A DNA stretch of 64,000 nt from Natribaculum luteum. Its GTDB lineage: Archaea; Halobacteriota; Halobacteria; Halobacteriales; Natrialbaceae. Below the pieces are notes generated by a model. That model searched no databases, was not told the origin of the DNA, and worked only from the letters and a program-made list of their open reading frames with translations. Positions 1-64,000 of the stretch are shown one piece after another. Numbering within the stretch: position 1 is the first letter of the stretch; each line of letters starts with the position of its first letter. A program made the position numbers and the translations under genes. The stretch lies in NCBI RefSeq assembly GCF_023008545.1, contig NZ_CP095398.1, forward strand, positions 682,001 through 746,000, given 5' to 3'.

Positions 1-294
1 GTCGTCTCGCTCGATCCAGCCGTCGTGTACTCGGTTCCGACAGCCAGCCATGTAGAGGAGATCGCCCTCGTCGACGTCGTCACGGCTCGCGTATGGTCGG
101 TCCTCGGGCGGAACCGCTTCGGTGTGCCACTCCTCTTCGAGGAGCCGACCGTCCGCCGTAATTCGGAATGTCGTCATACTCGGCCGGGCGATACCTTTCG
201 TCTGCCAGTCGACGTCCTCTGCTGGAGCCACTGCACCGGGATACTCCGGCAGGTGGACGCCGTCATAGAGCTCGACTGTGTCGAAGAGACCCAT
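1..294 (-). CDS. Tailed-halovirus-like hypothetical protein, 3' end cut by window edge
   Basis: An open frame starts at ATG 294 (minus strand) and stays open for 98 codons to the window edge, so the C-terminus is missing. The protein begins MGLFDTVELYDGVHLPEY and continues with an acidic, Trp/Tyr-rich body containing TTFRITADGRLLEEEWHTE and DEGDLLYMAGC. This style is what I associate with small conserved proteins of haloviruses and proviruses; that is recognition, not a search result. It lies immediately downstream, in the same orientation, of the tRNA array (310-1007), a layout typical of tailed haloviruses. Function is unknown. Confidence 0.7.
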   Translation of the reverse strand, partial: MGLFDTVELYDGVHLPEYPGAVAPAEDVDWQTKGIARPSMTTFRITADGRLLEEEWHTEAVPPEDRPYASRDDVDEGDLLYMAGCRNRVHDGWIERDD

Positions 295-309
295 CGTCTT
301 CACCGCCAG

Positions 310-434
310 TGGGACGGGCAGGATTCGAACCTGCGTCTACTCCGTACAGGGAAGTTGAAGGAACTCTCGTCGTCGCACCGGATCTCCGGTGAAAACCCGA
401 CGAGAGTGTGACTGCCAGGCTCTTCTACCGTCCC
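310..434 (-). tRNA. Unusual tRNA (Tyr/Thr-like) with about 52-nt hairpin insert in the D-loop
   Basis: Reading the minus strand from 434, the acceptor GGGACGG pairs perfectly with CCGTCCC (311-317) and is followed by A73 at 310. The T-arm GCAGG-TTCGAAT-CCTGC is perfect. The D-stem GAAG/CTTC closes only if about 52 nt between the D-loop (AGCCTGGCA) and the 3' D-stem strand are looped out. That insert holds a 10-bp stem (ACTCTCGTCG / CGACGAGAGT) and an inner CACCGG/CCGGTG hairpin. The anticodon arm fits ACTTC-CCTGTAC-GGAGT, read as UGU (Thr) with an abnormal C33. The arm aligns closely with the neighbouring tRNA-Tyr apart from an indel, so it may be a Tyr-derived pseudo-tRNA. Whether the insert is spliced is unknown. 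Confidence 0.5.
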
Positions 435-438
435 GAAA

Positions 439-510
439 TCTCCCCGGCACGACTCGAACGTGCGTCTCCTCCTCTACAGGGAGGTGTCGTCGCCGCTGGA
501 CCACGGGGAG
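439..510 (-). tRNA. tRNA-Tyr (GTA)
   Basis: The minus strand folds as a clean 72-nt cloverleaf. The acceptor CTCCCCG pairs with CGGGGAG, with A73. The D-stem is GTC/GAC with loop CAGCGGCGAC. The anticodon arm is CCTCC-CTGTAGA-GGAGG with anticodon GUA. The T-arm is GCACG-TTCGAGT-CGTGC. The C1-G72 pair is the archaeal/eukaryal tyrosine identity element. Only 4 nt separate it from the insert-bearing tRNA downstream, which is tighter than usual for chromosomal tRNAs and suits a viral tRNA array. Confidence 0.88.
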
Positions 511-513
511 ACG

Positions 514-600
514 TATCGCTGCGAGGATTCGAACCGCGGAAGGACTACCCACACGGCCCTTGACCGTGCCGGTTGATCACTCTGGTGTGGCGGCTCGCGA
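514..600 (-). pseudogene. Degenerate tRNA-like sequence (Leu-CAA-like)
   Basis: A T-arm (CGCGG-TTCGAAT-CCTCG, one mismatch), a class-II-like variable arm (GGG-TAGT-CCT) and an anticodon arm around CACGG-TCAAGGG-CCGTG are visible. CAA could be read as a leucine anticodon. No 5' acceptor strand matching the 3' side was found, and the D-arm lacks the conserved GG. It is best treated as a decayed tRNA of the array. Confidence 0.4.
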
Positions 601-851
601 AGCCTGCCGATCGGTCGGCAGGTAGTCATTTCGCTGTGCGATTGGTTCCTACTGCGCAACCGTAACTGGGGAGTCACGATTACGGCTCACATCGTGAGGG
701 CGTACTTCGGGTGTTCCCCGGGAATACCACACCGGATCATGGAGGTTGCAGACCCTGCTGGGTCCGTCACCGCCGGACCGATCTAGATGATCGGACTGGC
801 GGACTGTGCCTCCCTCGATGGGGATCCCCACGTGGCCACGCCACGCATCCA
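601..851. other. Spacer inside tRNA array with hairpins, no clear gene
   Basis: This stretch between the tRNA relic and tRNA-Asp has several strong palindromes, such as CTGCCGA/TCGGCAG near 603-620 and CCGATC/GATCGG at 778-794. It has no T-loop signature and no convincing reading frame. Decayed tRNAs are likely but cannot be resolved by eye. Confidence 0.4.
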
Positions 852-925
852 CGCCGACGCCGGGATTCGAACCCGGATCACGACCGCGACAGGGTCGTAT
901 GCTCGCCGGATTACACTACGTCGGC
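852..925 (-). tRNA. tRNA-Asp (GTC)
   Basis: This is a 74-nt cloverleaf on the minus strand. The acceptor GCCGACG/CGTCGGC is perfect, with discriminator G73 as expected for archaeal tRNA-Asp. The anticodon arm is CGACC-CTGTCGC-GGTCG with anticodon GUC. The T-arm is CCGGG-TTCGAAT-CCCGG. D-arm and anticodon-arm sequence closely resemble the haloarchaeal tRNA-Asp pattern as I remember it. Only 8 nt separate it from tRNA-Gln. Confidence 0.92.
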
Positions 926-933
926 ACCGTAGT

Positions 934-1007
934 CGCCCCGACCGGAATCGAACCGGCGACCTCCGGATTCAAAGTCCGGCGTCCCTCGCCAGCGGAGACT
1001 CCGGGGC
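934..1007 (-). tRNA. tRNA-Gln (TTG)
   Basis: This is a 74-nt cloverleaf on the minus strand. The acceptor GCCCCGG pairs with TCGGGGC, closing with a G-U pair, and is followed by G73. The anticodon arm is CCGGA-CTTTGAA-TCCGG with anticodon UUG. The T-arm is GCCGG-TTCGATT-CCGGT with a closing wobble. It is the most upstream member of the same-strand array. Confidence 0.9.
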
Positions 1008-1522
1008 TCGGCGTAGCCGCAGCTATCGCTGCGGGGCTGTTGGCTAGTGACTTCCGTTCACTCAGCGCGTACGGAGCCCGTTCGTCACTGTAGTAGAACG
1101 AACGGAGACCAATCCGCCGCGAGCCTCGCAACCCGCACTCGTCTGTTGCTGTGAACTGAGCGAGTACTGGTCGAAGGCAGGCAGCAATCCCGTGTTCCCC
1201 AACCCCTGACGGGTAGTCCGTATGGGGGCCGAGTTATGCGGGTGAGAGTGTCCGGCCGTCGCCGGATTGCGTCGAACTCTCGTATTCGAAGCCGACGTAG
1301 ATCCGGCGGTTCGCGTCCGGTCTCTTCGCACGCTGGTGTTGTAGACACTCGCCGAACACGGGACCCGTGGCTACGCGAGAACGAGCACGCCGCGGGTTGA
1401 GGCGAGTTGCGACCATCGTGTTGAACGCTCCTAGTTCGAGGGGTGTGTCGGACGTCAACCTGAACTATCGTGGCAATTGTATTAAAATTGATCAGGGTGT
1501 GTTAAACACAGCCACAGCAGGG
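1008..1522. other. No supportable gene; upstream side of tRNA array
   Basis: Short frames exist on both strands, but none has recognisable sequence or a convincing start. The minus-strand frame ending near 1234 (..IYVGFEYESSTQSGDG..) is the most protein-like and could be a small viral gene, but support is weak. Confidence 0.3.
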
Positions 1523-1750
1523 ATGGCCGAATTTCGCAATACGGCTTTTGAACGACGAACACACCGTCCACTTGCGCGGCCTGTCGACTCACAGATTTCC
1601 CACCAGTTGGTGAACCGTTCTGAGTTGCAAAGACCAGCCGATCACCAGATCTACAACAAACTCCGGCAACTCGAGGAAGACGGCCAGATCACCGTCGACC
1701 GGAGTGGTCGGCTCAACACGTACCAGCGTGTCGGATCCACTGACCGGTGA
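1523..1750 (+). pseudogene. Possible winged-helix C-terminal fragment
   Basis: The frame from ATG 1523 ends in a segment typical of a winged helix: YNKLRQLEEDGQITVDRSGR, meaning a recognition helix, then the glutamate/aspartate-rich wing turn, then a basic strand. The N-terminal part does not look like a full DNA-binding domain. The frame stops against the right-end hairpin of the TnpB element, so it may be a gene remnant truncated by that insertion. An older upstream start at 1367 is possible. Confidence 0.3.
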
Positions 1751-1754
1751 ACCG

Positions 1755-1775
1755 CCTCGGGGTCAAGCCCCGAGG
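1755..1775. repeat. Right-end subterminal hairpin of the TnpB element
   Basis: CCTCGGGG-TCAAG-CCCCGAGG overlaps the last codons of tnpB. In this family the 3' end of tnpB overlaps the guide (omega) RNA scaffold, so this hairpin probably belongs to that RNA. Its stem and loop resemble the left-end hairpin at 3079-3097. Confidence 0.7.
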
Positions 1776-3013
1776 CTTCCCGTTTCAACGACGCGACTTG
1801 CAGGAACCGACGAAGACCGCCCTCCATCGGTTTCCACAGCGGTCGCAGTCTCCACGGGCGTGACTTCGGCCTGTCCCAGACCGAACTCCTGAAGACCGCG
1901 AGAAAGAACGTTATACGACGCATTTGCATCCCTGTCTGCCTCAAAACCACAACTCGGGCAACTGTGTTCCCGCACCCACAACGGCTTCTCCGTCTCGACA
2001 CCACACTCAGCACACTCCTTGGTCGTCCCCGCAGGGTTCACTTGGACAACGTGCGTCCCGTACAGGTCGCCCTTGTACTCCAACATCTCGATGAACCCGC
2101 GCCACGCGGCATCCTGCTTGTTCCGCGCATTCCCACGCTGTTGAAACATCCCTGAAACGTTCAAGTCCTCCACGAACACGGCGTCATACGTCTTGACGAG
2201 CCACGTCGTGAGCTTGTGCTGGAAGTCTTTGACCTTCCGCTTGATTCGACGCTTGACCTTGGCAACCTCACGGCGTTGCTTCTCCCAGTTGTTGCTACCG
2301 TGTTCCTTGCGGGAGAGACTGTGCTGTTCCCGACGTAGGCGTTCGTATTCGTCGGAGAGGTCGAGCCAGTCCACACTATCGCCGTCCGACGTGTAGATGT
2401 AGTTGTTGATGCCGAGGTCGATGCCAACGCAGTCCTCAACATCCAAGTCACCCACGTCGGGTTTCTCGGGGAGTGCGGTGTCTTCGACTTCGAGGCCGAA
2501 TGTGACGTACTACTCACCAGTAGTCTCTTTCTTCAACGTCACCTCCTTGATGGTAGCGTTGTCGGGAATGGGTCGGTGATAGCGAATGGGGATGTCATCG
2601 ATTTTCGAAAGCCAGAGTGTGGCAGTCCGACCACTCGTGTCTTTGAGTTCGAAGCCGGACTGCGAGTACGTCATACTCTGGTACTCTCGCGGTGACTTCC
2701 ACCGGAGTTCGCCGACCTTGTACCCTGCCTCTTTCCTGTCGGAGAGGTTCGAGAGATTGTCGTAGAAGCGTTCGACGGTCTTCTGCAACGCCTTCGAGTG
2801 GACTTCCGAGAACACGGACCACTCATCCTTCCACTCGGTGAGGCGTTTCTGGTGTTGGTATGCCGAACCGATGTTGTCTTCGTCGGTGTCGCGGGCGTTG
2901 TATTCGTGGCGGGTGTGGTTGTAGGCTTGGCGGTGGATGTCGATGTGGCGTTCCGCTTCCGCAGTCACGCCTGTTCGGTCGGGGTAGGCGCGGAAGCGGT
3001 AGTCGTACCACAT
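1763..3013 (-). pseudogene. tnpB: RNA-guided endonuclease TnpB, interrupted by an in-frame amber codon
   Basis: Start is taken at ATG 3013 (MWYDYRFRAYPDRT), the usual TnpB N-terminus, rather than an upstream in-frame ATG at 3061. The frame meets TAG at 2510-2512 (..KKETTGE-stop-YVTFGLEVED..) and continues in the same frame to 1763. One TGG-to-TAG change would explain it, because TGEWYVTF is the expected family sequence. All three RuvC acidic positions are visible (GIDLGIN, FVEDLNV, DRDANASYN), as is the zinc ribbon (CAEC..CPSC). Apart from the stop the gene looks intact, so inactivation is recent or the amber codon is read through. TnpB is an RNA-guided nuclease that favours retention of its element. 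Confidence 0.88.
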
Positions 3014-3078
3014 CGCTGTACCGTGGCTATTGGTGTGTTTCGATTTAATGGGTTGGTTCACGAGTTGTCGGCTTCATC

Positions 3079-3097
3079 CACGGGGTCAAGCCCCGTG
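3079..3097. repeat. Left-end subterminal hairpin of the TnpB element
   Basis: CACGGGG-TCAAG-CCCCGTG lies about 65 bp upstream of the tnpB start. It shares its loop and GC stem with the right-end hairpin and marks the element's left end. Confidence 0.65.
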
Positions 3098-3260
3098 ACA
3101 TTCGCCTCGACAGCCTGTAAACAGGCCCCAACTCGCGTATTCATCGAGGTGCTGTTGCGATCACGTTTCTGTCCAGACGCCATACTCACTATCCCGGATT
3201 TCAGGGTTCGCTGGCGGGCGTGGCCTTGTACTATAACTGATTCGCACTCGATTTGCTAGT

Positions 3261-4166
3261 ATGGCTGGCGGGAGCGTGACAGTCGAACGGGCCGAAGACT
3301 GGCAGACCCTTCAGCGGCACCTCTACGGGGAGTCGTCCGAGGATCGAGACCCAGGTGACCAGTATCGCACGTCGGAGGTGTTCCGTGGGCACTCCAACGA
3401 GGCATACACACTCCGGACATCTCTCCAGCGGTTCGTCGGCACCACCGGCGAGTGGCAACTGGAGATCCGCCTCTTGCGGGAGTTCAACAAGTACGCCCAA
3501 CAGTTCATCGACGAACCGGAGTCGTTCTTTCATCTTCAGTCGCTCGCGCAACACCACGGGCTCCCGACGCGGCTCCTCGACTGGACGTATTCGCCATTGG
3601 TAGCGACATACTTCGCGACAGGCGGCGACCCCGACGTCGATGGGGAAGTGCTCGTCGTTGACTATGCAGCCGCTCACGAGCATCTGCCGGACAATCTGCA
3701 GGAAGTCTGTGAGCTGGCAGAGACCGAGATGCTCGACACCGATCTGCTGGAAGCGGGGATCGAAATGCTACTTCGAGAGAGCGGTGAGGAGACGGCACGG
3801 GCTCACGTGCGGGCTGGGTCGGCAAACCTCTTAGAGATCAAATCGGTCGTGACGGAATTCATCGACCAACACCCAGAGTCGTACGCAGTGTTCTTCGAAC
3901 CACCACCGATCGACCAGCGGATTGCCAACCAGGGAGCGCTCTTTGCGAGCTGGTTTCCAGCTGCCCCTCAACAGCCGATGGACGAATGGCTCGAGACCCA
4001 CCCGGAGTTCTTCCGGAAAGTCGTCATCCCCGCCGAGCAAAAACAGCCGTTCCGGGAGAAACTCAACCAGTCGAACGTCAACCACCGGACGCTGTTTCCC
4101 GGTCTTGACGGGCTGGCGACGTGGCTAACTGATTCTCTCAAACCGACAACGAAGGGAGACAGGTAA
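3261..4166 (+). CDS. FRG domain-containing protein
   Basis: A 301-aa soluble protein with the signature of the FRG family (named after its F-R-G motif): FRGH at residues 41-44, a glutamine/histidine block QHHGLPTRLLDWT at about 97-109 followed by SPLVATYFAT, PPPIDQRIANQ near 222-232, and a C-terminal RTLFPGLDGLATWL near 276-289. These cover the whole domain at normal length. The molecular activity of FRG proteins is not established. They are frequent in mobile and defence-associated contexts, and this one lies between a TnpB element and a glycan locus, next to tRNA and viral remnants. It is monocistronic, with an AT-rich promoter-like stretch near 3232. The function remains unassigned. Confidence 0.88.
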   Translation: MAGGSVTVERAEDWQTLQRHLYGESSEDRDPGDQYRTSEVFRGHSNEAYTLRTSLQRFVGTTGEWQLEIRLLREFNKYAQQFIDEPESFFHLQSLAQHHGLPTRLLDWTYSPLVATYFATGGDPDVDGEVLVVDYAAAHEHLPDNLQEVCELAETEMLDTDLLEAGIEMLLRESGEETARAHVRAGSANLLEIKSVVTEFIDQHPESYAVFFEPPPIDQRIANQGALFASWFPAAPQQPMDEWLETHPEFFRKVVIPAEQKQPFREKLNQSNVNHRTLFPGLDGLATWLTDSLKPTTKGDR

Positions 4167-4398
4167 CCGGGTCGATCACCCACTCACCGATGTCGGTTCT
4201 CTCGAGCTGGATGCCGACTCCGCCAACACACGATAAGGTATCCAAGGTATCCTCTGTACCCAGATCTCCGGCTCGTCGTCGACGTCGTCGAACAGGTTGT
4301 TATCGTCTGGTTCGTCGATGTCCTCGAGTTCCCGCCCGGCGGAACTGATGCAGCTACAGTTGTCAGGGGGTGTAGGCATGTCGGGCCGTGAGACAAAG

Positions 4399-4406
4399 TT
4401 GATATA
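4399..4406 (+). promoter_or_regulatory. TATA box for the 4430 frame
   Basis: TTGATATA is centred about 27 nt upstream of ATG 4430, the spacing of a haloarchaeal leaderless promoter. It is the main reason for considering the following frame a gene. Confidence 0.4.
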
Positions 4407-4429
4407 CTCGAGCTAGAACATCTCCAAAA

Positions 4430-4885
4430 ATGAGTGAGCAGGTCATCGGATTCGGGCGGGAGGGGCTCGACTCCGAGTTACGCGATGAGCGGGACCTCAC
4501 AGACTCGGTTGACATCCCGTCACGGCGAGTTGAACCCGCCGACAGTGCGACCGAACTGGAGGGGCTGCTGGTTTGGCGATCTGGTTTCTGTCGGTCACCG
4601 CGCCCGATGCTGGACGAACTGGAGTATCAGCGACGCCGGTACGAGACAGCCGCGGAGAGACTGGCTCGAGTCCGGACGGATGTGTCCGACGCTCGTGCAG
4701 TCGTGGCTGCTGTGTCGTCGGTCTCTGATTTTGCAACCGCATCAGTTGCGCACCCTCCCGTCGAGAGCGAAACGGGGATTGTGCCCCAGCATTCGGCCCA
4801 GTATCGTGAGCCAGGAACGGAACCCGCTGCCACGTCAGGGGGCGTCCGTGATCGGCGTACGGACCGCAGCTACTTGCACGGATAA
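4430..4885 (+). CDS. Hypothetical protein
   Basis: A 151-aa frame beginning MSEQVIGFGREG. It has a well placed TATA box, a moderately acidic N-terminal half with a short helical region (MLDELEYQRRRYETAAERL, about 60-80), and then low-complexity sequence. It ends 6 bp before the flippase start, so the two could be cotranscribed. No family is recognised, and an overlapping antisense frame of similar length exists, so this is a weak call. Confidence 0.35.
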   Translation: MSEQVIGFGREGLDSELRDERDLTDSVDIPSRRVEPADSATELEGLLVWRSGFCRSPRPMLDELEYQRRRYETAAERLARVRTDVSDARAVVAAVSSVSDFATASVAHPPVESETGIVPQHSAQYREPGTEPAATSGGVRDRRTDRSYLHG

Positions 4886-4891
4886 TGTAAT

Positions 4892-6424
4892 ATGGGGCAG
4901 ACAAAAGATCAAGCCATTCGTGATATCGTCAAGGGCGCCGGCTTCGTCTACAGCGGGCTGGTCCTCGAGATGGCGATCGCGTTTCTCGCACAGGTCCTTG
5001 CCGCCCGGTACCTTTCGGCAAGCGATTTTGGTGGCGTAACGGCTGGTGTCGCGTTGCTCAATATCGGCGCGATCGTTTCTTCGGTCGGATTCGGAAACGG
5101 CCTGGCGAGATATTTTCCGCGCCACGACGCGGCGACGAAGTCCGAGTTAGCACGCGCGAGTTTTCTTATTACGTTCCCCGTGTCAGTCGTCATCAGCGGC
5201 CTGGTTACTCTCAATGCCGAATTCCTTGCCGCAGACGTATTCGGTGACCCGACGGTGACGCCGAGTATCCTCATCTTCGGGGCGACCATCCCGTTTGCAG
5301 CGACGTTGCGGGTCGTCGTCGGCGGAATTCAAGGCCAGAAGAACGCCCGTTATCGGGTCTACGTCGAAAATCTCGTCCGACCGGTCGTCCGGTTCAGCCT
5401 CGTTATCGTTGCTGTCGTCTACGGACTTGGACAGGCCGGCTTTGCCGGGTCGTACGCGATCCCGTACGTTCTCGGTTCTGTGCTTGCCGTGGTGCTTCTC
5501 GCTCGGACGCTCCCCGAACTCACCGAGACGTGGAGCGTTGATTGGGATCTGACACGGTCGGTTCTTCGATATTCGACCCCGTTTATTCTCTCTGCGACAG
5601 CGGGGTTCATCTATCGGAGCGCAGACATTTTCTTGCTACTGTATTTCCTCGACAGCGAAGCGGTCGGCATCTATGGCGTCGCGTACGCGGCGGCAAAGCT
5701 GATGCTCATGTTCTCGACCGCGTTTAACTTCATGAGCATGCCGGTTGCAAGCGAGCTCGAGAGCGGCGGCGGGATCGCCGCGGCGGTCGACGTCCAACGC
5801 CCGGTTCTCCGGTGGATCACAGCCGCGAGCATTCCGGTGTTCGTTCCGTTAGTGCTGTTTTCGCCGGAGTTTATCTCGATCGTCTACTCGTCTCGATACG
5901 CTGGCGGGGCTGTCGCCCTCTCGATTCTCGTGGCCGGATTCGCGGTCCACAACGTCTTGAGCACTCAATCGAACCTCTTGAAGGCACTGGGGAGATCGAA
6001 GCTAATCGCAGCGAATTCGGCCGGTAGCGCGGTGGTAAACGTCGTCCTGAACATTCTCCTGATTCCGCGGTGGGGAATCGAAGGAGCAGCCGTCGCGACG
6101 GTGATCTCGTATCTCATCTATGATGCGCTGTTTACGCTGGAACTCTGGTACGATACCGGTGAGGTAATCCTCGGCCGGGACCTCGCCGAACCAGTTGCAC
6201 TGGCACTTCCGCTCCTCGCTGCGGTCTGGTACGTGAAACCGATCGTTCCACCGTCGATCGCTGCAATCGTCGTTACGACCGCTCTCTTCTCGACCGCGTT
6301 TCTCGTGACGTTGCTCGTGGTTACCGGCATCCGGCCCGAGGAAGAGATGGTGATTCTGTCGATTCAGGAACGGCTCGGCGTCGAAAGTCGGCATCTCAAC
6401 ACGTTACTCGAGCGGCTGTCGTGA
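4892..6424 (+). CDS. Oligosaccharide flippase family protein (Wzx/MATE-like)
   Basis: A 510-aa integral membrane protein with 12-14 hydrophobic helices spread over its length and no signal peptide. The N-terminus (IVKGAGFVYSGLVLEMAIAF, then LAARYLSASDFGGVTAG) is the classic start of polysaccharide-synthesis MATE-like flippases: an amphipathic region, TM1, then a YLxxxDFG-type loop. The C-terminal half has GIEGAAVATVISYLIYDALF, the repeated Gly-Ala helix of this superfamily. The predicted role is flipping a lipid-linked glycan across the membrane for surface polysaccharide or N-glycan assembly. It is the first gene of the glycan island, and its neighbours (GT4, sulfatase, epimerases) agree. 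The start is ATG 4892. The gene looks intact. Confidence 0.92.
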   Translation: MGQTKDQAIRDIVKGAGFVYSGLVLEMAIAFLAQVLAARYLSASDFGGVTAGVALLNIGAIVSSVGFGNGLARYFPRHDAATKSELARASFLITFPVSVVISGLVTLNAEFLAADVFGDPTVTPSILIFGATIPFAATLRVVVGGIQGQKNARYRVYVENLVRPVVRFSLVIVAVVYGLGQAGFAGSYAIPYVLGSVLAVVLLARTLPELTETWSVDWDLTRSVLRYSTPFILSATAGFIYRSADIFLLLYFLDSEAVGIYGVAYAAAKLMLMFSTAFNFMSMPVASELESGGGIAAAVDVQRPVLRWITAASIPVFVPLVLFSPEFISIVYSSRYAGGAVALSILVAGFAVHNVLSTQSNLLKALGRSKLIAANSAGSAVVNVVLNILLIPRWGIEGAAVATVISYLIYDALFTLELWYDTGEVILGRDLAEPVALALPLLAAVWYVKPIVPPSIAAIVVTTALFSTAFLVTLLVVTGIRPEEEMVILSIQERLGVESRHLNTLLERLS

Positions 6425-6808
6425 TCGCACGTCCGGTGACCGACCCCGGTTCCTCGCTGACCCACGCCGCCGCTGTCGAGATTCGTCTCCCTGCCACGGT
6501 CACGAACTCGCGCTTCCGCCCGGTCCTCGGCGGCCACTGTGCCGGTGTTCGTGAGTGGGTGGTCTCTACTTCGATTGACTCGGAGGCGTCTACGCCGTGC
6601 GGACCCAGGTCTCCGAGGGTCTTCGACCAATCGTCGTGTCGGCGTCACGGTCGTCGACTCAGCGCCTACAAGCGACTCAGCGTCATCGCCGACACGAGAG
6701 CCCGGCCTGGTTCGCTCGCCCGTGGCCGACTCGCGGGTGATGCTGAGAGAAGTATCAGTGATCGATCGGTCGGGATGCTCTTTTCAGCCTGACGGGTTTC
6801 GACGATAG
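6425..6808. other. Convergent spacer, no gene seen
   Basis: This 384-bp gap lies between the convergent flippase and GT4 genes. The frames present on both strands (for example 6421-6792) are Arg/Ser-rich shadows without start signals. No repeat or tRNA was seen. Confidence 0.5.
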
Positions 6809-7840
6809 CTAGGCCGTGTTGACCATCGACGGCTCTGTCACGTCCTCTGCTTCTTCGCGATCGCCGGGAAGCGGCACCTCCGCTAACCCGTCGATGATAG
6901 ACTGCGGGTCAGCGTCGACGGTTTGTGTCGCCACTGACGCGGCGTCACCGCTGTCGAGTGCGACGACTGGCCGGCCGACAGCGGCTGCTTCCAACATCGC
7001 ACGCGAGATACCGCCCCATTCGACGCGTGATGCAGAGAGGAGCACATCGGAGGCGGCGTAGAGTTCGGGCATCTCACTGTAGTCGACGGCACCTTCGAGA
7101 CGAACGTTCGAGAGAGCTTCCGCGCGATCGACGAGTTCGTCGTCACGCTTTGGACCGACGAGGACGAACTCCCACGCCGGGAGTTCCTCGGCCACATCTA
7201 ACACCAGATCGATGCCTTTCTTCTGGCTGATTCGGCCGACCGTGAGAACCCGGCGACTATCCTGTGAGAAGAGTTCCGGATGCGCCTCGACGGCCGGATG
7301 GAAATGCGAGGGGGATGCGATCCGCGGCTCCGCGATTCGTTCGGCGTTCGACCACCAGGGAATCTCAACACCGCCGTAGGCCGGCGTGTATACGGCGTCG
7401 GCGAGGAACACTGCTTTGCCGATGAGATTATTCACGGCGTAGTCTCTGCATCTGGCGATGCCATCGGAATTCATGTACTCCGTGAAATTTGACCGAGAGA
7501 CGCGAGTACACGTCCGCAGACCGCTCCCGCGTGCGCCGAGAAGCACGCCCGGCGCATGCCACCGCGGTTGGGTGATCTGGCGAACCTCCGTCACGTCGTT
7601 CTCCGCAACGTACTGCGAAACCACGTCAGCACACGCCGAAATCAACGAGATCCCCGATGCGTCTTCCATTCGATACCGATGGATTTCGAACGCGTCGCCG
7701 TGACGAATCCACGCGGGAAGATCGCAGTCGCTTCCGATAATCAGGTCGAACGCCGCGTCGTCTTCACGTGCCGCGAGGGAATCGAGATAGGCCTCCATAT
7801 TCGGCGGACAGTCTCGTCCGAGATACAATCCAACTGTCAT
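6809..7840 (-). CDS. Glycosyltransferase, GT4-like (GT-B fold)
   Basis: A 343-aa cytoplasmic protein. The C-terminal half carries the GT4 signatures: VLTVGRISQKKGIDLVLDVA near residues 195-215 (entry to the nucleotide-sugar domain), a WEFVLVGPKRDDEL strand, YAASDVLLSASRVEWGG near 260-277, and RAMLEAAAVGRPVVALD, which is the E-x7-E region contacting the nucleotide sugar. The N-terminal acceptor domain is divergent (MTVGLYLGRDCPPNMEAYLDSL). It transfers a sugar to an unknown glycan acceptor. It shares orientation with the broken sulfatase upstream, so both probably belonged to one transcription unit. Confidence 0.88.
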   Translation of the reverse strand: MTVGLYLGRDCPPNMEAYLDSLAAREDDAAFDLIIGSDCDLPAWIRHGDAFEIHRYRMEDASGISLISACADVVSQYVAENDVTEVRQITQPRWHAPGVLLGARGSGLRTCTRVSRSNFTEYMNSDGIARCRDYAVNNLIGKAVFLADAVYTPAYGGVEIPWWSNAERIAEPRIASPSHFHPAVEAHPELFSQDSRRVLTVGRISQKKGIDLVLDVAEELPAWEFVLVGPKRDDELVDRAEALSNVRLEGAVDYSEMPELYAASDVLLSASRVEWGGISRAMLEAAAVGRPVVALDSGDAASVATQTVDADPQSIIDGLAEVPLPGDREEAEDVTEPSMVNTA

Positions 7841-8011
7841 ACTGGTTCCGCGAATCGGATCGACCTAAATCTATTGGGTCCACTCGCAGTCGCGGGTGAA
7901 CCCACACCTCCGAGTCCACGGCGAGCCCTACCGGTTGAAAGACGCTCACTCTGAACGTTCCGGTAGCTGAGGCTGGCTGCTGAAGACCGGTCCCGATGGC
8001 TCTCAAGAAAA

Positions 8012-8757
8012 TCAGTGCCCGATGTAACCGAGAGCCTCGAGACGTTCGCCGACGACCCCCGTTTCGAGAGCGTCGTCGATACCGTAATCGGTGTATGCAG
8101 GCTGATCGTAGTGGTCAGCAACGATCTTCTCGAACCGGGCGACGCGTTCCGGTTCTTCTTCGGCGACGTTCGTCTGCTCACGGGGGTCAGACGGGAGGTG
8201 GAATAGTTTCGTCGAAATGTGTTTGTCACGCGCAGTGATGAACTTCCACTCCGAGGTTCGACAGCCGGTGATTAGAAGATCGAGATCTACCTCTCGGCCG
8301 TCCCGATTCGCGTTCTGGGCGAACACCGCGCGGTCCTCTGGAAGCGAGGATTCGCCGCGGAGAGCAGGACAAAGCGACGTCCCGTGAAATCGCCTCGGGT
8401 TGTAAGGGTTGTCGAGGGCTGCCCCGAGCAGCGTCGGACCGATATCGATCGTCGAGGTTACCTGTTCGACGTCAGTGAGGTCTTCGGTCCCGAGTTTGAA
8501 CAGCAGCGGGACGTGTGCTCCCTCTTCGAAGGGCTCGGTGCAGTGGGTCAAGTTTCCGTGCTCTCGAAACTCCTCGCCGTGGTCCGAAGTGAATGCGACG
8601 TGCGATTGTTTCCACAACCCCCGTTCCTTGAGACCGTCGATGAGCCGTTCGAGTTCAGCGTCGAGCTGTCGAAGCGACGCATCGTACATCGATGAGACGA
8701 TGTCGACCTCTTCGGTCGAGAGGTCCTGTGGATTCGTGTGAAGCCTATCGTCGGTAC
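8012..8757 (-). pseudogene. Sulfatase-superfamily gene, C-terminal half (interrupted)
   Basis: About 245 residues forming the second half of a membrane-glycan-type sulfatase: STEEVDIVSSMYDASLRQLD, then VAFTSDHGEEFREHG, the metal-binding DHG motif of the alkaline-phosphatase superfamily. Then come HVPLLFK, TIDIGPTLL and a C-terminal LEALGYIG typical of haloarchaeal sulfatases. The N-terminal half lies at 11312-12040, and the two are separated by an ISH3-type element with GTAC flanking it on both sides. The two halves are one base out of frame when joined at a single GTAC, so the ancestral frame was also damaged or the junction was altered. No functional enzyme is expected. Confidence 0.88.
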
Positions 8758-8800
8758 TTCCCAACTGGTGTGAGAGCTGAAGCTAAAGCGTTGGTCTCAT

Positions 8801-9924
8801 GATGCCTTGTTTTGCCGCCGATTGACGGCAACTTCAGACGTTCTCACAGGAAGGTTCCGTCAGATTAACCGGGAAATGGACGCCGTCTGGCGATATGGCA
8901 TCGCTCAGACGACTAGCGCGAATGTGTCGAGACCTTGCCAAACAGCACGTTGACGATCCGGACGTACCCGCCGCGCCGGATGGCGCGGACGGGTACGCCA
9001 AGTGGACACAGATCGCGTTAATTCTGTTCCGCGTCGAACTGGAGAAGAGCCTCCGTGAGACTGAAGACTACCTCAACGAGATGCCAGGTGTTCTTGCTGT
9101 GTTCGATCTCGACGAGGCACCGCACTACAGCTCGTTCTGTCGGTGGGAGCAGGAGTATCAGATGCGTGAACTGCGCCGCCTGCTCCGCGCTTCGGCGGAG
9201 CAGGCGGGCTGGAGTGGTGAAGCTGCGATTGATGCAAGTGGCTTCCAGCGCGATCAAACCAGCTACCACTACCGCGACCGAGCGAACTACTCATTCCAGT
9301 CGATGAAGACAACGATCTTGATCGACGTGAACTCACTGGCGATCAAGGACGTTCATTTTACGACGCAGAAGGCCTGGGACGGCCACATCGGGATGCAGGT
9401 CTTCCGCCGGAACGCGGAAGACCTGCGTGTGTTGTCTGCTGACGCGAACTACTCGTGGAGCGACCTCCGTGAGGAGTGTCGCTCCGAGTCAACGCGACCG
9501 TTGATCAAGCACAGGGAGCAGACACCGTTGCAGAAGGCCCACAACGCACGAATGAACGATGACTACAACCAGCGCTGGATGAGTGAAACCGGCTTCTCGC
9601 AGTTGAAGCAAGACGACGGCGAGAAGCTCCGCTCCCGGAGCTGGCACGGCCAGTTCCGGGAGCTAACTCGCAAGTGCATCGTGCATAACCTAACGCAGGC
9701 GGCGAGTTAGGGCTCGCCGCCTGCTCCCCTTTTCCGGACGTATCCGGGAGAGGCATCGCCGTCGTCACCGGAACAACGGAGCAAGGTACCATAGTTTTGA
9801 CTCATCAGCAATCGCTGTGACTGACAGCTACTGCATCTTCTGAGGTCGAAAAGCCGTCTCTAACGTCGTGAAATTGTAGATCAGCAACCCCACCCCGATG
9901 CCGTCTTGCGTTCAACAAGGCATC
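8801..9924 (+). mobile_element. IS5-family element, full-length copy
   Basis: A 1124-bp element bounded by 11-bp inverted repeats (GATGCCTTGTT / AACAAGGCATC) and flanked by TCAT on both sides (8797-8800 and 9925-9928). It inserted into the left part of the ISH3-type element. A shortened inverted copy lies at 13747-14706. Confidence 0.85.
8895..9710 (+). CDS. IS5-family DDE transposase
   Basis: A 271-aa transposase. Catalytic residues are visible: first Asp in AAIDASGFQRD (near 115), second Asp in LSADANYSW (near 185), and Glu in RWMSETGFSQLKQDDG (near 235). The N-terminus MASLRRLARMCRDLAKQHV is the usual DNA-binding start. The C-terminus (RELTRKCIVHNL) is also typical of haloarchaeal IS5 elements. 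The gene is complete, so this copy may still be active and could mobilise the deletion derivative at 13747-14706. Confidence 0.93.
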   Translation: MASLRRLARMCRDLAKQHVDDPDVPAAPDGADGYAKWTQIALILFRVELEKSLRETEDYLNEMPGVLAVFDLDEAPHYSSFCRWEQEYQMRELRRLLRASAEQAGWSGEAAIDASGFQRDQTSYHYRDRANYSFQSMKTTILIDVNSLAIKDVHFTTQKAWDGHIGMQVFRRNAEDLRVLSADANYSWSDLREECRSESTRPLIKHREQTPLQKAHNARMNDDYNQRWMSETGFSQLKQDDGEKLRSRSWHGQFRELTRKCIVHNLTQAAS

Positions 9925-9947
9925 TCATGAGGAAGATGTCTGGCTGA

Positions 9948-11126
9948 GTGAATGTGTTCAGCGTCCCTCAACCAGACGGTGTTCTTTCAGACTCAGACGT
10001 GAAAGATCTAGCGGAAGACGTCATTTGCCAGCTCCCTTTGCCAGGGATCGAGGGCTCGCCCCTCGATCCCGGCGATATCTGGGCGGTCGTCATTCTTGCA
10101 GCAGTCAATCAGACCTCCATCTGGGAGACGTGCAAGGACAATGACAACGCTGTCTGTGACGATACTGTCATGGACTGGCTCCATACGCTCAACCGAGAGT
10201 GGCTTGAGCAGGTTGCTAACCGCCTTCTCAGGGAGGTAGCGATGACGATCCTCGACCCTAATCGGTCGAGGATCGTCTCCATTGACTTCGTCGATAATCC
10301 CTACCACGGAACGTACGCCGATGAAGAAGGTGAACTCTGCCGCATGCACGCGAAAGACGGAACAACGACGTGCCACCGGTACTGCACAGCGTATCTCGTC
10401 TCGAACGGAAAGCCAGTGACGTTGGCGATGACGTACGTCCGTAGCGATGAGAAAGAGGCCGACGCGGTCGAGCGCGTCCTCGACCGCGTCGAAGCCTATC
10501 CCTTCGACATAGAGCTTCTGTTGGCTGATCGTGGCTTCTACAACGAACGTATTCTGCGTCGTTCTCAGGAGATTGCTGCGACTGTCGTTCCCGTCCAAAA
10601 GAAGGGAGAACACATGAAGGAAAAGTTGGACACGCACCGTTCGTACATGACAACCTATCGGATGTACAAAGACCGCGAGCGGGAACTAGAATTCCCGCTC
10701 GCGGTCGCTGTGTCCTATCACGCTGGAGATCGAGGGAAAAGCGGGGAGGTTGTGCGAGGGTATGTGGCGTGCGATCTGGCTGATCGCACGCCCAAGCAGG
10801 TCGAACAGCTGTACCGGAAACGGTCAGCGATTGAAACAAGCTACCGGGTGTTTCGCCAAGCACGAGTGGTAACGACGACACAAGATCCAGTCGTCCGCTT
10901 TGCATTCGTCTTGGTCGGGTTCTTGCTGGAGAACCTCTGGCTCGTGCTTCGGTGGGCGGTCGTCGCCCGCCCGCGTCGGGGCGGGCGCGACCTGCCCGAG
11001 GAATTCACGTTCAAGACCTTCTCTGACTGGATCAGACATGCATTAGAGGAAGAGCTAGAGCGGAGTTGGGAGATCGAGATGAACGGAACAGGTGTGCCAG
11101 AAGCATACGCGCCGGCCACGGGCTGA
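9948..11126 (+). CDS. ISH3-family transposase
   Basis: A 392-aa DDE transposase. Asp in VSIDFVDNPYHGTY (near 104), Asp in LLLADRGFYNERIL (near 190), and the Y-x2-R-x3-E block LYRKRSAIETSYRVFRQ (near 285-300) of the IS4/ISH3 type are present. The C-terminal hydrophobic segment FAFVLVGFLLENLWLVLRW is characteristic of haloarchaeal ISH3 proteins. The reading frame is complete, but the IS5 insertion separates it from the left end of the element. A C-terminal relic of a similar transposase occurs at 48395-48892. Confidence 0.9.
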   Translation: MNVFSVPQPDGVLSDSDVKDLAEDVICQLPLPGIEGSPLDPGDIWAVVILAAVNQTSIWETCKDNDNAVCDDTVMDWLHTLNREWLEQVANRLLREVAMTILDPNRSRIVSIDFVDNPYHGTYADEEGELCRMHAKDGTTTCHRYCTAYLVSNGKPVTLAMTYVRSDEKEADAVERVLDRVEAYPFDIELLLADRGFYNERILRRSQEIAATVVPVQKKGEHMKEKLDTHRSYMTTYRMYKDRERELEFPLAVAVSYHAGDRGKSGEVVRGYVACDLADRTPKQVEQLYRKRSAIETSYRVFRQARVVTTTQDPVVRFAFVLVGFLLENLWLVLRWAVVARPRRGGRDLPEEFTFKTFSDWIRHALEEELERSWEIEMNGTGVPEAYAPATG

Positions 11127-11311
11127 CGCCAGCCCGCGGCCTTGGGCAAGCTCTTGGTGAGCAACAGCATTCGCCTAGAACAGCGTATCTCAGCCTTCTT
11201 ACTTCACTTCTCCTCATCCGTGGATTCTATTTCCTGTTCACTCGGTTACCACACCGGCATTCGCTCTGTTCGTCAATGACTCAGCACAGTTCACGAAGCG
11301 ACTTTCGGGAA

Positions 11312-12040
11312 GTACCGATCGTTGATGTTCCACAGTTCATCCGCTGAAACGTCCGGTGCACCGACTGCGTCTCGGTATTCCTTTGGCGGGACGTACGGCG
11401 AGTGCGTTTCCATGAAGTGTGCGAAAACGAACAGCGGTTGGTCGTCGGGCGCCTTGTCGATGTACTCGAGCGTGCGATCGACGATCTCGTCAGCCGTGGG
11501 ATGCGGCGGCGTCCGCTCCTCTACCAGTCGATACATGCGTTCGACTGCCCGGTAGAGCGGCCCGTCCTGATCCAATCGTTCGTAGACGCTAGATTTCAAC
11601 GAATTGATCCGCTGACGGAACGGTGAGACGGCGATTTCGGCGTCCGACTCGACGTTGAACGATCCGATTTCTTCGTTGATGACCGTCTGCTCGCTATCGA
11701 AGTAGACATCAAAGCCACGATCCCACCCAAATCGCGTATGCAACTGCGCGTTCGCGTTGATACCCAGCGTCGTATACCCTGCCTCGTCGAACACAGTCGA
11801 GAGCATCGTCCGGTGGTCCGTCAACTGTGCGTAACCACCGTACATCAGCGGATAGGAAGAGGTCAGAATCCCTGGAAAGCTCTTACGCGTCCCTGTTCCC
11901 GTCGCTATCGCCTGTGTACAGGCGGCTCCTGAATCCGCGAGCGCGTCGAGCGTCGGTGTAGTTTCGATAGGATATCCGTTCTGTGAGAGCCGGTCGTACC
12001 GCAGTCCATCAGCAGTGAACAAGAATACATGATCGTTCAT
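11312..12040 (-). pseudogene. Sulfatase-superfamily gene, N-terminal half (interrupted)
   Basis: From ATG 12040 the protein starts MNDHVFLFTADGLRYDRLSQNGYPIETTP, the metal-binding N-terminus of haloarchaeal sulfatases (Asp in TADGLR). It continues through the nucleophile region GTGTRKSFPGILTSSYP and the ETHSPYVPP motif near 215, then is cut at NINDRY by the ISH3-type element. The second half is at 8012-8757. An IS66 copy is inserted directly against the start codon: its duplicated target (12038-12045) contains the ATG. The native promoter is therefore displaced by 1.6 kb as well. Confidence 0.88.
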
Positions 12041-12045
12041 ATTGG

Positions 12046-13622
12046 GTAGTTGGATAGCGATTTGCCGTCAGACCGATTTCGTAGCAGTCTCATGAATGGT
12101 CTCTCAATGGTGAACCAAGTGTGTCGCTGGGGATTGGCGGATCGCCGGAATCGATAGATTCCGCGATCCGCACCGAGAACAGTACGCATCTCCGCCAGCA
12201 ACTCGTAGTCCAGAAGCTTGAGAACCGTCTTCTCCGTCGCCAACTCGCTGCACAGCAACAACAGATCGAACAACTTGAGACTCGCCTCAAGAGGTACGAA
12301 AACCCAAACACACCACCCAGTAAGCAGGGTGGTGCGGCTGGATCACCTGGCAACGACGACAGCGACGAGGAAAAGGACGAAAACCAGGAAGACGACGCTG
12401 GCGGCGACGCTGACGCCGCCAGCGACTCATCCCCAGGACGTAGCGAAGGTCACGAAGGAACAACTCGACCGCCACCTGAACCAGAGGAGACTATTCGAGT
12501 CGATCAGGGATATTGTCCAGATTGTGAGCAAAGCCTCTCTAACCCGGACAGCTACGTCTCACGAACTGTTATCGACATTCCTCTTCCCATTCCAACCACT
12601 GTCATCGAGTACAAACTCGGCAAACACCGCTGTTCCTGTGGAAACGAGGTCGTTGCTGAACATCCTGACTGCCCGGAAACCGGGCGGTTTGGGCCGAATA
12701 TCATGGCCCAAACCGCCCTCGGTAGGTTCCATCAGCGACTTCCGAACCGTAAACAGGCGGAGCTGTTTGATTGGGAACTCGATATTCCCATCTCTCATCG
12801 GACGATCTACAACCTGACCAAGCGGGTCGCAGACCGGCTGCGACCCGCGTATGACGATGTCAAAGCCCGTATTCAGGAAAGTGACGTCGTCTACTGCGAT
12901 GAAACGGGATTTCCTGTTGACGGAGAGCAACACTGGGCGTGGACGTTCGTTACTGACGAAGAGGTGCTGTTCTGGGTTGATGAGAGTCGTGGAAGCCAGG
13001 TGTTAGAGGACGTCCTCGGCGAGGAATTCGCCGAGGACTCGACGCTCAGCTGTGACGGTTGGTCAGCGTATCCGAGCTATCACACGAAGCTCCAGCGGTG
13101 CTGGGCACATCTGTTGCGGGAGGCGGAGTACGTTGCTGAACGGTACGAGGAAGCAGAGAAGTTATCTGCGGAGTTACACGCTCTCCATGACGATTTAACG
13201 GCGTTCGACAAGGAGGATCCATCCGCCTCCGCCCGCGAGCAGAAGCGGGCGGAGGCGTCGTTACATCTGGAAGGCCTGATCAGGGAAGACTATGAGGCAC
13301 AGGAGGTCCAGAAGCTGATCGAGAAGATCAGGAACGGGTTAGGCCACTGGCTGACGTTCGTCACAGAGCCAGACGTCGATTCGACGAATAATCGCGCAGA
13401 GCGCGCTCTGCGCGAGCAAGTTGTGCTGCGGAAGATGTTCCGGACCCTCCGCTCAGCCGAAGGGGTCCAGATTCACGAGACGATCACGACCATGTTAGCC
13501 ACGTGGAAACGGCGAGGACTAGATCCGCCTGAACAGCTCCAGTCCATCCTCGGTGGGAAAGAACTCAGTTCAGGATGAGAGGTATCACTGATCGGTGAAT
13601 CCTGGTCACGCTATCCAACTAC
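12046..13622 (+). mobile_element. IS66-family element, copy 1
   Basis: 1577 bp with terminal inverted repeats GTAGTTGGATAGCG / CGCTATCCAACTAC. It is flanked by a perfect 8-bp target duplication CATATTGG (12038-12045 and 13623-13630), the length expected for IS66. It is inserted at the start codon of the sulfatase relic. It has the same length as copy 2 (46519-48095). Confidence 0.95.
12121..13578 (+). CDS. IS66-family transposase, copy 1
   Basis: A 485-aa transposase. It has a leucine-rich coiled coil at about residues 20-60 (LRQQLVVQKLENRLLRRQL), the NPNTPPSKQG linker, an acidic low-complexity stretch (75-110), and a zinc finger (CPDCE near 132 with HRCSCGNE). The DDE core follows: YCDETGFPVDG near 260, LSCDGWSAY near 315, and NNRAERALREQVVLRK near 430-445. 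This is the single-transposase form, with no accessory tnpA/tnpB reading frames inside the element. The start is taken at 12121 because it retains the coiled coil; it is a non-ATG codon (GTG). The gene appears intact. Confidence 0.95.
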   Translation: MSLGIGGSPESIDSAIRTENSTHLRQQLVVQKLENRLLRRQLAAQQQQIEQLETRLKRYENPNTPPSKQGGAAGSPGNDDSDEEKDENQEDDAGGDADAASDSSPGRSEGHEGTTRPPPEPEETIRVDQGYCPDCEQSLSNPDSYVSRTVIDIPLPIPTTVIEYKLGKHRCSCGNEVVAEHPDCPETGRFGPNIMAQTALGRFHQRLPNRKQAELFDWELDIPISHRTIYNLTKRVADRLRPAYDDVKARIQESDVVYCDETGFPVDGEQHWAWTFVTDEEVLFWVDESRGSQVLEDVLGEEFAEDSTLSCDGWSAYPSYHTKLQRCWAHLLREAEYVAERYEEAEKLSAELHALHDDLTAFDKEDPSASAREQKRAEASLHLEGLIREDYEAQEVQKLIEKIRNGLGHWLTFVTEPDVDSTNNRAERALREQVVLRKMFRTLRSAEGVQIHETITTMLATWKRRGLDPPEQLQSILGGKELSSG

Positions 13623-13746
13623 CATATTGGTTCCTTCTGGGAAATAGTTTGAACATGAGATATAAGTTAGGTCTTTAATTAGTATTTCCCTATCAGATTG
13701 CCGAGCAGGTATCGGCGGTGAGCAAAGCTGTATTTTTGATGGATTC

Positions 13747-14706
13747 TTGCCTTGTTGAACGCAAGACGGCATCGGGTGGGGTTGCTGATCTACAATTTCA
13801 CGGCGTTAGAGACGACTTTTCGACCTCAGAAGATGCAGTAGCTGTCAGTCACAGCGATTGCTGATGGGTCAAAACTATGGTACCTTGCTCCGTTGTTCCG
13901 GTGACGACGGCGATGCCTCTCCCGGATACGTCCGGAAAAGGGGAGCAGGCGGCGAGCCCTAACTCGCCGCCTGCGTTAGGTTATGCACGATGCACTTGCG
14001 AGTTAGCTCCCGGAACTGGCCGTGCCAGCTCCGGGAGCGGAGCTTCTCGCCGTCGTCTTGCTTCAACTGCGAGAAGCCGGTTTCACTCATCCAGCGCTGG
14101 TTGTAGTCATCGTTCATTCGTGCGTTGTGGGCCTTCTGCAACGGTGTCTGCTCCATGTGCTTGATCAACGGTCGCGTTGACTCGGAGCGACACTCCTCAC
14201 GGAGGTCGCTCCACGAGTAGTTCGCTCGGTCGCGGTAGTGGTAGCTGGTTTGATCGCGCTGGAAGCCACTTGCATCAATCGCGGCTTCACCACTCCAGCC
14301 CGCCTGCTCCGCCGAAGCGCGGAGCAGGCGGCGGAGTTCACGCATTCGATACTGTTGTTCCCATCGGGACAGCGAACTGTAGTGCGGTGCCTCGTTGAGA
14401 TCGAATACAGCAAGAACAGCTGGCATCTCGTTGAGGTAGTCTTCAGTTTCACGGAGGCTCTTCTCCAGTTCGACGCGGAACAGAATTAACGCGATCTGTG
14501 TCCACTTGGCGTACCCGTCCGCGCCGTCCGGCGCGGCGGGTACGTCCGGATTGTCAACGTGCTGTTTGGCAAGGTCTCGACACATTCGCGCTAGCCGTCT
14601 GAGCGATGCCATATCGCCAGACGGCGTCCATTTCCCGGTTAATCTGACGGAAGATAACCGTGAGAGCGTCTGAGACTGTCGTCATTCGGCGGCAAAACAA
14701 GGCATC
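13747..14706 (-). mobile_element. IS5-family deletion derivative (non-autonomous copy)
   Basis: An inverted, shortened copy of the element at 8801-9924. The right end AACAAGGCATC is perfect. The left end keeps GCCTTGTT but the outer bases differ (CTT instead of GAT). No target duplication was seen. It truncates the ligase gene at 14707-15047. Confidence 0.85.
13959..14612 (-). pseudogene. IS5-family transposase with internal 54-codon deletion
   Basis: 217 aa against 271 aa for the intact copy. The frame is kept, but the segment between two ANYS motifs is missing, which removes the second catalytic Asp (SADANYSW context). In the intact copy the deleted 162 bp lie exactly between two 11-bp direct repeats GCGAACTACTC (9282-9292 and 9444-9454), so slippage or recombination between them explains the loss. 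The protein cannot be catalytic by itself. Confidence 0.9.
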
Positions 14707-15047
14707 ATCCAAACTGGGTAACGCCCCAGAAAGCGCTCGCCGATAGTCTCAGTATCTGCAGTGAAATCCTTAACGTCATCCAGCTCCACTGCTGTGTCTG
14801 TGACGACTGAATCGAAGTGTTCCATCAACTGGGGCTTGGTAACCGGTGGGAGTGAGTCCAGAGTTGTAATCGGCCGGTCAACATCTTCGTATAGCCGCTT
14901 GTAAAACCGAGATTTGCGGAGCACAAAATCGAGCAGTTCTTGGAGCCGCTGGTGTTGACGCTCCCTTATCTCGGCCTCCGAAGCGTTCTTCATACGGAAC
15001 GCATCGATCCGGGTGCGAAGTTTGGCAAGCGATGAGGGCTGGTTCAT
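14707..15047 (-). pseudogene. Phenylacetate-CoA ligase/CapK-like adenylate-forming enzyme, N-terminal fragment
   Basis: From ATG 15047 (MNQPSSLAKLRTRID) about 113 codons remain, with the start of PaaK/CapK-type enzymes: RLQELLDFVLRKSRFYKRLYED, then LDSLPPVTKPQLMEHFDSVV. The gene is cut by the IS5 deletion derivative, and no continuation is found on its far side (13631-13746). CapK-like members often occur in capsule loci, where they activate carboxylic acids for glycan modification. That context suits this island, but this copy is dead. Confidence 0.7.
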
Positions 15048-15521
15048 GTGCTGAGACTTTGATGTAGGACACAAAATATGTACACCCACGGATCCATTTG
15101 CCCACCCCAGATGAACATGCGCGCTGAGTTCAGCACGGCCGATGGAACCTGTCACAGACCGAGGGTTTCAACAAGGCCAAAAATCCCGTACCACCACGAT
15201 GAGCTCGACATATCACACAGTTACAGTAAAATGGCTCAAAATAGCGGGAAAGTGATTTAGTGCGATACAACGCTCTGTTCTCACTCCTTAGCGATCAGCT
15301 GTTTCGAGCGAGAATATATCTGAAGAATAGGATTTCGACAGAGCCTGCCAGTATTATCTGAACACCACCATTCTTCTTGTCACAACTAACGGCAGTCTGT
15401 GTACTGAACGTATCCGGCTGGAGTGTATCAACGACAGAGGATGTCAACAGAACCGTTCAGTTCCAATGGGGCTGGTCGTGATCGGGGCAATCGTAATCGA
15501 CACCGTTCGTGGGGATCGAGT
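15048..15521. other. Intergenic, lower GC, no gene seen
   Basis: This holds the promoter side of the ligase relic and the 3' side of the next gene. Only short frames occur. No tRNA or repeat was recognised. Confidence 0.5.
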
Positions 15522-16427
15522 CTACGACACGATCTCCTGGACGTAGATGTGAGCGTACGCACCCGCCCACACGATGGACAGGAGTTCACCGACGCTCGAT
15601 GAGATCATACTCAAACCGGGAGTCGACGAAGCCAGGCTCGTCCCCATCTCGAGGAGAGATGGCGGCAAATAAAAGCTGATTGCACTCCCGATAGCGATCA
15701 CTACGATGAGTACGACCTTCCCTCGGTAGTTCGTCGTGATGCGCCAGCTAACCCGAAGTGATTCGATGGGGCCGTACTGGCCGATGACACAGGCTTCCGG
15801 TACGAACCAGAATTTGAACATCAAGAGAAGAAACGGCACGGCAAAGACGATCCCGCCGACTGCCGCCGCAACGGGAAAGCTGACCATCTCCACGGGATTG
15901 CCCGGAATAAGACCAACAAGCACGAGTAGTGGCAGAGTGAGGAGGGATGGGATCATCATAACGAAGAATACGAGTAGAAGGACGCCGCCAACTACCGCCG
16001 GTATCCGAGCAATACTTCGATGCAGTCCCGCGCGTATCGTGACGGGGTCACCAGCCAGTTCTCCGGCGACAATCGTTCCCACGTAGGCTCGAATCAAGAA
16101 GATGAACGCGAACGCTGCCAAGGCCTCGAGTACGTCGATTACAGGCAGCGGGAGCACGTCGATACTGTCCGTCTCGAGAAGCCGGTTGGCGAGGACGATC
16201 ACGCCGGCGAAGGCGACAATCGACGGGGAGGATCGCAACAGTCGAACGGACCAGACCAACGCATCGAGGACGGTCCGATTGGTGGTAGTCGTCTCGATGT
16301 TTCGGCATTCGAGACACCCACACCCGTCGACATCGTCTCGTTCCTTGATCGTTGGCGCCATGCCACACGTGACTGTGTCGTAAATGGTAGAAATACTTCG
16401 GATCGGTGCGTCGGTGCGTTCGCTCAT
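15522..16427 (-). CDS. Multi-pass membrane protein with an N-terminal CxC..C motif
   Basis: 301 aa. The cytoplasmic N-terminus contains DGCGCLECRN (about 35-44), a compact cysteine cluster that could bind metal. About six hydrophobic segments follow (for example SIVAFAGVIVLANRLL, AVVGGVLLLVFFVMMIP, VVLIVVIAIGSAISFYLPP). A soluble loop ACVIGQYGPIESLRVSWRIT resembles haloarchaeal DUF7847-like membrane proteins, as does the next membrane gene at 16966-17784. The start ATGA overlaps the stop of the HTH gene by 4 bp, so the pair is translationally coupled and the regulator probably controls it. Function is unknown. Confidence 0.85.
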   Translation of the reverse strand: MSERTDAPIRSISTIYDTVTCGMAPTIKERDDVDGCGCLECRNIETTTTNRTVLDALVWSVRLLRSSPSIVAFAGVIVLANRLLETDSIDVLPLPVIDVLEALAAFAFIFLIRAYVGTIVAGELAGDPVTIRAGLHRSIARIPAVVGGVLLLVFFVMMIPSLLTLPLLVLVGLIPGNPVEMVSFPVAAAVGGIVFAVPFLLLMFKFWFVPEACVIGQYGPIESLRVSWRITTNYRGKVVLIVVIAIGSAISFYLPPSLLEMGTSLASSTPGLSMISSSVGELLSIVWAGAYAHIYVQEIVS

Positions 16428-16876
16428 TCAGCAGTAACAAACTGTGAGATGGATTCACCGACTGCAAGCAGGATCGATGGTGGACCGAGCAGCGAGGCGA
16501 AGGATTTGAACGCGCGTTTGAGACTCGGCCGATCGTCTTCGGTACCGAGAAAGAGCAGTGTCGGATCTTCGGAAACGACGTACACACTCATCTCTCGGCC
16601 TTTCTCCGAATAGCAGGTGTCAGTGACTTCGATTACCCCGGCCGATTCGAGGTTCGTCAGGTGATAGTGAACGTTTTGAACGCTCTGGTCGAGTTGCTCA
16701 GCGATCCGCGCCGGTGTCGCCGGCGTCTCGTTGAGCAGCCGGAAGATCTCGTAGGCGGTTTCAGAGGATAACGCTTCGATCACCTCTCGCGTCGCGTCGT
16801 CGTCGAGGCTCAGTACGGCTGGGGAATCGCTTCGTTCGACGGCGGCGTCTGTTTGTGTCGGAAAGAGCCGTGTCAT
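16424..16876 (-). CDS. ArsR-family winged-helix transcriptional regulator
   Basis: 150 aa with an ArsR/helix-turn-helix core at about residues 25-100: ALSSETAYEIFRLLNETPATPARIAEQLDQSVQNVHYHLTNLESAGVIEV. The IAEQLDQSVQNVHYHL segment is the HTH. The wing carries YSEKGREMSVYVV. The C-terminus is hydrophobic (FASLLGPPSILLAVG), so it may associate with the membrane. It overlaps the downstream membrane-protein start by 4 bp. Haloarchaea often pair such one-component sensors with membrane targets, but the signal is unknown. Confidence 0.9.
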   Translation of the reverse strand: MTRLFPTQTDAAVERSDSPAVLSLDDDATREVIEALSSETAYEIFRLLNETPATPARIAEQLDQSVQNVHYHLTNLESAGVIEVTDTCYSEKGREMSVYVVSEDPTLLFLGTEDDRPSLKRAFKSFASLLGPPSILLAVGESISQFVTAE

Positions 16877-16965
16877 AGTTACGGGGATTCTGTGAATGGC
16901 GGTCGCAGGGATCCGATCCGATCAGTGGCTGTTCGAGACCGTAATATGTAGTTGTTGGTGAGTGT

Positions 16966-17784
16966 TCATACTGCCCCCGAGGTGGCAGGTGAAGCAGCGA
17001 TCAATCGCAGGTAGTAGGCCGTGTACACCGTATAGAGGTACGCGAAGCCGACCGCGTAAAGACCGATCCCGATCGGGAGGAGGACAGCGATCGGAATTCC
17101 GAGGTCGATCGGGAATACGTCAGTCGGTCCAGTATCCGTCAGCGTCAACTGGAGGAGGTACTCGGGTATGAAGAAGGCGTTCAGCAGAAGGATCCAGACC
17201 AGCGAGAACCCGACGACGCTTTTGAGATTCGAGCGGACGAGGGCAATACTTCTCCGGAACGAACCAGTAACACTCTCGTTTTCGATGACGATCGCAGTGT
17301 CATAAAACTGCACGAACATAATGACGATGAGGATAGACAGCAGCCAAACGAGTATAGAGCCGACGCCTGCGGCGAAGGCAGCCATCTCGTTAATCGCGGC
17401 GAGCGATATCGATCCGACTCCGAGGACGAACCCAATGGAGCCGAGTCCCATAGCGACTCCAAGGACGATAAGCACGAACAACACAGTTCCAAGGAGAAGT
17501 GGGAGGTAATGTGTCCGCGCTGCAGTAAAAAACTGGGTGAGCGATGCGCCTGTTCCTTCGATTGCGGCCTGAGCGGTTCCGATGAAGCCGCCGAGAACGA
17601 ACGGGAAAACAACCAACCACGCGAGTAAGACACCTGCTGACAGCAATGGTGATTCGATCAGGCGATCTACGTATTGCAGTTGGCTTCCGACCCCGAAGAG
17701 AAAGCCAGCGACGAGCAGGATCGGATTCGATCGGAGGGCAGTGAATCCGTCTTTGAAGGCGGAAACGGTGACCATCGTATCCAC
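16966..17784 (-). CDS. DUF7847-like multi-pass membrane protein
   Basis: 272 aa, mostly hydrophobic with about six TM helices (SPLLSAGVLLAWLVVFPFVLG, YLPLLLGTVLFVLIVLGVAMG, SILVWLLSILIVIMFVQF). A conserved-looking loop ENESVTGSFRRSIALVRSNLKSVVGF precedes TM5, equivalent in place to the IESLRVSWRITTNYRGKVV loop of the 15522-16427 product. The two proteins are probably distant paralogues. An internal ATG at 17775 is an alternative start. Function is unknown. Confidence 0.82.
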   Translation of the reverse strand: MDTMVTVSAFKDGFTALRSNPILLVAGFLFGVGSQLQYVDRLIESPLLSAGVLLAWLVVFPFVLGGFIGTAQAAIEGTGASLTQFFTAARTHYLPLLLGTVLFVLIVLGVAMGLGSIGFVLGVGSISLAAINEMAAFAAGVGSILVWLLSILIVIMFVQFYDTAIVIENESVTGSFRRSIALVRSNLKSVVGFSLVWILLLNAFFIPEYLLQLTLTDTGPTDVFPIDLGIPIAVLLPIGIGLYAVGFAYLYTVYTAYYLRLIAASPATSGAV

Positions 17785-18069
17785 AAATCGCCGTCGTCGC
17801 GTATTAGGTCAATCGTAGTATCAAAACCAGATTTAAGCTTTCTCAGCGGCTGACGCTGCCATTTCGATAGAACTGTCGCAAAAGGTTCTGTCGAAATCCG
17901 TGTTCTGTCTTGCGATTTGCTGAACGGCCAGTTTTCGACTGGATTCACGCACATCGGTTGGAAGGAGAACTCGTCGCTATGCCAACATCCAATGGGTTCA
18001 AGAAAACCATCATTCCCCAGCAGAACGTCTGTTGGGTGGCTGTTACAGAGCGAGAAACAGCGACTCGGC
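17785..18069. other. Divergent promoter region
   Basis: This lies between divergent genes. No further gene was seen. The TATA box of the plus-strand gene follows at 18070. Confidence 0.5.
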
Positions 18070-18077
18070 CTTTATTG
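18070..18077 (+). promoter_or_regulatory. TATA box for the DUF3592 gene
   Basis: CTTTATTG is centred about 28 nt before ATG 18101. This fits a leaderless transcript and favours that start over the in-frame GTG/ATG candidates upstream. Confidence 0.5.
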
Positions 18078-18100
18078 TTCTCCCACTTTTGCACTCAGCT

Positions 18101-18574
18101 ATGGAATTCAATTTCAATGGCCCGTCCGGAGCGCTCCAGATCGCACTCACATTGATCGTGGGGCTTGGAGCGATCGGGTACGGTGGCTACAGTTATTCGG
18201 CCCAATCTGCGGCGTTGGACTCCACAGAGACGGTCGATGCGACGATCGTCTCGACCTCGATCGAACGGCACGACGCACGACGGGGAACGGACGACTACAG
18301 TCCGCAAGCGACGTTCAACTACACCTACGAGGGAGAGACCTATACGTCCTCACACGTGTATCCAGGAGACGTGTTGCACGAATTCGGGACCCAAGAAGAC
18401 GCCAGGGCGCAGTTAGAGGGGTACGAGCCGGGAGCCACCGTGACAGCCTACGTGCCATCGGATTCGCCTGAAAATGCGTTTCTCAAATACGAGAGCAGCA
18501 ACAAACCGCTGTACATCATCGGGCTCGGTGCTATCCTCGTACTCGGCACGATCGTTTCCGTTCTCCGAGGCTGA
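18101..18574 (+). CDS. DUF3592 domain-containing membrane protein
   Basis: 157 aa starting MEFNFNGPSG, chosen from the TATA spacing. TM1 is LQIALTLIVGLGAIGYGGYSY (about 13-35). An extracytoplasmic beta-rich DUF3592-type domain follows, with ETVDATIVSTSIERHDAR, DDYSPQATFNYTYEGETYTSS and GATVTAYVPSDSPENAFL. TM2 near the C-terminus is PLYIIGLGAILVLGTIVSV. This is the normal DUF3592 topology. Its role is unknown. Confidence 0.85.
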   Translation: MEFNFNGPSGALQIALTLIVGLGAIGYGGYSYSAQSAALDSTETVDATIVSTSIERHDARRGTDDYSPQATFNYTYEGETYTSSHVYPGDVLHEFGTQEDARAQLEGYEPGATVTAYVPSDSPENAFLKYESSNKPLYIIGLGAILVLGTIVSVLRG

Positions 18575-19274
18575 CCAGCTGGCAGATTTTCCCCGTCTGT
18601 ATAACAGTCAGGACCGTTCAATTCCCACCCGGCAAGCACAAACGAGGAGAACGGTGGTGTACTCGCGCGAGATGCACGAATTTCGACGACTACCTCGAGT
18701 GGTTTGACTGAGAAATCACGAAATGTGATTCGACGTCGGCTCTGGCAGCTTGCTGGCCACAGTCGGTCGGTAGAACGAGGACGTCACTGTCACGGCAACC
18801 AACGGCGATCGCTGCGTTGTGCACGTGTCGTGACCGTGCCTTGGACCGCTGCCTGTGTTGGTGCAGTGGCGAGTTCGTGATTCTCGCTTTTCGGCTCGAT
18901 TCACATTCGGAACAGAAAGTGGCCTATCGAATCGGCTGATTTCGGTCGTTTGAGAACGAGCAACGCTTCCGTCGAGAATCCACTCCCACTAGCGTCGTGA
19001 CGAGCCATGCTTTCACCCCCACTCGCGTTCTCTCTCATTATTCCTCAGTTTGAATACAGATCATGCGACAATACAACTCCAAGAGGATAGTGGAAAGACC
19101 CACCGCGCTTCGCTACGAGTTCTCCCCTTTCGGACACATCATACTCGATCTCCATCGATAACGACTCGCCGACGCTGCCGGAGTCACAAGCACTCGAGGA
19201 ACCGAACTCTCGCCTGATCTCGATTGCCTGGACCGACGGGGTAACCCCCCTCTATACTAGTCGGTTTTTGCCCC

Positions 19275-19292
19275 GATTTTCCCTGGACATCC
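19275..19292 (+). repeat. 18-bp direct repeat, first unit
   Basis: GATTTTCCCTGGACATCC is repeated exactly at 19307-19324. Partial echoes of CCTGGAC/GTCCAGG follow up to about 19373. It could be a protein-binding iteron or a small duplication. Confidence 0.75.
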
Positions 19293-19306
19293 GCCGCAGT
19301 CGTGCG

Positions 19307-19324
19307 GATTTTCCCTGGACATCC
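19307..19324 (+). repeat. 18-bp direct repeat, second unit
   Basis: Exact second copy of the unit at 19275-19292, 32 bp downstream start to start. It is followed by CTGTCCAGGCATT and GAATGCCTGGACGG, which form an inverted pair AATGCCTGGAC/GTCCAGGCATT. Confidence 0.75.
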
Positions 19325-19721
19325 CTGTCCAGGCATTTTCCCGGTATCCAGAATGCCTGGACGGCAAGTATTGCAGGTAAAAGATACCCCCGTTCATGCC
19401 GAATGCGCCCCTGTCATCGTGCGCACGGAGATCGACGATTTCCGCGGTAGCCACGACTTCGCCGAGTTGTGTCAACCTGAATTCCTTTCAAATTGGGGCT
19501 CCGTGACGGCGCAGTTGCCAGCGGATCGCCCTGCGCTTCCGAAAGCATATGCGTCCGATTCCAGGTCACCTGACGAGTCCAGGGTACTCGCCTCGCCTAT
19601 CGAGTGCGTGACCAAGAGGTTCGGTGTTGGAACCGATCGTCGCGTGCGCGAAGCCCGCTGACGCTGCCGATCCTGTCGTTGCCCGTCCGTCCACACTCCG
19701 TCCAGCGATACCACTGATGAC

Positions 19722-19793
19722 GATAGCTGTGAGTCGTTCTCGTCGCAACCGCAAGACGGGTCGCGGTTGCGTCGGTAACCAGTCACAGCCATC
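19722..19793. repeat. Conserved-loop palindrome, copy A
   Basis: Inner stem CGTCGCAACCGC / GCGGTTGCGTCG (one mismatch) closes a 10-nt loop AAGACGGGTC. An outer stem GCTGTGA / TCACAGC lies about 12 nt further out. The same inner stem and almost the same loop recur at 56433-56500 with a different outer stem of matching layout. Confidence 0.75.
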
Positions 19794-20018
19794 AGTATGA
19801 GACACTCGATCGGTGCCGTACTCGAGCAGCGACTCAGGGAGTTTCTGGACGTGGTCACCGACTCCGATCGGCAGCGCAGGTACTGGCGGGCGCTCACTGC
19901 AGAGCAAAACACGTCAACTGGGAACGTAGTCGGGAGCTGCTGACGCATCACCCGTACCCACTACGTTTGCAAGCGACAATCCGCTCGGACCACCACTCTG
20001 CTTCGAAAGCGCGGACAG

Positions 20019-21605
20019 CTACGTGGCTGCGGGAGTCGCTGATTCGTCGTCCACGCTCACTTCGAAATTCCCGCCTGCTGGGACACTGATGTTCCGTGTC
20101 CCGACGATCTCACCATCTGCGTCAGTGACGACCACCGTCACCGACATCCCATCACTTCCGTCGTCCATCCCATCACTTCTGTCGTCGGTCTCGTTCTGTA
20201 TTTCTTCGACTTCCGATTGCGTGAGGAACGCATAGATCTGTTTCGTGCCCTCGACGAGTGTCACATCGCCACTCTCGGCGTTGACGAATGCGGTGTAGAT
20301 CACTCCGGACCGGCTCTGGGAAACCACCTTGACGTGCCAGTAGAGTGTGTCACCCTTCACGACGGGCACTGGCGCGATCGCTTCGGCGTTCGACAGCCGA
20401 TTCACCTCCGAACGCCGTTCGGTAAAGTCCACGGCTTTCTGCGGTCCGAGTTGCGATTCACTGTACTCTCGGACGGCTGTTTCTCCACTCTGGCCATCGA
20501 TCGTCCAGATCTCGTAGACCCCGTTGCCACTTCCCGTTGGCTCCGTTGCGATAAAGTACGTCAAGCCAGGCGAGTCACCCGCTGTCGGGACGGCGATCGG
20601 CCACTCGTTCCCGTCCTCTGGCAGGTCAGCGATCTGGAGCACGTCTTCTTTCCAGAACCACTTGTTGAGTGCGCCATTGACGTACTGCATCGACTCGACC
20701 TTGTACATCGCAACGTCGTACGGGTAGAAATTTTGCCCCCGGAGAAGGCTCGACTCCTGTGCTTCCTCTGGGGACAGACTCTCGATCTCACCATCTGGAG
20801 ACATCACTTCGACTGACCCGTGCTGTGGGACCGCGTAGAGCTGTGGAATCGGCCCCATTCTGAACTTCCACTCGTAGGTGGTCGTCGAGTGGGCGATGTA
20901 CGACTCCCCGTTCGCTTGCGCGTTGAACGTCGTGTCCCAGTTGTGTTTCTTGAACGGTGAGCTGAGGACACTCTGATACCGGTACGAGCCGAAGAGGTAC
21001 TGACCGCGCCCGTTCGCAAACTTGGTCTCTTCGACGTCGACGTGCTTTTCTGTACCAGTCATCTCGACGTACAGCGCCCCCCGCTGTTGCCCTAACAACG
21101 CCACCATCGGGTTGTCGGGCTCGAGCGCGTGCGACCACGCGTACGAGCCGTTCCGATAGGCGATATCCGACGCGCCGAGTTTGTACTGCGGGTACTGCAT
21201 CGACGACTGGGCGTAGTTGTCCGAGACACTCCGCGGTAGCACCCGCACGTTCTCTTTCGACGTGTTCGGAAGCGTCTCTACCTCCTCGGCACTGGTCTGC
21301 ATCTGGTTCGCCATATCTGTGTGTGCATACGTGTTCCCGGCTATCGGGCCGACGAAGAGGCCGAGGACGAGAAAGATCGCTACTGCGAGGACGAACAGGG
21401 CGACGCTCTGTTGCCGGAGCGCGACTGCTGCAAGCAGGATCGACACGATTCCCCACTGGAGAATACTTGGATTTGCGAAAACCGCCGAATAGAGAACGCC
21501 CTGAACCATCGGCAGGGCAAGCACCCCGACCACGAGCGCGAGGAAACCGACGACCACGATCTCCGCGTAGGAGACGTTCACCTCGAGTTCGTCCGTCTCA
21601 CTCAT
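20019..21605 (-). CDS. Haloarchaeal membrane-anchored protein with large extracytoplasmic domain
   Basis: 528 aa from ATG 21605 (MSETDELEVNVSYAEIVVV); an upstream in-frame ATG at 21656 would add 17 residues that look non-coding. Three or four TM helices occupy about residues 12-100 (VVVGFLALVVGVLALPMVQ, LQWGIVSILLAAVALRQQ, VALFVLAVAIFLVLGLFVGP). A soluble domain of about 400 aa follows, beta-rich and tyrosine/serine-rich, containing TYEWKFRMGPIPQLYAVP and TYFIATEPTGSGNGVYEIW. The C-terminal tail is Asp/Ser-rich, then a beta segment GTRNISVPAGGNFEVSVDD that resembles archaeal CARDB/type IV-pilin-like strands. No catalytic motif was recognised. Confidence 0.8.
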   Translation of the reverse strand: MSETDELEVNVSYAEIVVVGFLALVVGVLALPMVQGVLYSAVFANPSILQWGIVSILLAAVALRQQSVALFVLAVAIFLVLGLFVGPIAGNTYAHTDMANQMQTSAEEVETLPNTSKENVRVLPRSVSDNYAQSSMQYPQYKLGASDIAYRNGSYAWSHALEPDNPMVALLGQQRGALYVEMTGTEKHVDVEETKFANGRGQYLFGSYRYQSVLSSPFKKHNWDTTFNAQANGESYIAHSTTTYEWKFRMGPIPQLYAVPQHGSVEVMSPDGEIESLSPEEAQESSLLRGQNFYPYDVAMYKVESMQYVNGALNKWFWKEDVLQIADLPEDGNEWPIAVPTAGDSPGLTYFIATEPTGSGNGVYEIWTIDGQSGETAVREYSESQLGPQKAVDFTERRSEVNRLSNAEAIAPVPVVKGDTLYWHVKVVSQSRSGVIYTAFVNAESGDVTLVEGTKQIYAFLTQSEVEEIQNETDDRSDGMDDGSDGMSVTVVVTDADGEIVGTRNISVPAGGNFEVSVDDESATPAAT

Positions 21606-21964
21606 CGTTCCACCATCCACTCGTCCAGCCGTTCGGTACCCCTCGATCGTGCCCATACCTTCTTTCTGTATGTCACGTTCACGTCTCTACCACCGGCTGT
21701 CTCCCACGTCTGTATAAGTTTTTATATTGATATCTCAGGTATGAAAGACAGTATCTATGACACTAGCTCGACGACGATCGTGCCGGGCAGAAGCAGCAGC
21801 GCAGACGAAGACGTGCCTCCTGTGTGACTCGAGTCGAACCCAGCGTCCGAGGACCTTCGGGCGAACGAAAATCCGGGAAGCCGGGTCTGTGGTCCGCTCG
21901 CAATCACAGGCAGGGGCAGATTTTCATAGAACGACTTTAGTAACGTCGACAGACAGATACGGAC
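21606..21964. other. Divergent intergenic region
   Basis: An AT-rich block near 21715-21735 (TATAAG..TATATTGATATC) probably carries promoter elements for the minus-strand membrane gene. No additional gene was seen. Confidence 0.5.
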
Positions 21965-22885
21965 ATGCAAAACAAGCGCGTGCTTGTCACCGGCGGTGCA
22001 GGATTTATTGGCTCTAATCTGGCGAATCAGCTGGCGGCGTCCAACGACGTGGTCGTCGTCGACGATGGCTATCTCGGGACGCCGGAAAACCTCGAGGAGA
22101 GCGTCGAGTTCCACGAGCGGAGCGTCCTCGAGGACGACCTCCCGACGGACGTCGACGTCGTGTTTCACCTCGCGGCGCTGTCGTCGTACGCGATGCACGA
22201 GGAGAATCCGACGACGGGGGCGCGGGTGAACGTCGAAGGGTTCGTCAACGTCGTCGAACAGGCTCGCCAGGACGGGTGTGACACGGTCGTCTACGCCTCC
22301 ACGTCCTCGATCTACGGCAGTCAGACCGAGCCCTCGCCGGAGGAGATGGACGTGACCGTGAACACAGGGTACGAGGCGTCCAAGATGGCTCGAGAGAGCT
22401 ACGCCGAGTACTTCTCGAACCACTACGACGTGACGATGGCCGGAATGCGGTTTTTCTCCGTCTACCAGGGCTACGGCGGGGCCGAAGAACACAAAGGTGA
22501 GTACGCGAACGTCATCGCCCAGTTCGCCGACGACCTCGCGAACGGGGACGCACCGGTACTGTACGGCGACGGCACCCAGACGCGAGACTTCACGCACGTC
22601 GACGACATCGTCCGCGGACTCGAGCTGGCGGCCGAGCACGAACTGGACGACATCTACAACCTCGGAACCGGCGAGAGCTACTCGTTCAACACGCTCGTCG
22701 ACATGCTCAACGAGGAACTCGGCACCGACATCGAGCCGGAGTACGTCGCAAACCCGATCCCGGAGGACGTGTACGTCCACGACACCTGTGCCGACCCGAC
22801 GAAAATGCTCGAGGCGACGGGCTGGGAACCACAGGTGACGTTCGAAGAAGGGCTGCGGCGCGTCTGTGCGCAGTACACCGAGTAA
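21965..22885 (+). CDS. NAD-dependent epimerase/dehydratase (extended SDR, GalE-like)
   Basis: 306 aa with the extended-SDR layout: TGGAGFIGS at 9-17 (NAD-binding Rossmann glycine motif), FHLAALSS near 68-74, STSSIYG near 112-118 (catalytic Ser/Thr region), and catalytic YEASK at 136-140. RDFTHVDDIVRGLELA and YNLGTGESYS follow in the substrate half. Typical products are UDP- or other NDP-sugar 4-epimerases or 4,6-dehydratases; substrate cannot be told from sequence. It supplies activated sugar to the glycan island and is convergent with the nucleotidyltransferase gene. Confidence 0.92.
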   Translation: MQNKRVLVTGGAGFIGSNLANQLAASNDVVVVDDGYLGTPENLEESVEFHERSVLEDDLPTDVDVVFHLAALSSYAMHEENPTTGARVNVEGFVNVVEQARQDGCDTVVYASTSSIYGSQTEPSPEEMDVTVNTGYEASKMARESYAEYFSNHYDVTMAGMRFFSVYQGYGGAEEHKGEYANVIAQFADDLANGDAPVLYGDGTQTRDFTHVDDIVRGLELAAEHELDDIYNLGTGESYSFNTLVDMLNEELGTDIEPEYVANPIPEDVYVHDTCADPTKMLEATGWEPQVTFEEGLRRVCAQYTE

Positions 22886-22932
22886 GGCGTCGCGGAGTCG
22901 TTCGCTCTATTTTTCGGGGGTTCCAGCAGTGG

Positions 22933-23901
22933 TTAGTCTGCTGTGGAAATGTCCGTATGCGGCCCGACCAGACTCCCGGAGAGGTCGACGCCCGAGATGG
23001 TCGATTCCTCGTCGACGATCGAACTCGAGAGCGTGGCGTTCTCGACGGTGGCGTTCGGGAAGACGACCGCCTCCTCGAGATTGGCGTCGACGACCTCCGC
23101 CTCTGCCATCACGTGTACGTTTGCCCCGACAGTGCTGTTCTCGACGCGTGCGTCTGGGTCGATCTGAGCGTCGCCATCGAGATGGTAGGCGACGGCGTCC
23201 AGATACGACTCGGGCGTGCCGATGTCGAACCAGGCACCGTCGAACGTAAACGCGTAGGTCGGAAGCCGATCGTGGAGCCACTGGATGAACCAGCCGGGCT
23301 CGTCGGGATTGTTGCCGCCCGCGAGGTACTTCTCGAACAACTCGAGCGTCTCGGCCGGGAATGCATAACAGGCGATCGAAACGAGGGTGCTCTGTGGATC
23401 GTCGGGTTTCTCCTGGAAGTCGACGACCTGCGAGCCGTCGAGGGTGACGAGTCCGTAGGATTTTGCCTTCTCGCGCGAGCCGACGTCGTAGGCAGCGAGC
23501 GTCGGTGACTCGTGGCGTTCGAACGTGTCGACGAAATCCGCCAGATCGAAGCTAATGTAGTTGTCTCCAGCCACGACGAGCAGGTCGTCGGTGACGTCTT
23601 CGCGATCGATGAGCTGGGCCAGGGCACCGACGACGCCGAACTTCTCGTCCTCGTGGGTCGTCTCCTCGACGCTCACCTGTGGCTTGTCGAAATCGGTGTC
23701 CGAGAGATAGTCACGGAACTCGTCTGCAAATTCGCGATTCGTGCTGACGAACACGCGGTCGATTCTGTCGTCACCCTCGAGATCGACGAAGATCCTGTCG
23801 ACGACTGTCTTCCCCCCGAGCGGCAGAAACATCTTCGGCCGGTCGAGTGTGATCGGCCACATACGCGTCGCATACCCACCAGCTAGCACGACAGCATCCA
23901 T
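22933..23901 (-). CDS. Sugar-1-phosphate nucleotidyltransferase (AglF/RmlA-like) with LbH tail
   Basis: 322 aa. The N-terminal pyrophosphorylase signature is complete (VVLAGGYATRMWPITLDRPKMFLP, residues 4-27). AGDNYISFDL carries the metal-binding Asp, and FQEKPDDP the sugar-phosphate-binding EKP. The C-terminal part from about 225 has hexapeptide-like repeats (ARVENSTVGANVHVMAEAEVV, FPNATVENATLSSSI), i.e. a left-handed beta-helix. It makes an NDP-sugar from a sugar-1-phosphate and NTP. H. volcanii AglF is a characterised haloarchaeal member of this type, but orthology is not proven here. Confidence 0.92.
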   Translation of the reverse strand: MDAVVLAGGYATRMWPITLDRPKMFLPLGGKTVVDRIFVDLEGDDRIDRVFVSTNREFADEFRDYLSDTDFDKPQVSVEETTHEDEKFGVVGALAQLIDREDVTDDLLVVAGDNYISFDLADFVDTFERHESPTLAAYDVGSREKAKSYGLVTLDGSQVVDFQEKPDDPQSTLVSIACYAFPAETLELFEKYLAGGNNPDEPGWFIQWLHDRLPTYAFTFDGAWFDIGTPESYLDAVAYHLDGDAQIDPDARVENSTVGANVHVMAEAEVVDANLEEAVVFPNATVENATLSSSIVDEESTISGVDLSGSLVGPHTDISTAD

Positions 23902-24264
23902 ATACTATGGAACGCGATAGTGCAGCCACATCAAGATATTGGATTGATTTGAAATATCCGCGATACTGTGCAGTCTATAGTTGTCGTTTTATAGTGTTGA
24001 GAGAAAACTCAAGGGTTGGATTTCGCGGCGACTCCGGCGATTATTTTGCGTTAGTCCCGTCTGTAGACGGATCGGTATACGTCAGGTTCTGGAAATTCGA
24101 CTGGCTGTGCGCGTAGCGAGACGCACCAAAGGCTGGCCGACAGGCTACCAGATCTGGCGAACCCAATCGCTGTGAAGTCAACTGTGGTAACTATGATTTT
24201 CGGTTAAAAAGCGTATCGTCAATAGCAGAGAGAAAGTTTCAGGCCAAGCACTACCGTCGCGTAA
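23902..24264. other. Intergenic, lower GC, no gene seen
   Basis: This holds the AT-rich upstream region of the nucleotidyltransferase (TATTGGATTGATTTGAAATATCC near 23937-23960) and an unremarkable stretch up to the next gene's end. Only short frames occur. Confidence 0.5.
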
Positions 24265-25197
24265 TTAGCGACTTCGGGCCCACGCAGCCGTGCGCTCAAG
24301 CCCTTCCCGAAATGAGACCGTCGGTTCAAAGCCAAGTCGGTCCTCTGCTTTCGCGATGGCCGCCGTCGAGTGGTCGATATCGCCCGGCCGCGGGTTGGTG
24401 TGGACGATCTCCGACTCCGTGTCCGTGACCTCCTGGACGGTTTCGGCCAGCTCGCGGATCGAGACCGCCTCACCGGTCCCGACGTTGAACGCCTCGCCGA
24501 CGGCGTCCGTCGTGGCCGCTTGGAGGTTGGCCTGGACAATATCGTCGATGTAGACGAAGTCCCGTGTCTGGGTCCCGTCGCCGTCGACGGTGATCGGCTC
24601 GCCCGCGAGCGCCTGCTCAAGAAAGATACTAATGACGCCGCTGTAGTCGCCGGCCACCTGGCCGGGGCCGAACGCGTTGAAGTAGCGCAGAGAGACCGTC
24701 TCGAGCCCGTAAAGCTCGTGATATTGGCGGGCGTAGTGGTCAATCGTCAGTTTGTCGAGCCCGTATGGCGACATCGGCTCCTTCGGATCGCTCTCGGCGA
24801 TGGGGACCCGTTCGGGGTGGCCGTAGATCGCCGCACTCGAGGCAAGGACGACGCGGGCGTCCTCGGCCCGGGCAGCCTCGAGCAGGGCGAGTGTGGCGTC
24901 AGTGTTGATTTCATGGCTCGTCTGTGGATCCTCGATCGAGCGTCCAACGCTCACGAGTGCCGCCTCGTGGAAGATCAGGTCAACATTCTGGGTCGCGCGA
25001 GCGATCGTGTCCTCATCGCGGCAATCGGCTTCGATGAGCGTCGCCTCTGCGGGGACGTTCGCCCGCCGGCCGGTCGTGAAGTTATCGAGAATCCGAACCT
25101 CATTGTCGTCGACGAGCGTCCGGGCAAGATGGCCCCCGATGAATCCCGCGCCGCCCGTGATCAGCACCGTTTGGTTAGTAACCCCACCAGTTTGCAT
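24265..25197 (-). CDS. UDP-glucose 4-epimerase-like SDR
   Basis: 310 aa from ATG 25197 (MQTGGVTNQTVLITGGAGFIGG); an ATG five codons upstream is an alternative. TGGAGFIGG at 14-22 binds NAD, FHEAALVSVGRS lies near 77-88, SSAAIYG near 120-126, and the catalytic YGLDK at 145-149. RYFNAFGPGQVAGDYSGVI and GDGTQTRDFVYIDDIVQAN are strongly conserved in UDP-glucose/UDP-GlcNAc epimerases. It is a second activated-sugar epimerase in the island and is not a close copy of the 21965 gene. Confidence 0.92.
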   Translation of the reverse strand: MQTGGVTNQTVLITGGAGFIGGHLARTLVDDNEVRILDNFTTGRRANVPAEATLIEADCRDEDTIARATQNVDLIFHEAALVSVGRSIEDPQTSHEINTDATLALLEAARAEDARVVLASSAAIYGHPERVPIAESDPKEPMSPYGLDKLTIDHYARQYHELYGLETVSLRYFNAFGPGQVAGDYSGVISIFLEQALAGEPITVDGDGTQTRDFVYIDDIVQANLQAATTDAVGEAFNVGTGEAVSIRELAETVQEVTDTESEIVHTNPRPGDIDHSTAAIAKAEDRLGFEPTVSFREGLERTAAWARSR

Positions 25198-25538
25198 ATG
25201 AGATAATGTCAACAGCCGTTACATGGGTCTTCTGGTACACGAATTGAGTCACCTTTTGTCGGAAGGCGGCGGCACGCATCTCCACGCCCACGCAACCACT
25301 TTAGTGTACGATCGAGAATACTGGCAATGTCGTCGACTGTCGGAGATGCGAGGAAGTGCGCATCGTCGACCTTCTCAGAGGCGGTTGATTCGGCATGTTC
25401 TGCTGCAATGGCTGTATAATTCTCGCCATCGTCTTCACGAACGTAATGCCAAACCTTTCGCGGATGGACGACGTTGATGTACTAATCGCTCCAGATCTAG
25501 TCCAAAATATGTGATGGCGCTATCCGTCCACATGACGT
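25198..25538. other. Intergenic, no gene seen
   Basis: This 340-bp spacer lies between two minus-strand genes. The frame 25223-25477 has no recognisable content. GC begins to fall here, toward the AT-richer block from 26.5 kb. Confidence 0.5.
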
Positions 25539-26468
25539 TCATATATACTCGAGTATCCAGAGGTCGACTGTAGCAATCAGCCCCGATCCCAGTAGCGGAA
25601 GATAGTCTCCAATGACACGGTCGACAAATACAAGCGCGGCCGCGGCTGTTGGGTCACCAGACAGTGCGGTAAGGACTGCTACGCCAGATAGTTCAGCTAC
25701 TCCAATTCCTCCGAAAGATATCGGTAGCACCGTTGGGAGATACGCGACTGTCGGTGCGACGAGCAAGACGACAAGCGAAAGCTCGATATCGACAGCTGGG
25801 GCAATCAATATCCACCGTAGAGCCGGAGCTAATAGTGATAGTATGAGCAAACCGAACGCCTGAACGAGTTGTTGGCGGTTGATTGAGATTGTGCCTTGAG
25901 TGAGATTTTGGATTATTGATGGAAGTAGCTCAGCAAAGGGGACACCGTAGACCATCGCAGTCAAGGCGATAGCGACGAATCCGAGATAAATGACCGCTGA
26001 TAATGCTAAAGGGGTAAGGACTTTTACCGGGAGCAAGCCGGAAACTATAACCAGTCCAACTGATCCGATAATACCGCTCCAAGACGCGATGCCAACAAAC
26101 TGTATCGCCTTTACTTTCGCCCCGTCAGATGGGGAGAGAGTTGTTCGATGTGCGATTAGTGCAGGAACAGTTAGCAGAGCCCCAGCACGGGATGGAATTA
26201 GCGTATTTAGCGCACCGCCGGTCGCGTCAATTCGGATGGCTGTTGTTAGTGATACATCCTCAACTGCCGCGAGAAGCGATCGAAGTGACGCTGAAGTGAT
26301 GATAAACTGGATAACAGTTACGAGGACCAATATCGCCAGCAGAGATGGAGAAATTTCTGAGAGTGTGTCGTCAAACTTCCGAATCGGTACCGTGCGGATG
26401 ATCAAAAATAGGGCAACAGCTGTGACAGCTGCTTTTACTAACGTCTTGAGTATTGATCGCCAATCCAT
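25539..26468 (-). CDS. Flippase-like membrane protein (LPG-synthase TM domain, COG0392 type)
   Basis: 309 aa with about eight TM helices and no soluble domain. The conserved features of this family are present: LRSLLAAVEDVSLTTAIRIDATGGALNTLIPSRAGA (about 65-100; the N-L-x-P-x-R-A-G motif), and LPISFGGIGVAELSGVAVLTAL near 245-270 (P-x-x-x-G-G-x-G-x-x-E). Members are found in glycan loci as glycolipid transporters or accessory flippase-like proteins. It is therefore likely part of lipid-linked glycan handling here. Confidence 0.88.
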   Translation of the reverse strand: MDWRSILKTLVKAAVTAVALFLIIRTVPIRKFDDTLSEISPSLLAILVLVTVIQFIITSASLRSLLAAVEDVSLTTAIRIDATGGALNTLIPSRAGALLTVPALIAHRTTLSPSDGAKVKAIQFVGIASWSGIIGSVGLVIVSGLLPVKVLTPLALSAVIYLGFVAIALTAMVYGVPFAELLPSIIQNLTQGTISINRQQLVQAFGLLILSLLAPALRWILIAPAVDIELSLVVLLVAPTVAYLPTVLPISFGGIGVAELSGVAVLTALSGDPTAAAALVFVDRVIGDYLPLLGSGLIATVDLWILEYI

Positions 26469-26557
26469 ATGTCAATCGAGATGTGCTGTGCTGATATTAA
26501 ATACAGTGAATCAGTTTTCCGGTACGGTTTTGTTAGCCGAGTGAATAGCAATCAAAT

Positions 26558-27677
26558 ATGCAAATCGGTTACATCTGTGGAACAATCCAACCCCAAGCAT
26601 ATTCTCAATTTTTACTAGAACAATTCCCGGAAGATCATACCGTGACAGTACATCAGTTCGAAGATCGCGGATGGACTCCGAAGAAAGAGAATCTTAGACG
26701 GGGGGCAGTATGTTCGTGGTGGTCTTATCCGTTTACAATCGCTACATCCGCGTGGAAAAGCGAATACGATCTCGTTCATATCCAATTTGAGCCTAATAAC
26801 TTTGGCTCTATCTTCGGAGTAGTGTTAGTACCGTTTCTGATTGGAATCTTGCGATTACTTGATGTGAGCGTTGTAACTACCCTCCATGGGCCATTGTTTG
26901 GGAAAGAAGAGCGAGAAGCCTCTGTCGCCATGCTCGCCCCTCGTCCGCTGTTCAAGCCCATGATCATGCCGCTCTTGCTGTTCCTCTATCATGGGATTGT
27001 CCGACTCTCAGACCGGACTATTGTTCATGGAGAAGTTTTCCGGGATCGTCTCGAGGAGACATTTTCTGTTCCAACTAATAGCGTGGAGGTGGTATATCAT
27101 GGCGTCCCTTCGTGAGAAATACGGGTTCGACCCAGAGCGGCCGACCGTACTCTCGTTTGGTGTGCAGAGCCCACGGAAGAGTGTAGATCTCCTTATTGAT
27201 GGATTCGCCAAAGCCAACCTCAATGATAACTGGCAACTCGTGCTCGCTGGATCCGAGTCGAACGAGTATCCCGGTTATCAACAGCAGCTTCGAGAGCAAG
27301 CAACTGAATTCGAAGTTGATCTCACGATAACAGGGTTCGTTGATGCTGGTGATATCCGTAGTTTATTCGAGCAAGCAGAGTTCCACGCACAGACACCCCG
27401 GATTCAGCCTGGTGCGTCGGCTACGCTCTCGTTGGGGATTGGTTGGGAGGTTCCATGCATGGTAACTCACGTCGGGGCAGCACCAGAACGAGTAACTGAT
27501 GGGGAAACAGGCATTCTTGTTGAACCTAAACCAAAGGCAGTTGCAAAGGGATTTCAGCAGTTAGCAGATCCTAAACTCCGAGAACATATTAGGAAACAAC
27601 TGGGAGCAGTAAAGGAAGAGTGGGGTTGGGGACGGATTGCAGATAAACATAACAAGATCTATCGGAGTGTTGTGTGA
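26558..27677 (+). pseudogene. GT4-family glycosyltransferase split by a frameshift
   Basis: The N-terminal frame (26558-27115) starts MQIGYICGTIQPQAYSQF and includes YDLVHIQFEPNNFGSIFG and VVTTLHGPL, then stops after VVYHGVPS. The C-terminal frame (usable from about 27096 to 27677) resumes LREKYGFDPERPTVLSFGVQSPRKS, VLAGSESNEYPG and GASATLSLGIGWEVPCMVTHVGAAPERV. The break falls between the acceptor and donor domains at about 27100, where the two frames overlap. One indel explains it. A sequencing error or translation as two proteins (ATG 27099) cannot be excluded. The glycine-rich IQPGASATL replaces the usual EG-E motif. Confidence 0.82.
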
Positions 27678-28076
27678 ATAAATAATTTAGTTTATATCCC
27701 ACCACCTCTATTTACTGCACTGAATTATAGTATAGAATAATCCAATTGGAATGGTTTGAAAAGAAAATTATAAAGTTTAGTTAGGTGAGAACTAGCTGAC
27801 ATTACGTGGCAAAATGTAACGAAACTTGGAATATGAACAGACGACGATATCTGTCAAGTGTTCACCGCCCAGTTTCACGAGACTGGTGTCTGCTTTGCAA
27901 AATATAATCCATTTTTCAATTGATCGGCGTGCACGCTCTCATCAAGCAATCCGATAGTAGGCTATTGACTGCTGCCAGTTGCCAGATGCGCCGATAGCTA
28001 CGAGAGCAACGCTCTCGTGCGCCCCATTGGAAGAATTTACGTTCTGCTGACGGCGAAGCTGTCGCGGGTAAACTAA
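27678..28076. other. AT-rich spacer with a possible lipoprotein-gene stub
   Basis: No full gene. A 24-codon frame at 27833-27907 begins MNRRRYLSSV, like a twin-arginine signal peptide, and then ends early, so it may be the remains of a lipoprotein gene. A hairpin CGAGAG-CAACG-CTCTCG lies at about 28000-28020. Confidence 0.35.
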
Positions 28077-29921
28077 TCAGCACTTTGAATATACTCTCAT
28101 TTTTCCGTTTGTATAGAGCTTACTTCGGCTCGAGTTTATACTGTGTTCATCTCTAATAACATGATTTGCTGATAGTTGTCCGTTGTCTTCAATGACCATA
28201 TGCCCTCGGCGATCAAGTAAGACACCGTCAACCATGAGCGGAACTGAGCAAAGTTGTTGATCCCGCGTAATAAATCGTGGGTCCGGTGGTCTTACTCTCC
28301 ATTCAGCAATTTCGATTCCGCGATAGTAGCTATAGACAGTCTGACTCATCGCGGCACTGAGTTTATGATTCCATGTCCAGTTGGCTGCCTGATACTGCTC
28401 CTGCGTAAGATAGTTCATCGCTGCGTCCGTATTTGCGAGTGAATTATCTCTCGTATAAATGTCATTAGACGCAGTTACTACCCCACCTGTAACCAACAAC
28501 AGTGCAAGGACAACGCGTTGTACCTGAGAACGTTGCCATAGAGCACATAGACCTATACTGCTAATTAATGCAACAAATGGAATTCCGTATCGGGAGATCC
28601 GGAACAGATTGAGGCCTGCTGCGATCGATTCAAGAAGATACGCTGGGCCTGGGAAATATACAGTCGATAGTGGAATCAGTGCAGTAAGAATTGTTGTCCA
28701 CATCACTCGATTTTGATTGAGAACTGCCGAGTCATTTCGCAGAATGACGATAGTTCCGGCAATCACCAATCCCAAAATAATGGATGACCCAATAAAAGTC
28801 AACAACAGCGGGACCGGAGATTGGAGCAAGCCAAAGTTACTCACTTCTGTTGGAGCACCTCCAAATAGAGCACGAATCCGTACAACGATTACGCTCATTC
28901 GAGCTGCGCTATTCCAAAATACGAATACTGCATATGCCGCAATGATTCCCAGCGATTTCTTCTTGGTCAGTGTTGTCAGATCACTCCCAGAGGCGAAGAA
29001 ATAAGCGAATGTGACCAGTATAACCACTCCAAATAACCAGATATGTGCGAGTTTATGAAGCCAGTTGAGGTATGCAACCCCGACTAGTAATACGATGGAG
29101 TGTCTTAGGGAAAAATGCCGTTGTGAGTTGAGATCGTATAAAACATATGCAAGTGGAAGCATGGTTAGGAGTGCGTAACTAGTTGACGCTATCGAATATG
29201 TGGCAGATTGATTGAACTTGTATAGGAATGGTAGCAGCGTTGCAGGGACTACTGTGTTATATTTGGAGAGAAGTTCTGTCCGGCGAACAAGGAATGCGAG
29301 AAGCCACATTGAGGCGAGTGCAACTGATACGCCGTAGATAACGTATGCAGATCGCGCTGGTAGGCCTGTAACAATCCCATCAATCGCGCCGCTTGCAAAG
29401 TAGGCAGGGAAACGTTGATAGCTAGCAGTGGGCTCTACCTGTTTACTAATCATTGAATTTTTAATCGCAGCCCAGACCCTCCCACCATCACCGGATCCGG
29501 TCCAAAGGACTGATGTGTATGTTGTCGCCAAGTGGAATGTTGCATAAGCGATACTTGATAATATTAACGATGTTATCTGTTTCCGCGTCGATAAAGCCAA
29601 AAGAACTGGTATGGAGAACGCAATGGCTATCGCGACGAACCAGTATCTCGGCCGAGGCTCAAGATGAGAAGTGGCTACCGAAATGGAAATTGAGGCGGCA
29701 AATATAGTTATCAATATCTTTATCACTTTTCTGTTGAATAGATGGTTGCCTGATGATCGTTTGCTTCGATAGAAAATAAGCGGAGTAAGTGAGAGTGGCA
29801 CACATGCGTAAACGGAAAGAATGGCGAATGTTTGAAAGCCGGCTATAAATAGGACAATTGGAATACAAATGGAAAAAGCGGCAAGTAGAATTGAAATGAT
29901 TCTAAGGTAACTCTCTCTCAC
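28077..29921 (-). CDS. Large multi-pass membrane protein, probable GT-C-like glycosyltransferase
   Basis: 614 aa with 12 or more TM helices through about residue 500, then a soluble C-terminal tail (about 500-614). Within the first third is FHLATTYTSVLWTGSGDGGR, and later FLYKFNQSATYSIASTSYALLTMLPLAYVLYD. The topology and position in a glycan island resemble archaeal GT-C or DUF2206-like membrane proteins that use lipid-linked sugars. No DD/E-x-D motif can be pinned with certainty, so the enzyme class is an inference. Codon and base composition are AT-richer than the flanks, suggesting horizontal gain. Confidence 0.7.
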   Translation of the reverse strand: MRESYLRIISILLAAFSICIPIVLFIAGFQTFAILSVYACVPLSLTPLIFYRSKRSSGNHLFNRKVIKILITIFAASISISVATSHLEPRPRYWFVAIAIAFSIPVLLALSTRKQITSLILSSIAYATFHLATTYTSVLWTGSGDGGRVWAAIKNSMISKQVEPTASYQRFPAYFASGAIDGIVTGLPARSAYVIYGVSVALASMWLLAFLVRRTELLSKYNTVVPATLLPFLYKFNQSATYSIASTSYALLTMLPLAYVLYDLNSQRHFSLRHSIVLLVGVAYLNWLHKLAHIWLFGVVILVTFAYFFASGSDLTTLTKKKSLGIIAAYAVFVFWNSAARMSVIVVRIRALFGGAPTEVSNFGLLQSPVPLLLTFIGSSIILGLVIAGTIVILRNDSAVLNQNRVMWTTILTALIPLSTVYFPGPAYLLESIAAGLNLFRISRYGIPFVALISSIGLCALWQRSQVQRVVLALLLVTGGVVTASNDIYTRDNSLANTDAAMNYLTQEQYQAANWTWNHKLSAAMSQTVYSYYRGIEIAEWRVRPPDPRFITRDQQLCSVPLMVDGVLLDRRGHMVIEDNGQLSANHVIRDEHSINSSRSKLYTNGKMRVYSKC

Positions 29922-30212
29922 TATGGTAGATTGCTTTTGTAAAAGGGGTTGAAATAGTTTACGGATAGATAGTGACTAATTAGTAGTATATAAACTTAAT
30001 AATATAGGAAATGGATTTAACATATATTTTCTAAAATAAAAACAAGTATTCTATATTGAGAACCACCAACTATAGTTTATAATATAAAACATCAATTTAT
30101 CCCATATCATACTTACTAAACCGTATAATATTCACCACCGGATTGGGAAAATAATGTTGGTGTCCATAGAATGTTTATTTTAATCATATATGGGGGTAAC
30201 AAACAGTAGTAG
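29922..30212. other. Very AT-rich spacer
   Basis: Rich in TATA-like words (ATAGTTTATAATATA near 30072). No gene. The same 15-bp word recurs at about 38686 on the other side of the 30-38 kb block. Confidence 0.6.
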
Positions 30213-31511
30213 TCAGATATACCCCAATTCTTCAAGACGAGCCTCGGTCGCTGCGTCAATACTCACATCCTTGTCCGAGGCATTTGATTTAGCTTTCTCA
30301 ATCGAGATGTCAAATTCGTCCTGAGCCCAAGCTGGTAATTCGTTGCTTTCGGAGTCCCAGACGACCATCTGATCATCAGACCAGACAGCTCGTATTCCTC
30401 GGTTCCAGTGGTCTTTATCTGCTGGCGGTTCTGGTCCAGCAGCCATTCCAAGCGTTTCAGCTGGTGCTACCGCGCGATCAATCTCTGGGATCTCTCCGTC
30501 AGCCAGCGATTGCACAATCTTGGGAAGGTCCAAATGGCTTACCAATTTTTCGACAGCGCCAACGTTGGTAGGCGGGTTAATGATATCTAGGGGAACATGA
30601 CATAGTGCATCAGAGAGACTACTTGTGTGTCCCCAGAGATTATCTTCTTCAGGATAGCCAAGATTTTCACCGTGATCCGATGTCACAATAATCGTAGTAT
30701 TAGGGAGGTCTTCCGCTAGTTCTGCGATTTTCCGTGTTACATACTCTACCGTTGCTCGGTGGTACTGCCGCATAAGTACTTTATCTCTTTTGGCACATTC
30801 ATTGTATATAAGGTCCCAACGATCAACATGGAGTGATGACCAGCCTTTTTTATCGACGAGGTTCTCGTCCATTCCTCGAAAGAAACTGTACGGCTCATGG
30901 GTCTCCATCAGATTTGCAAACCCAAATACGGATTTGTCACTCCGCTTAACTTCTTGCTTTAGGAGATTAAGCGCAAGCGTTGCACCATCATCAAGAGGTT
31001 CGGGGATGGGAGTACCCATCAGTGTCTTCTTTGCCTGTGCCGCACCTCCATTAAGGAGACTCTTCACTATCGACTGACTCTTTATTGATTCAGCCAGAAA
31101 ACCGAAATGCATACTAATGCCCTCACGGTCGGTGTTTCGGAAATAATCTGTTGCATCAAGCCCATCTAGGAAGGGCTGGTAACGAGGTACATCGACAAAC
31201 CGGTCAAATATTTTATTAAATCCGTATGAGGAGCTAGCATACACATTTGAAGAGACACCAAACGTTCTTCCATCCCATTGATCACAGATTGTATCGAAAT
31301 CGGTCAGATCTAGATTTATGTTATGAGCATGGATCCCGTGTTGACTGGGCAACATTCCAGTGAAAATACTTGGATGGCTTGGGACACTCCAACAAGACGC
31401 AGCGCGTGCATTTTCAAACCGTAGTCCTGCAATATCGCGTGTGTGGGACACCGAATCATACACATCCTTTCTCGCCGAATCTAGGGCGATTAACAATACG
31501 TTCTGGCTCAT
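30213..31511 (-). CDS. Sulfatase-superfamily hydrolase/transferase
   Basis: 432 aa, cytoplasmic in appearance. MSQNVLLIALDSARKDVYD supplies the first metal-binding Asp. The nucleophile region ASCWSVPSHPSIFTGMLPSQHG matches the sulfatase C/S-x-P-S-R signature, but with Ser as nucleophile and His in place of Arg. ETHEPYSFF and TTIIVTSDHGENLGYP (DHG metal site) follow, then LGHTS-type WGHTSSLSDALCHVPL. The C-terminus LEELGYI is typical of haloarchaeal family members. Such proteins may be sulfatases, phosphodiesterases or phosphoglycerol-type transferases acting on glycans; the altered motif leaves activity open. Confidence 0.88.
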   Translation of the reverse strand: MSQNVLLIALDSARKDVYDSVSHTRDIAGLRFENARAASCWSVPSHPSIFTGMLPSQHGIHAHNINLDLTDFDTICDQWDGRTFGVSSNVYASSSYGFNKIFDRFVDVPRYQPFLDGLDATDYFRNTDREGISMHFGFLAESIKSQSIVKSLLNGGAAQAKKTLMGTPIPEPLDDGATLALNLLKQEVKRSDKSVFGFANLMETHEPYSFFRGMDENLVDKKGWSSLHVDRWDLIYNECAKRDKVLMRQYHRATVEYVTRKIAELAEDLPNTTIIVTSDHGENLGYPEEDNLWGHTSSLSDALCHVPLDIINPPTNVGAVEKLVSHLDLPKIVQSLADGEIPEIDRAVAPAETLGMAAGPEPPADKDHWNRGIRAVWSDDQMVVWDSESNELPAWAQDEFDISIEKAKSNASDKDVSIDAATEARLEELGYI

Positions 31512-31927
31512 TAACTGATGTTAGATCAGGAATACAAGCCATATATCCCTTGGGATATTATTTGAGGTATGAATTGTCGCAATAGTTGATCCAGTAGGAT
31601 CGTCTGCAAGGATTCCGTTTTTACCCCATACGTCCCCGCAGATGAAAATGCTCTCGCTATATACATTTAGCTGGATACCTACCGAATTTTCCGCTCTCGC
31701 GCTTACGGACAACGTTCTTTCTAACCATCTACAATCCTAGTTCTATACACATTGTTGACTATCCATGAGATTGCCACCCCATCTAAATATAATTACTTAT
31801 AATTAAATTTACTATGTGGTTTAAAACATAATAAAATACTATAAAATCACACTATATTTTAATGGGCTAGTGTAGTTACACTCCCAGAAGAGAAAGACTA
31901 AATACTTGGACTTATCGATAACCGCAC
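31512..31927. other. Divergent AT-rich promoter region
   Basis: This lies between the two divergent sulfatase-superfamily genes. The stretch 31780-31860 is almost entirely A/T. A short frame 31521-31712 (minus) has no support. Confidence 0.55.
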
Positions 31928-33178
31928 ATGCTACAGACTATCGATATAGAAAATATTGTAATTTTAGTTGGGGATGCTATTCGATGGGATTCTGCATTCG
32001 ATCAGTTGTCAGAGTATGGTCCAACAATAAAGACAGTCGGCGCATCGCTCCATACGCCGACTTCGTTCACAACGATGCTCTCAGGAACACAACCAACCGA
32101 GCACTCGGTAACTGGTTTTCACCAACAATTTCGGGGAGAAACTCATATCTTTGATGTCCATTCACATACGACGGCATGGAATACCGGCGAAGTGAGCGGG
32201 TGGCTTAGTTCGAAACAGGCCATATTCGGTAAACAACCGCAGAAAAACCTCGCCGAGATGGAGCCGCCGTTTATCTGGGTCAATCGTGATTTTGGCGGGC
32301 ACGCACCCTACAATCGTTATAGTTCTGGAGAGACCCCAACAACGGATGATGGGAAGAGCTATCACGAGATCACCTCGCAGGAATATCTTGATCGGTATGC
32401 CGGTGATGAAGCGCGAATGCGACGAGAGTATGAAGCAGGCGCTAGCGCCTTCATTGATCGTGTAGACGACTATCTCACTCAGTTAGAGGAGCGCGGACTT
32501 CGGGACGACACACTCGTAGTCGTCACATCGGATCATGGTGAACTCCTCGGCGAGTATGGCCAAATCGGCCATGACTATCCAGCAGTTCCAGAATTAGTCT
32601 ATGTCCCTACGACATTTATCCATCCGGATTTAGATCCTGGCCAACAAACGGGCGGAGTGATGCGACATATCGATTTACTTCCGACCGCTTATGAGGCAGC
32701 GGGGATAGAGACGTCGGTTTCGTTCCCCGGTCGGTCGCTCTTCTCCGAGCCCCTTGCCGAATACGGGGTGAACTACTACAACCGATCGATCTCTGACTAT
32801 GTCTTCCGTCTGCTCCATGATTCGGTAGGAAAGGGAGAGTATGCCCGTCACTTCCCAGACATTCAATTCGAACTGGCAAGCGTATGGGATGAAGAAGGCG
32901 GATATGTATTCAATCGGACGCCGACGGTCGGAAAGCATCTGTTCTATCTCTTTCGTGTCTTTATGCTTGGCCAGGGGAAACACATTCGCCGAACGAAGTC
33001 GTATCGGCGAGCATATAAGACGCTGACCGAGGCAGAGTCTGTCTACGGCTCGCCGGATTTCACCCGGGAAACAGCATTAGAGATCCTAACGGACTTGCCA
33101 ACGACGGATGCCAAGGAGACGGACCAAGAGTATAGCGATGAGCGAATTGAGCATTTAAAGGATCTGGGGTATATGTGA
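31928..33178 (+). CDS. Sulfatase-superfamily protein (second intact member)
   Basis: 416 aa. N-terminal VILVGDAIRWDS carries the metal-binding Asp. The nucleophile region is SLHTPTSFTTMLSGTQP, where Thr replaces the usual Cys/Ser. Metal-site motifs LVVVTSDHGELLGEYGQIGHDYP (DHG) and HIDLLPTAYEAAG follow. LKDLGYM is the usual C-terminus. It differs clearly from the 30213 product, so the two are old paralogues rather than a recent duplication. Its stop TGA overlaps the next ATG (TGATG at 33176-33180), which couples it to the GT4 gene. A glycan-modifying role is inferred. Confidence 0.87.
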   Translation: MLQTIDIENIVILVGDAIRWDSAFDQLSEYGPTIKTVGASLHTPTSFTTMLSGTQPTEHSVTGFHQQFRGETHIFDVHSHTTAWNTGEVSGWLSSKQAIFGKQPQKNLAEMEPPFIWVNRDFGGHAPYNRYSSGETPTTDDGKSYHEITSQEYLDRYAGDEARMRREYEAGASAFIDRVDDYLTQLEERGLRDDTLVVVTSDHGELLGEYGQIGHDYPAVPELVYVPTTFIHPDLDPGQQTGGVMRHIDLLPTAYEAAGIETSVSFPGRSLFSEPLAEYGVNYYNRSISDYVFRLLHDSVGKGEYARHFPDIQFELASVWDEEGGYVFNRTPTVGKHLFYLFRVFMLGQGKHIRRTKSYRRAYKTLTEAESVYGSPDFTRETALEILTDLPTTDAKETDQEYSDERIEHLKDLGYM

Positions 33179-34344
33179 TGGACGTCCTATATATCCTCTC
33201 GCAGAGTGAAAGTGGGCTGCCCCATTATACGGCACAGTTAGCGAACGCCGTCGCGAAAGAGGCGAACGTTACAGTTCTTAAACCATCGGAGACAACTGCC
33301 GATGATGTCTTTTCCGACGACGTTCGGACAATAAACGCCTTCCAGCCGATGGAGCTCTCATTGGTCGAACTCGCGCAATGGAACATCTCGCCGAAAGCAG
33401 TCGCGGATGGCTTTCTCTCGTACCGCAACCTCACGAAGGTTCCGGATCTCGACCCTGACGTTGTCCATACCCCGACAAACCTCTTCCCACAAGTCCAACT
33501 TGCGGCGAAGTGGTACGGGATCGGTGATTCGTATCCGTTTATCGTCACGTATCACGAGGTATTCCCAAACAAGCTCCTCCCCGACCGTCCCCTCCCTGGA
33601 ATCGTTCATAACTGGATCAATCGGGGGCTTCCGTCGCCAGCCGAGGAAAAGACGATCGTTCATACAGATGCCGCAAAGGCAAACCTCGTTGAACGTGGTC
33701 GACCATCGGATGATGTCCATGTCATCTCACACCCGAGCTATGACATGTTCGATAATGCTGAGATGAAGACCAGAGAGGAGAAAAATACCATTCTTTATTT
33801 CGGGACTATTGTTCCGTATAAAGATATTGATCTCTTTACGAGTGCAGCGGTGAAAGCTGCTCAGGAGATTAACGACCTGACAGCGATCATCGCGGGGAAT
33901 GGGGAACTGCCCAAGGCCAGCAGGAAACGGATCCAAAACCACCCTGATCTCTTCGAGGTTCGAACGGAGTTCGTTCCGAACGACGAAGTGGGCGAATATT
34001 TCGAACGGGCACAGGCACTCATTCTCCCTTATCTAAGCCGAGAAGGACAAATGGGCCATAGCGGTGTCCGCACGATCGGCCACTCATTCGGAGTGCCAAT
34101 AATTGCGACAGATGTAGGCGAATTCAAAGCCCAGATTGCCGACAGTGGGAGTGGTCTCATCGTACCAGAAGGCGATTCAGCAGCATTGGCTTCCGCTATT
34201 CAGCGGCTCTTGGAGAACGATGACGAACGAGAATCGATGGCACAACAATCACAGCAACAATCAAATGAGATCTCTTGGACAGAGTTTGCCGACCGCCATC
34301 TTACTATCTATGAACAGGCAATAGATAGTTCTGATAATAGATAG
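33178..34344 (+). CDS. GT4-family glycosyltransferase
   Basis: 388 aa from ATG 33178 (MDVLYILSQSESGLPHYTAQ), which overlaps the stop of the upstream sulfatase by one base. The N-terminal acceptor domain includes DPDVVHTPTNLFPQVQL. The donor domain includes NTILYFGTIVPYKDIDLF (near 205), LTAIIAGNGELPKAS, FERAQALILPYLSREGQMGHSGV, and then the GVPIIATDVGEFKAQI segment. The last Glu of the E-x7-E motif is replaced by a QMGHSG-type sequence, as in a subset of GT4 enzymes. It forms a two-gene operon with the sulfatase-like gene and converges on the ATP-grasp gene, with only 1 bp between the stops. Confidence 0.9.
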   Translation: MDVLYILSQSESGLPHYTAQLANAVAKEANVTVLKPSETTADDVFSDDVRTINAFQPMELSLVELAQWNISPKAVADGFLSYRNLTKVPDLDPDVVHTPTNLFPQVQLAAKWYGIGDSYPFIVTYHEVFPNKLLPDRPLPGIVHNWINRGLPSPAEEKTIVHTDAAKANLVERGRPSDDVHVISHPSYDMFDNAEMKTREEKNTILYFGTIVPYKDIDLFTSAAVKAAQEINDLTAIIAGNGELPKASRKRIQNHPDLFEVRTEFVPNDEVGEYFERAQALILPYLSREGQMGHSGVRTIGHSFGVPIIATDVGEFKAQIADSGSGLIVPEGDSAALASAIQRLLENDDERESMAQQSQQQSNEISWTEFADRHLTIYEQAIDSSDNR

Positions 34345-34345
34345 C

Positions 34346-35500
34346 CTATCGTAAGATAACTTTTTTCCACATGTCTATGTCGAAGGAATACCGAGCCATC
34401 GCAGCTAGCCGACCGATAATTGGAAGAGGATCATCACTATCGGCGATATCGTAGTACAGATTCTCTGCCTGAAGAGGAAAGAAATCTTGTACGTTTTGTG
34501 TCCGTGCTAGATAGAGCAAATCACCTGGCAAGAGATACCGACACTGGGTCCCAGTTTGATAATCCAAGGTGGCTTCGAGTGGTTTTCCGAGTGCGCACTG
34601 CATGAGGAGCCACGGAAAATCAATGCCAGAATAGTAGGGGAGGTGAAGCGATCCCCAAAACCGGGGGTTGATTTCCATCAATTGTGGTGTATCAGTCCGT
34701 AGATCATTTTTGAACTCCACCATTGCCACGCCTTCCCAGTCGGCATCTAGCAGTAATTTGCGTCCCGCCTCTAGGATTGTTTCATTATGAACGCTTTCTC
34801 GTAGCGTTGAGGGGCCGCCGTTCGGAGGATACTCCCGAAGCCGCTGATAGGCGAATTGGGCTTTCACCTCCCCATCCCAGATGAGAAAAGCACCGCCCAT
34901 CCCACGTCCCTCGACTGGGATTCGTTCTTGGACAAGTGGGCGCGGATACTTCCCATGGACCTCTGCGTATGCTGCACGAAAGGCAGCCGGTGATTCGATG
35001 AACCGAAGACCACGAGATCCGGAACTATCCCGTGGTTTGATGACCACGGGAAACTCCAAGCCATCGATCTGTGAGACAGCATCACCAACGTCTGATGGAA
35101 ACACTGTCTTCGGATGTGGAACCCCGAGACGGGCCGCACGGCGCATTACCGCATCTTTCTGGACGAGTGCATCGAACTTCTTACGGCCAGCAACTGGAAC
35201 AGCCGTATGGTCCGATAACGTCTCAGCATGATGGTTGACCAGGCGGGTGGCTTCATGGCCAATCGGCATCAGGACGTCGATCTCGTGGCGGTCAAGGAAG
35301 CGATGGAGAAACCTGATGAACGACATGGGTTCTTCTTCAGGAGAGGGATAGACTACCGTCCGATCAACGTATTTAGAGGCGAAGGCGGTCGCAAACCGGG
35401 TTGATTCGCCACAGACGACTGTTACATCACGACGGCCGAGCGATCGAACTGCTGCCAGTGCACTTCGAAGTTGGCCATCGGTTACAAAGACGGTCGTCAT
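34346..35500 (-). CDS. ATP-grasp carboxylate-amine ligase-like enzyme
   Basis: 384 aa. The N-terminal Rossmann-like preATP-grasp domain (MTTVFVTDGQLRSALAAVRSLG) is followed by the ATP-grasp core: FPVVIKPRDSSGSRGLRFI near 150-168 (phosphate-binding loop), PLVQERIPVEGRGMGG, MVEFKNDLRTDTPQLMEINPRFWGS near 268-292 (metal and ATP residues E..N-P-R). It forms an acyl phosphate and couples a carboxylate to an amine. It is the last gene of a four-gene operon; ATGA overlaps the PHP stop by 4 bp. It may attach an amino acid or amine to a carboxylated sugar or lipid in the glycan, which is an inference from context. Confidence 0.9.
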   Translation of the reverse strand: MTTVFVTDGQLRSALAAVRSLGRRDVTVVCGESTRFATAFASKYVDRTVVYPSPEEEPMSFIRFLHRFLDRHEIDVLMPIGHEATRLVNHHAETLSDHTAVPVAGRKKFDALVQKDAVMRRAARLGVPHPKTVFPSDVGDAVSQIDGLEFPVVIKPRDSSGSRGLRFIESPAAFRAAYAEVHGKYPRPLVQERIPVEGRGMGGAFLIWDGEVKAQFAYQRLREYPPNGGPSTLRESVHNETILEAGRKLLLDADWEGVAMVEFKNDLRTDTPQLMEINPRFWGSLHLPYYSGIDFPWLLMQCALGKPLEATLDYQTGTQCRYLLPGDLLYLARTQNVQDFFPLQAENLYYDIADSDDPLPIIGRLAAMARYSFDIDMWKKVILR

Positions 35501-36159
35501 TTCTGTCCAACCACCGTCTCTCGCATACTTTTGTACAGCTCCATACCGTAACTCAGCCCATGGAATAGGTAGTATGGCGATTCAGTTCCAAGTGGTTGCA
35601 CCTTGCCCTCCAAGAGTGCCGTTTTGAGAGCGGCAGGGCTGAGCGTTGCCGCTTCAATCCTCGTTCGCGCCCGACCGATCTCCCAGGGTGTGTGTGCATC
35701 GCTCCCCCCAACGGTCGGAAGGGTGCTCTCAGCAGCTAGTTCACCGGCCGCCGCATTGTTCTTCTCCTTGGAACGCGCGTTTATTCTCTCAATGGCGTCC
35801 ACTTGGTGAAGCAACGAGCGGGGATACTCGCTGACTTTCCGATACGGATGGGGAAGGATAGCGATTCCGTCCTGACGATGGATTTCATCGATAGCACTGG
35901 TGAAGGTCGTAGATTCGACCGGCTGATCAAGAAATAGCCCGACCAAGTCGTCGTAATCTGATGTTCGAATCTCTTGGCCAGGGATTACTAGAACTGAATC
36001 TGTCTTCGAGCGGACTTCTTCATGGGCACCATATGCATTATGGTCGGTGATCGCAATGGCATCTAACCCTGCTTGCTCTGCATATCTGGCTACGATTTCC
36101 GGAGATTGTAACGAATCGTATGATTTCGATGTATGGATGTGAAGGTCTGCTTCAATCAT
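35497..36159 (-). CDS. PHP-domain phosphoesterase
   Basis: 220 aa from ATG 36159 (MIEADLHIHTSKSYDS), chosen because it overlaps the deacetylase stop by 8 bp; an upstream in-frame ATG at 36192 is less likely. The four PHP metal motifs are present: DLHIHTS (5-11), AITDHNAYGAHEE, ILPHPYRK near 102-109, and GGSDAHTPWEIG near 153-164. This supports a trinuclear-metal phosphoesterase such as a phosphotyrosine or sugar-phosphate phosphatase. Coupling to the deacetylase and ATP-grasp genes suggests it removes a phosphate from a glycan intermediate. Confidence 0.9.
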   Translation of the reverse strand: MIEADLHIHTSKSYDSLQSPEIVARYAEQAGLDAIAITDHNAYGAHEEVRSKTDSVLVIPGQEIRTSDYDDLVGLFLDQPVESTTFTSAIDEIHRQDGIAILPHPYRKVSEYPRSLLHQVDAIERINARSKEKNNAAAGELAAESTLPTVGGSDAHTPWEIGRARTRIEAATLSPAALKTALLEGKVQPLGTESPYYLFHGLSYGMELYKSMRETVVGQK

Positions 36160-37009
36160 TGGCGACCTCGTTTCGGATTGACTTATGAGCATCGTCTAAC
36201 TGGGCGAACTGATAGTCCTGCGCTTGAAATCGCGAAAGGAGGTTCTGGAGCATCGGAAAACCGTTCTCATTCCGAGCATAAATCATCTTGTAGAACCGGG
36301 GGAGATTTTTGTAGCTTTCTGGGGTGGTGAGATCGTGCATATGGATATTGAGTACAGCAGAAGACGGCGGAGAAAAAGTAAGAAGTTGACTGTACGGAAA
36401 TCCTAGTACTTGGCAATACGAAAGGGCAGTCGGTATACGGACGGTGTCCGAGTAGACAGTAAACGGCAGTTCGATGAGATCAAAGTCGGGGAAGTAGGTC
36501 GGGTTAGTCGCCGCATCTGTATTATTGAAGTGGCCTGGACGCCAAGAGGGAAAGACGCTGGCGTCGAAATCATAATCGTAGGCAACAAGGTGTTCGTAAT
36601 CCGCCGCTCGAATATTCCCATTTGGCAAACGATACCCAACTGGATCGGTCCCGAAGAACTCCCGATATCGGCTTGTACTTTCGGCCACCTCGTATTCGAT
36701 CGACGTTTGATTACGCGGTTTATGTGTGTGAGAATGTGGGTGAAATGACACAGGAATAGATGATGCCCGAAGCGTCTCTACTGCCTCAGGATGTTTGTCA
36801 AGGACCGCCGTCTGGACGAAACAGGTTAACGGTACTTTCTTTTCCTCTAACAGAGCTACGAGCTGATCAGTCGCCTCAAGTGCCTTGTAACTATTCGTAG
36901 GAAGGGCAGTACCGTAGTCACACTCAAAGTCGAGTGTAAGATAAACGGTTTGATCAGTAGGCCATTCGGTAGTGATTGAGGCGTAGTTATCAAGTGCGGC
37001 TGTTGGCAT
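36152..37009 (-). CDS. Polysaccharide deacetylase-family protein (NodB-like)
   Basis: 285 aa. YLTLDFECDYGT near 24-35 carries the first metal-binding acidic pair of the NodB fold. SFHPHSHTHKPRN near 107-120 supplies the H-x3-H-type metal histidines. GYRLPNGNIRAADYEHL near 140-156 is the R-x-P-x-G motif, and VLNIHMHDL near 225-235 the late histidine. All catalytic motifs look present, so metal-dependent deacetylation of an N- or O-acetyl sugar is likely. It lies 32 bp behind the GT2 gene and overlaps the PHP start by 8 bp. Confidence 0.9.
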   Translation of the reverse strand: MPTAALDNYASITTEWPTDQTVYLTLDFECDYGTALPTNSYKALEATDQLVALLEEKKVPLTCFVQTAVLDKHPEAVETLRASSIPVSFHPHSHTHKPRNQTSIEYEVAESTSRYREFFGTDPVGYRLPNGNIRAADYEHLVAYDYDFDASVFPSWRPGHFNNTDAATNPTYFPDFDLIELPFTVYSDTVRIPTALSYCQVLGFPYSQLLTFSPPSSAVLNIHMHDLTTPESYKNLPRFYKMIYARNENGFPMLQNLLSRFQAQDYQFAQLDDAHKSIRNEVAND

Positions 37010-37041
37010 GATGTTAACTGGAATACATTGGTTGTAAGCGG

Positions 37042-38391
37042 TTAGCTATCGAGATGGTGATTTAGTGAATGAAGAATGATCGCCGTAAAGCCTGTGAAAA
37101 TCCCTGCGAGGGCAAAGAAGACGGACATAATCGCCAGCCCAAGCGGAAACGTTCCCGTCGAAATATAGTTCGAGAACGTCCAATATCCAAATCCAAGTCC
37201 CACGAACGCACTTGTGAAGCCTGGCATACCAAGGACCGTGATTGGCCGTTCGCGCTCGACCGTCTTTAGGATATTACTCACGAGCGTAAGTCCGTGAGAA
37301 AGGGGGTGCTGACTGCTCGCGTCCTCCACGTCGTAATTGACCGTTGTTCCGACCTCTTCCACGTCATACCCCTGTGTATGGGCGTGATGGAGGATGTCGG
37401 TGCTGGCGCTCATACGGTCGCCGATCTCGTCGTCAGCCGCCAAGCTCTCGATCGCCTGCCGGTCGTAGGCGCGAAACCCGCTTTGGGTGTCTCCAATCCA
37501 CGACTGTGGTCTCACGACGCCAAAGCTCAGATTTGTCAGCGTGTTCACGACGAACAGGCCGAACCGCCGATAAAGAGGTGCGTTCATCGACCCATCATCT
37601 GTAAACCGGCTCGCGATGACAATTTCGGCCTCGGTGTTCCGTTGAGCCTCAATCAGATTTGGAATATCAGCGGGGTCGTGCTGTCCATCTGCATCGATGA
37701 TGACTAAGTGCGCTGCCTGCCGTTTTTTGGCTTCCTGAAAGATCGTTTTCAGTGCAGCCCCGTAACCGCTATTCGAATCGTGTTCGGCGACGATTGCGCC
37801 AGCATCGCGTGCAAGAGAGGCAGTGTTATCCCCACTTCCGTCGTCAACCACGAGGACGGTATCAGCATAGGCCTGTGCTGATGTCACGACGTCGGCGATT
37901 GTGGCTGCCTCATTGTATGCGGGGATCGCGGCGAGTACGTTGGCTTGTTCTGTGGCGGTCGGAATTCGCTCAAGACAGTACTGGCCGGTCTCCGCAATCC
38001 GTGACGTGCTATTCTCGTAATCGGTTGGAACGCTGACGTCCGGATTGTAAATGAGTCCGGGAGCAGAGTGCGCTTTGGCAGTCGTGACCAGTTCTTGTTT
38101 CAGTTCGTTACGATCCGGATCCGACCCATGTGGCTCTACGATGGAGACGTCCAACTGTTTGGCTAACTCGAGGCCCTCCAAGTCAGGTTGGTTCGCATGC
38201 GTCACGAACACGGTATGTCCCGCTGCGATTGCTCGGAGGATTTCTCTCACCAGCGCATCGGTGTTGTCCGACGTCGCTACAAACCCAACCGCGGGATGTT
38301 GCTGCTTTCTCGATGCAGCATCAGGCGTTTCAAGTATCTGTTCTTTCTGCTGGTTTTTGGTGTTTGAAATCTCCGTGTATTCGAACTCCAT
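37042..38391 (-). CDS. GT2-family glycosyltransferase with extra N-terminal domain and C-terminal TMs
   Basis: 449 aa in three parts. Residues 1 to about 145 form an unusual alpha/beta region with its own Rossmann-like pattern (HPAVGFVATSDNTDALVREILRAI, HTVFVTHANQPDLEGLELA). The GT2 catalytic domain covers about 150-370: VLAAIPAYNEAATIADVV, VLVVDDGSGDNTA, HLVIIDADGQHDPADIP (metal-binding DAD), QSGFRAYDRQ. Two TM helices follow (FGYWTFSNYISTGTFPLGLAIMSVFFALAGIFTGF). The catalytic part resembles dolichyl-phosphate glucosyl/mannosyl synthases such as AglJ-type enzymes. First gene of the 38391-34346 operon. Confidence 0.9.
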   Translation of the reverse strand: MEFEYTEISNTKNQQKEQILETPDAASRKQQHPAVGFVATSDNTDALVREILRAIAAGHTVFVTHANQPDLEGLELAKQLDVSIVEPHGSDPDRNELKQELVTTAKAHSAPGLIYNPDVSVPTDYENSTSRIAETGQYCLERIPTATEQANVLAAIPAYNEAATIADVVTSAQAYADTVLVVDDGSGDNTASLARDAGAIVAEHDSNSGYGAALKTIFQEAKKRQAAHLVIIDADGQHDPADIPNLIEAQRNTEAEIVIASRFTDDGSMNAPLYRRFGLFVVNTLTNLSFGVVRPQSWIGDTQSGFRAYDRQAIESLAADDEIGDRMSASTDILHHAHTQGYDVEEVGTTVNYDVEDASSQHPLSHGLTLVSNILKTVERERPITVLGMPGFTSAFVGLGFGYWTFSNYISTGTFPLGLAIMSVFFALAGIFTGFTAIILHSLNHHLDS

Positions 38392-38824
38392 TAGTCCTCC
38401 CCCACAGTTTTACTCACCCAGTGACCGCCTGCCTGATCGGATCGCAGTCTCTTTCACATATGATAGACAATCACGATAGATCATATTTCAGTCATAATCC
38501 ACTTTTGGGGGAACTTACATAAGCTTAGCGGCCGAACCCCACTGAGGCGTGCGAATTTGTGCCACCCTATTTTCTTATTGTGGGAAAATAACGATGCTCA
38601 TAGGAGATCTGCCCCTTTAAATATAATTAAACTATATTATCAATCTTATTAGATAAATTGGCCAGCGAATCGACTTGTATGAGTATAGTTTATAATATAG
38701 TAGACTGTGGATTAGACCGGCCCTCAAGAAGGAGTGAACGCTTGACAGGTCGTCTCCGTATCTTCTATCGGAGGGCTCTTTCTCAAACAAGGATCTACAA
38801 AAGTTGGGAAATCTAACGCTGAAC
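38392..38824. other. AT-rich intergenic region
   Basis: It contains the promoter side of the GT2 operon and strings such as AAATATAATTAAACTATATTA near 38617, plus ATAGTTTATAATATA near 38686. The frame 38632-39108 (minus) is a shadow of the small zinc-finger gene. No other gene was seen. Confidence 0.55.
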
Positions 38825-38989
38825 CTACCAAATCTGGACCGCTGGGGTCCCGCAGTCGTCGCAAACGACGGCCTCATTTCCTTTGTACCGCGCTGAAACG
38901 AGCATTCCCTGACAATACGTACATTCTGTCCCTTCCACGAGAGCAAGCACCTCTCGTTCGTCCCCACTTTTCCTTTGAATAGATTGCAT
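38825..38989 (-). CDS. Small zinc-finger protein
   Basis: 54 aa from ATG 38989 (MQSIQRKSGDEREVLALVEG) to TAG 38825. Two knuckles are visible, CTYCQG (about 23-28) and CDDCGTP (about 43-49), forming a C-x2-C..C-x2-C zinc ribbon. It ends AVQIW. Haloarchaea encode many such one-domain zinc micro-proteins, usually of unknown or regulatory function. It is too short for ordinary gene finders but has clean codon structure. Confidence 0.8.
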   Translation of the reverse strand: MQSIQRKSGDEREVLALVEGTECTYCQGMLVSARYKGNEAVVCDDCGTPAVQIW

Positions 38990-39111
38990 CCGGTTCTACC
39001 GACACATATCAGATTTTTATATCTACTGGCTCGAGTTACATTCGATCCATTCACTCTAGTGGACTCTTCAAGACGGTCCGAGATCAGCACTCCAGACCAA
39101 ATGTGCAAGAC

Positions 39112-39582
39112 TTACTGGACCTGTTTTTCCATAACGATCTCGTCGTAGTCACGGTACTCCAGCGGATACGGTCTCGTCTTCTCGTACCCTCGACGTCGAT
39201 AGAGTTCAGGCAGATAGGGGTGATCTTCAGGCGTCGTCAGCCACACAGTAGTATGACCCCACTCTCGAGTCACCTCCTCTGCGTGATCTAGCAATCTGCT
39301 GCCGATCCCCTCACCTTTCCAGTTCTCGTGCACGCCGAGATGGCTCAGTTTGACGCGATCCGGGTCCGTCACCTCGAGTCGAACGCCACCGACGAGTTCA
39401 TTCTCGACCGTAGTGACGTAGACTCGGCTGTCCCGAATCCACTCTGCAACGGTGTGTGGCGTCACGGATTCTGCCTTCGCCGGGAACCCAAGCTGGCGAT
39501 TTTCGCGATACGCACTCCGGTACACTCGTGCGAGTTCCTCGGCGTCGGCGCTGGTCGCTCGTCGGAGTTCCACCTCGCTCAT
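39112..39582 (-). CDS. GNAT-family N-acetyltransferase
   Basis: 156 aa with the GNAT fold: LRRATSADAEELARVYRSAYREN at the N-terminus, VTTVENELVGGVRLEVTD (strands 2-4), and the acetyl-CoA loop GVHENWKGEGIGSRLLDHAEEV near 93-114 (Q/R-x-x-G-x-G/A type, here WKGEGIG). WLTTPEDHPYLPELYRRRGYEKTRPYPLEY is the late strand. Substrate is unknown. It is monocistronic. Confidence 0.92.
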   Translation of the reverse strand: MSEVELRRATSADAEELARVYRSAYRENRQLGFPAKAESVTPHTVAEWIRDSRVYVTTVENELVGGVRLEVTDPDRVKLSHLGVHENWKGEGIGSRLLDHAEEVTREWGHTTVWLTTPEDHPYLPELYRRRGYEKTRPYPLEYRDYDEIVMEKQVQ

Positions 39583-40425
39583 TGTGTCTACGACTTACGA
39601 GATCACAATTTTATAAAAAATGACGCCTCGAGGACGCGGACTCGAATGGTGGATGGTGGTGGTCGTAGCCGTGATCGTCCTCGAGGTGGTCAGTCACTCG
39701 ACACGGTACCCACGAGGATTCGACAGCCATCGGATCGAGCACGGTGAGCCGTCGCACTTGCGATACCCGGAACGAACCTGCCACATGGTAGACAACCGAA
39801 GGGTGACGTCGACACAGCGCCCGAGATACCCGACACACTCGTCGACGACCTCCAGCCCGACTCCACAGTCGGGGCTGTCGAACGATGGAGAACCGTCGGT
39901 CGTGCGGGACGTTTATACCGTGCTAGGACGAATCCGAACATGGCTTTCGAAACCCCGATGGGTTTGGAAGCCACGTCTCGGGTGTGTGCGCACCCGGGAC
40001 ACTTTCGATACGTGTCCCCGCCGGAGAGCGGCTTCCGTTCTGATTGTTGAACTGTAACAAGATAAATCTACTGTCCTGTCAGCACAAAAGGTACCGTTCA
40101 GCGGTAGGCTCCGACTCGGACGGACCACACCCTGACCGACCTGATCCAGTTGCTACGAATCGCTACGCCTGTGGAGGCGTCGGAGAACGACTCTCGCACC
40201 CACTACGTTGGCACCCAGTCGACACGGACAGCTGAGGAAGTATCGGCTCCGGCCTGACGGAACGTATTTTCGGTCGGTCAGATCGACGGTCGTCGAGTAC
40301 AGTTCCCCGAAGACGTGATGGTCGGTTACGGCAACGCGTCGATGGGTATCGGTGACTGTGGCCTCGACACGAGATCCCGTCGTGACGACCTCCTGTGGAA
40401 CTCTACTATTATCACGTACCACGGA
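39583..40425. other. Intergenic, 840 bp, no convincing gene
   Basis: Frames on both strands (39620-40057, 39690-39974, 40153-40434) lack recognisable motifs and start signals. A TTTATACC block near 39912 could be a promoter. It may hold a decayed gene. Confidence 0.45.
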
Positions 40426-40433
40426 TTTTATCA
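40426..40433 (+). promoter_or_regulatory. TATA box of the 40456 lipoprotein gene
   Basis: TTTTATCA is centred about 26 nt before ATG 40456, consistent with a leaderless mRNA. It fixes the start against an ATG 141 bp upstream in the same frame. Confidence 0.55.
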
Positions 40434-40455
40434 TATTTGGTTACAAGTTACGTGT

Positions 40456-40890
40456 ATGGTCTCCGATCATACTCCCTCCAGCGAAGCACTGTCACGTCGA
40501 AAAGTCCTCGCAGCGAGTGCTGTCGTTGGTGCTACCGGGCTTGCAGGGTGTTCGTCGGAAGCCAGTTCCGACTCTGCCGATTGTACGACGACAGCCCTCG
40601 AGCACGGTGACGGAGATATCCTCCAGCAAGCGGCCGCTATGCTGGACGATGAGTCCGTTTTCCTGCTGATCTCGTTGCAAGAACCAGGTGACACACTCCC
40701 CATCGAGTCGATCCTCATCAACAACTCGGCAGGAGATCTCCTGCACGAAATCCCCACGACCGATGCACGTGAGTATCGCATTACGATCGGCTCGACTCCC
40801 CACCACGGCCGCCTCACGTTACTCGCCGAAAACGGACAGCGAGACGAAATCGATTCACTCGAAATCGAGTATCACTGTACCGATAACTAA
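40456..40890 (+). CDS. Twin-arginine-translocated lipoprotein, unknown function
   Basis: 144 aa. The signal peptide has the Tat motif SRRKVLAAS, a hydrophobic core AVVGATGLAG, and a lipobox LAGC. The mature part is about 110 aa, predicted beta-rich (DDESVFLLISLQEPGDTLPIESILINNSAG), with two or three cysteines (DCTTTALEHG, EYHCTDN) that could form a disulfide. It is similar in style to the lipoproteins at 42081-42494, 42668-43105 and 48904-49341. It is exported and anchored to the outer face of the membrane. Confidence 0.82.
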   Translation: MVSDHTPSSEALSRRKVLAASAVVGATGLAGCSSEASSDSADCTTTALEHGDGDILQQAAAMLDDESVFLLISLQEPGDTLPIESILINNSAGDLLHEIPTTDAREYRITIGSTPHHGRLTLLAENGQRDEIDSLEIEYHCTDN

Positions 40891-41268
40891 CTGAGACGTC
40901 CGGCCCCTCCATACCCTGTACCGAACGGTCGCCCTCCTCACAAATTGCGCCAGGCTTCCTGTTGCACTCGCACACTCTCTCCGGCACCGGGCGATACTTC
41001 CCACTCGAGAACACGAAGACGGTCGACTCGACTCGTTCCGTTCGCCCTCTCGCTTCGGCTGGAGTTGTGTTTCGAACGCCTCGCTGCCCGGTCCGACGAG
41101 TTCCCCCGCTCGCGGTCGACGACCGATAGACTGGTGCAAACGGGGGTCACCGAAGCTGTCCTCGCTGGTCGTGTCTCCCCACACTGTCTGCGAGCGATCG
41201 CCGTCGACTGGCACGCGATAAGGGCGTTACCTCAGGGAACTGTGCGCGAGGTACAGTGAAGTGCTGGA
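40891..41268. other. Intergenic, no gene seen
   Basis: Overlapping short frames on both strands, none supported. No repeat was identified. Confidence 0.45.
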
Positions 41269-41514
41269 TCAGTTATCTCTGCCCTCTCGATAGCCCATTC
41301 GTCCTGCCTCGGCCGACGTCCGGAAGATTTCGTAGAGACCGACGAGAAGTCTGACTGCGAGCGCAGTCGCTCCGAGTATTCCGAGCACCTCTCCAACCGG
41401 CGGATTGCTAATCTGAGTGAACGAGGAAACGAGTGCGCCTGCGACAAGTAAGCCCAGGCCGATCCAGAACGCCTCATCGCGCTGGGAAAGTGCAGTCAGC
41501 GTGTCGGCGACCAT
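41269..41514 (-). CDS. Small two-TM membrane protein
   Basis: 81 aa, starting MVADTLTALSQRDEAF. Two hydrophobic segments are visible, IGLGLLVAGALVSSFTQI and GEVLGILGATALAVRLLVGLYEIF, then a charged tail (RMGYREGRDN). AT-rich sequence upstream (41520-41580) can hold a promoter. No family recognised. Confidence 0.65.
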   Translation of the reverse strand: MVADTLTALSQRDEAFWIGLGLLVAGALVSSFTQISNPPVGEVLGILGATALAVRLLVGLYEIFRTSAEAGRMGYREGRDN

Positions 41515-41719
41515 ATGGAATTGTCTGCGTGTTTACGTATAGTATTTTCGAGTAGAACCGATCTAGTTGCATATCCACTGGTCTGAAAATTCACTGCAGA
41601 CGTGGATGTGAGCACCACTGTAGCAAGAGTCCTCCGATACCCTCGCTACACCTGCAGTAAAAAACGCGACGGGAAGCGTTTCGAACTGTGATCCAGTGAC
41701 AGACTTGGTTCTGCAGCTC

Positions 41720-41896
41720 CTACTCGACTCGAAGCACGGCTTCGCTCGGTGTCAATCTGTGGGACGCAGCGATCTCGACGGCGAGCCACCAGGCACGGTC
41801 AGCCAGTTGGGGATCGGCGTCGCGGAAATCGTGCGCGAGGCGGGCGAGCGCCATCACGATCAGGAGGTCGTCCTGTGCATGTTGATCGGAAAACAT
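41720..41896 (-). CDS. Small soluble protein, hypothetical
   Basis: 58 aa from ATG 41896 (MFSDQHAQDDLLIVMALARLAHDF); the longer upstream frame is unlikely because a TATA box sits 28 nt before this ATG. The predicted structure is all helical (ADPQLADRAWWLAVEIAASHRLTPSEAVLRV). Its last part resembles a short DNA-binding or adaptor helix pair, but no family is recognised. Confidence 0.65.
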   Translation of the reverse strand: MFSDQHAQDDLLIVMALARLAHDFRDADPQLADRAWWLAVEIAASHRLTPSEAVLRVE

Positions 41897-41919
41897 CGTC
41901 GGTGTTGGCCCCGTAACCG

Positions 41920-41927
41920 TATATAAA
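41920..41927 (-). promoter_or_regulatory. TATA box of the 41720-41896 gene
   Basis: TTTATATA on the minus strand is centred 28 nt upstream of ATG 41896. This is canonical spacing for a leaderless haloarchaeal transcript. Confidence 0.65.
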
Positions 41928-42080
41928 CCTGAGAGGTAGCTGCCGAAAACCGATTTTCGAGTGTTAAATCCGTGAAAAACGACACTAGGGCACTGTGTAG
42001 TGACTGTCGATAGGGAGAGTGGAGGACGGCATAGACCTCTGCCTACGGTATTGGTTACCGCTACACATCTGACCGAAGTA

Positions 42081-42494
42081 TTAGTCACAACGACCATCCG
42101 TACTTTCTAGAAACGACGGACTGTCACCGACTTCGTACTCGAACACAATATGATAACAGATTTCCTCGCTTTCCATACCATCACGACCAATCAAATCACC
42201 ACTTGCCGTCTGATCATCAACGACCCCGTGAATTGCAAGTGGGTCGTATCCGTCGGGGACATCTCGTTTGACAGATTCGCTGGTCTCCGCATTCACTTCA
42301 CGTGACTGCCAGTGATCGAGTCCTTCAGTTGTTTCCACGGCAAAATGAAATATCTGTTTGCTGTCTGTCTTATTTACTAACTCTACCTCTAGCTGGTTGA
42401 TTGTGACTTTGTCGCCTGTCAATCGGGTACATCCAGAAAGAAATGATACTGTGGTGCTACTTCCAATCAGGAACTGGCGACGAGTCGAATCCAT
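42081..42494 (-). CDS. Tat-type lipoprotein, unknown function
   Basis: 137 aa from ATG 42494 (MDSTRRQFLIGSSTTVSFLSGC): Tat motif TRRQFL, hydrophobic core, lipobox LSGC. An upstream ATG (42518, MSPLQNPIMD..) is possible. The mature domain is acidic and beta-rich, with VELVNKTDSKQIFHFAVETTEG resembling an Ig-like or CARDB-type fold, and ends in ICYHIVFEYEVGDSP and a final DGRCD. Confidence 0.8.
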   Translation of the reverse strand: MDSTRRQFLIGSSTTVSFLSGCTRLTGDKVTINQLEVELVNKTDSKQIFHFAVETTEGLDHWQSREVNAETSESVKRDVPDGYDPLAIHGVVDDQTASGDLIGRDGMESEEICYHIVFEYEVGDSPSFLESTDGRCD

Positions 42495-42667
42495 TATCGG
42501 ATTTTGGAGAGGCGACATAATATGTATTATCAAGAAGAGTGATTGTTTGATATGTATTTAACCTGTACTTATCGAATCGGAATGTCCACGTAGGGGGTAC
42601 GAGACCGTTCTATGACACCCACAGAGTGAGCAAAATTATTCACCCAGGATTGACAAGTGGATAGATA

Positions 42668-43105
42668 ATGGTCGAGCTGCCCTCCATGTCCACTACACTC
42701 ACCGGAAGTGTTTCTCGACGAGAATTACTCGCTGTGATGGGATCGATAGTCCCGGTCACCATATCGGGATGTAGTGATTTCGCGTTCTCCAACGGCACAG
42801 AAGGAGAAGGTGATACAATCGAGATCATGGTCGAAAACCAGACGGACGAGCGCGCAGCGATCGGCGTTCGAGTAGAGAACGACGACGGAGAGATGCTGTT
42901 TAGTCGGGTATACGAACTCGAGCCCGGGCATCTCGATTCAGCTGCTGGTATCGAAACGACTCCGTCGACGGTGACCGCGTTCACGCCAGAAGGGGCCGCT
43001 GCGACCTGGGAGTATGCACCTGGTCTGGACATCGACTGTGAGGGGGAGGATATCGGGATTACCTTACGATCGGATAATTCGATCGAGTCGTGGTACGCCT
43101 GTTGA
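42668..43105 (+). CDS. Tat-type lipoprotein, copy 1 of a duplicated gene
   Basis: 145 aa; an internal ATG at 42686 (MSTTLTGSVSRRELLAVMG) would leave the Tat signal intact. Signal: VSRRELLAVMGSIVPVTISGC with lipobox ISGC. The mature part is acidic and beta-rich (TIEIMVENQTDERAAIGVRVENDDGEMLFSRVYELEPGHL) with a C-terminal Cys. A second copy at 48904-49341 is about 90 percent identical, including about 40 bp upstream. A 51-bp internal fragment also occurs at 45270-45320. Confidence 0.85.
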   Translation: MVELPSMSTTLTGSVSRRELLAVMGSIVPVTISGCSDFAFSNGTEGEGDTIEIMVENQTDERAAIGVRVENDDGEMLFSRVYELEPGHLDSAAGIETTPSTVTAFTPEGAAATWEYAPGLDIDCEGEDIGITLRSDNSIESWYAC

Positions 43106-43174
43106 GTGTGTTACCTCTCCTTCCTATCGAGGCACGACAAATCTCTTGCTCAGAGCGTTTCACATCCACTCATA

Positions 43175-43213
43175 CATCGTGGCGATCGCAGTCGAGCAGC
43201 GACAGCACCAGCG
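43175..43213 (+). repeat. Dispersed 39-bp motif, copy 1
   Basis: CATCGTGGCGATCGCAGTCG and following AGCAGCGACAGCACCAGCG. It lies about 70 bp behind lipoprotein copy 1. Close copies are at 49409-49447 (same position behind lipoprotein copy 2) and, more diverged, at 52398-52432. Confidence 0.7.
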
Positions 43214-43247
43214 GTTGCGATAGGATAGCCGATAGCCCGGAACAGGA

Positions 43248-44360
43248 CTATCGTTCCGGGCTCGCGCCACCTTCGACGAGAGACATTCCAAACTCGGAAA
43301 GCCGATATCGGTAGGCAGCAGTACGGAAGATGACTCGCCCATAGTCATCGCCCCTGTCGATGTCCTCACTCTCTTCGATCGCGTCGACAGCTCGGTTCAG
43401 TTTCGTCAGTCGATCACCTTCGCGGAGATAGGACGCAACGTCGTCCGAGGGGACCTCAAATTCGTCGGCCAGGATGGATCGAATCGTTCGACCAGCGCCA
43501 TCCGCAATGACTACCCGATCCCCAGGTTGGCCGTCATCCATCGGTACGATCCGATCGTCCATGTGGGCGACCATGTTGTCGATGAGACGCTCGATTTCCT
43601 CGTCGACCGTCTCCTCTGCCTCGCCGTTGATGATCTGATCCCGACGTTCGCTGATCACGTACGTCGACGGACCGGGTGGCTGGAATTCCTCGAGGATGTC
43701 GAGATCGACGAGGTGGTTCAGCACCGTCCGCGACGAGTACTCGAATGCCAGGCGTTCCGCGATCTCGTTTCGAGTCAAACCCTCGTGATCGGGGCCAATC
43801 CCGTTCTCATACAGCGCAGTGGCAACGGAAATCTGGTCAGCAACACTGTGGGTGTTCGCCTTCCGATCTCGAATGTAGGCCGCGAGAGCGTCACTACCAG
43901 TTAGCTCCTCGTCTTCACTGTCGTCTCCTGGGCGAGGAGCCTGTGCGTATTTCTCGATCTCGTCTGTCGTTTCCAGCATCTCGTACATATCCTGCAGCGT
44001 GCCCTCGGCCCCAAGCAATCCCATCTCCTCGAACAGGTCGCGACCGATGTCGGTGAGGCCATAGAAGCGCCACGGCAGGTCGCGCTTGCGTTCTTCCTTC
44101 GGAAGCGTACGCTCCTCTACGATGTCGTGCTCGATCAGCACCTCGAGATGTTCGCGGATGGTGCTTTTGCTTTTGCTCGGGTTCACGTAGTCGAGTTCTT
44201 TGAGCGTGGGAAGCTGCGTCGGATGAGAGAAAATGTTCTGGATCAGGACAAACCGCGTTTCCTGGGTAACAACGTTGAGGCGCTGTCGCTGGTTTTCTAC
44301 CGTACTGTCGATTGCATCGGTCGTATCGGGCTGATCCCGATGCGTCGTGTTGTGTGCCAT
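43248..44360 (-). CDS. Winged-helix transcriptional regulator with two HTH domains
   Basis: 370 aa. The first winged helix is at about 30-110 (RFVLIQNIFSHPTQLPTLKEL, KSTIREHLEVLIEHDIVEERTL, RFYGLTDIGRDLFEEMGLLG). A linker with GDDSEDEELTGSD follows, then a second winged helix at about 180-240 (HEGLTRNEIAERLAFEYSSRTVLNHLVDLDILEEF). The C-terminal region (245-370) contains VVIADGAGRTIRSILADEFEV and an acidic YRLSEFGMSLV end. This two-HTH architecture is common in haloarchaeal regulators of unknown target. It faces away from the integrase-like relic region. Confidence 0.88.
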   Translation of the reverse strand: MAHNTTHRDQPDTTDAIDSTVENQRQRLNVVTQETRFVLIQNIFSHPTQLPTLKELDYVNPSKSKSTIREHLEVLIEHDIVEERTLPKEERKRDLPWRFYGLTDIGRDLFEEMGLLGAEGTLQDMYEMLETTDEIEKYAQAPRPGDDSEDEELTGSDALAAYIRDRKANTHSVADQISVATALYENGIGPDHEGLTRNEIAERLAFEYSSRTVLNHLVDLDILEEFQPPGPSTYVISERRDQIINGEAEETVDEEIERLIDNMVAHMDDRIVPMDDGQPGDRVVIADGAGRTIRSILADEFEVPSDDVASYLREGDRLTKLNRAVDAIEESEDIDRGDDYGRVIFRTAAYRYRLSEFGMSLVEGGASPER

Positions 44361-44713
44361 TGTTGGGGTGGACAGCTACAGTCGAGTGGGTACCTGCTGT
44401 ACGATCACTACGTGATCGTCATCCCCTCCGTGGTGTCGGACGGGATCGACGGAATACCGGTCTGGAACGGGAAATCCAACCGGCATCAGTCGATGCTGGT
44501 TGTATTGGGTGTGTTCACGCTAGCGTATAGTCGCCGACGCTATAAATTCAAGCCACTTGCCAACGACTCACACTACATCCTCAGTGTCCGTGAACACGAC
44601 CAGAGCGGGGCACTCATCGAACACGGACTCTTGATCGAATCGCGATCGTATCTGAAACCGTAACCGAGGAGCACGTCCGGGACACCCAGGACGAACTCGA
44701 GCAGACCCAGACC
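44361..44713. other. Region before duplicated module, gene remnant likely
   Basis: A plus-strand frame around 44580-44713 reads ..VTEEHVRDTQDELEQTQTEN and leads into the duplicated module. It looks like the C-terminus of a lost gene. No complete gene is present. Confidence 0.4.
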
Positions 44714-44968
44714 GAGAATCCCTCGAGTGAGATCGAACTCACCGACGGAACCACGCCGACAACGGCTGGCCAACCTAACCACACCGGGTGGGAATGAAAG
44801 GGGCGACGGGCTCGAGGTGCGAGACGAAGTCAAGCACCGCAGCGAAGCGAGGAGCGTGGTTCGAAAGGCGCTTCGCGCCTTTCGTCATCACGAGAGAGCT
44901 TCTCTCTCTCGAACGACAGCGAGTCGCAGCCCTCGAGCACGTCGGGGCTTTCTGGGTAGTTGTAGTCG
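44714..44968 (+). repeat. Duplicated module with protein C-terminal tail, copy 1
   Basis: It begins GAGAATCCCTCGAGTGAGAT and encodes a tail NPSSEIELTDGTTPTTAG.. ending HTGWE-stop at 44798. A conserved non-coding stretch follows. Copy 2 at 52469-52652 is almost identical but lacks about 58 bp in the middle. In both places a phiH1 repressor-like gene follows on the opposite strand. Confidence 0.8.
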
Positions 44969-44990
44969 AATCGAGCAGTCCGAAATCGAT

Positions 44991-45251
44991 CTACTCGTCG
45001 ACCTCGAGTTCGCTCACGTCGAGATCGCCCTCGAGGTACGTCTGACCTGTTTCTGTGAGTTCGTAGAGGCCGGTTTCTACTTTTGTCAGCAACCCAGCTT
45101 CGGTGAGTATCTTGCACCGTTTGCTCACGTAGTGGCGATCGTATTCGATGTCCGCTGCAAGAACCTTCGGAGAGACCAAAATTGGATGCTCGTCGAAAAA
45201 GAGCATGATCTCGTAATCGACTGGTGCCATCCAGGGAACCCGCTCTACCAT
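44991..45251 (-). CDS. PhiH1 repressor-like winged-helix regulator
   Basis: 86 aa: MVERVPWMAPVDYEIMLFFDE (the W-M-x-x-D-x-x-I-L start of phage phiH1 repressor homologues), recognition-helix region IEYDRHYVSKRCKILTEAGLLTKV, wing GLYELTETGQTYLEGDLDVSEL. Such proteins are typical of haloarchaeal proviruses and integrative elements. It converges on the duplicated module, the same arrangement as the gene at 52676-52984. Confidence 0.85.
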   Translation of the reverse strand: MVERVPWMAPVDYEIMLFFDEHPILVSPKVLAADIEYDRHYVSKRCKILTEAGLLTKVETGLYELTETGQTYLEGDLDVSELEVDE

Positions 45252-45268
45252 CTATTCCCAACCTCCTG

Positions 45269-45643
45269 CTAGCAGAACGAACTCGAGCCCGGGCATCTCG
45301 ATTCAGCTGCTGGTATCGAAACGACTCCTTCCCGCACCAAGCACCGACAGATCGCGTCGTCCCTCGGTCGACTCGAGGTCAACACCAGCGCCGTCATCGA
45401 GGATGAGCGATCGTTCAGGCGAGATACTGACCAACACACGGGACGACCCAGAAATGTCGATGTCATTTGAACAGTTTCGCGAATCGCGTCTGTGAGATCC
45501 GCCATCTGGTCTTCGATGAGGTACGTCGCGACCCGCTCGTCAGCCGTCATCGCCACGGTCTCGTCAGTCGATGGCTGACTGGCCGACCTCGAGTCAGTCT
45601 CTTCGTTCGTCGCGAACTCCGAGAGCGTTGGATGGCCTGTCAT
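45269..45643 (-). pseudogene. Chimeric gene remnant
   Basis: The N-terminal part from ATG 45643 (MTGHPTLSEFATNEETDS) to about 45470 reads like haloarchaeal coding sequence (MTADERVATYLIEDQMADLTDAIRETVQ). Beyond it the frame turns Ser/Arg-rich and then runs antisense through a 51-bp piece of the lipoprotein gene. It is probably a truncated gene joined to a recombined fragment. Confidence 0.3.
45270..45320 (+). repeat. 51-bp fragment of the lipoprotein gene
   Basis: Starts CGAACTCGAGCCCGGGCATC and matches the ELEPGHLDSAAGIETT-coding segment of both lipoprotein genes without mismatch as far as I can read. It is an isolated internal fragment with neither flank of the parent gene. Confidence 0.8.
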
Positions 45644-45749
45644 GGTGTCCACCCATGTGATACCACAGAAATCGCACCGGACTGTCGGATACTCTCAAAC
45701 GCAAAGCGACCTGCGGAAGTGTTATTACGAATTACGCATAACTCATAAT

Positions 45750-46283
45750 ATGATGTCTCAATCTACGACACCGGGTGGGACGCCACCGATTCAGCAACTT
45801 CGGACGCTCGTTGACCTTTTAGAGAATCCGACGCTCGCTCGAATCTATACTCATGTGTTGCGAACTGAAGATCCGACTGTCGAGGATCTCATCTCTGAAC
45901 TCGATATCCCACAAGGGACTGCCTATGATTATGTCGGTCGACTCGAGGAGGCGGGTTTGATAACAAAGGTGCGTAAAGAGCGACCGTACGAATTTGCAGC
46001 GGAGCCACTTTCAATCACGCTCACGACAGACGGTGAAGAACGAACGATCACAGCCGAACTCGTTGACGCAGTCGGTCGTCGTGAGGCAGACAAAGATATT
46101 GATGTTTATCTTGATCGTCACGGGATCGATGGCCTTGCGACGGCTCTCGAGTATGCTCGTGAGTATGTCGACGGAACGGTCAACCATCGAATTATGGCCC
46201 GCGAAGTTGACATCTCTCCGCTGGAAGCTGAAATCATCTTGCAGGCACTCGAATCGGTTGTTCTTGAATACCGTGACGAATGA
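45750..46283 (+). CDS. HTH regulator of an HTH-PIN pair (antitoxin-like)
   Basis: 177 aa from ATG 45750 (MMSQSTTPGGTPPIQQLRTL), which follows an AT-rich patch. The N-terminal winged helix (ENPTLARIYTHVLRTEDPTVEDLISELDIPQGTAYDYVGRLEEAGLITKV, about 20-75) is followed by a dimerisation or sensor region (ELVDAVGRREADKDIDVYLDRHGIDGLATALEYAREYV) and a helical C-terminus. ATGA overlap of 4 bp with the PIN gene couples the two. This pairing and order are typical of VapBC-like or regulator-PIN modules. The partner is split by IS66, so the module is inactive here. Confidence 0.85.
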   Translation: MMSQSTTPGGTPPIQQLRTLVDLLENPTLARIYTHVLRTEDPTVEDLISELDIPQGTAYDYVGRLEEAGLITKVRKERPYEFAAEPLSITLTTDGEERTITAELVDAVGRREADKDIDVYLDRHGIDGLATALEYAREYVDGTVNHRIMAREVDISPLEAEIILQALESVVLEYRDE

Positions 46284-46518
46284 AGATCGAATATATCGCA
46301 GACACTGGTGTTTTCGTCCGGTGTGGTGGCCCAGACGCTGACAAATATCAGCGATTGCGCCGTGCAGTCCGACAGGCAGATGTCGAACTGCTCATTCCTC
46401 GACGAGTGCATCTCGAATTAGGTGGGAAGCCGAACGATGTGTCTTATTCCTCGAGCCAGATTCCATGGCAAGAAGGTATCGAGGAAGGATGGATTCTCGT
46501 AGCTGAAGAACTCGAGTA
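46280..46518 (+). pseudogene. PIN-domain nuclease, N-terminal part (split by IS66)
   Basis: From ATG 46280: MKIEYIADTGVFVRCGGPDADKY holds the first PIN acidic residue (Asp of ADTGVF). It continues to ILVAEELE and is interrupted by IS66 copy 2 within the 8-bp duplication CTCGAGTA. Its start overlaps the HTH gene stop. With the segment from 48096 the joined protein would be about 175 aa, a normal PIN length. Confidence 0.85.
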
Positions 46519-48095
46519 GTAGTTGGATAGCGATTTGCCGTCAGACCGATTTCGTAGCAGTCTCATGAATGGTCTCTCAATGGTGAATCAAGTGTGTCGC
46601 TGGGGGTTAGCGGATCGCTGGAATCGATAGATTCCACGATCCGCACCGAGAACAGTACGCATCTCCGCCAGCAACTCGTCGTCAAAGAGCTTGAGAACCG
46701 ACTTCTTCGTCGTCAGATCACTGCAAAACAACAGCAGATCGAACAACTTGAGGCTCGCCTCAAGCGGTACGAAAACCCAAACACACCTCCCAGTAAGCAG
46801 GGTGGCGTGGCTGGATCACCTGGCAACGATGACAGCGACGAGGAAGAGAACGAAGACCAAGGGGACGACGCTGGCGGCGACGCTGACGCCGCCAGCGGCT
46901 CCTCTCCAGGACGTGACGAAGGTCACGAAGGAACAACTCGACCGCCTCCGGAACCAGAGGAGACTATTCGAGTCGATCAGGGATATTGCCCAGACTGTGA
47001 GCAAATCCTCTCTAACCCGGACAGCTACATCTCACGGACGATTATCGACATACCTCTCCCTATTCCAACCACTGTCGTCGAGTACGAACTCGGCAAACAC
47101 CGCTGTTCCTGTGGAAACGAAGTCGTTGCTGAACATCCAGACTGCCCGGAAACCGGGCGGTTTGGGCCAAATATCATGGCCCAAACCGCCCTCGGTAGGT
47201 TCCATCAGCGACTTCCAAACCGTAAACAGGCGGAGCTGTTTGACTGGGAACTCGATACACCCATCTCTCATCGGACGATCTACAACCTGACCAAGCGGGT
47301 CGCAGACCGGCTGCGACCCGCGTATGACGATGTCAAAGCCCGTATTCAGGAAAGTGACGTCGTCTACTGCGATGAAACGGGATTTCCTGTTGACGGAGAG
47401 CAACACTGGGCGTGGACGTTCGTTACTGACGAAGAAGTGCTGTTCTGGGTTGATGAGAGTCGTGGAAGTCAGGTGTTAGAGGACGTCCTCGGCGAGGACT
47501 TCGCCGAGGACTCAACGCTCAGCTGTGACGGTTGGTCAGCGTATCCGAGCTATCACACGAAGCTCCAGCGGTGCTGGGCACATCTGTTGCGGGAGGCGGA
47601 GTACGTTGCTGAACGGTACGAGGAAGCAGAGAGGTTGTCTGAGGAGTTACACGCTCTCCATGACGATTTAACGGCGTTCGACGAGGAGGATCCGTCCGCC
47701 TCCGCCCGCGAGCAAAAGCGGGCGGAGGCGTCGTTACATCTGGAAGGCCTGATCAGGGAAGACTACGAGGCACAGGAGGTCAAGAAGCTGATCGAGAAGA
47801 TCAGGAACGGGTTAGGGCACTGGCTGACGTTCGTTACAGAGCCAGACGTCGATTCGACGAATAATCGCGCAGAGCGCGCTCTGCGCGAGCAAGTTGTGCT
47901 GCGGAAGATGTTCCGGACCCTCCGCTCAGCCGAAGGGGTCCAGATTCACGAGACGATTACGACCATGTTAGCCACGTGGAAACGACGAGGACTTGATCCG
48001 CCTGAACAGCTCCAGTCCATCCTCGGTGGGCAAGAACTCAGATTAGGATGAGAGGCATCACTGGCCGGTGAATCCTGGTCACGCTATCCAACTAC
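46519..48095 (+). mobile_element. IS66-family element, copy 2
   Basis: 1577 bp with the same terminal repeats as copy 1 (GTAGTTGGATAGCG / CGCTATCCAACTAC) and a perfect 8-bp target duplication CTCGAGTA (46511-46518 and 48096-48103). It splits the PIN gene. It differs from copies 1 and 3 at scattered positions. Confidence 0.95.
46594..48051 (+). CDS. IS66-family transposase, copy 2
   Basis: 485 aa with the same architecture as copy 1: coiled coil (LRQQLVVKELENRLLRRQ), NPNTPPSKQG, acidic linker, zinc finger CPDCEQ/HRCSCGNE, DDE core (YCDETGFPVDG, LSCDGWSAY, NNRAERALREQ). About twenty residue differences from copy 1, many in the N-terminal third (VKELE for VQKLE, ITAKQQQ for LAAQQQQ), show an independent arrival. 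The frame is intact and starts at a GTG. Confidence 0.95.
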   Translation: MSLGVSGSLESIDSTIRTENSTHLRQQLVVKELENRLLRRQITAKQQQIEQLEARLKRYENPNTPPSKQGGVAGSPGNDDSDEEENEDQGDDAGGDADAASGSSPGRDEGHEGTTRPPPEPEETIRVDQGYCPDCEQILSNPDSYISRTIIDIPLPIPTTVVEYELGKHRCSCGNEVVAEHPDCPETGRFGPNIMAQTALGRFHQRLPNRKQAELFDWELDTPISHRTIYNLTKRVADRLRPAYDDVKARIQESDVVYCDETGFPVDGEQHWAWTFVTDEEVLFWVDESRGSQVLEDVLGEDFAEDSTLSCDGWSAYPSYHTKLQRCWAHLLREAEYVAERYEEAERLSEELHALHDDLTAFDEEDPSASAREQKRAEASLHLEGLIREDYEAQEVKKLIEKIRNGLGHWLTFVTEPDVDSTNNRAERALREQVVLRKMFRTLRSAEGVQIHETITTMLATWKRRGLDPPEQLQSILGGQELRLG

Positions 48096-48398
48096 CTCGA
48101 GTACGCGAATCCACTCGTTTCTGGAATTATGGACGCTTCCAGACGGTTTATCGCGAATGAGACAAATCGGCCCGAAGACAGTATTGAAAAAACGGATACA
48201 GCGCTTGTTGGTCTTGCGGTTCAACTTCTTGATAACGGTGAGGCTGAGAAGGTGATATTGTTGACGACAGACAAGCCTGCTGGACGAGCCGCAGAAACCT
48301 TGCTTCCTGAATACGGTTTCCCAGATCAGATTGAGTTCTGGTATGCAAGTGAATCGTATCTAGAACAGATGACTGCAGCCGATTTTCTTGACAACTAA
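48096..48398 (+). pseudogene. PIN-domain nuclease, C-terminal part (split by IS66)
   Basis: Continues the frame of 46280-46518 after the element: LEYANPLVSGIMDASRRFIAN, then KTDTALVGLAVQLLDNGEAEKVILLTTDKPAGRAA, which supplies the late PIN acidic residues (Asp in TDTALVG and TTDK), ending AADFLDN. PIN proteins are metal-dependent RNases or DNases. Precise loss of IS66 with one target copy would restore the gene. Confidence 0.85.
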
Positions 48399-48892
48399 TC
48401 TACTGTTGACTTACAAATCGAGCGCCAGATCTGTTCCTCCGATGCGGAGCCGTCGCTCCCTGAGATGGCTATCGCTGGACGCGGGCTGATCAAGCCCGCG
48501 TCCAGATTCTCATACACTGCGGGAATCCCGACGCCGTTGGTCGGTGCCTCCCATTTCCGCAGCAGTGCTTTGTCGAGAGCATGGTCGATCCACTCCCGGA
48601 ATACTTCGAAGCGGAACCAAACTGGGAGTGCTCGCCCGCCGCGGCGCGGCGTGGCGAGCACGCCCTACCGGACGATCAACCACAAGTTCCGCAACAGGAA
48701 GCTCACAAGCACAAACAACAACCGAACGACTGGATCGGTTGTACTCGTACACGCATGTGCCTCTCTCATCGTTCGGAAGGCTGTCTCGATCGCTGCCCGT
48801 TTCTGGTAGAGAGCTTCGACTTCCTTCGGCGTGCGATGTACGTACTGACTGGCGATAGAGAATGAGCAAAAATATTCACCCATGATTGACAA
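48395..48892 (-). pseudogene. ISH3-family transposase remnant (C-terminal)
   Basis: Two frames of one decayed gene. 48665-48892 holds RTPKEVEALYQKRAAIETAFRTMREAH, the Y-x2-R-x3-E catalytic block, and VRLLFVLVSFLLRNLWLIVR, the hydrophobic C-terminal helix. 48395-48661 holds VWFRFEVFREWIDHALDKALLRKWE and the tail. A frameshift lies near 48662. The pattern parallels the intact transposase at 9948-11126. The first part of the gene is missing; its upstream edge joins the duplicated lipoprotein segment. Confidence 0.85.
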
Positions 48893-48903
48893 ATGGATAG
48901 ATA

Positions 48904-49341
48904 ATGGTCGAGCCGCCCCCCATGCCCACTGTGTTCACCGAAAGCATTTCTCGACGAGGATGGCTTGCTTTTATGGGATCGATAGTCCCGATTACCATAT
49001 CGGGATGTAGTGATTTCGCGTTCTCCAACGGCACAGAGGGCGAAGGAGATACGATCGAGATCATGGTCGAAAATCGGACGGACGAGCGCGCAACGATCGG
49101 CGTTCGAGTAGAGGACGACGACGGAGAGACGTTGTTTAGTCGGGTATACGAACTCGAGCCCGGGCATCTCGATTCAGCTGCTGGTATCGAAACGACTCCG
49201 TCGACGGTGACCGCGTTCACGCCAGAAGGGGCCGCTGCGACCTGGGAGTATGCACCTGATCTGGACATCGACTGTGAGGGAGAGGATATCGGGATCACCT
49301 TACGATCGGATAATTCGATCGAGTCGTGGTACGCCTGTTGA
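48904..49341 (+). CDS. Tat-type lipoprotein, copy 2
   Basis: 145 aa, near-duplicate of 42668-43105: ISRRGWLAFMGSIVPITISGC signal with lipobox, then an almost unchanged mature domain (TIEIMVENRTDERATIGVRVEDDDGETLFSRVYELEPGHL..SIESWYAC). Changes cluster in the signal peptide, while the mature part stays conserved, consistent with selection on the exported domain. Upstream similarity of about 40 bp includes the promoter-like AAAAATATTC, so the duplication carried its promoter. It abuts an ISH3 relic. Confidence 0.85.
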   Translation: MVEPPPMPTVFTESISRRGWLAFMGSIVPITISGCSDFAFSNGTEGEGDTIEIMVENRTDERATIGVRVEDDDGETLFSRVYELEPGHLDSAAGIETTPSTVTAFTPEGAAATWEYAPDLDIDCEGEDIGITLRSDNSIESWYAC

Positions 49342-49408
49342 GTGCACTCCCCGTCCTTCTCATCGAGGCGCTCTCATCCCAGGATTTCGCCGGATCTACA
49401 CCGGAATG

Positions 49409-49447
49409 CATCGTGGTGATCACATTCGAGGAGCGACAGCACCAGCG
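49409..49447 (+). repeat. Dispersed 39-bp motif, copy 2
   Basis: CATCGTGGTGATCACATTCG then AGGAGCGACAGCACCAGCG; same distance behind lipoprotein copy 2 as copy 1 is behind its gene, so it belongs to the duplicated segment. Confidence 0.7.
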
Positions 49448-49688
49448 AACAAACTCGAGTACTACCCTGGTCAAATGAAAAGGTGAACACAGTGCGGGCA
49501 ATATTCCGTCACCAGACGAGATAGATTACTGGCTCTATTGAAATACTTAATCGATGATAGTTTTTCGGAGCCGTGCTGCATACAGAGCATAAGTTCAGCA
49601 CGGCAGCTTCGCTTGTTTCATTCTGAATCTAATGAATTATTCGAGCAGTATACTTGTAAATCGATCAATCTCTAACTCGCGGAAAGAA

Positions 49689-49696
49689 TTTTTATT
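49689..49696 (+). promoter_or_regulatory. TATA box of the 49717 gene
   Basis: TTTTTATT centred 25 nt upstream of ATG 49717. It supports that start rather than the in-frame ATG at 49699. Confidence 0.5.
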
Positions 49697-49716
49697 CAGT
49701 GAACCATTTGTTAGAT

Positions 49717-49929
49717 ATGGTCATTTCAACGACGTCAGTATGGGACGAAATTGCGAACGAAGTTGCAGACGGGTTGGTAATCGAGTACGAAGATGCAACT
49801 GTGTACGGCGATTTTGAACAGGAACAGGTTCTTCACCAGGGTAAAGTTCGTATTCTCCCAAATAGTTGGGTTGCTTTACCAACTGGCCGTCTGCTTTCGC
49901 CAGAAGCGGTACATCATATCGACCCGTAG
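49717..49929 (+). CDS. Small hypothetical protein
   Basis: 70 aa from ATG 49717 (MVISTTSVWDEIANEVADGL). It is acidic with alternating strands (VIEYEDATVYGDFEQEQVLHQGKVRILPNSWVALPTGRLLSPEAVHHI), compatible with a small beta barrel. No cysteines or TM segment. It lies inside the transposase-less relic element, so it is probably cargo. Family not recognised. Confidence 0.65.
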   Translation: MVISTTSVWDEIANEVADGLVIEYEDATVYGDFEQEQVLHQGKVRILPNSWVALPTGRLLSPEAVHHIDP

Positions 49930-50169
49930 GACTCTGTACTGATCGATCTCCCTCATCGCAGATCAGTTCTCAATCCGTGTCACATTCGCGCGCTGTATTC
50001 AGCAGACTCTGACCGAAATCCTGAGGCGCTGTCAAGAGCGGCGTGCGAGATAGAGGACGAGTTTAGCACGACGGCTTCGTTTGTTTCGCGTCGAAACCGG
50101 TGAACCATCTGCTCACTTCATGTGCGAATTGATCAAAGGTTATTTCGTATCAAACTCTAAGATATCAAT

Positions 50170-50274
50170 ATGGAAACTGTGCTCTCTGTTATCGCTATAT
50201 TGTTCGTCATCGGGGTAATTTACTCATTAGTACGATTATTTTGGGATGACGAGATGCCCAATTGGATTGGCTGA
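50170..50274 (+). CDS. Single-TM micro-protein
   Basis: 34 aa: METVLSVIAILFVIGVIYSL then VRLFWDDEMPNWIG. One TM helix (about 3-22) and a short acidic, Trp-containing tail. TTATTT lies about 27 nt upstream (50140-50145). It is short, so coding status rests on the clean TM plus promoter spacing. Confidence 0.45.
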   Translation: METVLSVIAILFVIGVIYSLVRLFWDDEMPNWIG

Positions 50275-50486
50275 GATGCTATGTGAAGAATCTCTACTGA
50301 CCGTTCACCACCCTTCGTAGATCGACCTTCGACTCGTGCCGCAGTCGCGCCTTGTATCTTCCAGAGACTCGACTAACTACCGAACTGTTGTCAGAAACGG
50401 CGTGCAAGATATAGAGTGTAGTCAGCAGTCGACCTGAGCCATGGACAAGCTTCTTTACCACTTCGTTTTAAGTACAAGATACTCTA

Positions 50487-50708
50487 ATGCTCGATTTCGT
50501 CCGGTCAAGCCCTCTTTTTAGCATTCGGCGGTTGGCTTTCGGTATAGTCCTCACCGTCTTCATCGTGGCTACTGATGTACTCTTTATCCATCTCCAAGAC
50601 ATCCAAACGACCGCTGACTTCGTCTCCAAGGTCGCGATTCACACGCTCGGAGCCTATGGTGCGTTTACGATCATGGCCTTGTTTAACCAGCCCAGCGCTA
50701 GCCAGTAG
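50487..50708 (+). CDS. Small two-TM membrane protein
   Basis: 73 aa: MLDFVRSSPLFSIRRLAFGI, TM1 AFGIVLTVFIVATDVLFIHL, loop QDIQTTADFVSKV, TM2 AIHTLGAYGAFTIMALF, short tail. The frame lies near the right end of the relic element 49531-50774. No family recognised. Confidence 0.6.
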   Translation: MLDFVRSSPLFSIRRLAFGIVLTVFIVATDVLFIHLQDIQTTADFVSKVAIHTLGAYGAFTIMALFNQPSASQ

Positions 50709-50935
50709 TTGACCGACTCGCGCCCTGTATTCAGCACGCTGTTTATGTCAACTGCTAAGGGTTTCAATAGAGCCTCGATTTGGATTTGGATGGCTCTGTT
50801 GAAATCCTATTCTTCATGCACAATGTAGAATGAAACAGTCGATAGATGGGAACTGCGTAGTTTCCATCTCTCTGTCATGAGATGTGGACAATCTTCACCG
50901 AAAGTACTTGTATAGACGGGGGAAAACATGTTTCT

Positions 50936-51187
50936 ATGCCTGCATTCGGTGTTGGAACCCCGATATTCCTCGTCGTACAAGCTCTCATCTCGTGGTTCGT
51001 CTATTCTGAGGCGAAAAAGTATGGCTCGCGCTCCCCGGTAGTCGTAGGAGCATCTGTATTCGTTCTAGGAGTGGGGCTTGCATTCGTTTTCAGTACTGTC
51101 ATCGAGTTAGTCGTAGTCGAACTTCTCGTCATCCTCATCTATCTTCTCGGAGTACACGCTGCAAAACGGCGTTCTGCATCCGCTTGA
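50936..51187 (+). CDS. Small membrane protein, passenger gene of the IS5-like element
   Basis: 83 aa from ATG 50936 (MPAFGVGTPIFLVVQALISW); an upstream in-frame ATG at 50882 would add 18 polar residues. Three hydrophobic segments: TPIFLVVQALISWFVYSEA, PVVVGASVFVLGVGLAFVFS, and VIELVVVELLVILIYLLGVHA, followed by a basic end (AKRRSASA). It lies between the left inverted repeat and the transposase 3' end, so it moves with the element. Small membrane proteins also occupy the related relic element next door. Function is unknown. Confidence 0.65.
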   Translation: MPAFGVGTPIFLVVQALISWFVYSEAKKYGSRSPVVVGASVFVLGVGLAFVFSTVIELVVVELLVILIYLLGVHAAKRRSASA

Positions 51188-51222
51188 GCTATTCTATGAT
51201 ACTTTCATCCTGCATTGACCGC

Positions 51223-52044
51223 TCAGAGTGATCGGTCGATATTATGAACGAGACAGGCGATGGTGAGCTCACGAAATTGTTTCCACCAGCGTCGTGAGCG
51301 GACGAACGCACCGTACTTTCGCTTGAGTGTTGAGTTGACAGTCTCGGATTGACTCCGCTGTCCGTAGAGATCAGTGTCTAAGCGTGCGTTCCATGCCTTG
51401 TGGAGCGATGTGAACTCACGATGCTTGATCAGTGGACGAACCTCGTATTGACGGGCAAGCCGTCTGATTTTCTGGTCGTCGTAGCCTTTTTCACCGAGCA
51501 GGATGTCGATAGTCTCGGGGTTGCGTTTGATCAACGACGGCGCGATCTGGCTATCGTGTTTTCGTGTCGTCGTCACGTGTAAATCAAGGATGGCGTTCAC
51601 TTTGGAATCGACTAGCAGTGTTACTTTGAGTTGCTGAATCGTGAGTTTGGCTCGTTTCGTGTAGTGGTTTGAGGCGTGGCTGCGGTCGAATCCCGAAGCA
51701 TCAATCCCCCCAATGCCGTTGGTCGGGAGCAGTGAAACAGAGAGATTGAGCAGCACTCGCCAGACAGCCATATCGAGTCTATCGAACGCTTTGCACAGTG
51801 TTGATGGGGCAGGCAGTTCAGTGAGATTAATCGCGTTCCGAATACGGGGCATTTCGATGAGTTCGTCGAGGAGTGTTCGATACGTTGTATCCTTTCGAAC
51901 TTTGAGACAGAGGAGAACGATGTGCTGATGGAGCGTATAGCGTTTTTTCGAGAACTTCGAGGAGTATCGAGCTACGGCACGTTGCGCTAACTGAAATGCT
52001 TCCTCAACAAATCGGAGCAACCGAGACTTTGGGAGGGTCTGCAT
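51223..52044 (-). CDS. IS5-family DDE transposase
   Basis: 273 aa. The DNA-binding N-terminus MQTLPKSRLLRFVEEAFQLAQ is followed by GGIDASGFDRSHASNHYTKR (first catalytic Asp, about 115), DILLGEKGYDDQKIRRLAR (near 185) and GQRSQSETVNSTLKRKYG (catalytic Glu near 235). The family usually has a D-K-G-Y-D block at the second site; here the first Asp of that block is Glu, with Asp kept two residues on. Whether activity survives is uncertain. Convergent with the passenger gene. Confidence 0.9.
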   Translation of the reverse strand: MQTLPKSRLLRFVEEAFQLAQRAVARYSSKFSKKRYTLHQHIVLLCLKVRKDTTYRTLLDELIEMPRIRNAINLTELPAPSTLCKAFDRLDMAVWRVLLNLSVSLLPTNGIGGIDASGFDRSHASNHYTKRAKLTIQQLKVTLLVDSKVNAILDLHVTTTRKHDSQIAPSLIKRNPETIDILLGEKGYDDQKIRRLARQYEVRPLIKHREFTSLHKAWNARLDTDLYGQRSQSETVNSTLKRKYGAFVRSRRWWKQFRELTIACLVHNIDRSL

Positions 52045-52160
52045 CTACTCAAACTACCGACTGAACCTGTAACTCACTAAGGATTTCAACAGAGCCATTT
52101 GGATGGAAGATGAAATAATAGTCACAACAAATATGGGTGTTGGCTAAAATTGCCTTACCA

Positions 52161-52349
52161 ATGGTTGGCGCTGCAATACAACGATTTTCGATACTCTTGC
52201 TACTGTTCGGTGGATTTCTTGATGTCTATGCGGCAATAGAATTCCCGAGTGGATTACCCGCACTTGGGAGGGGAATCATGCTTCTCGCGTTAGTCCTCGG
52301 GATCGTGGGATTATCCATCGAATTGTCGTCGAACCTGGGTGAGACGTAA
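52161..52349 (+). CDS. Small two-TM membrane protein
   Basis: 62 aa from ATG 52161 (MVGAAIQRFSILLLLFGGFL); an upstream GTG at 52137 is also open. TM1 FSILLLLFGGFLDVYAAI, TM2 GRGIMLLALVLGIVGLSIEL, then a short polar end. It lies immediately outside the right end of the IS5-like element. No family recognised. Confidence 0.55.
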   Translation: MVGAAIQRFSILLLLFGGFLDVYAAIEFPSGLPALGRGIMLLALVLGIVGLSIELSSNLGET

Positions 52350-52397
52350 CCTACGTCACCGTCTCTCGAGGGGTTATCGAATAGACACCCACAGAGG

Positions 52398-52432
52398 TTC
52401 TCGTGATCGCATTCGAACAGCGACGGCGCTAC
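52398..52432 (+). repeat. Dispersed motif, copy 3 (diverged)
   Basis: TTCTCGTGATCGCATTCGAA then CAGCGACGGCGCTAC; matches the central GTGATCGCATTCGA..AGCGAC core of the copies at 43175 and 49409. It lies about 35 bp before the duplicated module at 52469. Confidence 0.55.
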
Positions 52433-52468
52433 AGGACTAACGGGACTAGTTCGAGTCACATCTAGATC

Positions 52469-52652
52469 GAGAACCCCTCGAGTGAGATCGAACTCACCGA
52501 CGAAACCACGCCGACAACGGCTGGCCAACCTAACCACACCGGGTGGGAATGAAAGGGGCGACGGGCTCGAGGTGCGAGACGAAGTCAAGCACCGCAGCGA
52601 CGCGAGGAGCGCAGCGAGTCGCAGCCCTCGAGCACGTCGGGGCTTTCTGGGT
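52469..52652 (+). repeat. Duplicated module with protein C-terminal tail, copy 2
   Basis: Near-identical to 44714-44968 apart from a 58-bp internal absence and the start GAGAACCCCTCGAG. It again encodes ..SSEIELTDETTPTTAG..HTGWE-stop and ends near a convergent phiH1 repressor-like gene. Confidence 0.8.
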
Positions 52653-52675
52653 GTTGTTACTCGAGCGGTTCTCGA

Positions 52676-52984
52676 TTACTCTTCATCTCGCTCGAGATCG
52701 CTCGCATCGAGTTCGCCGTCGAGATACGCGAGGCCCTTGTCAGTAATTCTGTAGTAACCACGTTTCTCGTCGGTCTTCTCGAGTAATCCTTCCTCGGAGA
52801 GCACGTTCATGCGCCGAGAAATTGTATTTTGACTCCGATCGAGCACACCGAGTTCTTCAACGAGATTGTACCAGACGGCAGTTGGTGGCAGCGAGATCCG
52901 GTGGTCCGTGGCGGTCTCCAGTTCCTGCAAATACTCGAGAATCGCGTCGTCGGCCTCGTTCATCCAGGAGACACGGGCCCGCAT
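52676..52984 (-). CDS. PhiH1 repressor-like winged-helix regulator
   Basis: 102 aa: MRARVSWMNEADDAILEYLQELETATDHRISLPPTAV, recognition-helix area LDRSQNTISRRMNVLSEEGLLEKT, wing RGYYRITDKGLAYLDGELDASDLERD. Same family as 44991-45251 with a longer first half. Its 3' end faces the duplicated module, as in the other copy. It may control a former integrative element in this region. Confidence 0.87.
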   Translation of the reverse strand: MRARVSWMNEADDAILEYLQELETATDHRISLPPTAVWYNLVEELGVLDRSQNTISRRMNVLSEEGLLEKTDEKRGYYRITDKGLAYLDGELDASDLERDEE

Positions 52985-53207
52985 ATCCCGGTGGTCAACT
53001 GTTCGGTGATTAACTGCACCGGATCGAACACTGATTGAGACATATGCCCTGGAATTGAGCTATACACCCTAGAAACTAAGTAGCTATGACACGTATCTCA
53101 TCTCAGGGAAGCTATACGCGGATTTGGCACTCACGAGCCAAAAGCAGCGGATCGGTGCTGGAGACACCGAGTCCGCGAGAAGCTCCCGTATCCACGCTAC
53201 GGAAGCC

Positions 53208-53738
53208 ATGTCGAACGACGATTCGCGGGGTAATGAAAGCCCCGACCGACGGAACGCATCGACCACCCGAATCACGGACGGCGGCACCCGACCGGTCAAG
53301 AGACGCCTCGAGGCGATCGACTACCTGACCCGGCGATTGCTCGCGGACGTCCAGGACGCCACCGGAATCGACCCCAGTCCAGACACGCGCCGAGAGGTCG
53401 TCCGCCGACTGCGGGAGATCAGGGCGGAGACGAGCCGGGTCGGACTGCTGTTGATCGGCCCGGAGGCGGCGATCCCGTACCGACCGGCCGGCGAACCGAA
53501 CCCGGAGTTCGAGTTCGCGATCGTCGACCCCGAGAGTGCACTCGTCCCGAGCGATACTGCACACGTCATCGGCGATCACCGGGAGACCGACGAGACACCA
53601 GCCGACACGAACACGACACAGACCACCGACGACACGACACAAATCCCCGACGACGACCACAACCAGACCACCGACGACCACGAACAGACACCCGACGACA
53701 CCGACTGTGACCAGGCTCGAGGTGATCGCGATGAGTGA
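53208..53738 (+). CDS. Coiled-coil cassette protein 1 (unknown function)
   Basis: 176 aa from ATG 53208 (MSNDDSRGNESPDRRNASTT). Helical core at about 30-80: RRLEAIDYLTRRLLADVQDATGIDPSPDTRREVVRRLREIRAETSR. A short strand region VGLLLIGPEAAIPYRPAGEPNPEFEFAIVDPESA follows. The C-terminal 50 residues are low-complexity (Asp/Thr/Gln/Asn repeats), probably disordered. It is the first gene of a four-gene set; its stop overlaps the next start by 8 bp. I recognise no family. Confidence 0.72.
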   Translation: MSNDDSRGNESPDRRNASTTRITDGGTRPVKRRLEAIDYLTRRLLADVQDATGIDPSPDTRREVVRRLREIRAETSRVGLLLIGPEAAIPYRPAGEPNPEFEFAIVDPESALVPSDTAHVIGDHRETDETPADTNTTQTTDDTTQIPDDDHNQTTDDHEQTPDDTDCDQARGDRDE

Positions 53739-54189
53739 TTCCCTCGAGTCTCGCCACACGACCCTGCTCGACCGCCTCGAGACGTCCAGGACCGAACTCG
53801 AGATCCTCGAGGCCGAACTCGAGCGAACGGACGCCCAGGTCGAGACCCTCGAAACAGCACTCGAGGACGTCGACCGACGACTCGATGCACTCGAGTCGCG
53901 CGTCGACGAGCACGATCGTCGACTCGACTCCCAGACACCCCACTGCGAGACCCACTCAAACCGCGAACCGACGACGCACCTCGAGAGCGCCGACGATCGA
54001 CGTCCTGAATCCGACGATCGTCGTCCCGAAGCCGACGACCGACACCCTGACCGCGAGAGCCACCTCGAGACGCGTCCACGCCACGAGCTCGACGTCGAGC
54101 TAGAAGTAGAGCTCGAACATCCGATCACGCCGGGTGACCTCGAACGTGCGTACTGTGAACTGCTCGACGCAGTGGAGGTGGACCGATGA
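53731..54189 (+). CDS. Coiled-coil cassette protein 2
   Basis: 152 aa from ATG 53731 (MSDSLESRHTTLLDRLETSR). Residues about 4-68 form a regular Leu/Glu heptad coiled coil (ELEILEAELERTDAQVETLE, DRRLDALESRVDEHDRRLDS). A charged linker with three near-repeats of DDRRPE/DDRHPD follows (about 90-112), then an acidic helical end (DVELEVELEHPITPGDLERAYCELLDAVEVDR). Overlaps protein 1 by 8 bp and protein 3 by 4 bp. It probably oligomerises, perhaps with protein 4. Confidence 0.72.
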   Translation: MSDSLESRHTTLLDRLETSRTELEILEAELERTDAQVETLETALEDVDRRLDALESRVDEHDRRLDSQTPHCETHSNREPTTHLESADDRRPESDDRRPEADDRHPDRESHLETRPRHELDVELEVELEHPITPGDLERAYCELLDAVEVDR

Positions 54190-54491
54190 CCGACCACCTT
54201 ACGCTCGAGTGGACGCCGACACACGGCCCGACGCGCAAGGTCGTCTTCGAACCGAGCGACGAACCCAATGAGAACGCGTGGATCCGACGCGAGTTCGAGC
54301 GCCGCAATTCGCAGTGGCGACAGGTCGGCACCGAGTTCGTCGCAGACGTCTCCTGCTCGAGTGATCAGACGGACCCCCACTCGAGCGATCAGGAAGCCAG
54401 CACCTGCTCGAGCACCCAGACGACCCACTCGAGTGCCCAGCATCCAAACCCACGACCCACCGCCGAGGGAGGTGATCGCGATGCACGATGA
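54186..54491 (+). CDS. Cassette protein 3 (small, with disordered tail)
   Basis: 101 aa: MTDHLTLEWTPTHGPTRKVV then FEPSDEPNENAWIRREFERRNSQWRQVGTEFVADVSC, a compact alpha/beta core of about 55 aa. A Ser/Thr/Gln-rich tail with repeated SSDQ/CSSTQ-like units and several Cys follows. ATGA overlap with gene 2 and an 11-bp overlap with gene 4. No family recognised. Confidence 0.7.
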   Translation: MTDHLTLEWTPTHGPTRKVVFEPSDEPNENAWIRREFERRNSQWRQVGTEFVADVSCSSDQTDPHSSDQEASTCSSTQTTHSSAQHPNPRPTAEGGDRDAR

Positions 54492-55437
54492 CCACCCCAC
54501 CGACCTCGAACTCGGACGACTGGTCGAACGCCTGTGCGAACAGAACCAGCAACTCGTCAACCGCGTGGCCGACCTCGAGAACGAACTCGAGGAAACACAA
54601 AATCGCCTCGAACGTCTCGAAGCCGAAAAAGAGACTCTCGAGTCACAACACGAAACGCTCGAGGCCGAACACGAAACCCTCGAAGACGAAAACGCCGCCC
54701 TCCGGGAGACGACCGACAGGCTTCGTGACCGCCTCGCAGACTGTGAGGACACGACGAGCCGCCTCGAAGCGGCGACAGACGCCACGCGCAAGCGCACGGG
54801 CGCGAACAAAGCACGCATCGAGGAACTCCAGGCACGGGAACTCGAGAAGGGAGCCCACCTCCGGACCGAGAACGTCGACCGCTGTGAGCTCGAGGTGACG
54901 ACAAACCACCTCGAGAAGATCACGAAAGACGACGGCCGGACGTACTACCGGCTGCCCGAGTCGGCCGATCCACTCGAGCGCGACGGCTCGGTCGCACTCG
55001 CCCACGGCGATCTGCTCCCGATCCAGCAACTGGCCCGGATGGACGAAGACATGCTGCGGTCGACGACGAACGCCCTCCCGACGCGACTCGCCGCCAGACT
55101 CTGGCGGGCACGGACCGATCCCAGCGTCGGCGACGATCCGTGGCAATCGGGCTGCAAGGGAATCCGCGAGTACGTCAAAGCGAGCGATCTGAAACACTGG
55201 ATCCGCCGGCAGGAACCCGGCACCAGCGAGGCGTACGCCAAGAAACTCGTCTCGAGGACGATCGACGCCGCCCTCGAACTGTCGAAGAATCGCCTCGCCG
55301 TTCGCAAGAAGACCGAGCGCAAGAACGGCCTCGAGTACACCGAGCGTCGGCTGATCCTCCCCGACGACGCTGACGTCCCAGGTGCGGCTATCGACTCGAG
55401 TTGCGATTTCCAGCGTTCGAAATCAAGGTCCGGGTGA
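54481..55437 (+). CDS. Cassette protein 4 (coiled coil plus helical C-terminal domain)
   Basis: 318 aa from ATG 54481 (MHDDHPTDLELGRLVERLCE). Residues about 8-130 are a long coiled coil (NQQLVNRVADLENELEETQN, LERLEAEKETLESQHETLEA, continuing to IEELQARELEKG). The C-terminal region (about 150-305) is globular: GRTYYRLPESADPLERDGSVALAHGDLLPIQQLARMDEDML, then DPWQSGCKGIREYVKASDLKHWI and AYAKKLVSRTIDAALELSKNRL, which looks like a DNA-binding helical domain, ending with a beta hairpin (ERKNGLEYTERRLILPDD). Last gene of the coupled set. A structural or segregation role is possible but unproven. Confidence 0.75.
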   Translation: MHDDHPTDLELGRLVERLCEQNQQLVNRVADLENELEETQNRLERLEAEKETLESQHETLEAEHETLEDENAALRETTDRLRDRLADCEDTTSRLEAATDATRKRTGANKARIEELQARELEKGAHLRTENVDRCELEVTTNHLEKITKDDGRTYYRLPESADPLERDGSVALAHGDLLPIQQLARMDEDMLRSTTNALPTRLAARLWRARTDPSVGDDPWQSGCKGIREYVKASDLKHWIRRQEPGTSEAYAKKLVSRTIDAALELSKNRLAVRKKTERKNGLEYTERRLILPDDADVPGAAIDSSCDFQRSKSRSG

Positions 55438-55689
55438 CAGCTGACGTCCTCGGCTGACCGTGGACAGGGGGCGAGAGCCCACCTTGAGAACCCCGACACA
55501 TCTCAGAGAAGGATCCACGCCACACCACGACCGCGGCAGTCTGCGAGGGCGACTACCTGTGGGTGTCTCTCTCGAGTGGTCCTCGGTGGTCATCGCGACG
55601 GACGGAACCCACGGTGTGGGCTGGAGACGACGAATGTCCCCGGATATTCGATCCGAACCATTTTGATATCATAGAACACATCTGTTTTT

Positions 55690-56160
55690 ATGACTGATGA
55701 CTGGCCTGACAAGCGCCGGGAAATCGCCTATACAGAGGCGCGGGCAGTCATTGACTCGCAGAATAACACAATGACCGATATCGATGATAAGGCGATGCGG
55801 ACTGTGCGTCTCAATACAGTTTTGCTCGGATTGCTGGTTACCGGGCTTCAGTTTGCACCAGATATGTTCTACACCACTGTCCTTCAGGCGGCGTTCGCGC
55901 TCCTTATCCTCTCGACATTGTGCGGCGTCATCACCTACAACGAATCGAACCTCTATGTAGGACCTCGAGGTGAATACATTGAAGTCCTTGCCGAAGATGA
56001 CTTCTCCGACTCACCGTGGGAAGAAGATCTCCTTCAAACGATGGCAGGTATGATTGCTGAAAACTACGACGATATTCGATGGAACTCTAGATTGTTGACC
56101 GCCACACAGGCGACGCTGGTTCTCGGTATCATCGGGGCCGTCACAGCCGTAGCTATTTAG
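55690..56160 (+). CDS. Two-TM membrane protein, SLATT/Pycsar-effector-like topology
   Basis: 156 aa. A cytoplasmic N-terminal helix (MTDDWPDKRREIAYTEARAVIDSQNNTMTDIDDKAMRTVRL) leads into TM1 NTVLLGLLVTGLQFAPDMFY and TM2 LQAAFALLILSTLCGVITY. A cytoplasmic stretch GPRGEYIEVLAEDDFSDSPWEEDLLQTMAGMIAENYDDIRWNSR follows, then a C-terminal TM TATQATLVLGIIGAVTAVAI. The N-terminal A-x3-I-D..D-I-D-x-K motif and this topology recall small defence-associated membrane effectors (SLATT, Pycsar TM). That is similarity of layout only, since no partner synthase or sensor is present. Confidence 0.75.
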   Translation: MTDDWPDKRREIAYTEARAVIDSQNNTMTDIDDKAMRTVRLNTVLLGLLVTGLQFAPDMFYTTVLQAAFALLILSTLCGVITYNESNLYVGPRGEYIEVLAEDDFSDSPWEEDLLQTMAGMIAENYDDIRWNSRLLTATQATLVLGIIGAVTAVAI

Positions 56161-56183
56161 TGCTGAAGAGTGTACGTCCGTAC

Positions 56184-56297
56184 ATGAGTGCCGAGAGCCG
56201 GGAGAAAGCTGAGGAAAAGGGCCAGAAGAGTGGGAAGGGGACAGAAATCCTCTCCAGGGCCGTTGACAAGGTAATCGGCAGCGACGACAAAGACTAA
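56184..56297 (+). CDS. Small charged protein
   Basis: 37 aa: MSAESREKAEEKGQKSGKGT then EILSRAVDKVIGSDDKD. It starts 23 bp after the two-TM gene and could be in its operon. It consists of alternating Lys/Glu with an amphipathic end. Too short for certainty, but codon pattern and spacing favour a real gene. Confidence 0.5.
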   Translation: MSAESREKAEEKGQKSGKGTEILSRAVDKVIGSDDKD

Positions 56298-56432
56298 CGG
56301 ACGGCATGCAGAACTCATCATCGAACTGAAAGCCCCCACAGAGTTCCTCTCGACTGACTATCGTCCTATAGAACGGAAACAGCGTCCGCCGATTATTCTG
56401 TATTCGTGGGATTGTCTCCGGACTCATACGAC

Positions 56433-56500
56433 CTGCTGTAACTGTGTCCCGGGGCAACCGCAAGACGGTTCGCGGTTGTCCCGGTCATGACGTACAGCAG
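56433..56500. repeat. Conserved-loop palindrome, copy B
   Basis: CCGGGGCAACCGC / GCGGTTGTCCCGG (13 pairs, one G-U) closes loop AAGACGGTTC. An outer stem CTGCTGTA / TACAGCAG encloses it. The inner CAACCGC/GCGGTTG and loop match copy A at 19722-19793, while the outer stems differ in sequence but not in position. Confidence 0.75.
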
Positions 56501-57260
56501 TCCGTAGCAATACGAGCAAACGACCCAGCGACAGTCGACTCGAGTACGCTGACCAACACGAGCATGGCGACGGCGATGTCTGGGTGTTCGGAGCAGGTAC
56601 AGCAGAAATCAATGCATCGTCAACTGCCTCGAGGGCAAGTATTCGAGACGCGAAGCGCCTCGTCACTGAGCGAAGCCTTCGGCTTCGCGAGGTCTGCGAA
56701 CGCGTTGCGTTCGCCCGATCATGGAAGATTAAAGATTTCCGAACGACCTCGAGGCAGTCGGCCTGCTCCGCCTGTAGAGAGATCAAGAGGAGTGGACCAA
56801 TGAATTGGAATGTCAGAGGGGGTCGGTCTCGACCAGGCGTATTTAGCTGATCAGTTCACTGTCGTCGTGGCGTACATTCCGCCCCACTTGCTGTTGCCGC
56901 ACTCAGCAGTGTTTTCGCTGTTATCTGGACTTCTGATCACTATCCGGTATGCCTCGTTGCACAGTATCGGACAGTGTCTGAAATGAGGAAACGAGATATG
57001 AGGGTCTGTATCACTATCCTCAGAGCGACGATAGCAATCTATCTGGTATCAAAACAGCAGACGACGTTCTTCGCTTATCAAGATGGTCTCGCTGTTGCGA
57101 ACCGTGCTGAACGAATGTTCTTGCTCGCGACTGAGATTCACGCTCTAATTGTTGGTCGATCTTCACAGGGACATGAATGTCTCTGTGACGCAATTTGATC
57201 TCCTACTCTCTTCAGAAGTGGGAATTCCCCTCGGATCTATTATAGAGGTCAAGGAGAATA

Positions 57261-57280
57261 CCTGCGGCTGAAGCCGCAGG
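57261..57280. repeat. IS200/IS605-type end hairpin, orphan
   Basis: CCTGCGGCTGAAGCCGCAGG preceded by GGAGAATA resembles the right-end hairpin of TnpB elements, but no tnpB sequence adjoins. Likely a relic end. Confidence 0.4.
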
Positions 57281-57314
57281 ATGAATCCGACAACTCGGAG
57301 TCAATCTACGCTGC

Positions 57315-58893
57315 GTAGTTGGATAGCGTGACCAGGATTCACCGATCAGTGATACCTCTCATCCTGAACTGAGTTCTTTCCCACCGAGGATGGACTGGAG
57401 CTGTTCAGGCGGATCTAGTCCTCGCCGTTTCCACGTGGCTAACATGGTCGTGATCGTCTCGTGAATCTGGACCCCTTCGGCTGAGCGGAGGGTCCGGAAC
57501 ATCTTCCGCAGCACAACTTGCTCGCGCAGAGCGCGCTCTGCGCGATTATTCGTCGAATCGACGTCTGGCTCTGTGACGAACGTCAGCCAGTGGCCTAACC
57601 CGTTCCTGATCTTCTCGATCAGCTTCTGGACCTCCTGTGCCTCATAGTCTTCCCTGATCAGGCCTTCCAGATGTAACGACGCCTCCGCCCGCTTCTGCTC
57701 GCGGGCGGAGGCGGATGGATCCTCCTTGTCGAACGCCGTTAAATCGTCATGGAGAGCGTGTAACTCCGCAGATAACTTCTCTGCTTCCTCGTACCGTTCA
57801 GCAACGTACTCCGCCTCCCGCAACAGATGTGCCCAGCACCGCTGGAGCTTCGTGTGATAGCTCGGATACGCTGACCAACCGTCACAGCTGAGCGTCGAGT
57901 CCTCGGCGAATTCCTCGCCGAGGACGTCCTCTAACACCTGGCTTCCACGATCTCATCAACCCAGAACAGCACCTCTTCGTCAGTAACGAACGTCCACGCC
58001 CAGTGTTGCTCTCCGTCAACAGGAAATCCCGTTTCATCGCAGTAGACGACGTCACTTTCCTGAATACGGGCTTTGACATCGTCATACGCGGGTCGCAGCC
58101 GGTCTGCGACCCGCTTGGTCAGGTTGTAGATCGTCCGATGAGAGATGGGAATATCGAGTTCCCAATCAAACAGCTCCGCCTGTTTACGGTTCGGAAGTCG
58201 CTGATGGAACCTACCGAGGGCGGTTTGGGCCATGATATTCGGCCCAAACCGCCCGGTTTCCGGGCAGTCAGGATGTTCAGCAACGACCTCGTTTCCACAG
58301 GAACAGCGGTGTTTGCCGAGTTTGTACTCGATGACAGTGGTTGGAATGGGAAGAGGAATGTCGATAACAGTTCGTGAGACGTAGCTGTCCGGGTTAGAGA
58401 GGCTTTGCTCACAATCTGGACAATATCCCTGATCGACTCGAATAGTCTCCTCTGGTTCAGGTGGCGGTCGAGTTGTTCCTTCGTGACCTTCGCTACGTCC
58501 TGGGGATGAGTCGCTGGCGGCGGCGTCAGCGTCGCCGCCAGCGTCGTCTTCCTGGTTTTCGTCCTTTTCCTCGTCGCTGTCGTCGTTGCCAGGTGATCCA
58601 GCCGCACCACCCTGCTTACTGGGTGGTGTGTTTGGGTTTTCGTACCTCTTGAGGCGAGTCTCAAGTTGTTCGATCTGTTGTTGCTGTGCAGCGAGTTGGC
58701 GACGGAGAAGACGGTTCTCAAGCTTCTGGACTACGAGTTGCTGGCGGAGATGCGTACTGTTCTCGGTGCGGATCGCGGAATCTATCGATTCCGGCGATCC
58801 GCCAATCCCCAGCGACACACTTGGTTCACCATTGAGAGACCATTCATGAGACTGCTACGAAATCGGTCTGACGGCAAATCGCTATCCAACTAC
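57315..58893 (-). mobile_element. IS66-family element, copy 3
   Basis: 1579 bp, same terminal repeats as copies 1 and 2, with a perfect 8-bp target duplication TACGCTGC (57307-57314 and 58894-58901). The 2-bp length difference from copies 1 and 2 is the sum of a 3-bp insertion (one extra Ala codon) and a 1-bp deletion. Confidence 0.95.
57359..58818 (-). pseudogene. IS66-family transposase, copy 3 (frameshifted)
   Basis: The N-terminal 290 residues (from 58818) match copy 1 with one extra Ala (DADAAASDSS). A 1-bp deletion (GAGAGTCGTGG in copy 1, GAGATCGTGG here) at about 57950 shifts the frame after LFWVDEI, between the first and second catalytic Asp. The rest continues in another frame (57359-57937). 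Apart from these two indels it is almost identical to copy 1, so it arose recently from the same source. Not functional unless frameshifted. Confidence 0.92.
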
Positions 58894-58901
58894 TACGCTG
58901 C

Positions 58902-59788
58902 AATAGCCACTCTGAGATTTGGCAATCCGTAGCTTAAAGTGACAGACAATCCTACGTATAGGTAGGAATCAGGCTGGGAACGGAGCGATTCCCGTCAGTC
59001 CTACGATGGCGGCCTGTCCGCCCCAAGCAATGAGACAGTAATCGGAACCAGTTAGGTGAACGGTCGGTTCCTATACTGAACCGATGCAGTGCCCGACTGC
59101 TTGAAAGCACCACAGAAAGTAACTCCAAGTCCGCCGAAGTCTGCCGGACTCCCCGAGGCAAAAACAACTCCGGGAGTCCGAACACGACTGAGGATAGGAG
59201 TACCGGGGGCTTGGCACTCCCAGCAGTCCTACTTGCCACAGTCCGTGAACCCCACACGGATTCTCACCGCGTCGGGGTTCGGTGGGACTGCAAACCTGAA
59301 ATCTCCAACGCTCAGGATTCCTCTGCGTTTACGCGGAGGAGGATGTCAATAAAAGTGTGGCTATAAGGTCACTGCAGACGACAACGCGGCAGAGAACATC
59401 GACTTTCGGCTACTTCGTGCGGGACAGAAGTGCTGTCTGTTCCCTCGTCAACGGGAGTGAGACGTTTCGTGGTACCGCCGCCGATTCTCGAAACGCCATA
59501 TATCGGTCCTGTCAAAATAAATCCGCTAAGGCTACGAAATGCCAATAATGATGGGGTTTGCACTCGAATCCGGGTAATTTCTGTGATCCTCCATCCCTGA
59601 CTGTCTTTGAACCAGATGATGCACTATAGTGGTCCAGATCTGACTCGAGAAAGTCCTGTAACTTAAGAGTAGAACGATCAGAGTCTGTCAATTGGTTGGA
59701 CTCAGAAACGGGAGTGTGAACGTTTGGAGAATCAAGTTTCTTATACTGTCAGCCAAAAATATTTCAAAGAAAAGCACGTTACTCCGAT
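58902..59788. other. Spacer with IS200/IS605-type 3' end relic
   Basis: No gene was recognised. The motif CCTCTGCG-TTTA-CGCGGAGG (59320-59339) followed by AGGATGTCAA looks like the 3' end of a haloarchaeal TnpB element; sequence before it may be decayed tnpB. The part 59350-59788 holds only short frames. Confidence 0.45.
59320..59339. repeat. TnpB-element right-end hairpin, relic
   Basis: CCTCTGCG-TTTA-CGCGGAGG is the kind of stem that ends haloarchaeal IS200/IS605 elements. No intact tnpB precedes it. Confidence 0.4.
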
Positions 59789-60810
59789 ATGACCTCTCTC
59801 GACAACGTCTCTACCGAAGACCTCCGCCAGGTCTTGGCGGAGGTCGAGGGAAAAAAGCCATCACAACGGCTCATGGCGGCGATCAATTACCTTGAAGAAG
59901 ACGGTGCAACGCTACAAGAGGTCGCTGAACGCTATGGATACACTGCTGGCTGGCTCTCGCGGTGGCTTGATCGACTCGAACGGCTCGCCGACGAGCCGTT
60001 CGAGGAGGTCGTCTACGACGAGCACCGTTCAGGAAGGCCCTCAAAACTCTCCGACAAAGAACATGAACAGTTCGTTGAAGCGCTTCACAAGTCTCCAGAG
60101 GAAGTTGGACTTGACGCGCCTGCGTGGTCCGTTCCACTAGCTCGTCACTATCTCGCCGAGGAATTCGACGTTGAGTACAGTGAGCGTCACGTTCGACGAT
60201 TGATGACCGAGGCCGGGCTGTCCTGGAAGACAGCCCGGCCGGAGTTTCACAAATCCGATGAGAGAGCACAGGAAGCATGGCAAGACGGGTTCAAAAAAAG
60301 CGCGACAACCTGGACGACGAATACACGATCTTAGCCATTGATCAGACGCGACAGGTTCTCTCGACACTGATTCACGCATGGTTTCCCAAGGGTGAGCGCC
60401 CGTCACTCCCGGTGACGGGCGCGTGGGACAGCATCAAACTTCTCGGTGCAGTCAGCGATACTGATGAGACGTTCTTTCTCCCCTGCGAAGAGAACTTCAA
60501 CAGCGACACGACGATTCGTTTTCTGGACGCTCTCCAGACCGAGTTCGGCGAGAAAATCTGCGTTGTCCTCGACAACGCCTCGTATTTCACGGCGAACAGA
60601 GTCCAAGAGTTCGTTGAAGGTACTCCGATCGAACTGTGTTACCTTCCGCGGGGTTCACCAGAGCTGAACCCCGCGGAAGAGTGCTGGCGACAACTCGATC
60701 AATCACTCGGCAACCGCCTATTCGAAACGCTTGACGAACTTCGTGATGCTGCTCTCTGTGCACTGGACGAGATCAACGTGCCAGATGTCTTTACGTACTT
60801 ATGTCCGTGA
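59789..60810 (+). CDS. IS630-family transposase, two overlapping frames joined by an A7 slippery run
   Basis: Frame 1 (59789-60334) carries tandem helix-turn-helix domains: ATLQEVAERYGYTAGWLSRWLDRL and PLARHYLAEEFDVEYSERHVRRLMTEAGLSWKTARPEFHKSD. Frame 2 (60277-60810) carries the DDE core: TILAIDQTRQ, ICVVLDNASYFTA, and SPELNPAEECWRQLDQSLGNR. The frames overlap by 58 bp in the -1 direction, and a run of seven A (TTCAAAAAAAGCG near 60290) lies in the overlap, so a fused protein could form by frameshifting or transcript slippage. The element is inserted at the 3' end of the helicase gene. Its exact ends were not identified. Confidence 0.88.
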
Positions 60811-63800
60811 GTATTAATGGAACTTCTATGCGTTACGACCAGTTCTTTTTGATCATTGAACTGATCCACTTTCACACCATCGAATCGATACCATTCATCT
60901 TTCACCAGTGTAGGTGGGTTGTTACTCTTCCAGGATACAAATGGAGCAGATTCTCCGTATTGATCGATTAGATACCCTTCTTGATGTTTCTTTTCGTGAA
61001 TGTCATCAAACAGGTGATTAACTTTCGCAGTGATCGCCATTTCCGAACCGACATCGTCGAGCGGTTCGATAGAGTTCGACTGATTGACCACCTTAGTGAA
61101 GTCCTCGATCTCATCGAGGAACCGAGACTCCTGACCATTCCGAGTCAAAATATCGAGCGTATGCTCTGATCGGGTGATTGCGACGTAGAACGCTCGGCGT
61201 TCCTCAGCGACCGTATTTCCGTCGACTCTCTTGACTGGTTCCAAGAGTTCGTTCTTACGACCTGCTGGCGGGAACCCAAACGGCCCTTCGGAAGCGTGTA
61301 CCAGAATAACGTGTTCTGCTTCACGGCCTTTCGACTGATAGACCGAGTAGACGGACACACCTGTGTCCACGCCACCGTTTTTACCGTGGTAAGAATCAGA
61401 TTTTCCACTATATGGAATACCAGACTTCCGAAGTAGAGATTTAATCTCATCCAAATATGGTACTGCTCCGTCGAATCGACAAAGTATCATGATATCGTCT
61501 GGTTCAGCACCTTGCTGAAGATACTCCTGAACGAGGGTAGTAGCGTATCGGCTGACGCGGTGTACGTAATCGTAGAACGTGTATCCCTGTAATGCGTGTA
61601 CAAAAGGCGTCGTATCGTGACTTACCGTCGGATTCACTTTCTTCTCGATCTGCTCGTCATTGGTGTCAATCAGTGCGTTTCCGGCTTCGATTATTTGCGG
61701 CGGGGATCGAAAGTTCTCAGTGAGTGTCGTTCGGGTAGGAGTACCGAAGTGGTCGTCGAAGTTGAGAAAGTATTCCACGACTGCTCCCTGGAATGAATAA
61801 ATACTCTGCCAATCGTCACCGACAGCGAACAGATGTGCCGATGCTGGACCAACGAACTCTCGGATCAGCTCAAGTTTTCCTTTTCCGATATCCTGGAATT
61901 CGTCGACGAGGACATGATCGTATCGGGATCGGTACTGATCGCGATTGGCCTGTATCAGTTCCAGCGAACGAGTGATCATGTCACTAAAATCGATCAGATT
62001 GTTCTCGACGAGGAAACGCTGATATCGTTGAAGAAGAATAATACCACAGTGACCAAAGTGGTATTGGCGAGGGTTGTCCGGATCTAGCTGCTTCTCAATA
62101 TCGTCTGGCTTAACGTCGAATCGCTTAGCGCTTTGAATGAAGTCCGCGAATTTGCGCTTTATCCACCCCACACGTTGGTTATAATCGAAGGCAGATTCGA
62201 CTAGGTCTTCAAATTGCATTCGATCGAGTTCGACACCATGATGTTCTAACCGAGCTCGGAGCGAGCGATCGAGACACCCCGCTTCGTGTTCGAATTCGTA
62301 TGTCTCGATGAGCGTAGATTCAGCAGTTGCGAATTGTTCGCGTGCCCATCGAATCTTTTCGTGGTACTCCTTCGTAGGCCACGAAAACCACGGAGCAATC
62401 TCGCCCGCTAGATCGATTCCTAAGTGTTCGATGTAAATGTCGTATTCGGGAAGATAGAAATCTGGTTCGTAGGAACGTTTCTCCTCGCTCGTTTCGGCCC
62501 ACGTCGCTATGTCCTCGTATCGATAGTCAACCTGATGGGTAAACAGGAAGTCAGCAATTCGCTTTTCGGCCCGAGACCTGACTTCTTCGCCCTGAAGCGT
62601 CTGATATCGCTGTTCTACTCGAGCCTGAACGTAGTCCTCTTTTTTTTCGAAATCGGCCTCATCAAAGTAGACATCATCAAAATGGACTAAAAATTGATAG
62701 TAATGTGAAAGGAATCGTTCGTCATCTTCGGAGCGAGCCGTTCGAATGAATCTATCTACGAGGTTACGTATTTGATTCCCACCGATCGGATTAATATCTC
62801 TACCAAGTTTTGATTGAATAATACTATTCCCGAACGCGTGAACGGTTTCGATTTGAACGTCAGTAATTCCAAAGTGGTCTGACAACCGCTCCTCCATTTC
62901 GTCGCGCGCTTCCTTGGTGAACGCAATGACGAGAATATCGCTGGGGTCGATTTCTTGGCTTTCTATTAAATAAGCGACCCGCGTCGTGAGTGTCAAGGTC
63001 TTACCGGTGCCAGCAGCAGCGATCACCTGATTATAGATGCCATTTCGGATAACGGCTCGCTGTTGTTCAGGAGTTAAACTCAGATCGTTCGACCCGATAT
63101 CAGAGAACAGATCTTCGTATCGATCGCGCTCACGACTGATGAACGAGTCATTATATCCATCGAGACAGTCGTCGACTTCAGAAACAGCCTCAACGAGCTC
63201 AGCAAATCGCTCTTGATCAGGAGAACTCAATTGATCGAGATCGACTTCACGGCGTACCGTCTGAAGATTAGAGGTGATCGTTTCGATTATCTGATTGATA
63301 CGTGAGCGAGAAGGTTGAGTGAGATACTCCTCGTAGTTTAGGTATGAAGAAGCAGTGTGTTGTAACGACGAAACTTTCGATTCGACCGAGTCAATTCGAG
63401 CATCAAACGCAACTTTCGAATCGATATACGCCTCGATATCGTCAGTACGGGATCGCAATGAGTCGAGTGTACTAATTCGAGATTCAGTGAGATGATCCTG
63501 GAAGGGATACTTCTTCAGCTCGGCTATTTTACTACGAATCTCGGCTATCTGATCCCGGAGTTTGGATTCTCGATCTATCGGCTGTCCCTGAGCTTTGGCA
63601 GGTGTGAGAGCGTGTTGTAGGTCCAGTAATTCATCCTTGAGTTCCTCCACTCGTTCCGTGAACAGACGATCTACATATTCGTGTTGATAACCCTGCAAAT
63701 GGCTGGAAAAATCTTGGATGCGCTGTCTGATTCTCTTCAATTCATTTACTTGATCATCGGTGAGAATACTGAGATCCACTTCTTGTTCTGCTGATGCTAG

Positions 63801-64000
63801 TTCATCTTGAAGCTGGTTAAGAGACCTGTCAAGGCCATTCTCGAGTTCATATCTTTCATAGGAAAGGTAGGGCTCCATTCGCGCTTCGAGCGTCTCCAGT
63901 CTCGCTTCCAAACAGTCGATCTGCTGATCGAACTGCGCTACTCGTATCTCTTTCCGTCTAATATTGAGTTTTCGAAGATACGCTTTTAGCGTCTGTTGAG
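60699..64000 (-). CDS. UvrD/Rep-family SF1 helicase with coiled-coil N-terminus and nuclease-like insert (partial)
   Basis: The gene enters from beyond the right edge: the frame stays open to 63998, so its start is outside. From 63911 about 290 residues of coiled coil (LETLEARMEP, RVEELKDELLDLQHA, LRDQIAEIRSKIAELKKY) precede a helicase core: Q-motif LTPEQQRAVI, Walker A AAGTGKTLTL, Walker B LVDEFQDIG, motif III VGDDWQSIYSFQGA, motif IV TLTENFRSP, motifs V-VI VYQSKGREAEHVILVHA and AFYVAITRSEH. Between motifs Ia and II, SYEPDFYLPEYDIYIEHLGID is a PD-(D/E)xK-like nuclease core. Native sequence ends near 60835, where the IS630 begins; the frame then runs on antisense through the element to 60699. 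A role in DNA processing, repair or defence is inferred. Confidence 0.88.
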   Translation of the reverse strand, partial: QQTLKAYLRKLNIRRKEIRVAQFDQQIDCLEARLETLEARMEPYLSYERYELENGLDRSLNQLQDELASAEQEVDLSILTDDQVNELKRIRQRIQDFSSHLQGYQHEYVDRLFTERVEELKDELLDLQHALTPAKAQGQPIDRESKLRDQIAEIRSKIAELKKYPFQDHLTESRISTLDSLRSRTDDIEAYIDSKVAFDARIDSVESKVSSLQHTASSYLNYEEYLTQPSRSRINQIIETITSNLQTVRREVDLDQLSSPDQERFAELVEAVSEVDDCLDGYNDSFISRERDRYEDLFSDIGSNDLSLTPEQQRAVIRNGIYNQVIAAAGTGKTLTLTTRVAYLIESQEIDPSDILVIAFTKEARDEMEERLSDHFGITDVQIETVHAFGNSIIQSKLGRDINPIGGNQIRNLVDRFIRTARSEDDERFLSHYYQFLVHFDDVYFDEADFEKKEDYVQARVEQRYQTLQGEEVRSRAEKRIADFLFTHQVDYRYEDIATWAETSEEKRSYEPDFYLPEYDIYIEHLGIDLAGEIAPWFSWPTKEYHEKIRWAREQFATAESTLIETYEFEHEAGCLDRSLRARLEHHGVELDRMQFEDLVESAFDYNQRVGWIKRKFADFIQSAKRFDVKPDDIEKQLDPDNPRQYHFGHCGIILLQRYQRFLVENNLIDFSDMITRSLELIQANRDQYRSRYDHVLVDEFQDIGKGKLELIREFVGPASAHLFAVGDDWQSIYSFQGAVVEYFLNFDDHFGTPTRTTLTENFRSPPQIIEAGNALIDTNDEQIEKKVNPTVSHDTTPFVHALQGYTFYDYVHRVSRYATTLVQEYLQQGAEPDDIMILCRFDGAVPYLDEIKSLLRKSGIPYSGKSDSYHGKNGGVDTGVSVYSVYQSKGREAEHVILVHASEGPFGFPPAGRKNELLEPVKRVDGNTVAEERRAFYVAITRSEHTLDILTRNGQESRFLDEIEDFTKVVNQSNSIEPLDDVGSEMAITAKVNHLFDDIHEKKHQEGYLIDQYGESAPFVSWKSNNPPTLVKDEWYRFDGVKVDQFNDQKELVVTHRSSINTHGHKYVKTSGTLISSSAQRAASRSSSSVSNRRLPSD

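Follow-up and report, generated by a model that had tools for sequence, protein, structure and literature searches.

In the ArnC/ArnD pathway an enzyme of the NodB kind unmasks the amine of a lipid-linked sugar, the group removed by ArnD being a formyl, and the Francisella FlmF2-NaxD system is a polyprenyl-phosphate amino sugar pathway of the same Arn-like type. In Pseudomonas aeruginosa, GpgS puts GlcNAc on a membrane lipid and GpgD then deacetylates it to GlcN (PMC12713373). The CDR20291_0243-0247 genes of C. difficile, which are adjoined by a FemAB-like gene, include a glycosyltransferase and an ATP-grasp protein reported to be needed for the terminal peptidylamido sugar of type B flagellin, and the ATP-grasp mutant is without that sugar (PMC5207246). 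Among haloarchaea, the walls of Halococcus contain N-glycyl-glucosaminyl bridges and variable amounts of glycine, 100 nmol per mg wall in H. morrhuae and 7 in H. salifodinae (PMC4187196). The literature that we found names no biosynthetic genes for this bridge, and our search of it returned nothing direct on haloarchaeal ATP-grasp/deacetylase glycan loci and no account of any archaeal route by which amino sugars on a lipid are deacetylated and then acylated anew. Here we analyze a four-gene operon of Natribaculum luteum in which a glycosyltransferase and a NodB-type deacetylase are followed by a PHP-type metallohydrolase and an ATP-grasp ligase.

Gene arrangement

The operon was found in a 64,000-nt stretch of DNA (the window) of contig NZ_CP095398.1, a large second replicon in a genome of 4.6 Mb and three contigs. 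According to the list of open reading frames, the genes run on the minus strand in the order GT2 glycosyltransferase (37042..38391, 449 aa), NodB-fold (CE4) polysaccharide deacetylase (36152..37009, 285 aa), PHP/CehA-McbA-type metallohydrolase (35497..36192, 231 aa from the first ATG) and ATP-grasp ligase of the CPS-like/ATPgrasp_Ter class (34346..35500, 384 aa). In the junction sequences the GT2 stop codon and the start codon of the deacetylase (ATG) are 32 bp apart, and the PHP and ATP-grasp frames overlap by 4 bp (ATGA). The overlap between the deacetylase and PHP frames is 41 bp if PHP starts at the first ATG of its frame and 8 bp (ATGATTGA) if it starts at the internal Met codon at 36159 (MIEADLHIHT), which is the likely start because homologues begin near the DLHxH motif. 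The open reading frames and junction sequences thus agree with the sequence-only reading of this DNA in the four genes, their order, the 32-bp gap and the overlaps of 8 and 4 bp.

The stop codon of the ATP-grasp gene lies 1 bp from that of a convergent GT4 glycosyltransferase gene (33175..34344, plus strand; PF00534/PF13439), which is a probable partner in the locus and is overlapped by 4 bp by the gene for an alkaline-phosphatase/sulfatase-fold protein (31928..33178, plus strand; PF00884). A second sulfatase-fold protein (30213..31511; PF00884) and a polytopic membrane protein of 614 aa without a Pfam match (28077..29921) are encoded on the minus strand. The G+C content of the glycan genes in window positions 28077-38391 is 45-55%, with 44.8% in the gene for the 614-aa protein; this is low for a haloarchaeon and suggests that these genes were acquired by transfer.

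Features of the encoded proteins

The GT2 protein matches PF00535 with 83.5 bits. Its best NCBIfam models are PpgS (111 bits) and AglJ (108 bits), both scores being far under the cut-offs, and no equivalog cut-off was reached in the NCBIfam search. The nearest solved chains in the PDB are dolichol-phosphate mannose synthase and ArnC. The protein has an N-terminal region of ~150 aa without a Pfam match and, by eye, two hydrophobic C-terminal segments. It is predicted to be a synthase of the polyprenyl/dolichyl-phosphate-sugar type, and any specificity beyond that is putative.

In alignments of relatives, the catalytic residues expected of the other three proteins are conserved. In the deacetylase (PF01522, 44.5 bits) Asp 27, Glu 29, His 92, His 96, Arg 127, His 223 and Asp 226 are invariant in 24 relatives; no obvious signal peptide was seen by eye, and the score against the XrtA/PEP-CTERM model TIGR03006 is 35.1 bits, which does not reach the cut-off of 276.2. 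The PHP protein matches PF02811 and PF13263 and, with 86.2 bits, passes the cut-off of 80 for NF038032 (CehA/McbA), under which its relative in locus L053 remains with 65.7 bits. The metal-ligand residues His 18, His 20, Asp 50, His 51, Glu 74, His 115, Asp 165 and His 167 are invariant in the four cassette copies. The nearest solved relatives of the PHP protein include TM0559, a 5'-3' exoribonuclease and PsfC, and leave hydrolysis of a phosphoester or of another bond possible. The earlier proposal that this protein removes a phosphate is weak, the best-matching family being CehA/McbA, which includes carbamate hydrolases. In the ATP-grasp protein (PF15632, 40.6 bits, above the cut-off) Lys 115, Glu 276, Asn 278 and Arg 280 are invariant in 22 relatives, and a fold search with its model (mean pLDDT 68.5) returned members of the ATP-grasp superfamily, with biotin carboxylases on top. 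Both the ATP-grasp fold and the conserved ATP/Mg residues of carboxylate-amine ligases are present, by which the protein is predicted to be such a ligase.

Neither of the two neighboring sulfatase-fold proteins has the canonical cysteine signature. The position of the sulfatase cysteine in the protein at 31928-33178 is occupied by His, Phe or Cys across homologues and the C/S-x-P-S/A-R signature is absent, while the protein at 30213-31511 has S/T-x-P-S-H in place of the cysteine signature, with Ser in the window protein, and is possibly a Ser-type sulfatase. Since the canonical nucleophile cysteine is absent, sulfate chemistry is not to be assumed for the facing genes, and the suggestion that the facing protein acts on sulfate loses much of its force. 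A relative of the first protein is also convergent to the ATP-grasp gene in L053, and a relative of the second comes after the ATP-grasp gene in L050. The 614-aa membrane protein has relatives in L111, L114 and L115 and more distant ones, the TM644 proteins, in cassette loci; its single-sequence fold prediction (mean pLDDT 41.6) is too poor to use. It is a candidate user of the lipid-linked sugar.

Elsewhere in the window, the minus-strand frames 8012-8764 and 11291-12040 appear by eye to be the C-terminal and N-terminal halves of another sulfatase-fold protein, which transposase-like genes (8895-9710 and 9948-11126) seem to have separated, so that the whole has the look of an IS-disrupted gene. 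Three closely similar copies of an IS66-like transposase, one of them in two frames, were also recognized by eye (12121-13578, 46594-48051 and 57359-58818).

Distribution among Halobacteria

Homologues of the ATP-grasp, PHP and deacetylase proteins were searched for in 292 Halobacteria. For comparison we took 40 loci, all but a few of them selected because their ATP-grasp match ranked high; the others, of lower rank, serve as a contrast. In 13 of these 40 loci a deacetylase lies within 5 kb of the ATP-grasp gene. The co-occurrence of the four families in other genomes, on which the sequence-only reading had been made to depend, was found in the same order in two other haloarchaea, G036 and Haloferax marinum (G245), with a GT2 and a deacetylase from subfamilies other than those of the window. 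The Haloferax marinum deacetylase (L056:7405-8327) is broken by an in-frame TGA into two overlapping frames, and the adjoining PHP and ATP-grasp frames are open. A third haloarchaeon has a PHP-ATP-grasp pair with a convergent deacetylase (L041).

Some PHP protein is present in every one of the 292 genomes. The three best matches of the window PHP outside the window (59%, 40% and 41%) are exactly those that adjoin ATP-grasp genes in G228, G036 and G245, and the next match has an E-value of 4e-32. Deacetylases of the window type are rare, being found in 31 of the 292 genomes at 1e-12. Close deacetylases (E <1e-30) occupy 25 places, and at 12 of these, in G000, G164, G068, G043, G226, G101, G160, G256, G054, G228, G250 and G175, an ATP-grasp of the window's family is encoded no more than 5 kb away; about 0.3 would be expected by chance, by arithmetic from an upper figure of about five ATP-grasps of this kind in a 4-Mb genome. 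With the same families adjacent in other genera, the four-gene grouping is real and more than chance.

The analogous locus L050, probably from Natribaculum breve and so from the same genus, lies like that of the window on a large second replicon and has the same kinds of genes. The deacetylase subfamilies and the gene order of the two loci differ, as if modules had been reassorted.

The ATP-grasp tree was built with 48 rows, and its counts are illustrative because the Halococcus rows were picked for nearness to deacetylases. It contains a clade of ten ATP-grasps (100/100 support), all of them encoded in operons with a deacetylase, and association with a deacetylase recurs in separate parts of the tree, in the pair formed by the window and L041, in the L053/L056 pair and in the Halococcus copies. 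The window/L041 pair nests with L042, L043, L077 and L044. The ATP-grasps closest to that of the window outside the PHP pair are those of L042, L043 and L077 (57-61%), and since these are not in recognizable glycan loci, membership in the ATP-grasp family does not imply glycan work.

A modular cassette

The gene order found most often is UDP-sugar dehydrogenase, GT2, deacetylase, a variable slot, ATP-grasp, DUF354, GT4 and a large membrane protein. By Pfam or profile match, the slot holds a formyltransferase in L051 and L061, a hexapeptide acetyltransferase in L045 and L074, a GNAT protein in L066 and L067, a FemAB-like protein with a second ATP-grasp in L070, and PHP in L053, L056 and the window. 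The most constant part is the adjacency of GT2 and deacetylase, which is kept without an ATP-grasp in L105, L106, L107 and L109. The window operon is best seen as one variant of this modular cassette, in which a GT2-deacetylase unit is joined to a PHP-ATP-grasp unit. Inheritance of the four genes as one vertical unit was considered and rejected: the two units also occur as separate pairs, and the ATP-grasps linked to PHP belong to two separate parts of the tree. Since the slot beside the deacetylase often holds other acyl-transferring enzymes, its natural reading is acylation of the amine that the deacetylase would free. A protein of ~240-310 aa with a DGRHRL-like motif recurs in the glycan loci L041, L051, L066, L067, L070 and L116, and the L066 copy, which was scanned, is without a Pfam match.

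The ten genomes of genus g43 were assigned to Halococcus because the DNA of G236 matches a plasmid gene of H. dombrowskii at 92%. Four of the ten, G209, G236, G255 and G249, carry a DUF3473-type deacetylase close to an ATP-grasp. This locus includes GT2, XrtA-like deacetylase, FemAB-like protein, FkbM methyltransferase and ATP-grasp, adjoined by a flippase in L122 and L123. We assigned the families on the L124 copy and matched the other copies by profile or by eye. The Halococcus version scores 209.5 bits against TIGR03006 (cut-off 276) and 125 bits against TIGR03019 (cut-off 260), both below the cut-off. The chemistry of the Halococcus wall bridge is that expected from a deacetylase and a ligase, in haloarchaea (PMC4187196), and on genomic grounds the locus is a candidate for making this N-glycyl-glucosamine bridge. 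A broader and, in our estimate, unlikely generalization is that haloarchaea share a modular N-acyl exchange for lipid-linked amino sugars, in which a fixed GT2-deacetylase pair would be combined with an exchangeable formyl, acetyl, GNAT, FemAB or ATP-grasp plus PHP step, the Halococcus form with its FemAB, methyltransferase and ATP-grasp genes making the N-glycyl-glucosamine of the rigid wall. The cassette offers a short list of candidate genes for archaeal amino sugar re-acylation and for the Halococcus bridge reported in 1979, and the exchangeable slot would allow surface amide chemistry to be read from haloarchaeal gene order.

Proposed pathway and alternatives

We tentatively propose, at a little short of an even chance, that the product of the operon is a modified amino sugar, carried on a lipid and destined for a surface polysaccharide or a glycoprotein glycan; we infer the substrates, the order of the steps and an amino acid as the acid. 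The GT2 would take an N-acetylated amino sugar from its nucleotide carrier and attach it to polyprenyl (dolichyl) phosphate, and the NodB deacetylase, working at the cytoplasmic face, would strip the acetyl from the sugar now bound to the lipid, in the way that ArnD strips a formyl. The ATP-grasp ligase would then activate a carboxylic acid, most likely an amino acid, with ATP and couple it to the exposed amine, and PHP would serve as a metal-dependent hydrolase whose substrate is either this intermediate or the donor of the acid. Finally, the product would be flipped, and membrane proteins that assemble glycans, for example the 614-aa protein, would use it. The proposal draws on the observed gene order, families, intact catalytic motifs and recurrence of the gene sets. 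Against it are the restriction of the full four-family order to two further genomes, in one of which the deacetylase is interrupted, the scores of the GT2 below all NCBIfam cut-offs, and the location of the closest non-PHP ATP-grasps outside recognizable glycan loci. The logic of the earlier interpretation, from lipid-linked sugar through deacetylation to re-acylation of the amine, gains comparative support from the acyl-transfer enzymes in the slot and from the C. difficile ATP-grasp, and that interpretation appears plausible in outline. Its choice of an amino acid over another acid and its zwitterionic product are conjectural.

The amino acid might instead be joined to a uronic acid of that glycan, through the carboxylate of the uronic acid, with the deacetylase acting on a different sugar and leaving its amine free. 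ATP-grasp enzymes require just a carboxylate and an amine, and uronic acids would be at hand because a UDP-sugar dehydrogenase lies directly upstream of the GT2 in many cassette loci (within 5 kb in 14 of 33 deacetylase entries). No such dehydrogenase was recognized among the open reading frames of the window when these were read by eye, however, and the deacetylase is time and again paired with acyl-transfer enzymes of other kinds, which speaks for the amine; we regard this route as rather unlikely. It is distinctly unlikely that the ATP-grasp and PHP genes only happen to lie within a glycan island and that their proteins make a small metabolite, diffusible or attached to a protein, of the sort expected from Ter-type biosynthetic operons: ATPgrasp_Ter is indeed the best Pfam model and the closest relatives of the ATP-grasp, PHP operons aside, lie away from glycan loci, but the deacetylase, PHP and ATP-grasp frames overlap translationally and ATP-grasps of other clades are repeatedly co-located with deacetylases.

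Improbable to a greater degree is an Arn-like cycle of protection and deprotection, in which the NodB enzyme would remove a formyl rather than an acetyl and the ATP-grasp/PHP pair would do unrelated work. The GT2-NodB-formyltransferase sets of L112 and L113 and the NodB-formyltransferase pairs of L081, L134 and L135 do match the ArnA/ArnC/ArnD trio, but the window has no such formyltransferase and its own genome gives weak matches, the best at 27% identity.

Comparison with known systems

The Arn-type features present in the window are a GT2 of the polyprenyl-phosphate-sugar synthase kind and an adjoining NodB-fold deacylase with intact catalytic motifs. As in ArnC-ArnD-ArnT and FlmF2-NaxD, the GT2 thus adjoins an enzyme predicted to unmask the amine of a lipid-linked sugar. 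Unlike ArnC-ArnD-ArnT, the window has ATP-grasp and PHP genes after this pair, and no ArnT-like transferase was identified by sequence at the locus. The XrtA/PEP-CTERM exopolysaccharide set (deacetylase TIGR03006, FemAB TIGR03019) resembles the cassette in combining a deacetylase with an amine-acylating enzyme in a polysaccharide locus, whereas the window deacetylase scores 35 bits against TIGR03006 and no FemAB gene was noticed adjoining it. In gpgSDF of P. aeruginosa, as in our proposal, lipid-linked GlcNAc is made by a glycosyltransferase and then deacetylated, but the acceptor is phosphatidylglycerol and no re-acylation step is described in the accessible part of the report (PMC12713373). 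The ATP-grasp of the C. difficile type B flagellin locus is of the same general class as that of the window; it belongs to PF13535 and serves a bacterial flagellin glycan, and the accessible part of that report mentions no deacetylase or PHP at the locus (PMC5207246). Set beside these systems, the operon is a variant of known glycan pathways that unmask and re-acylate an amine, not a new kind of system.
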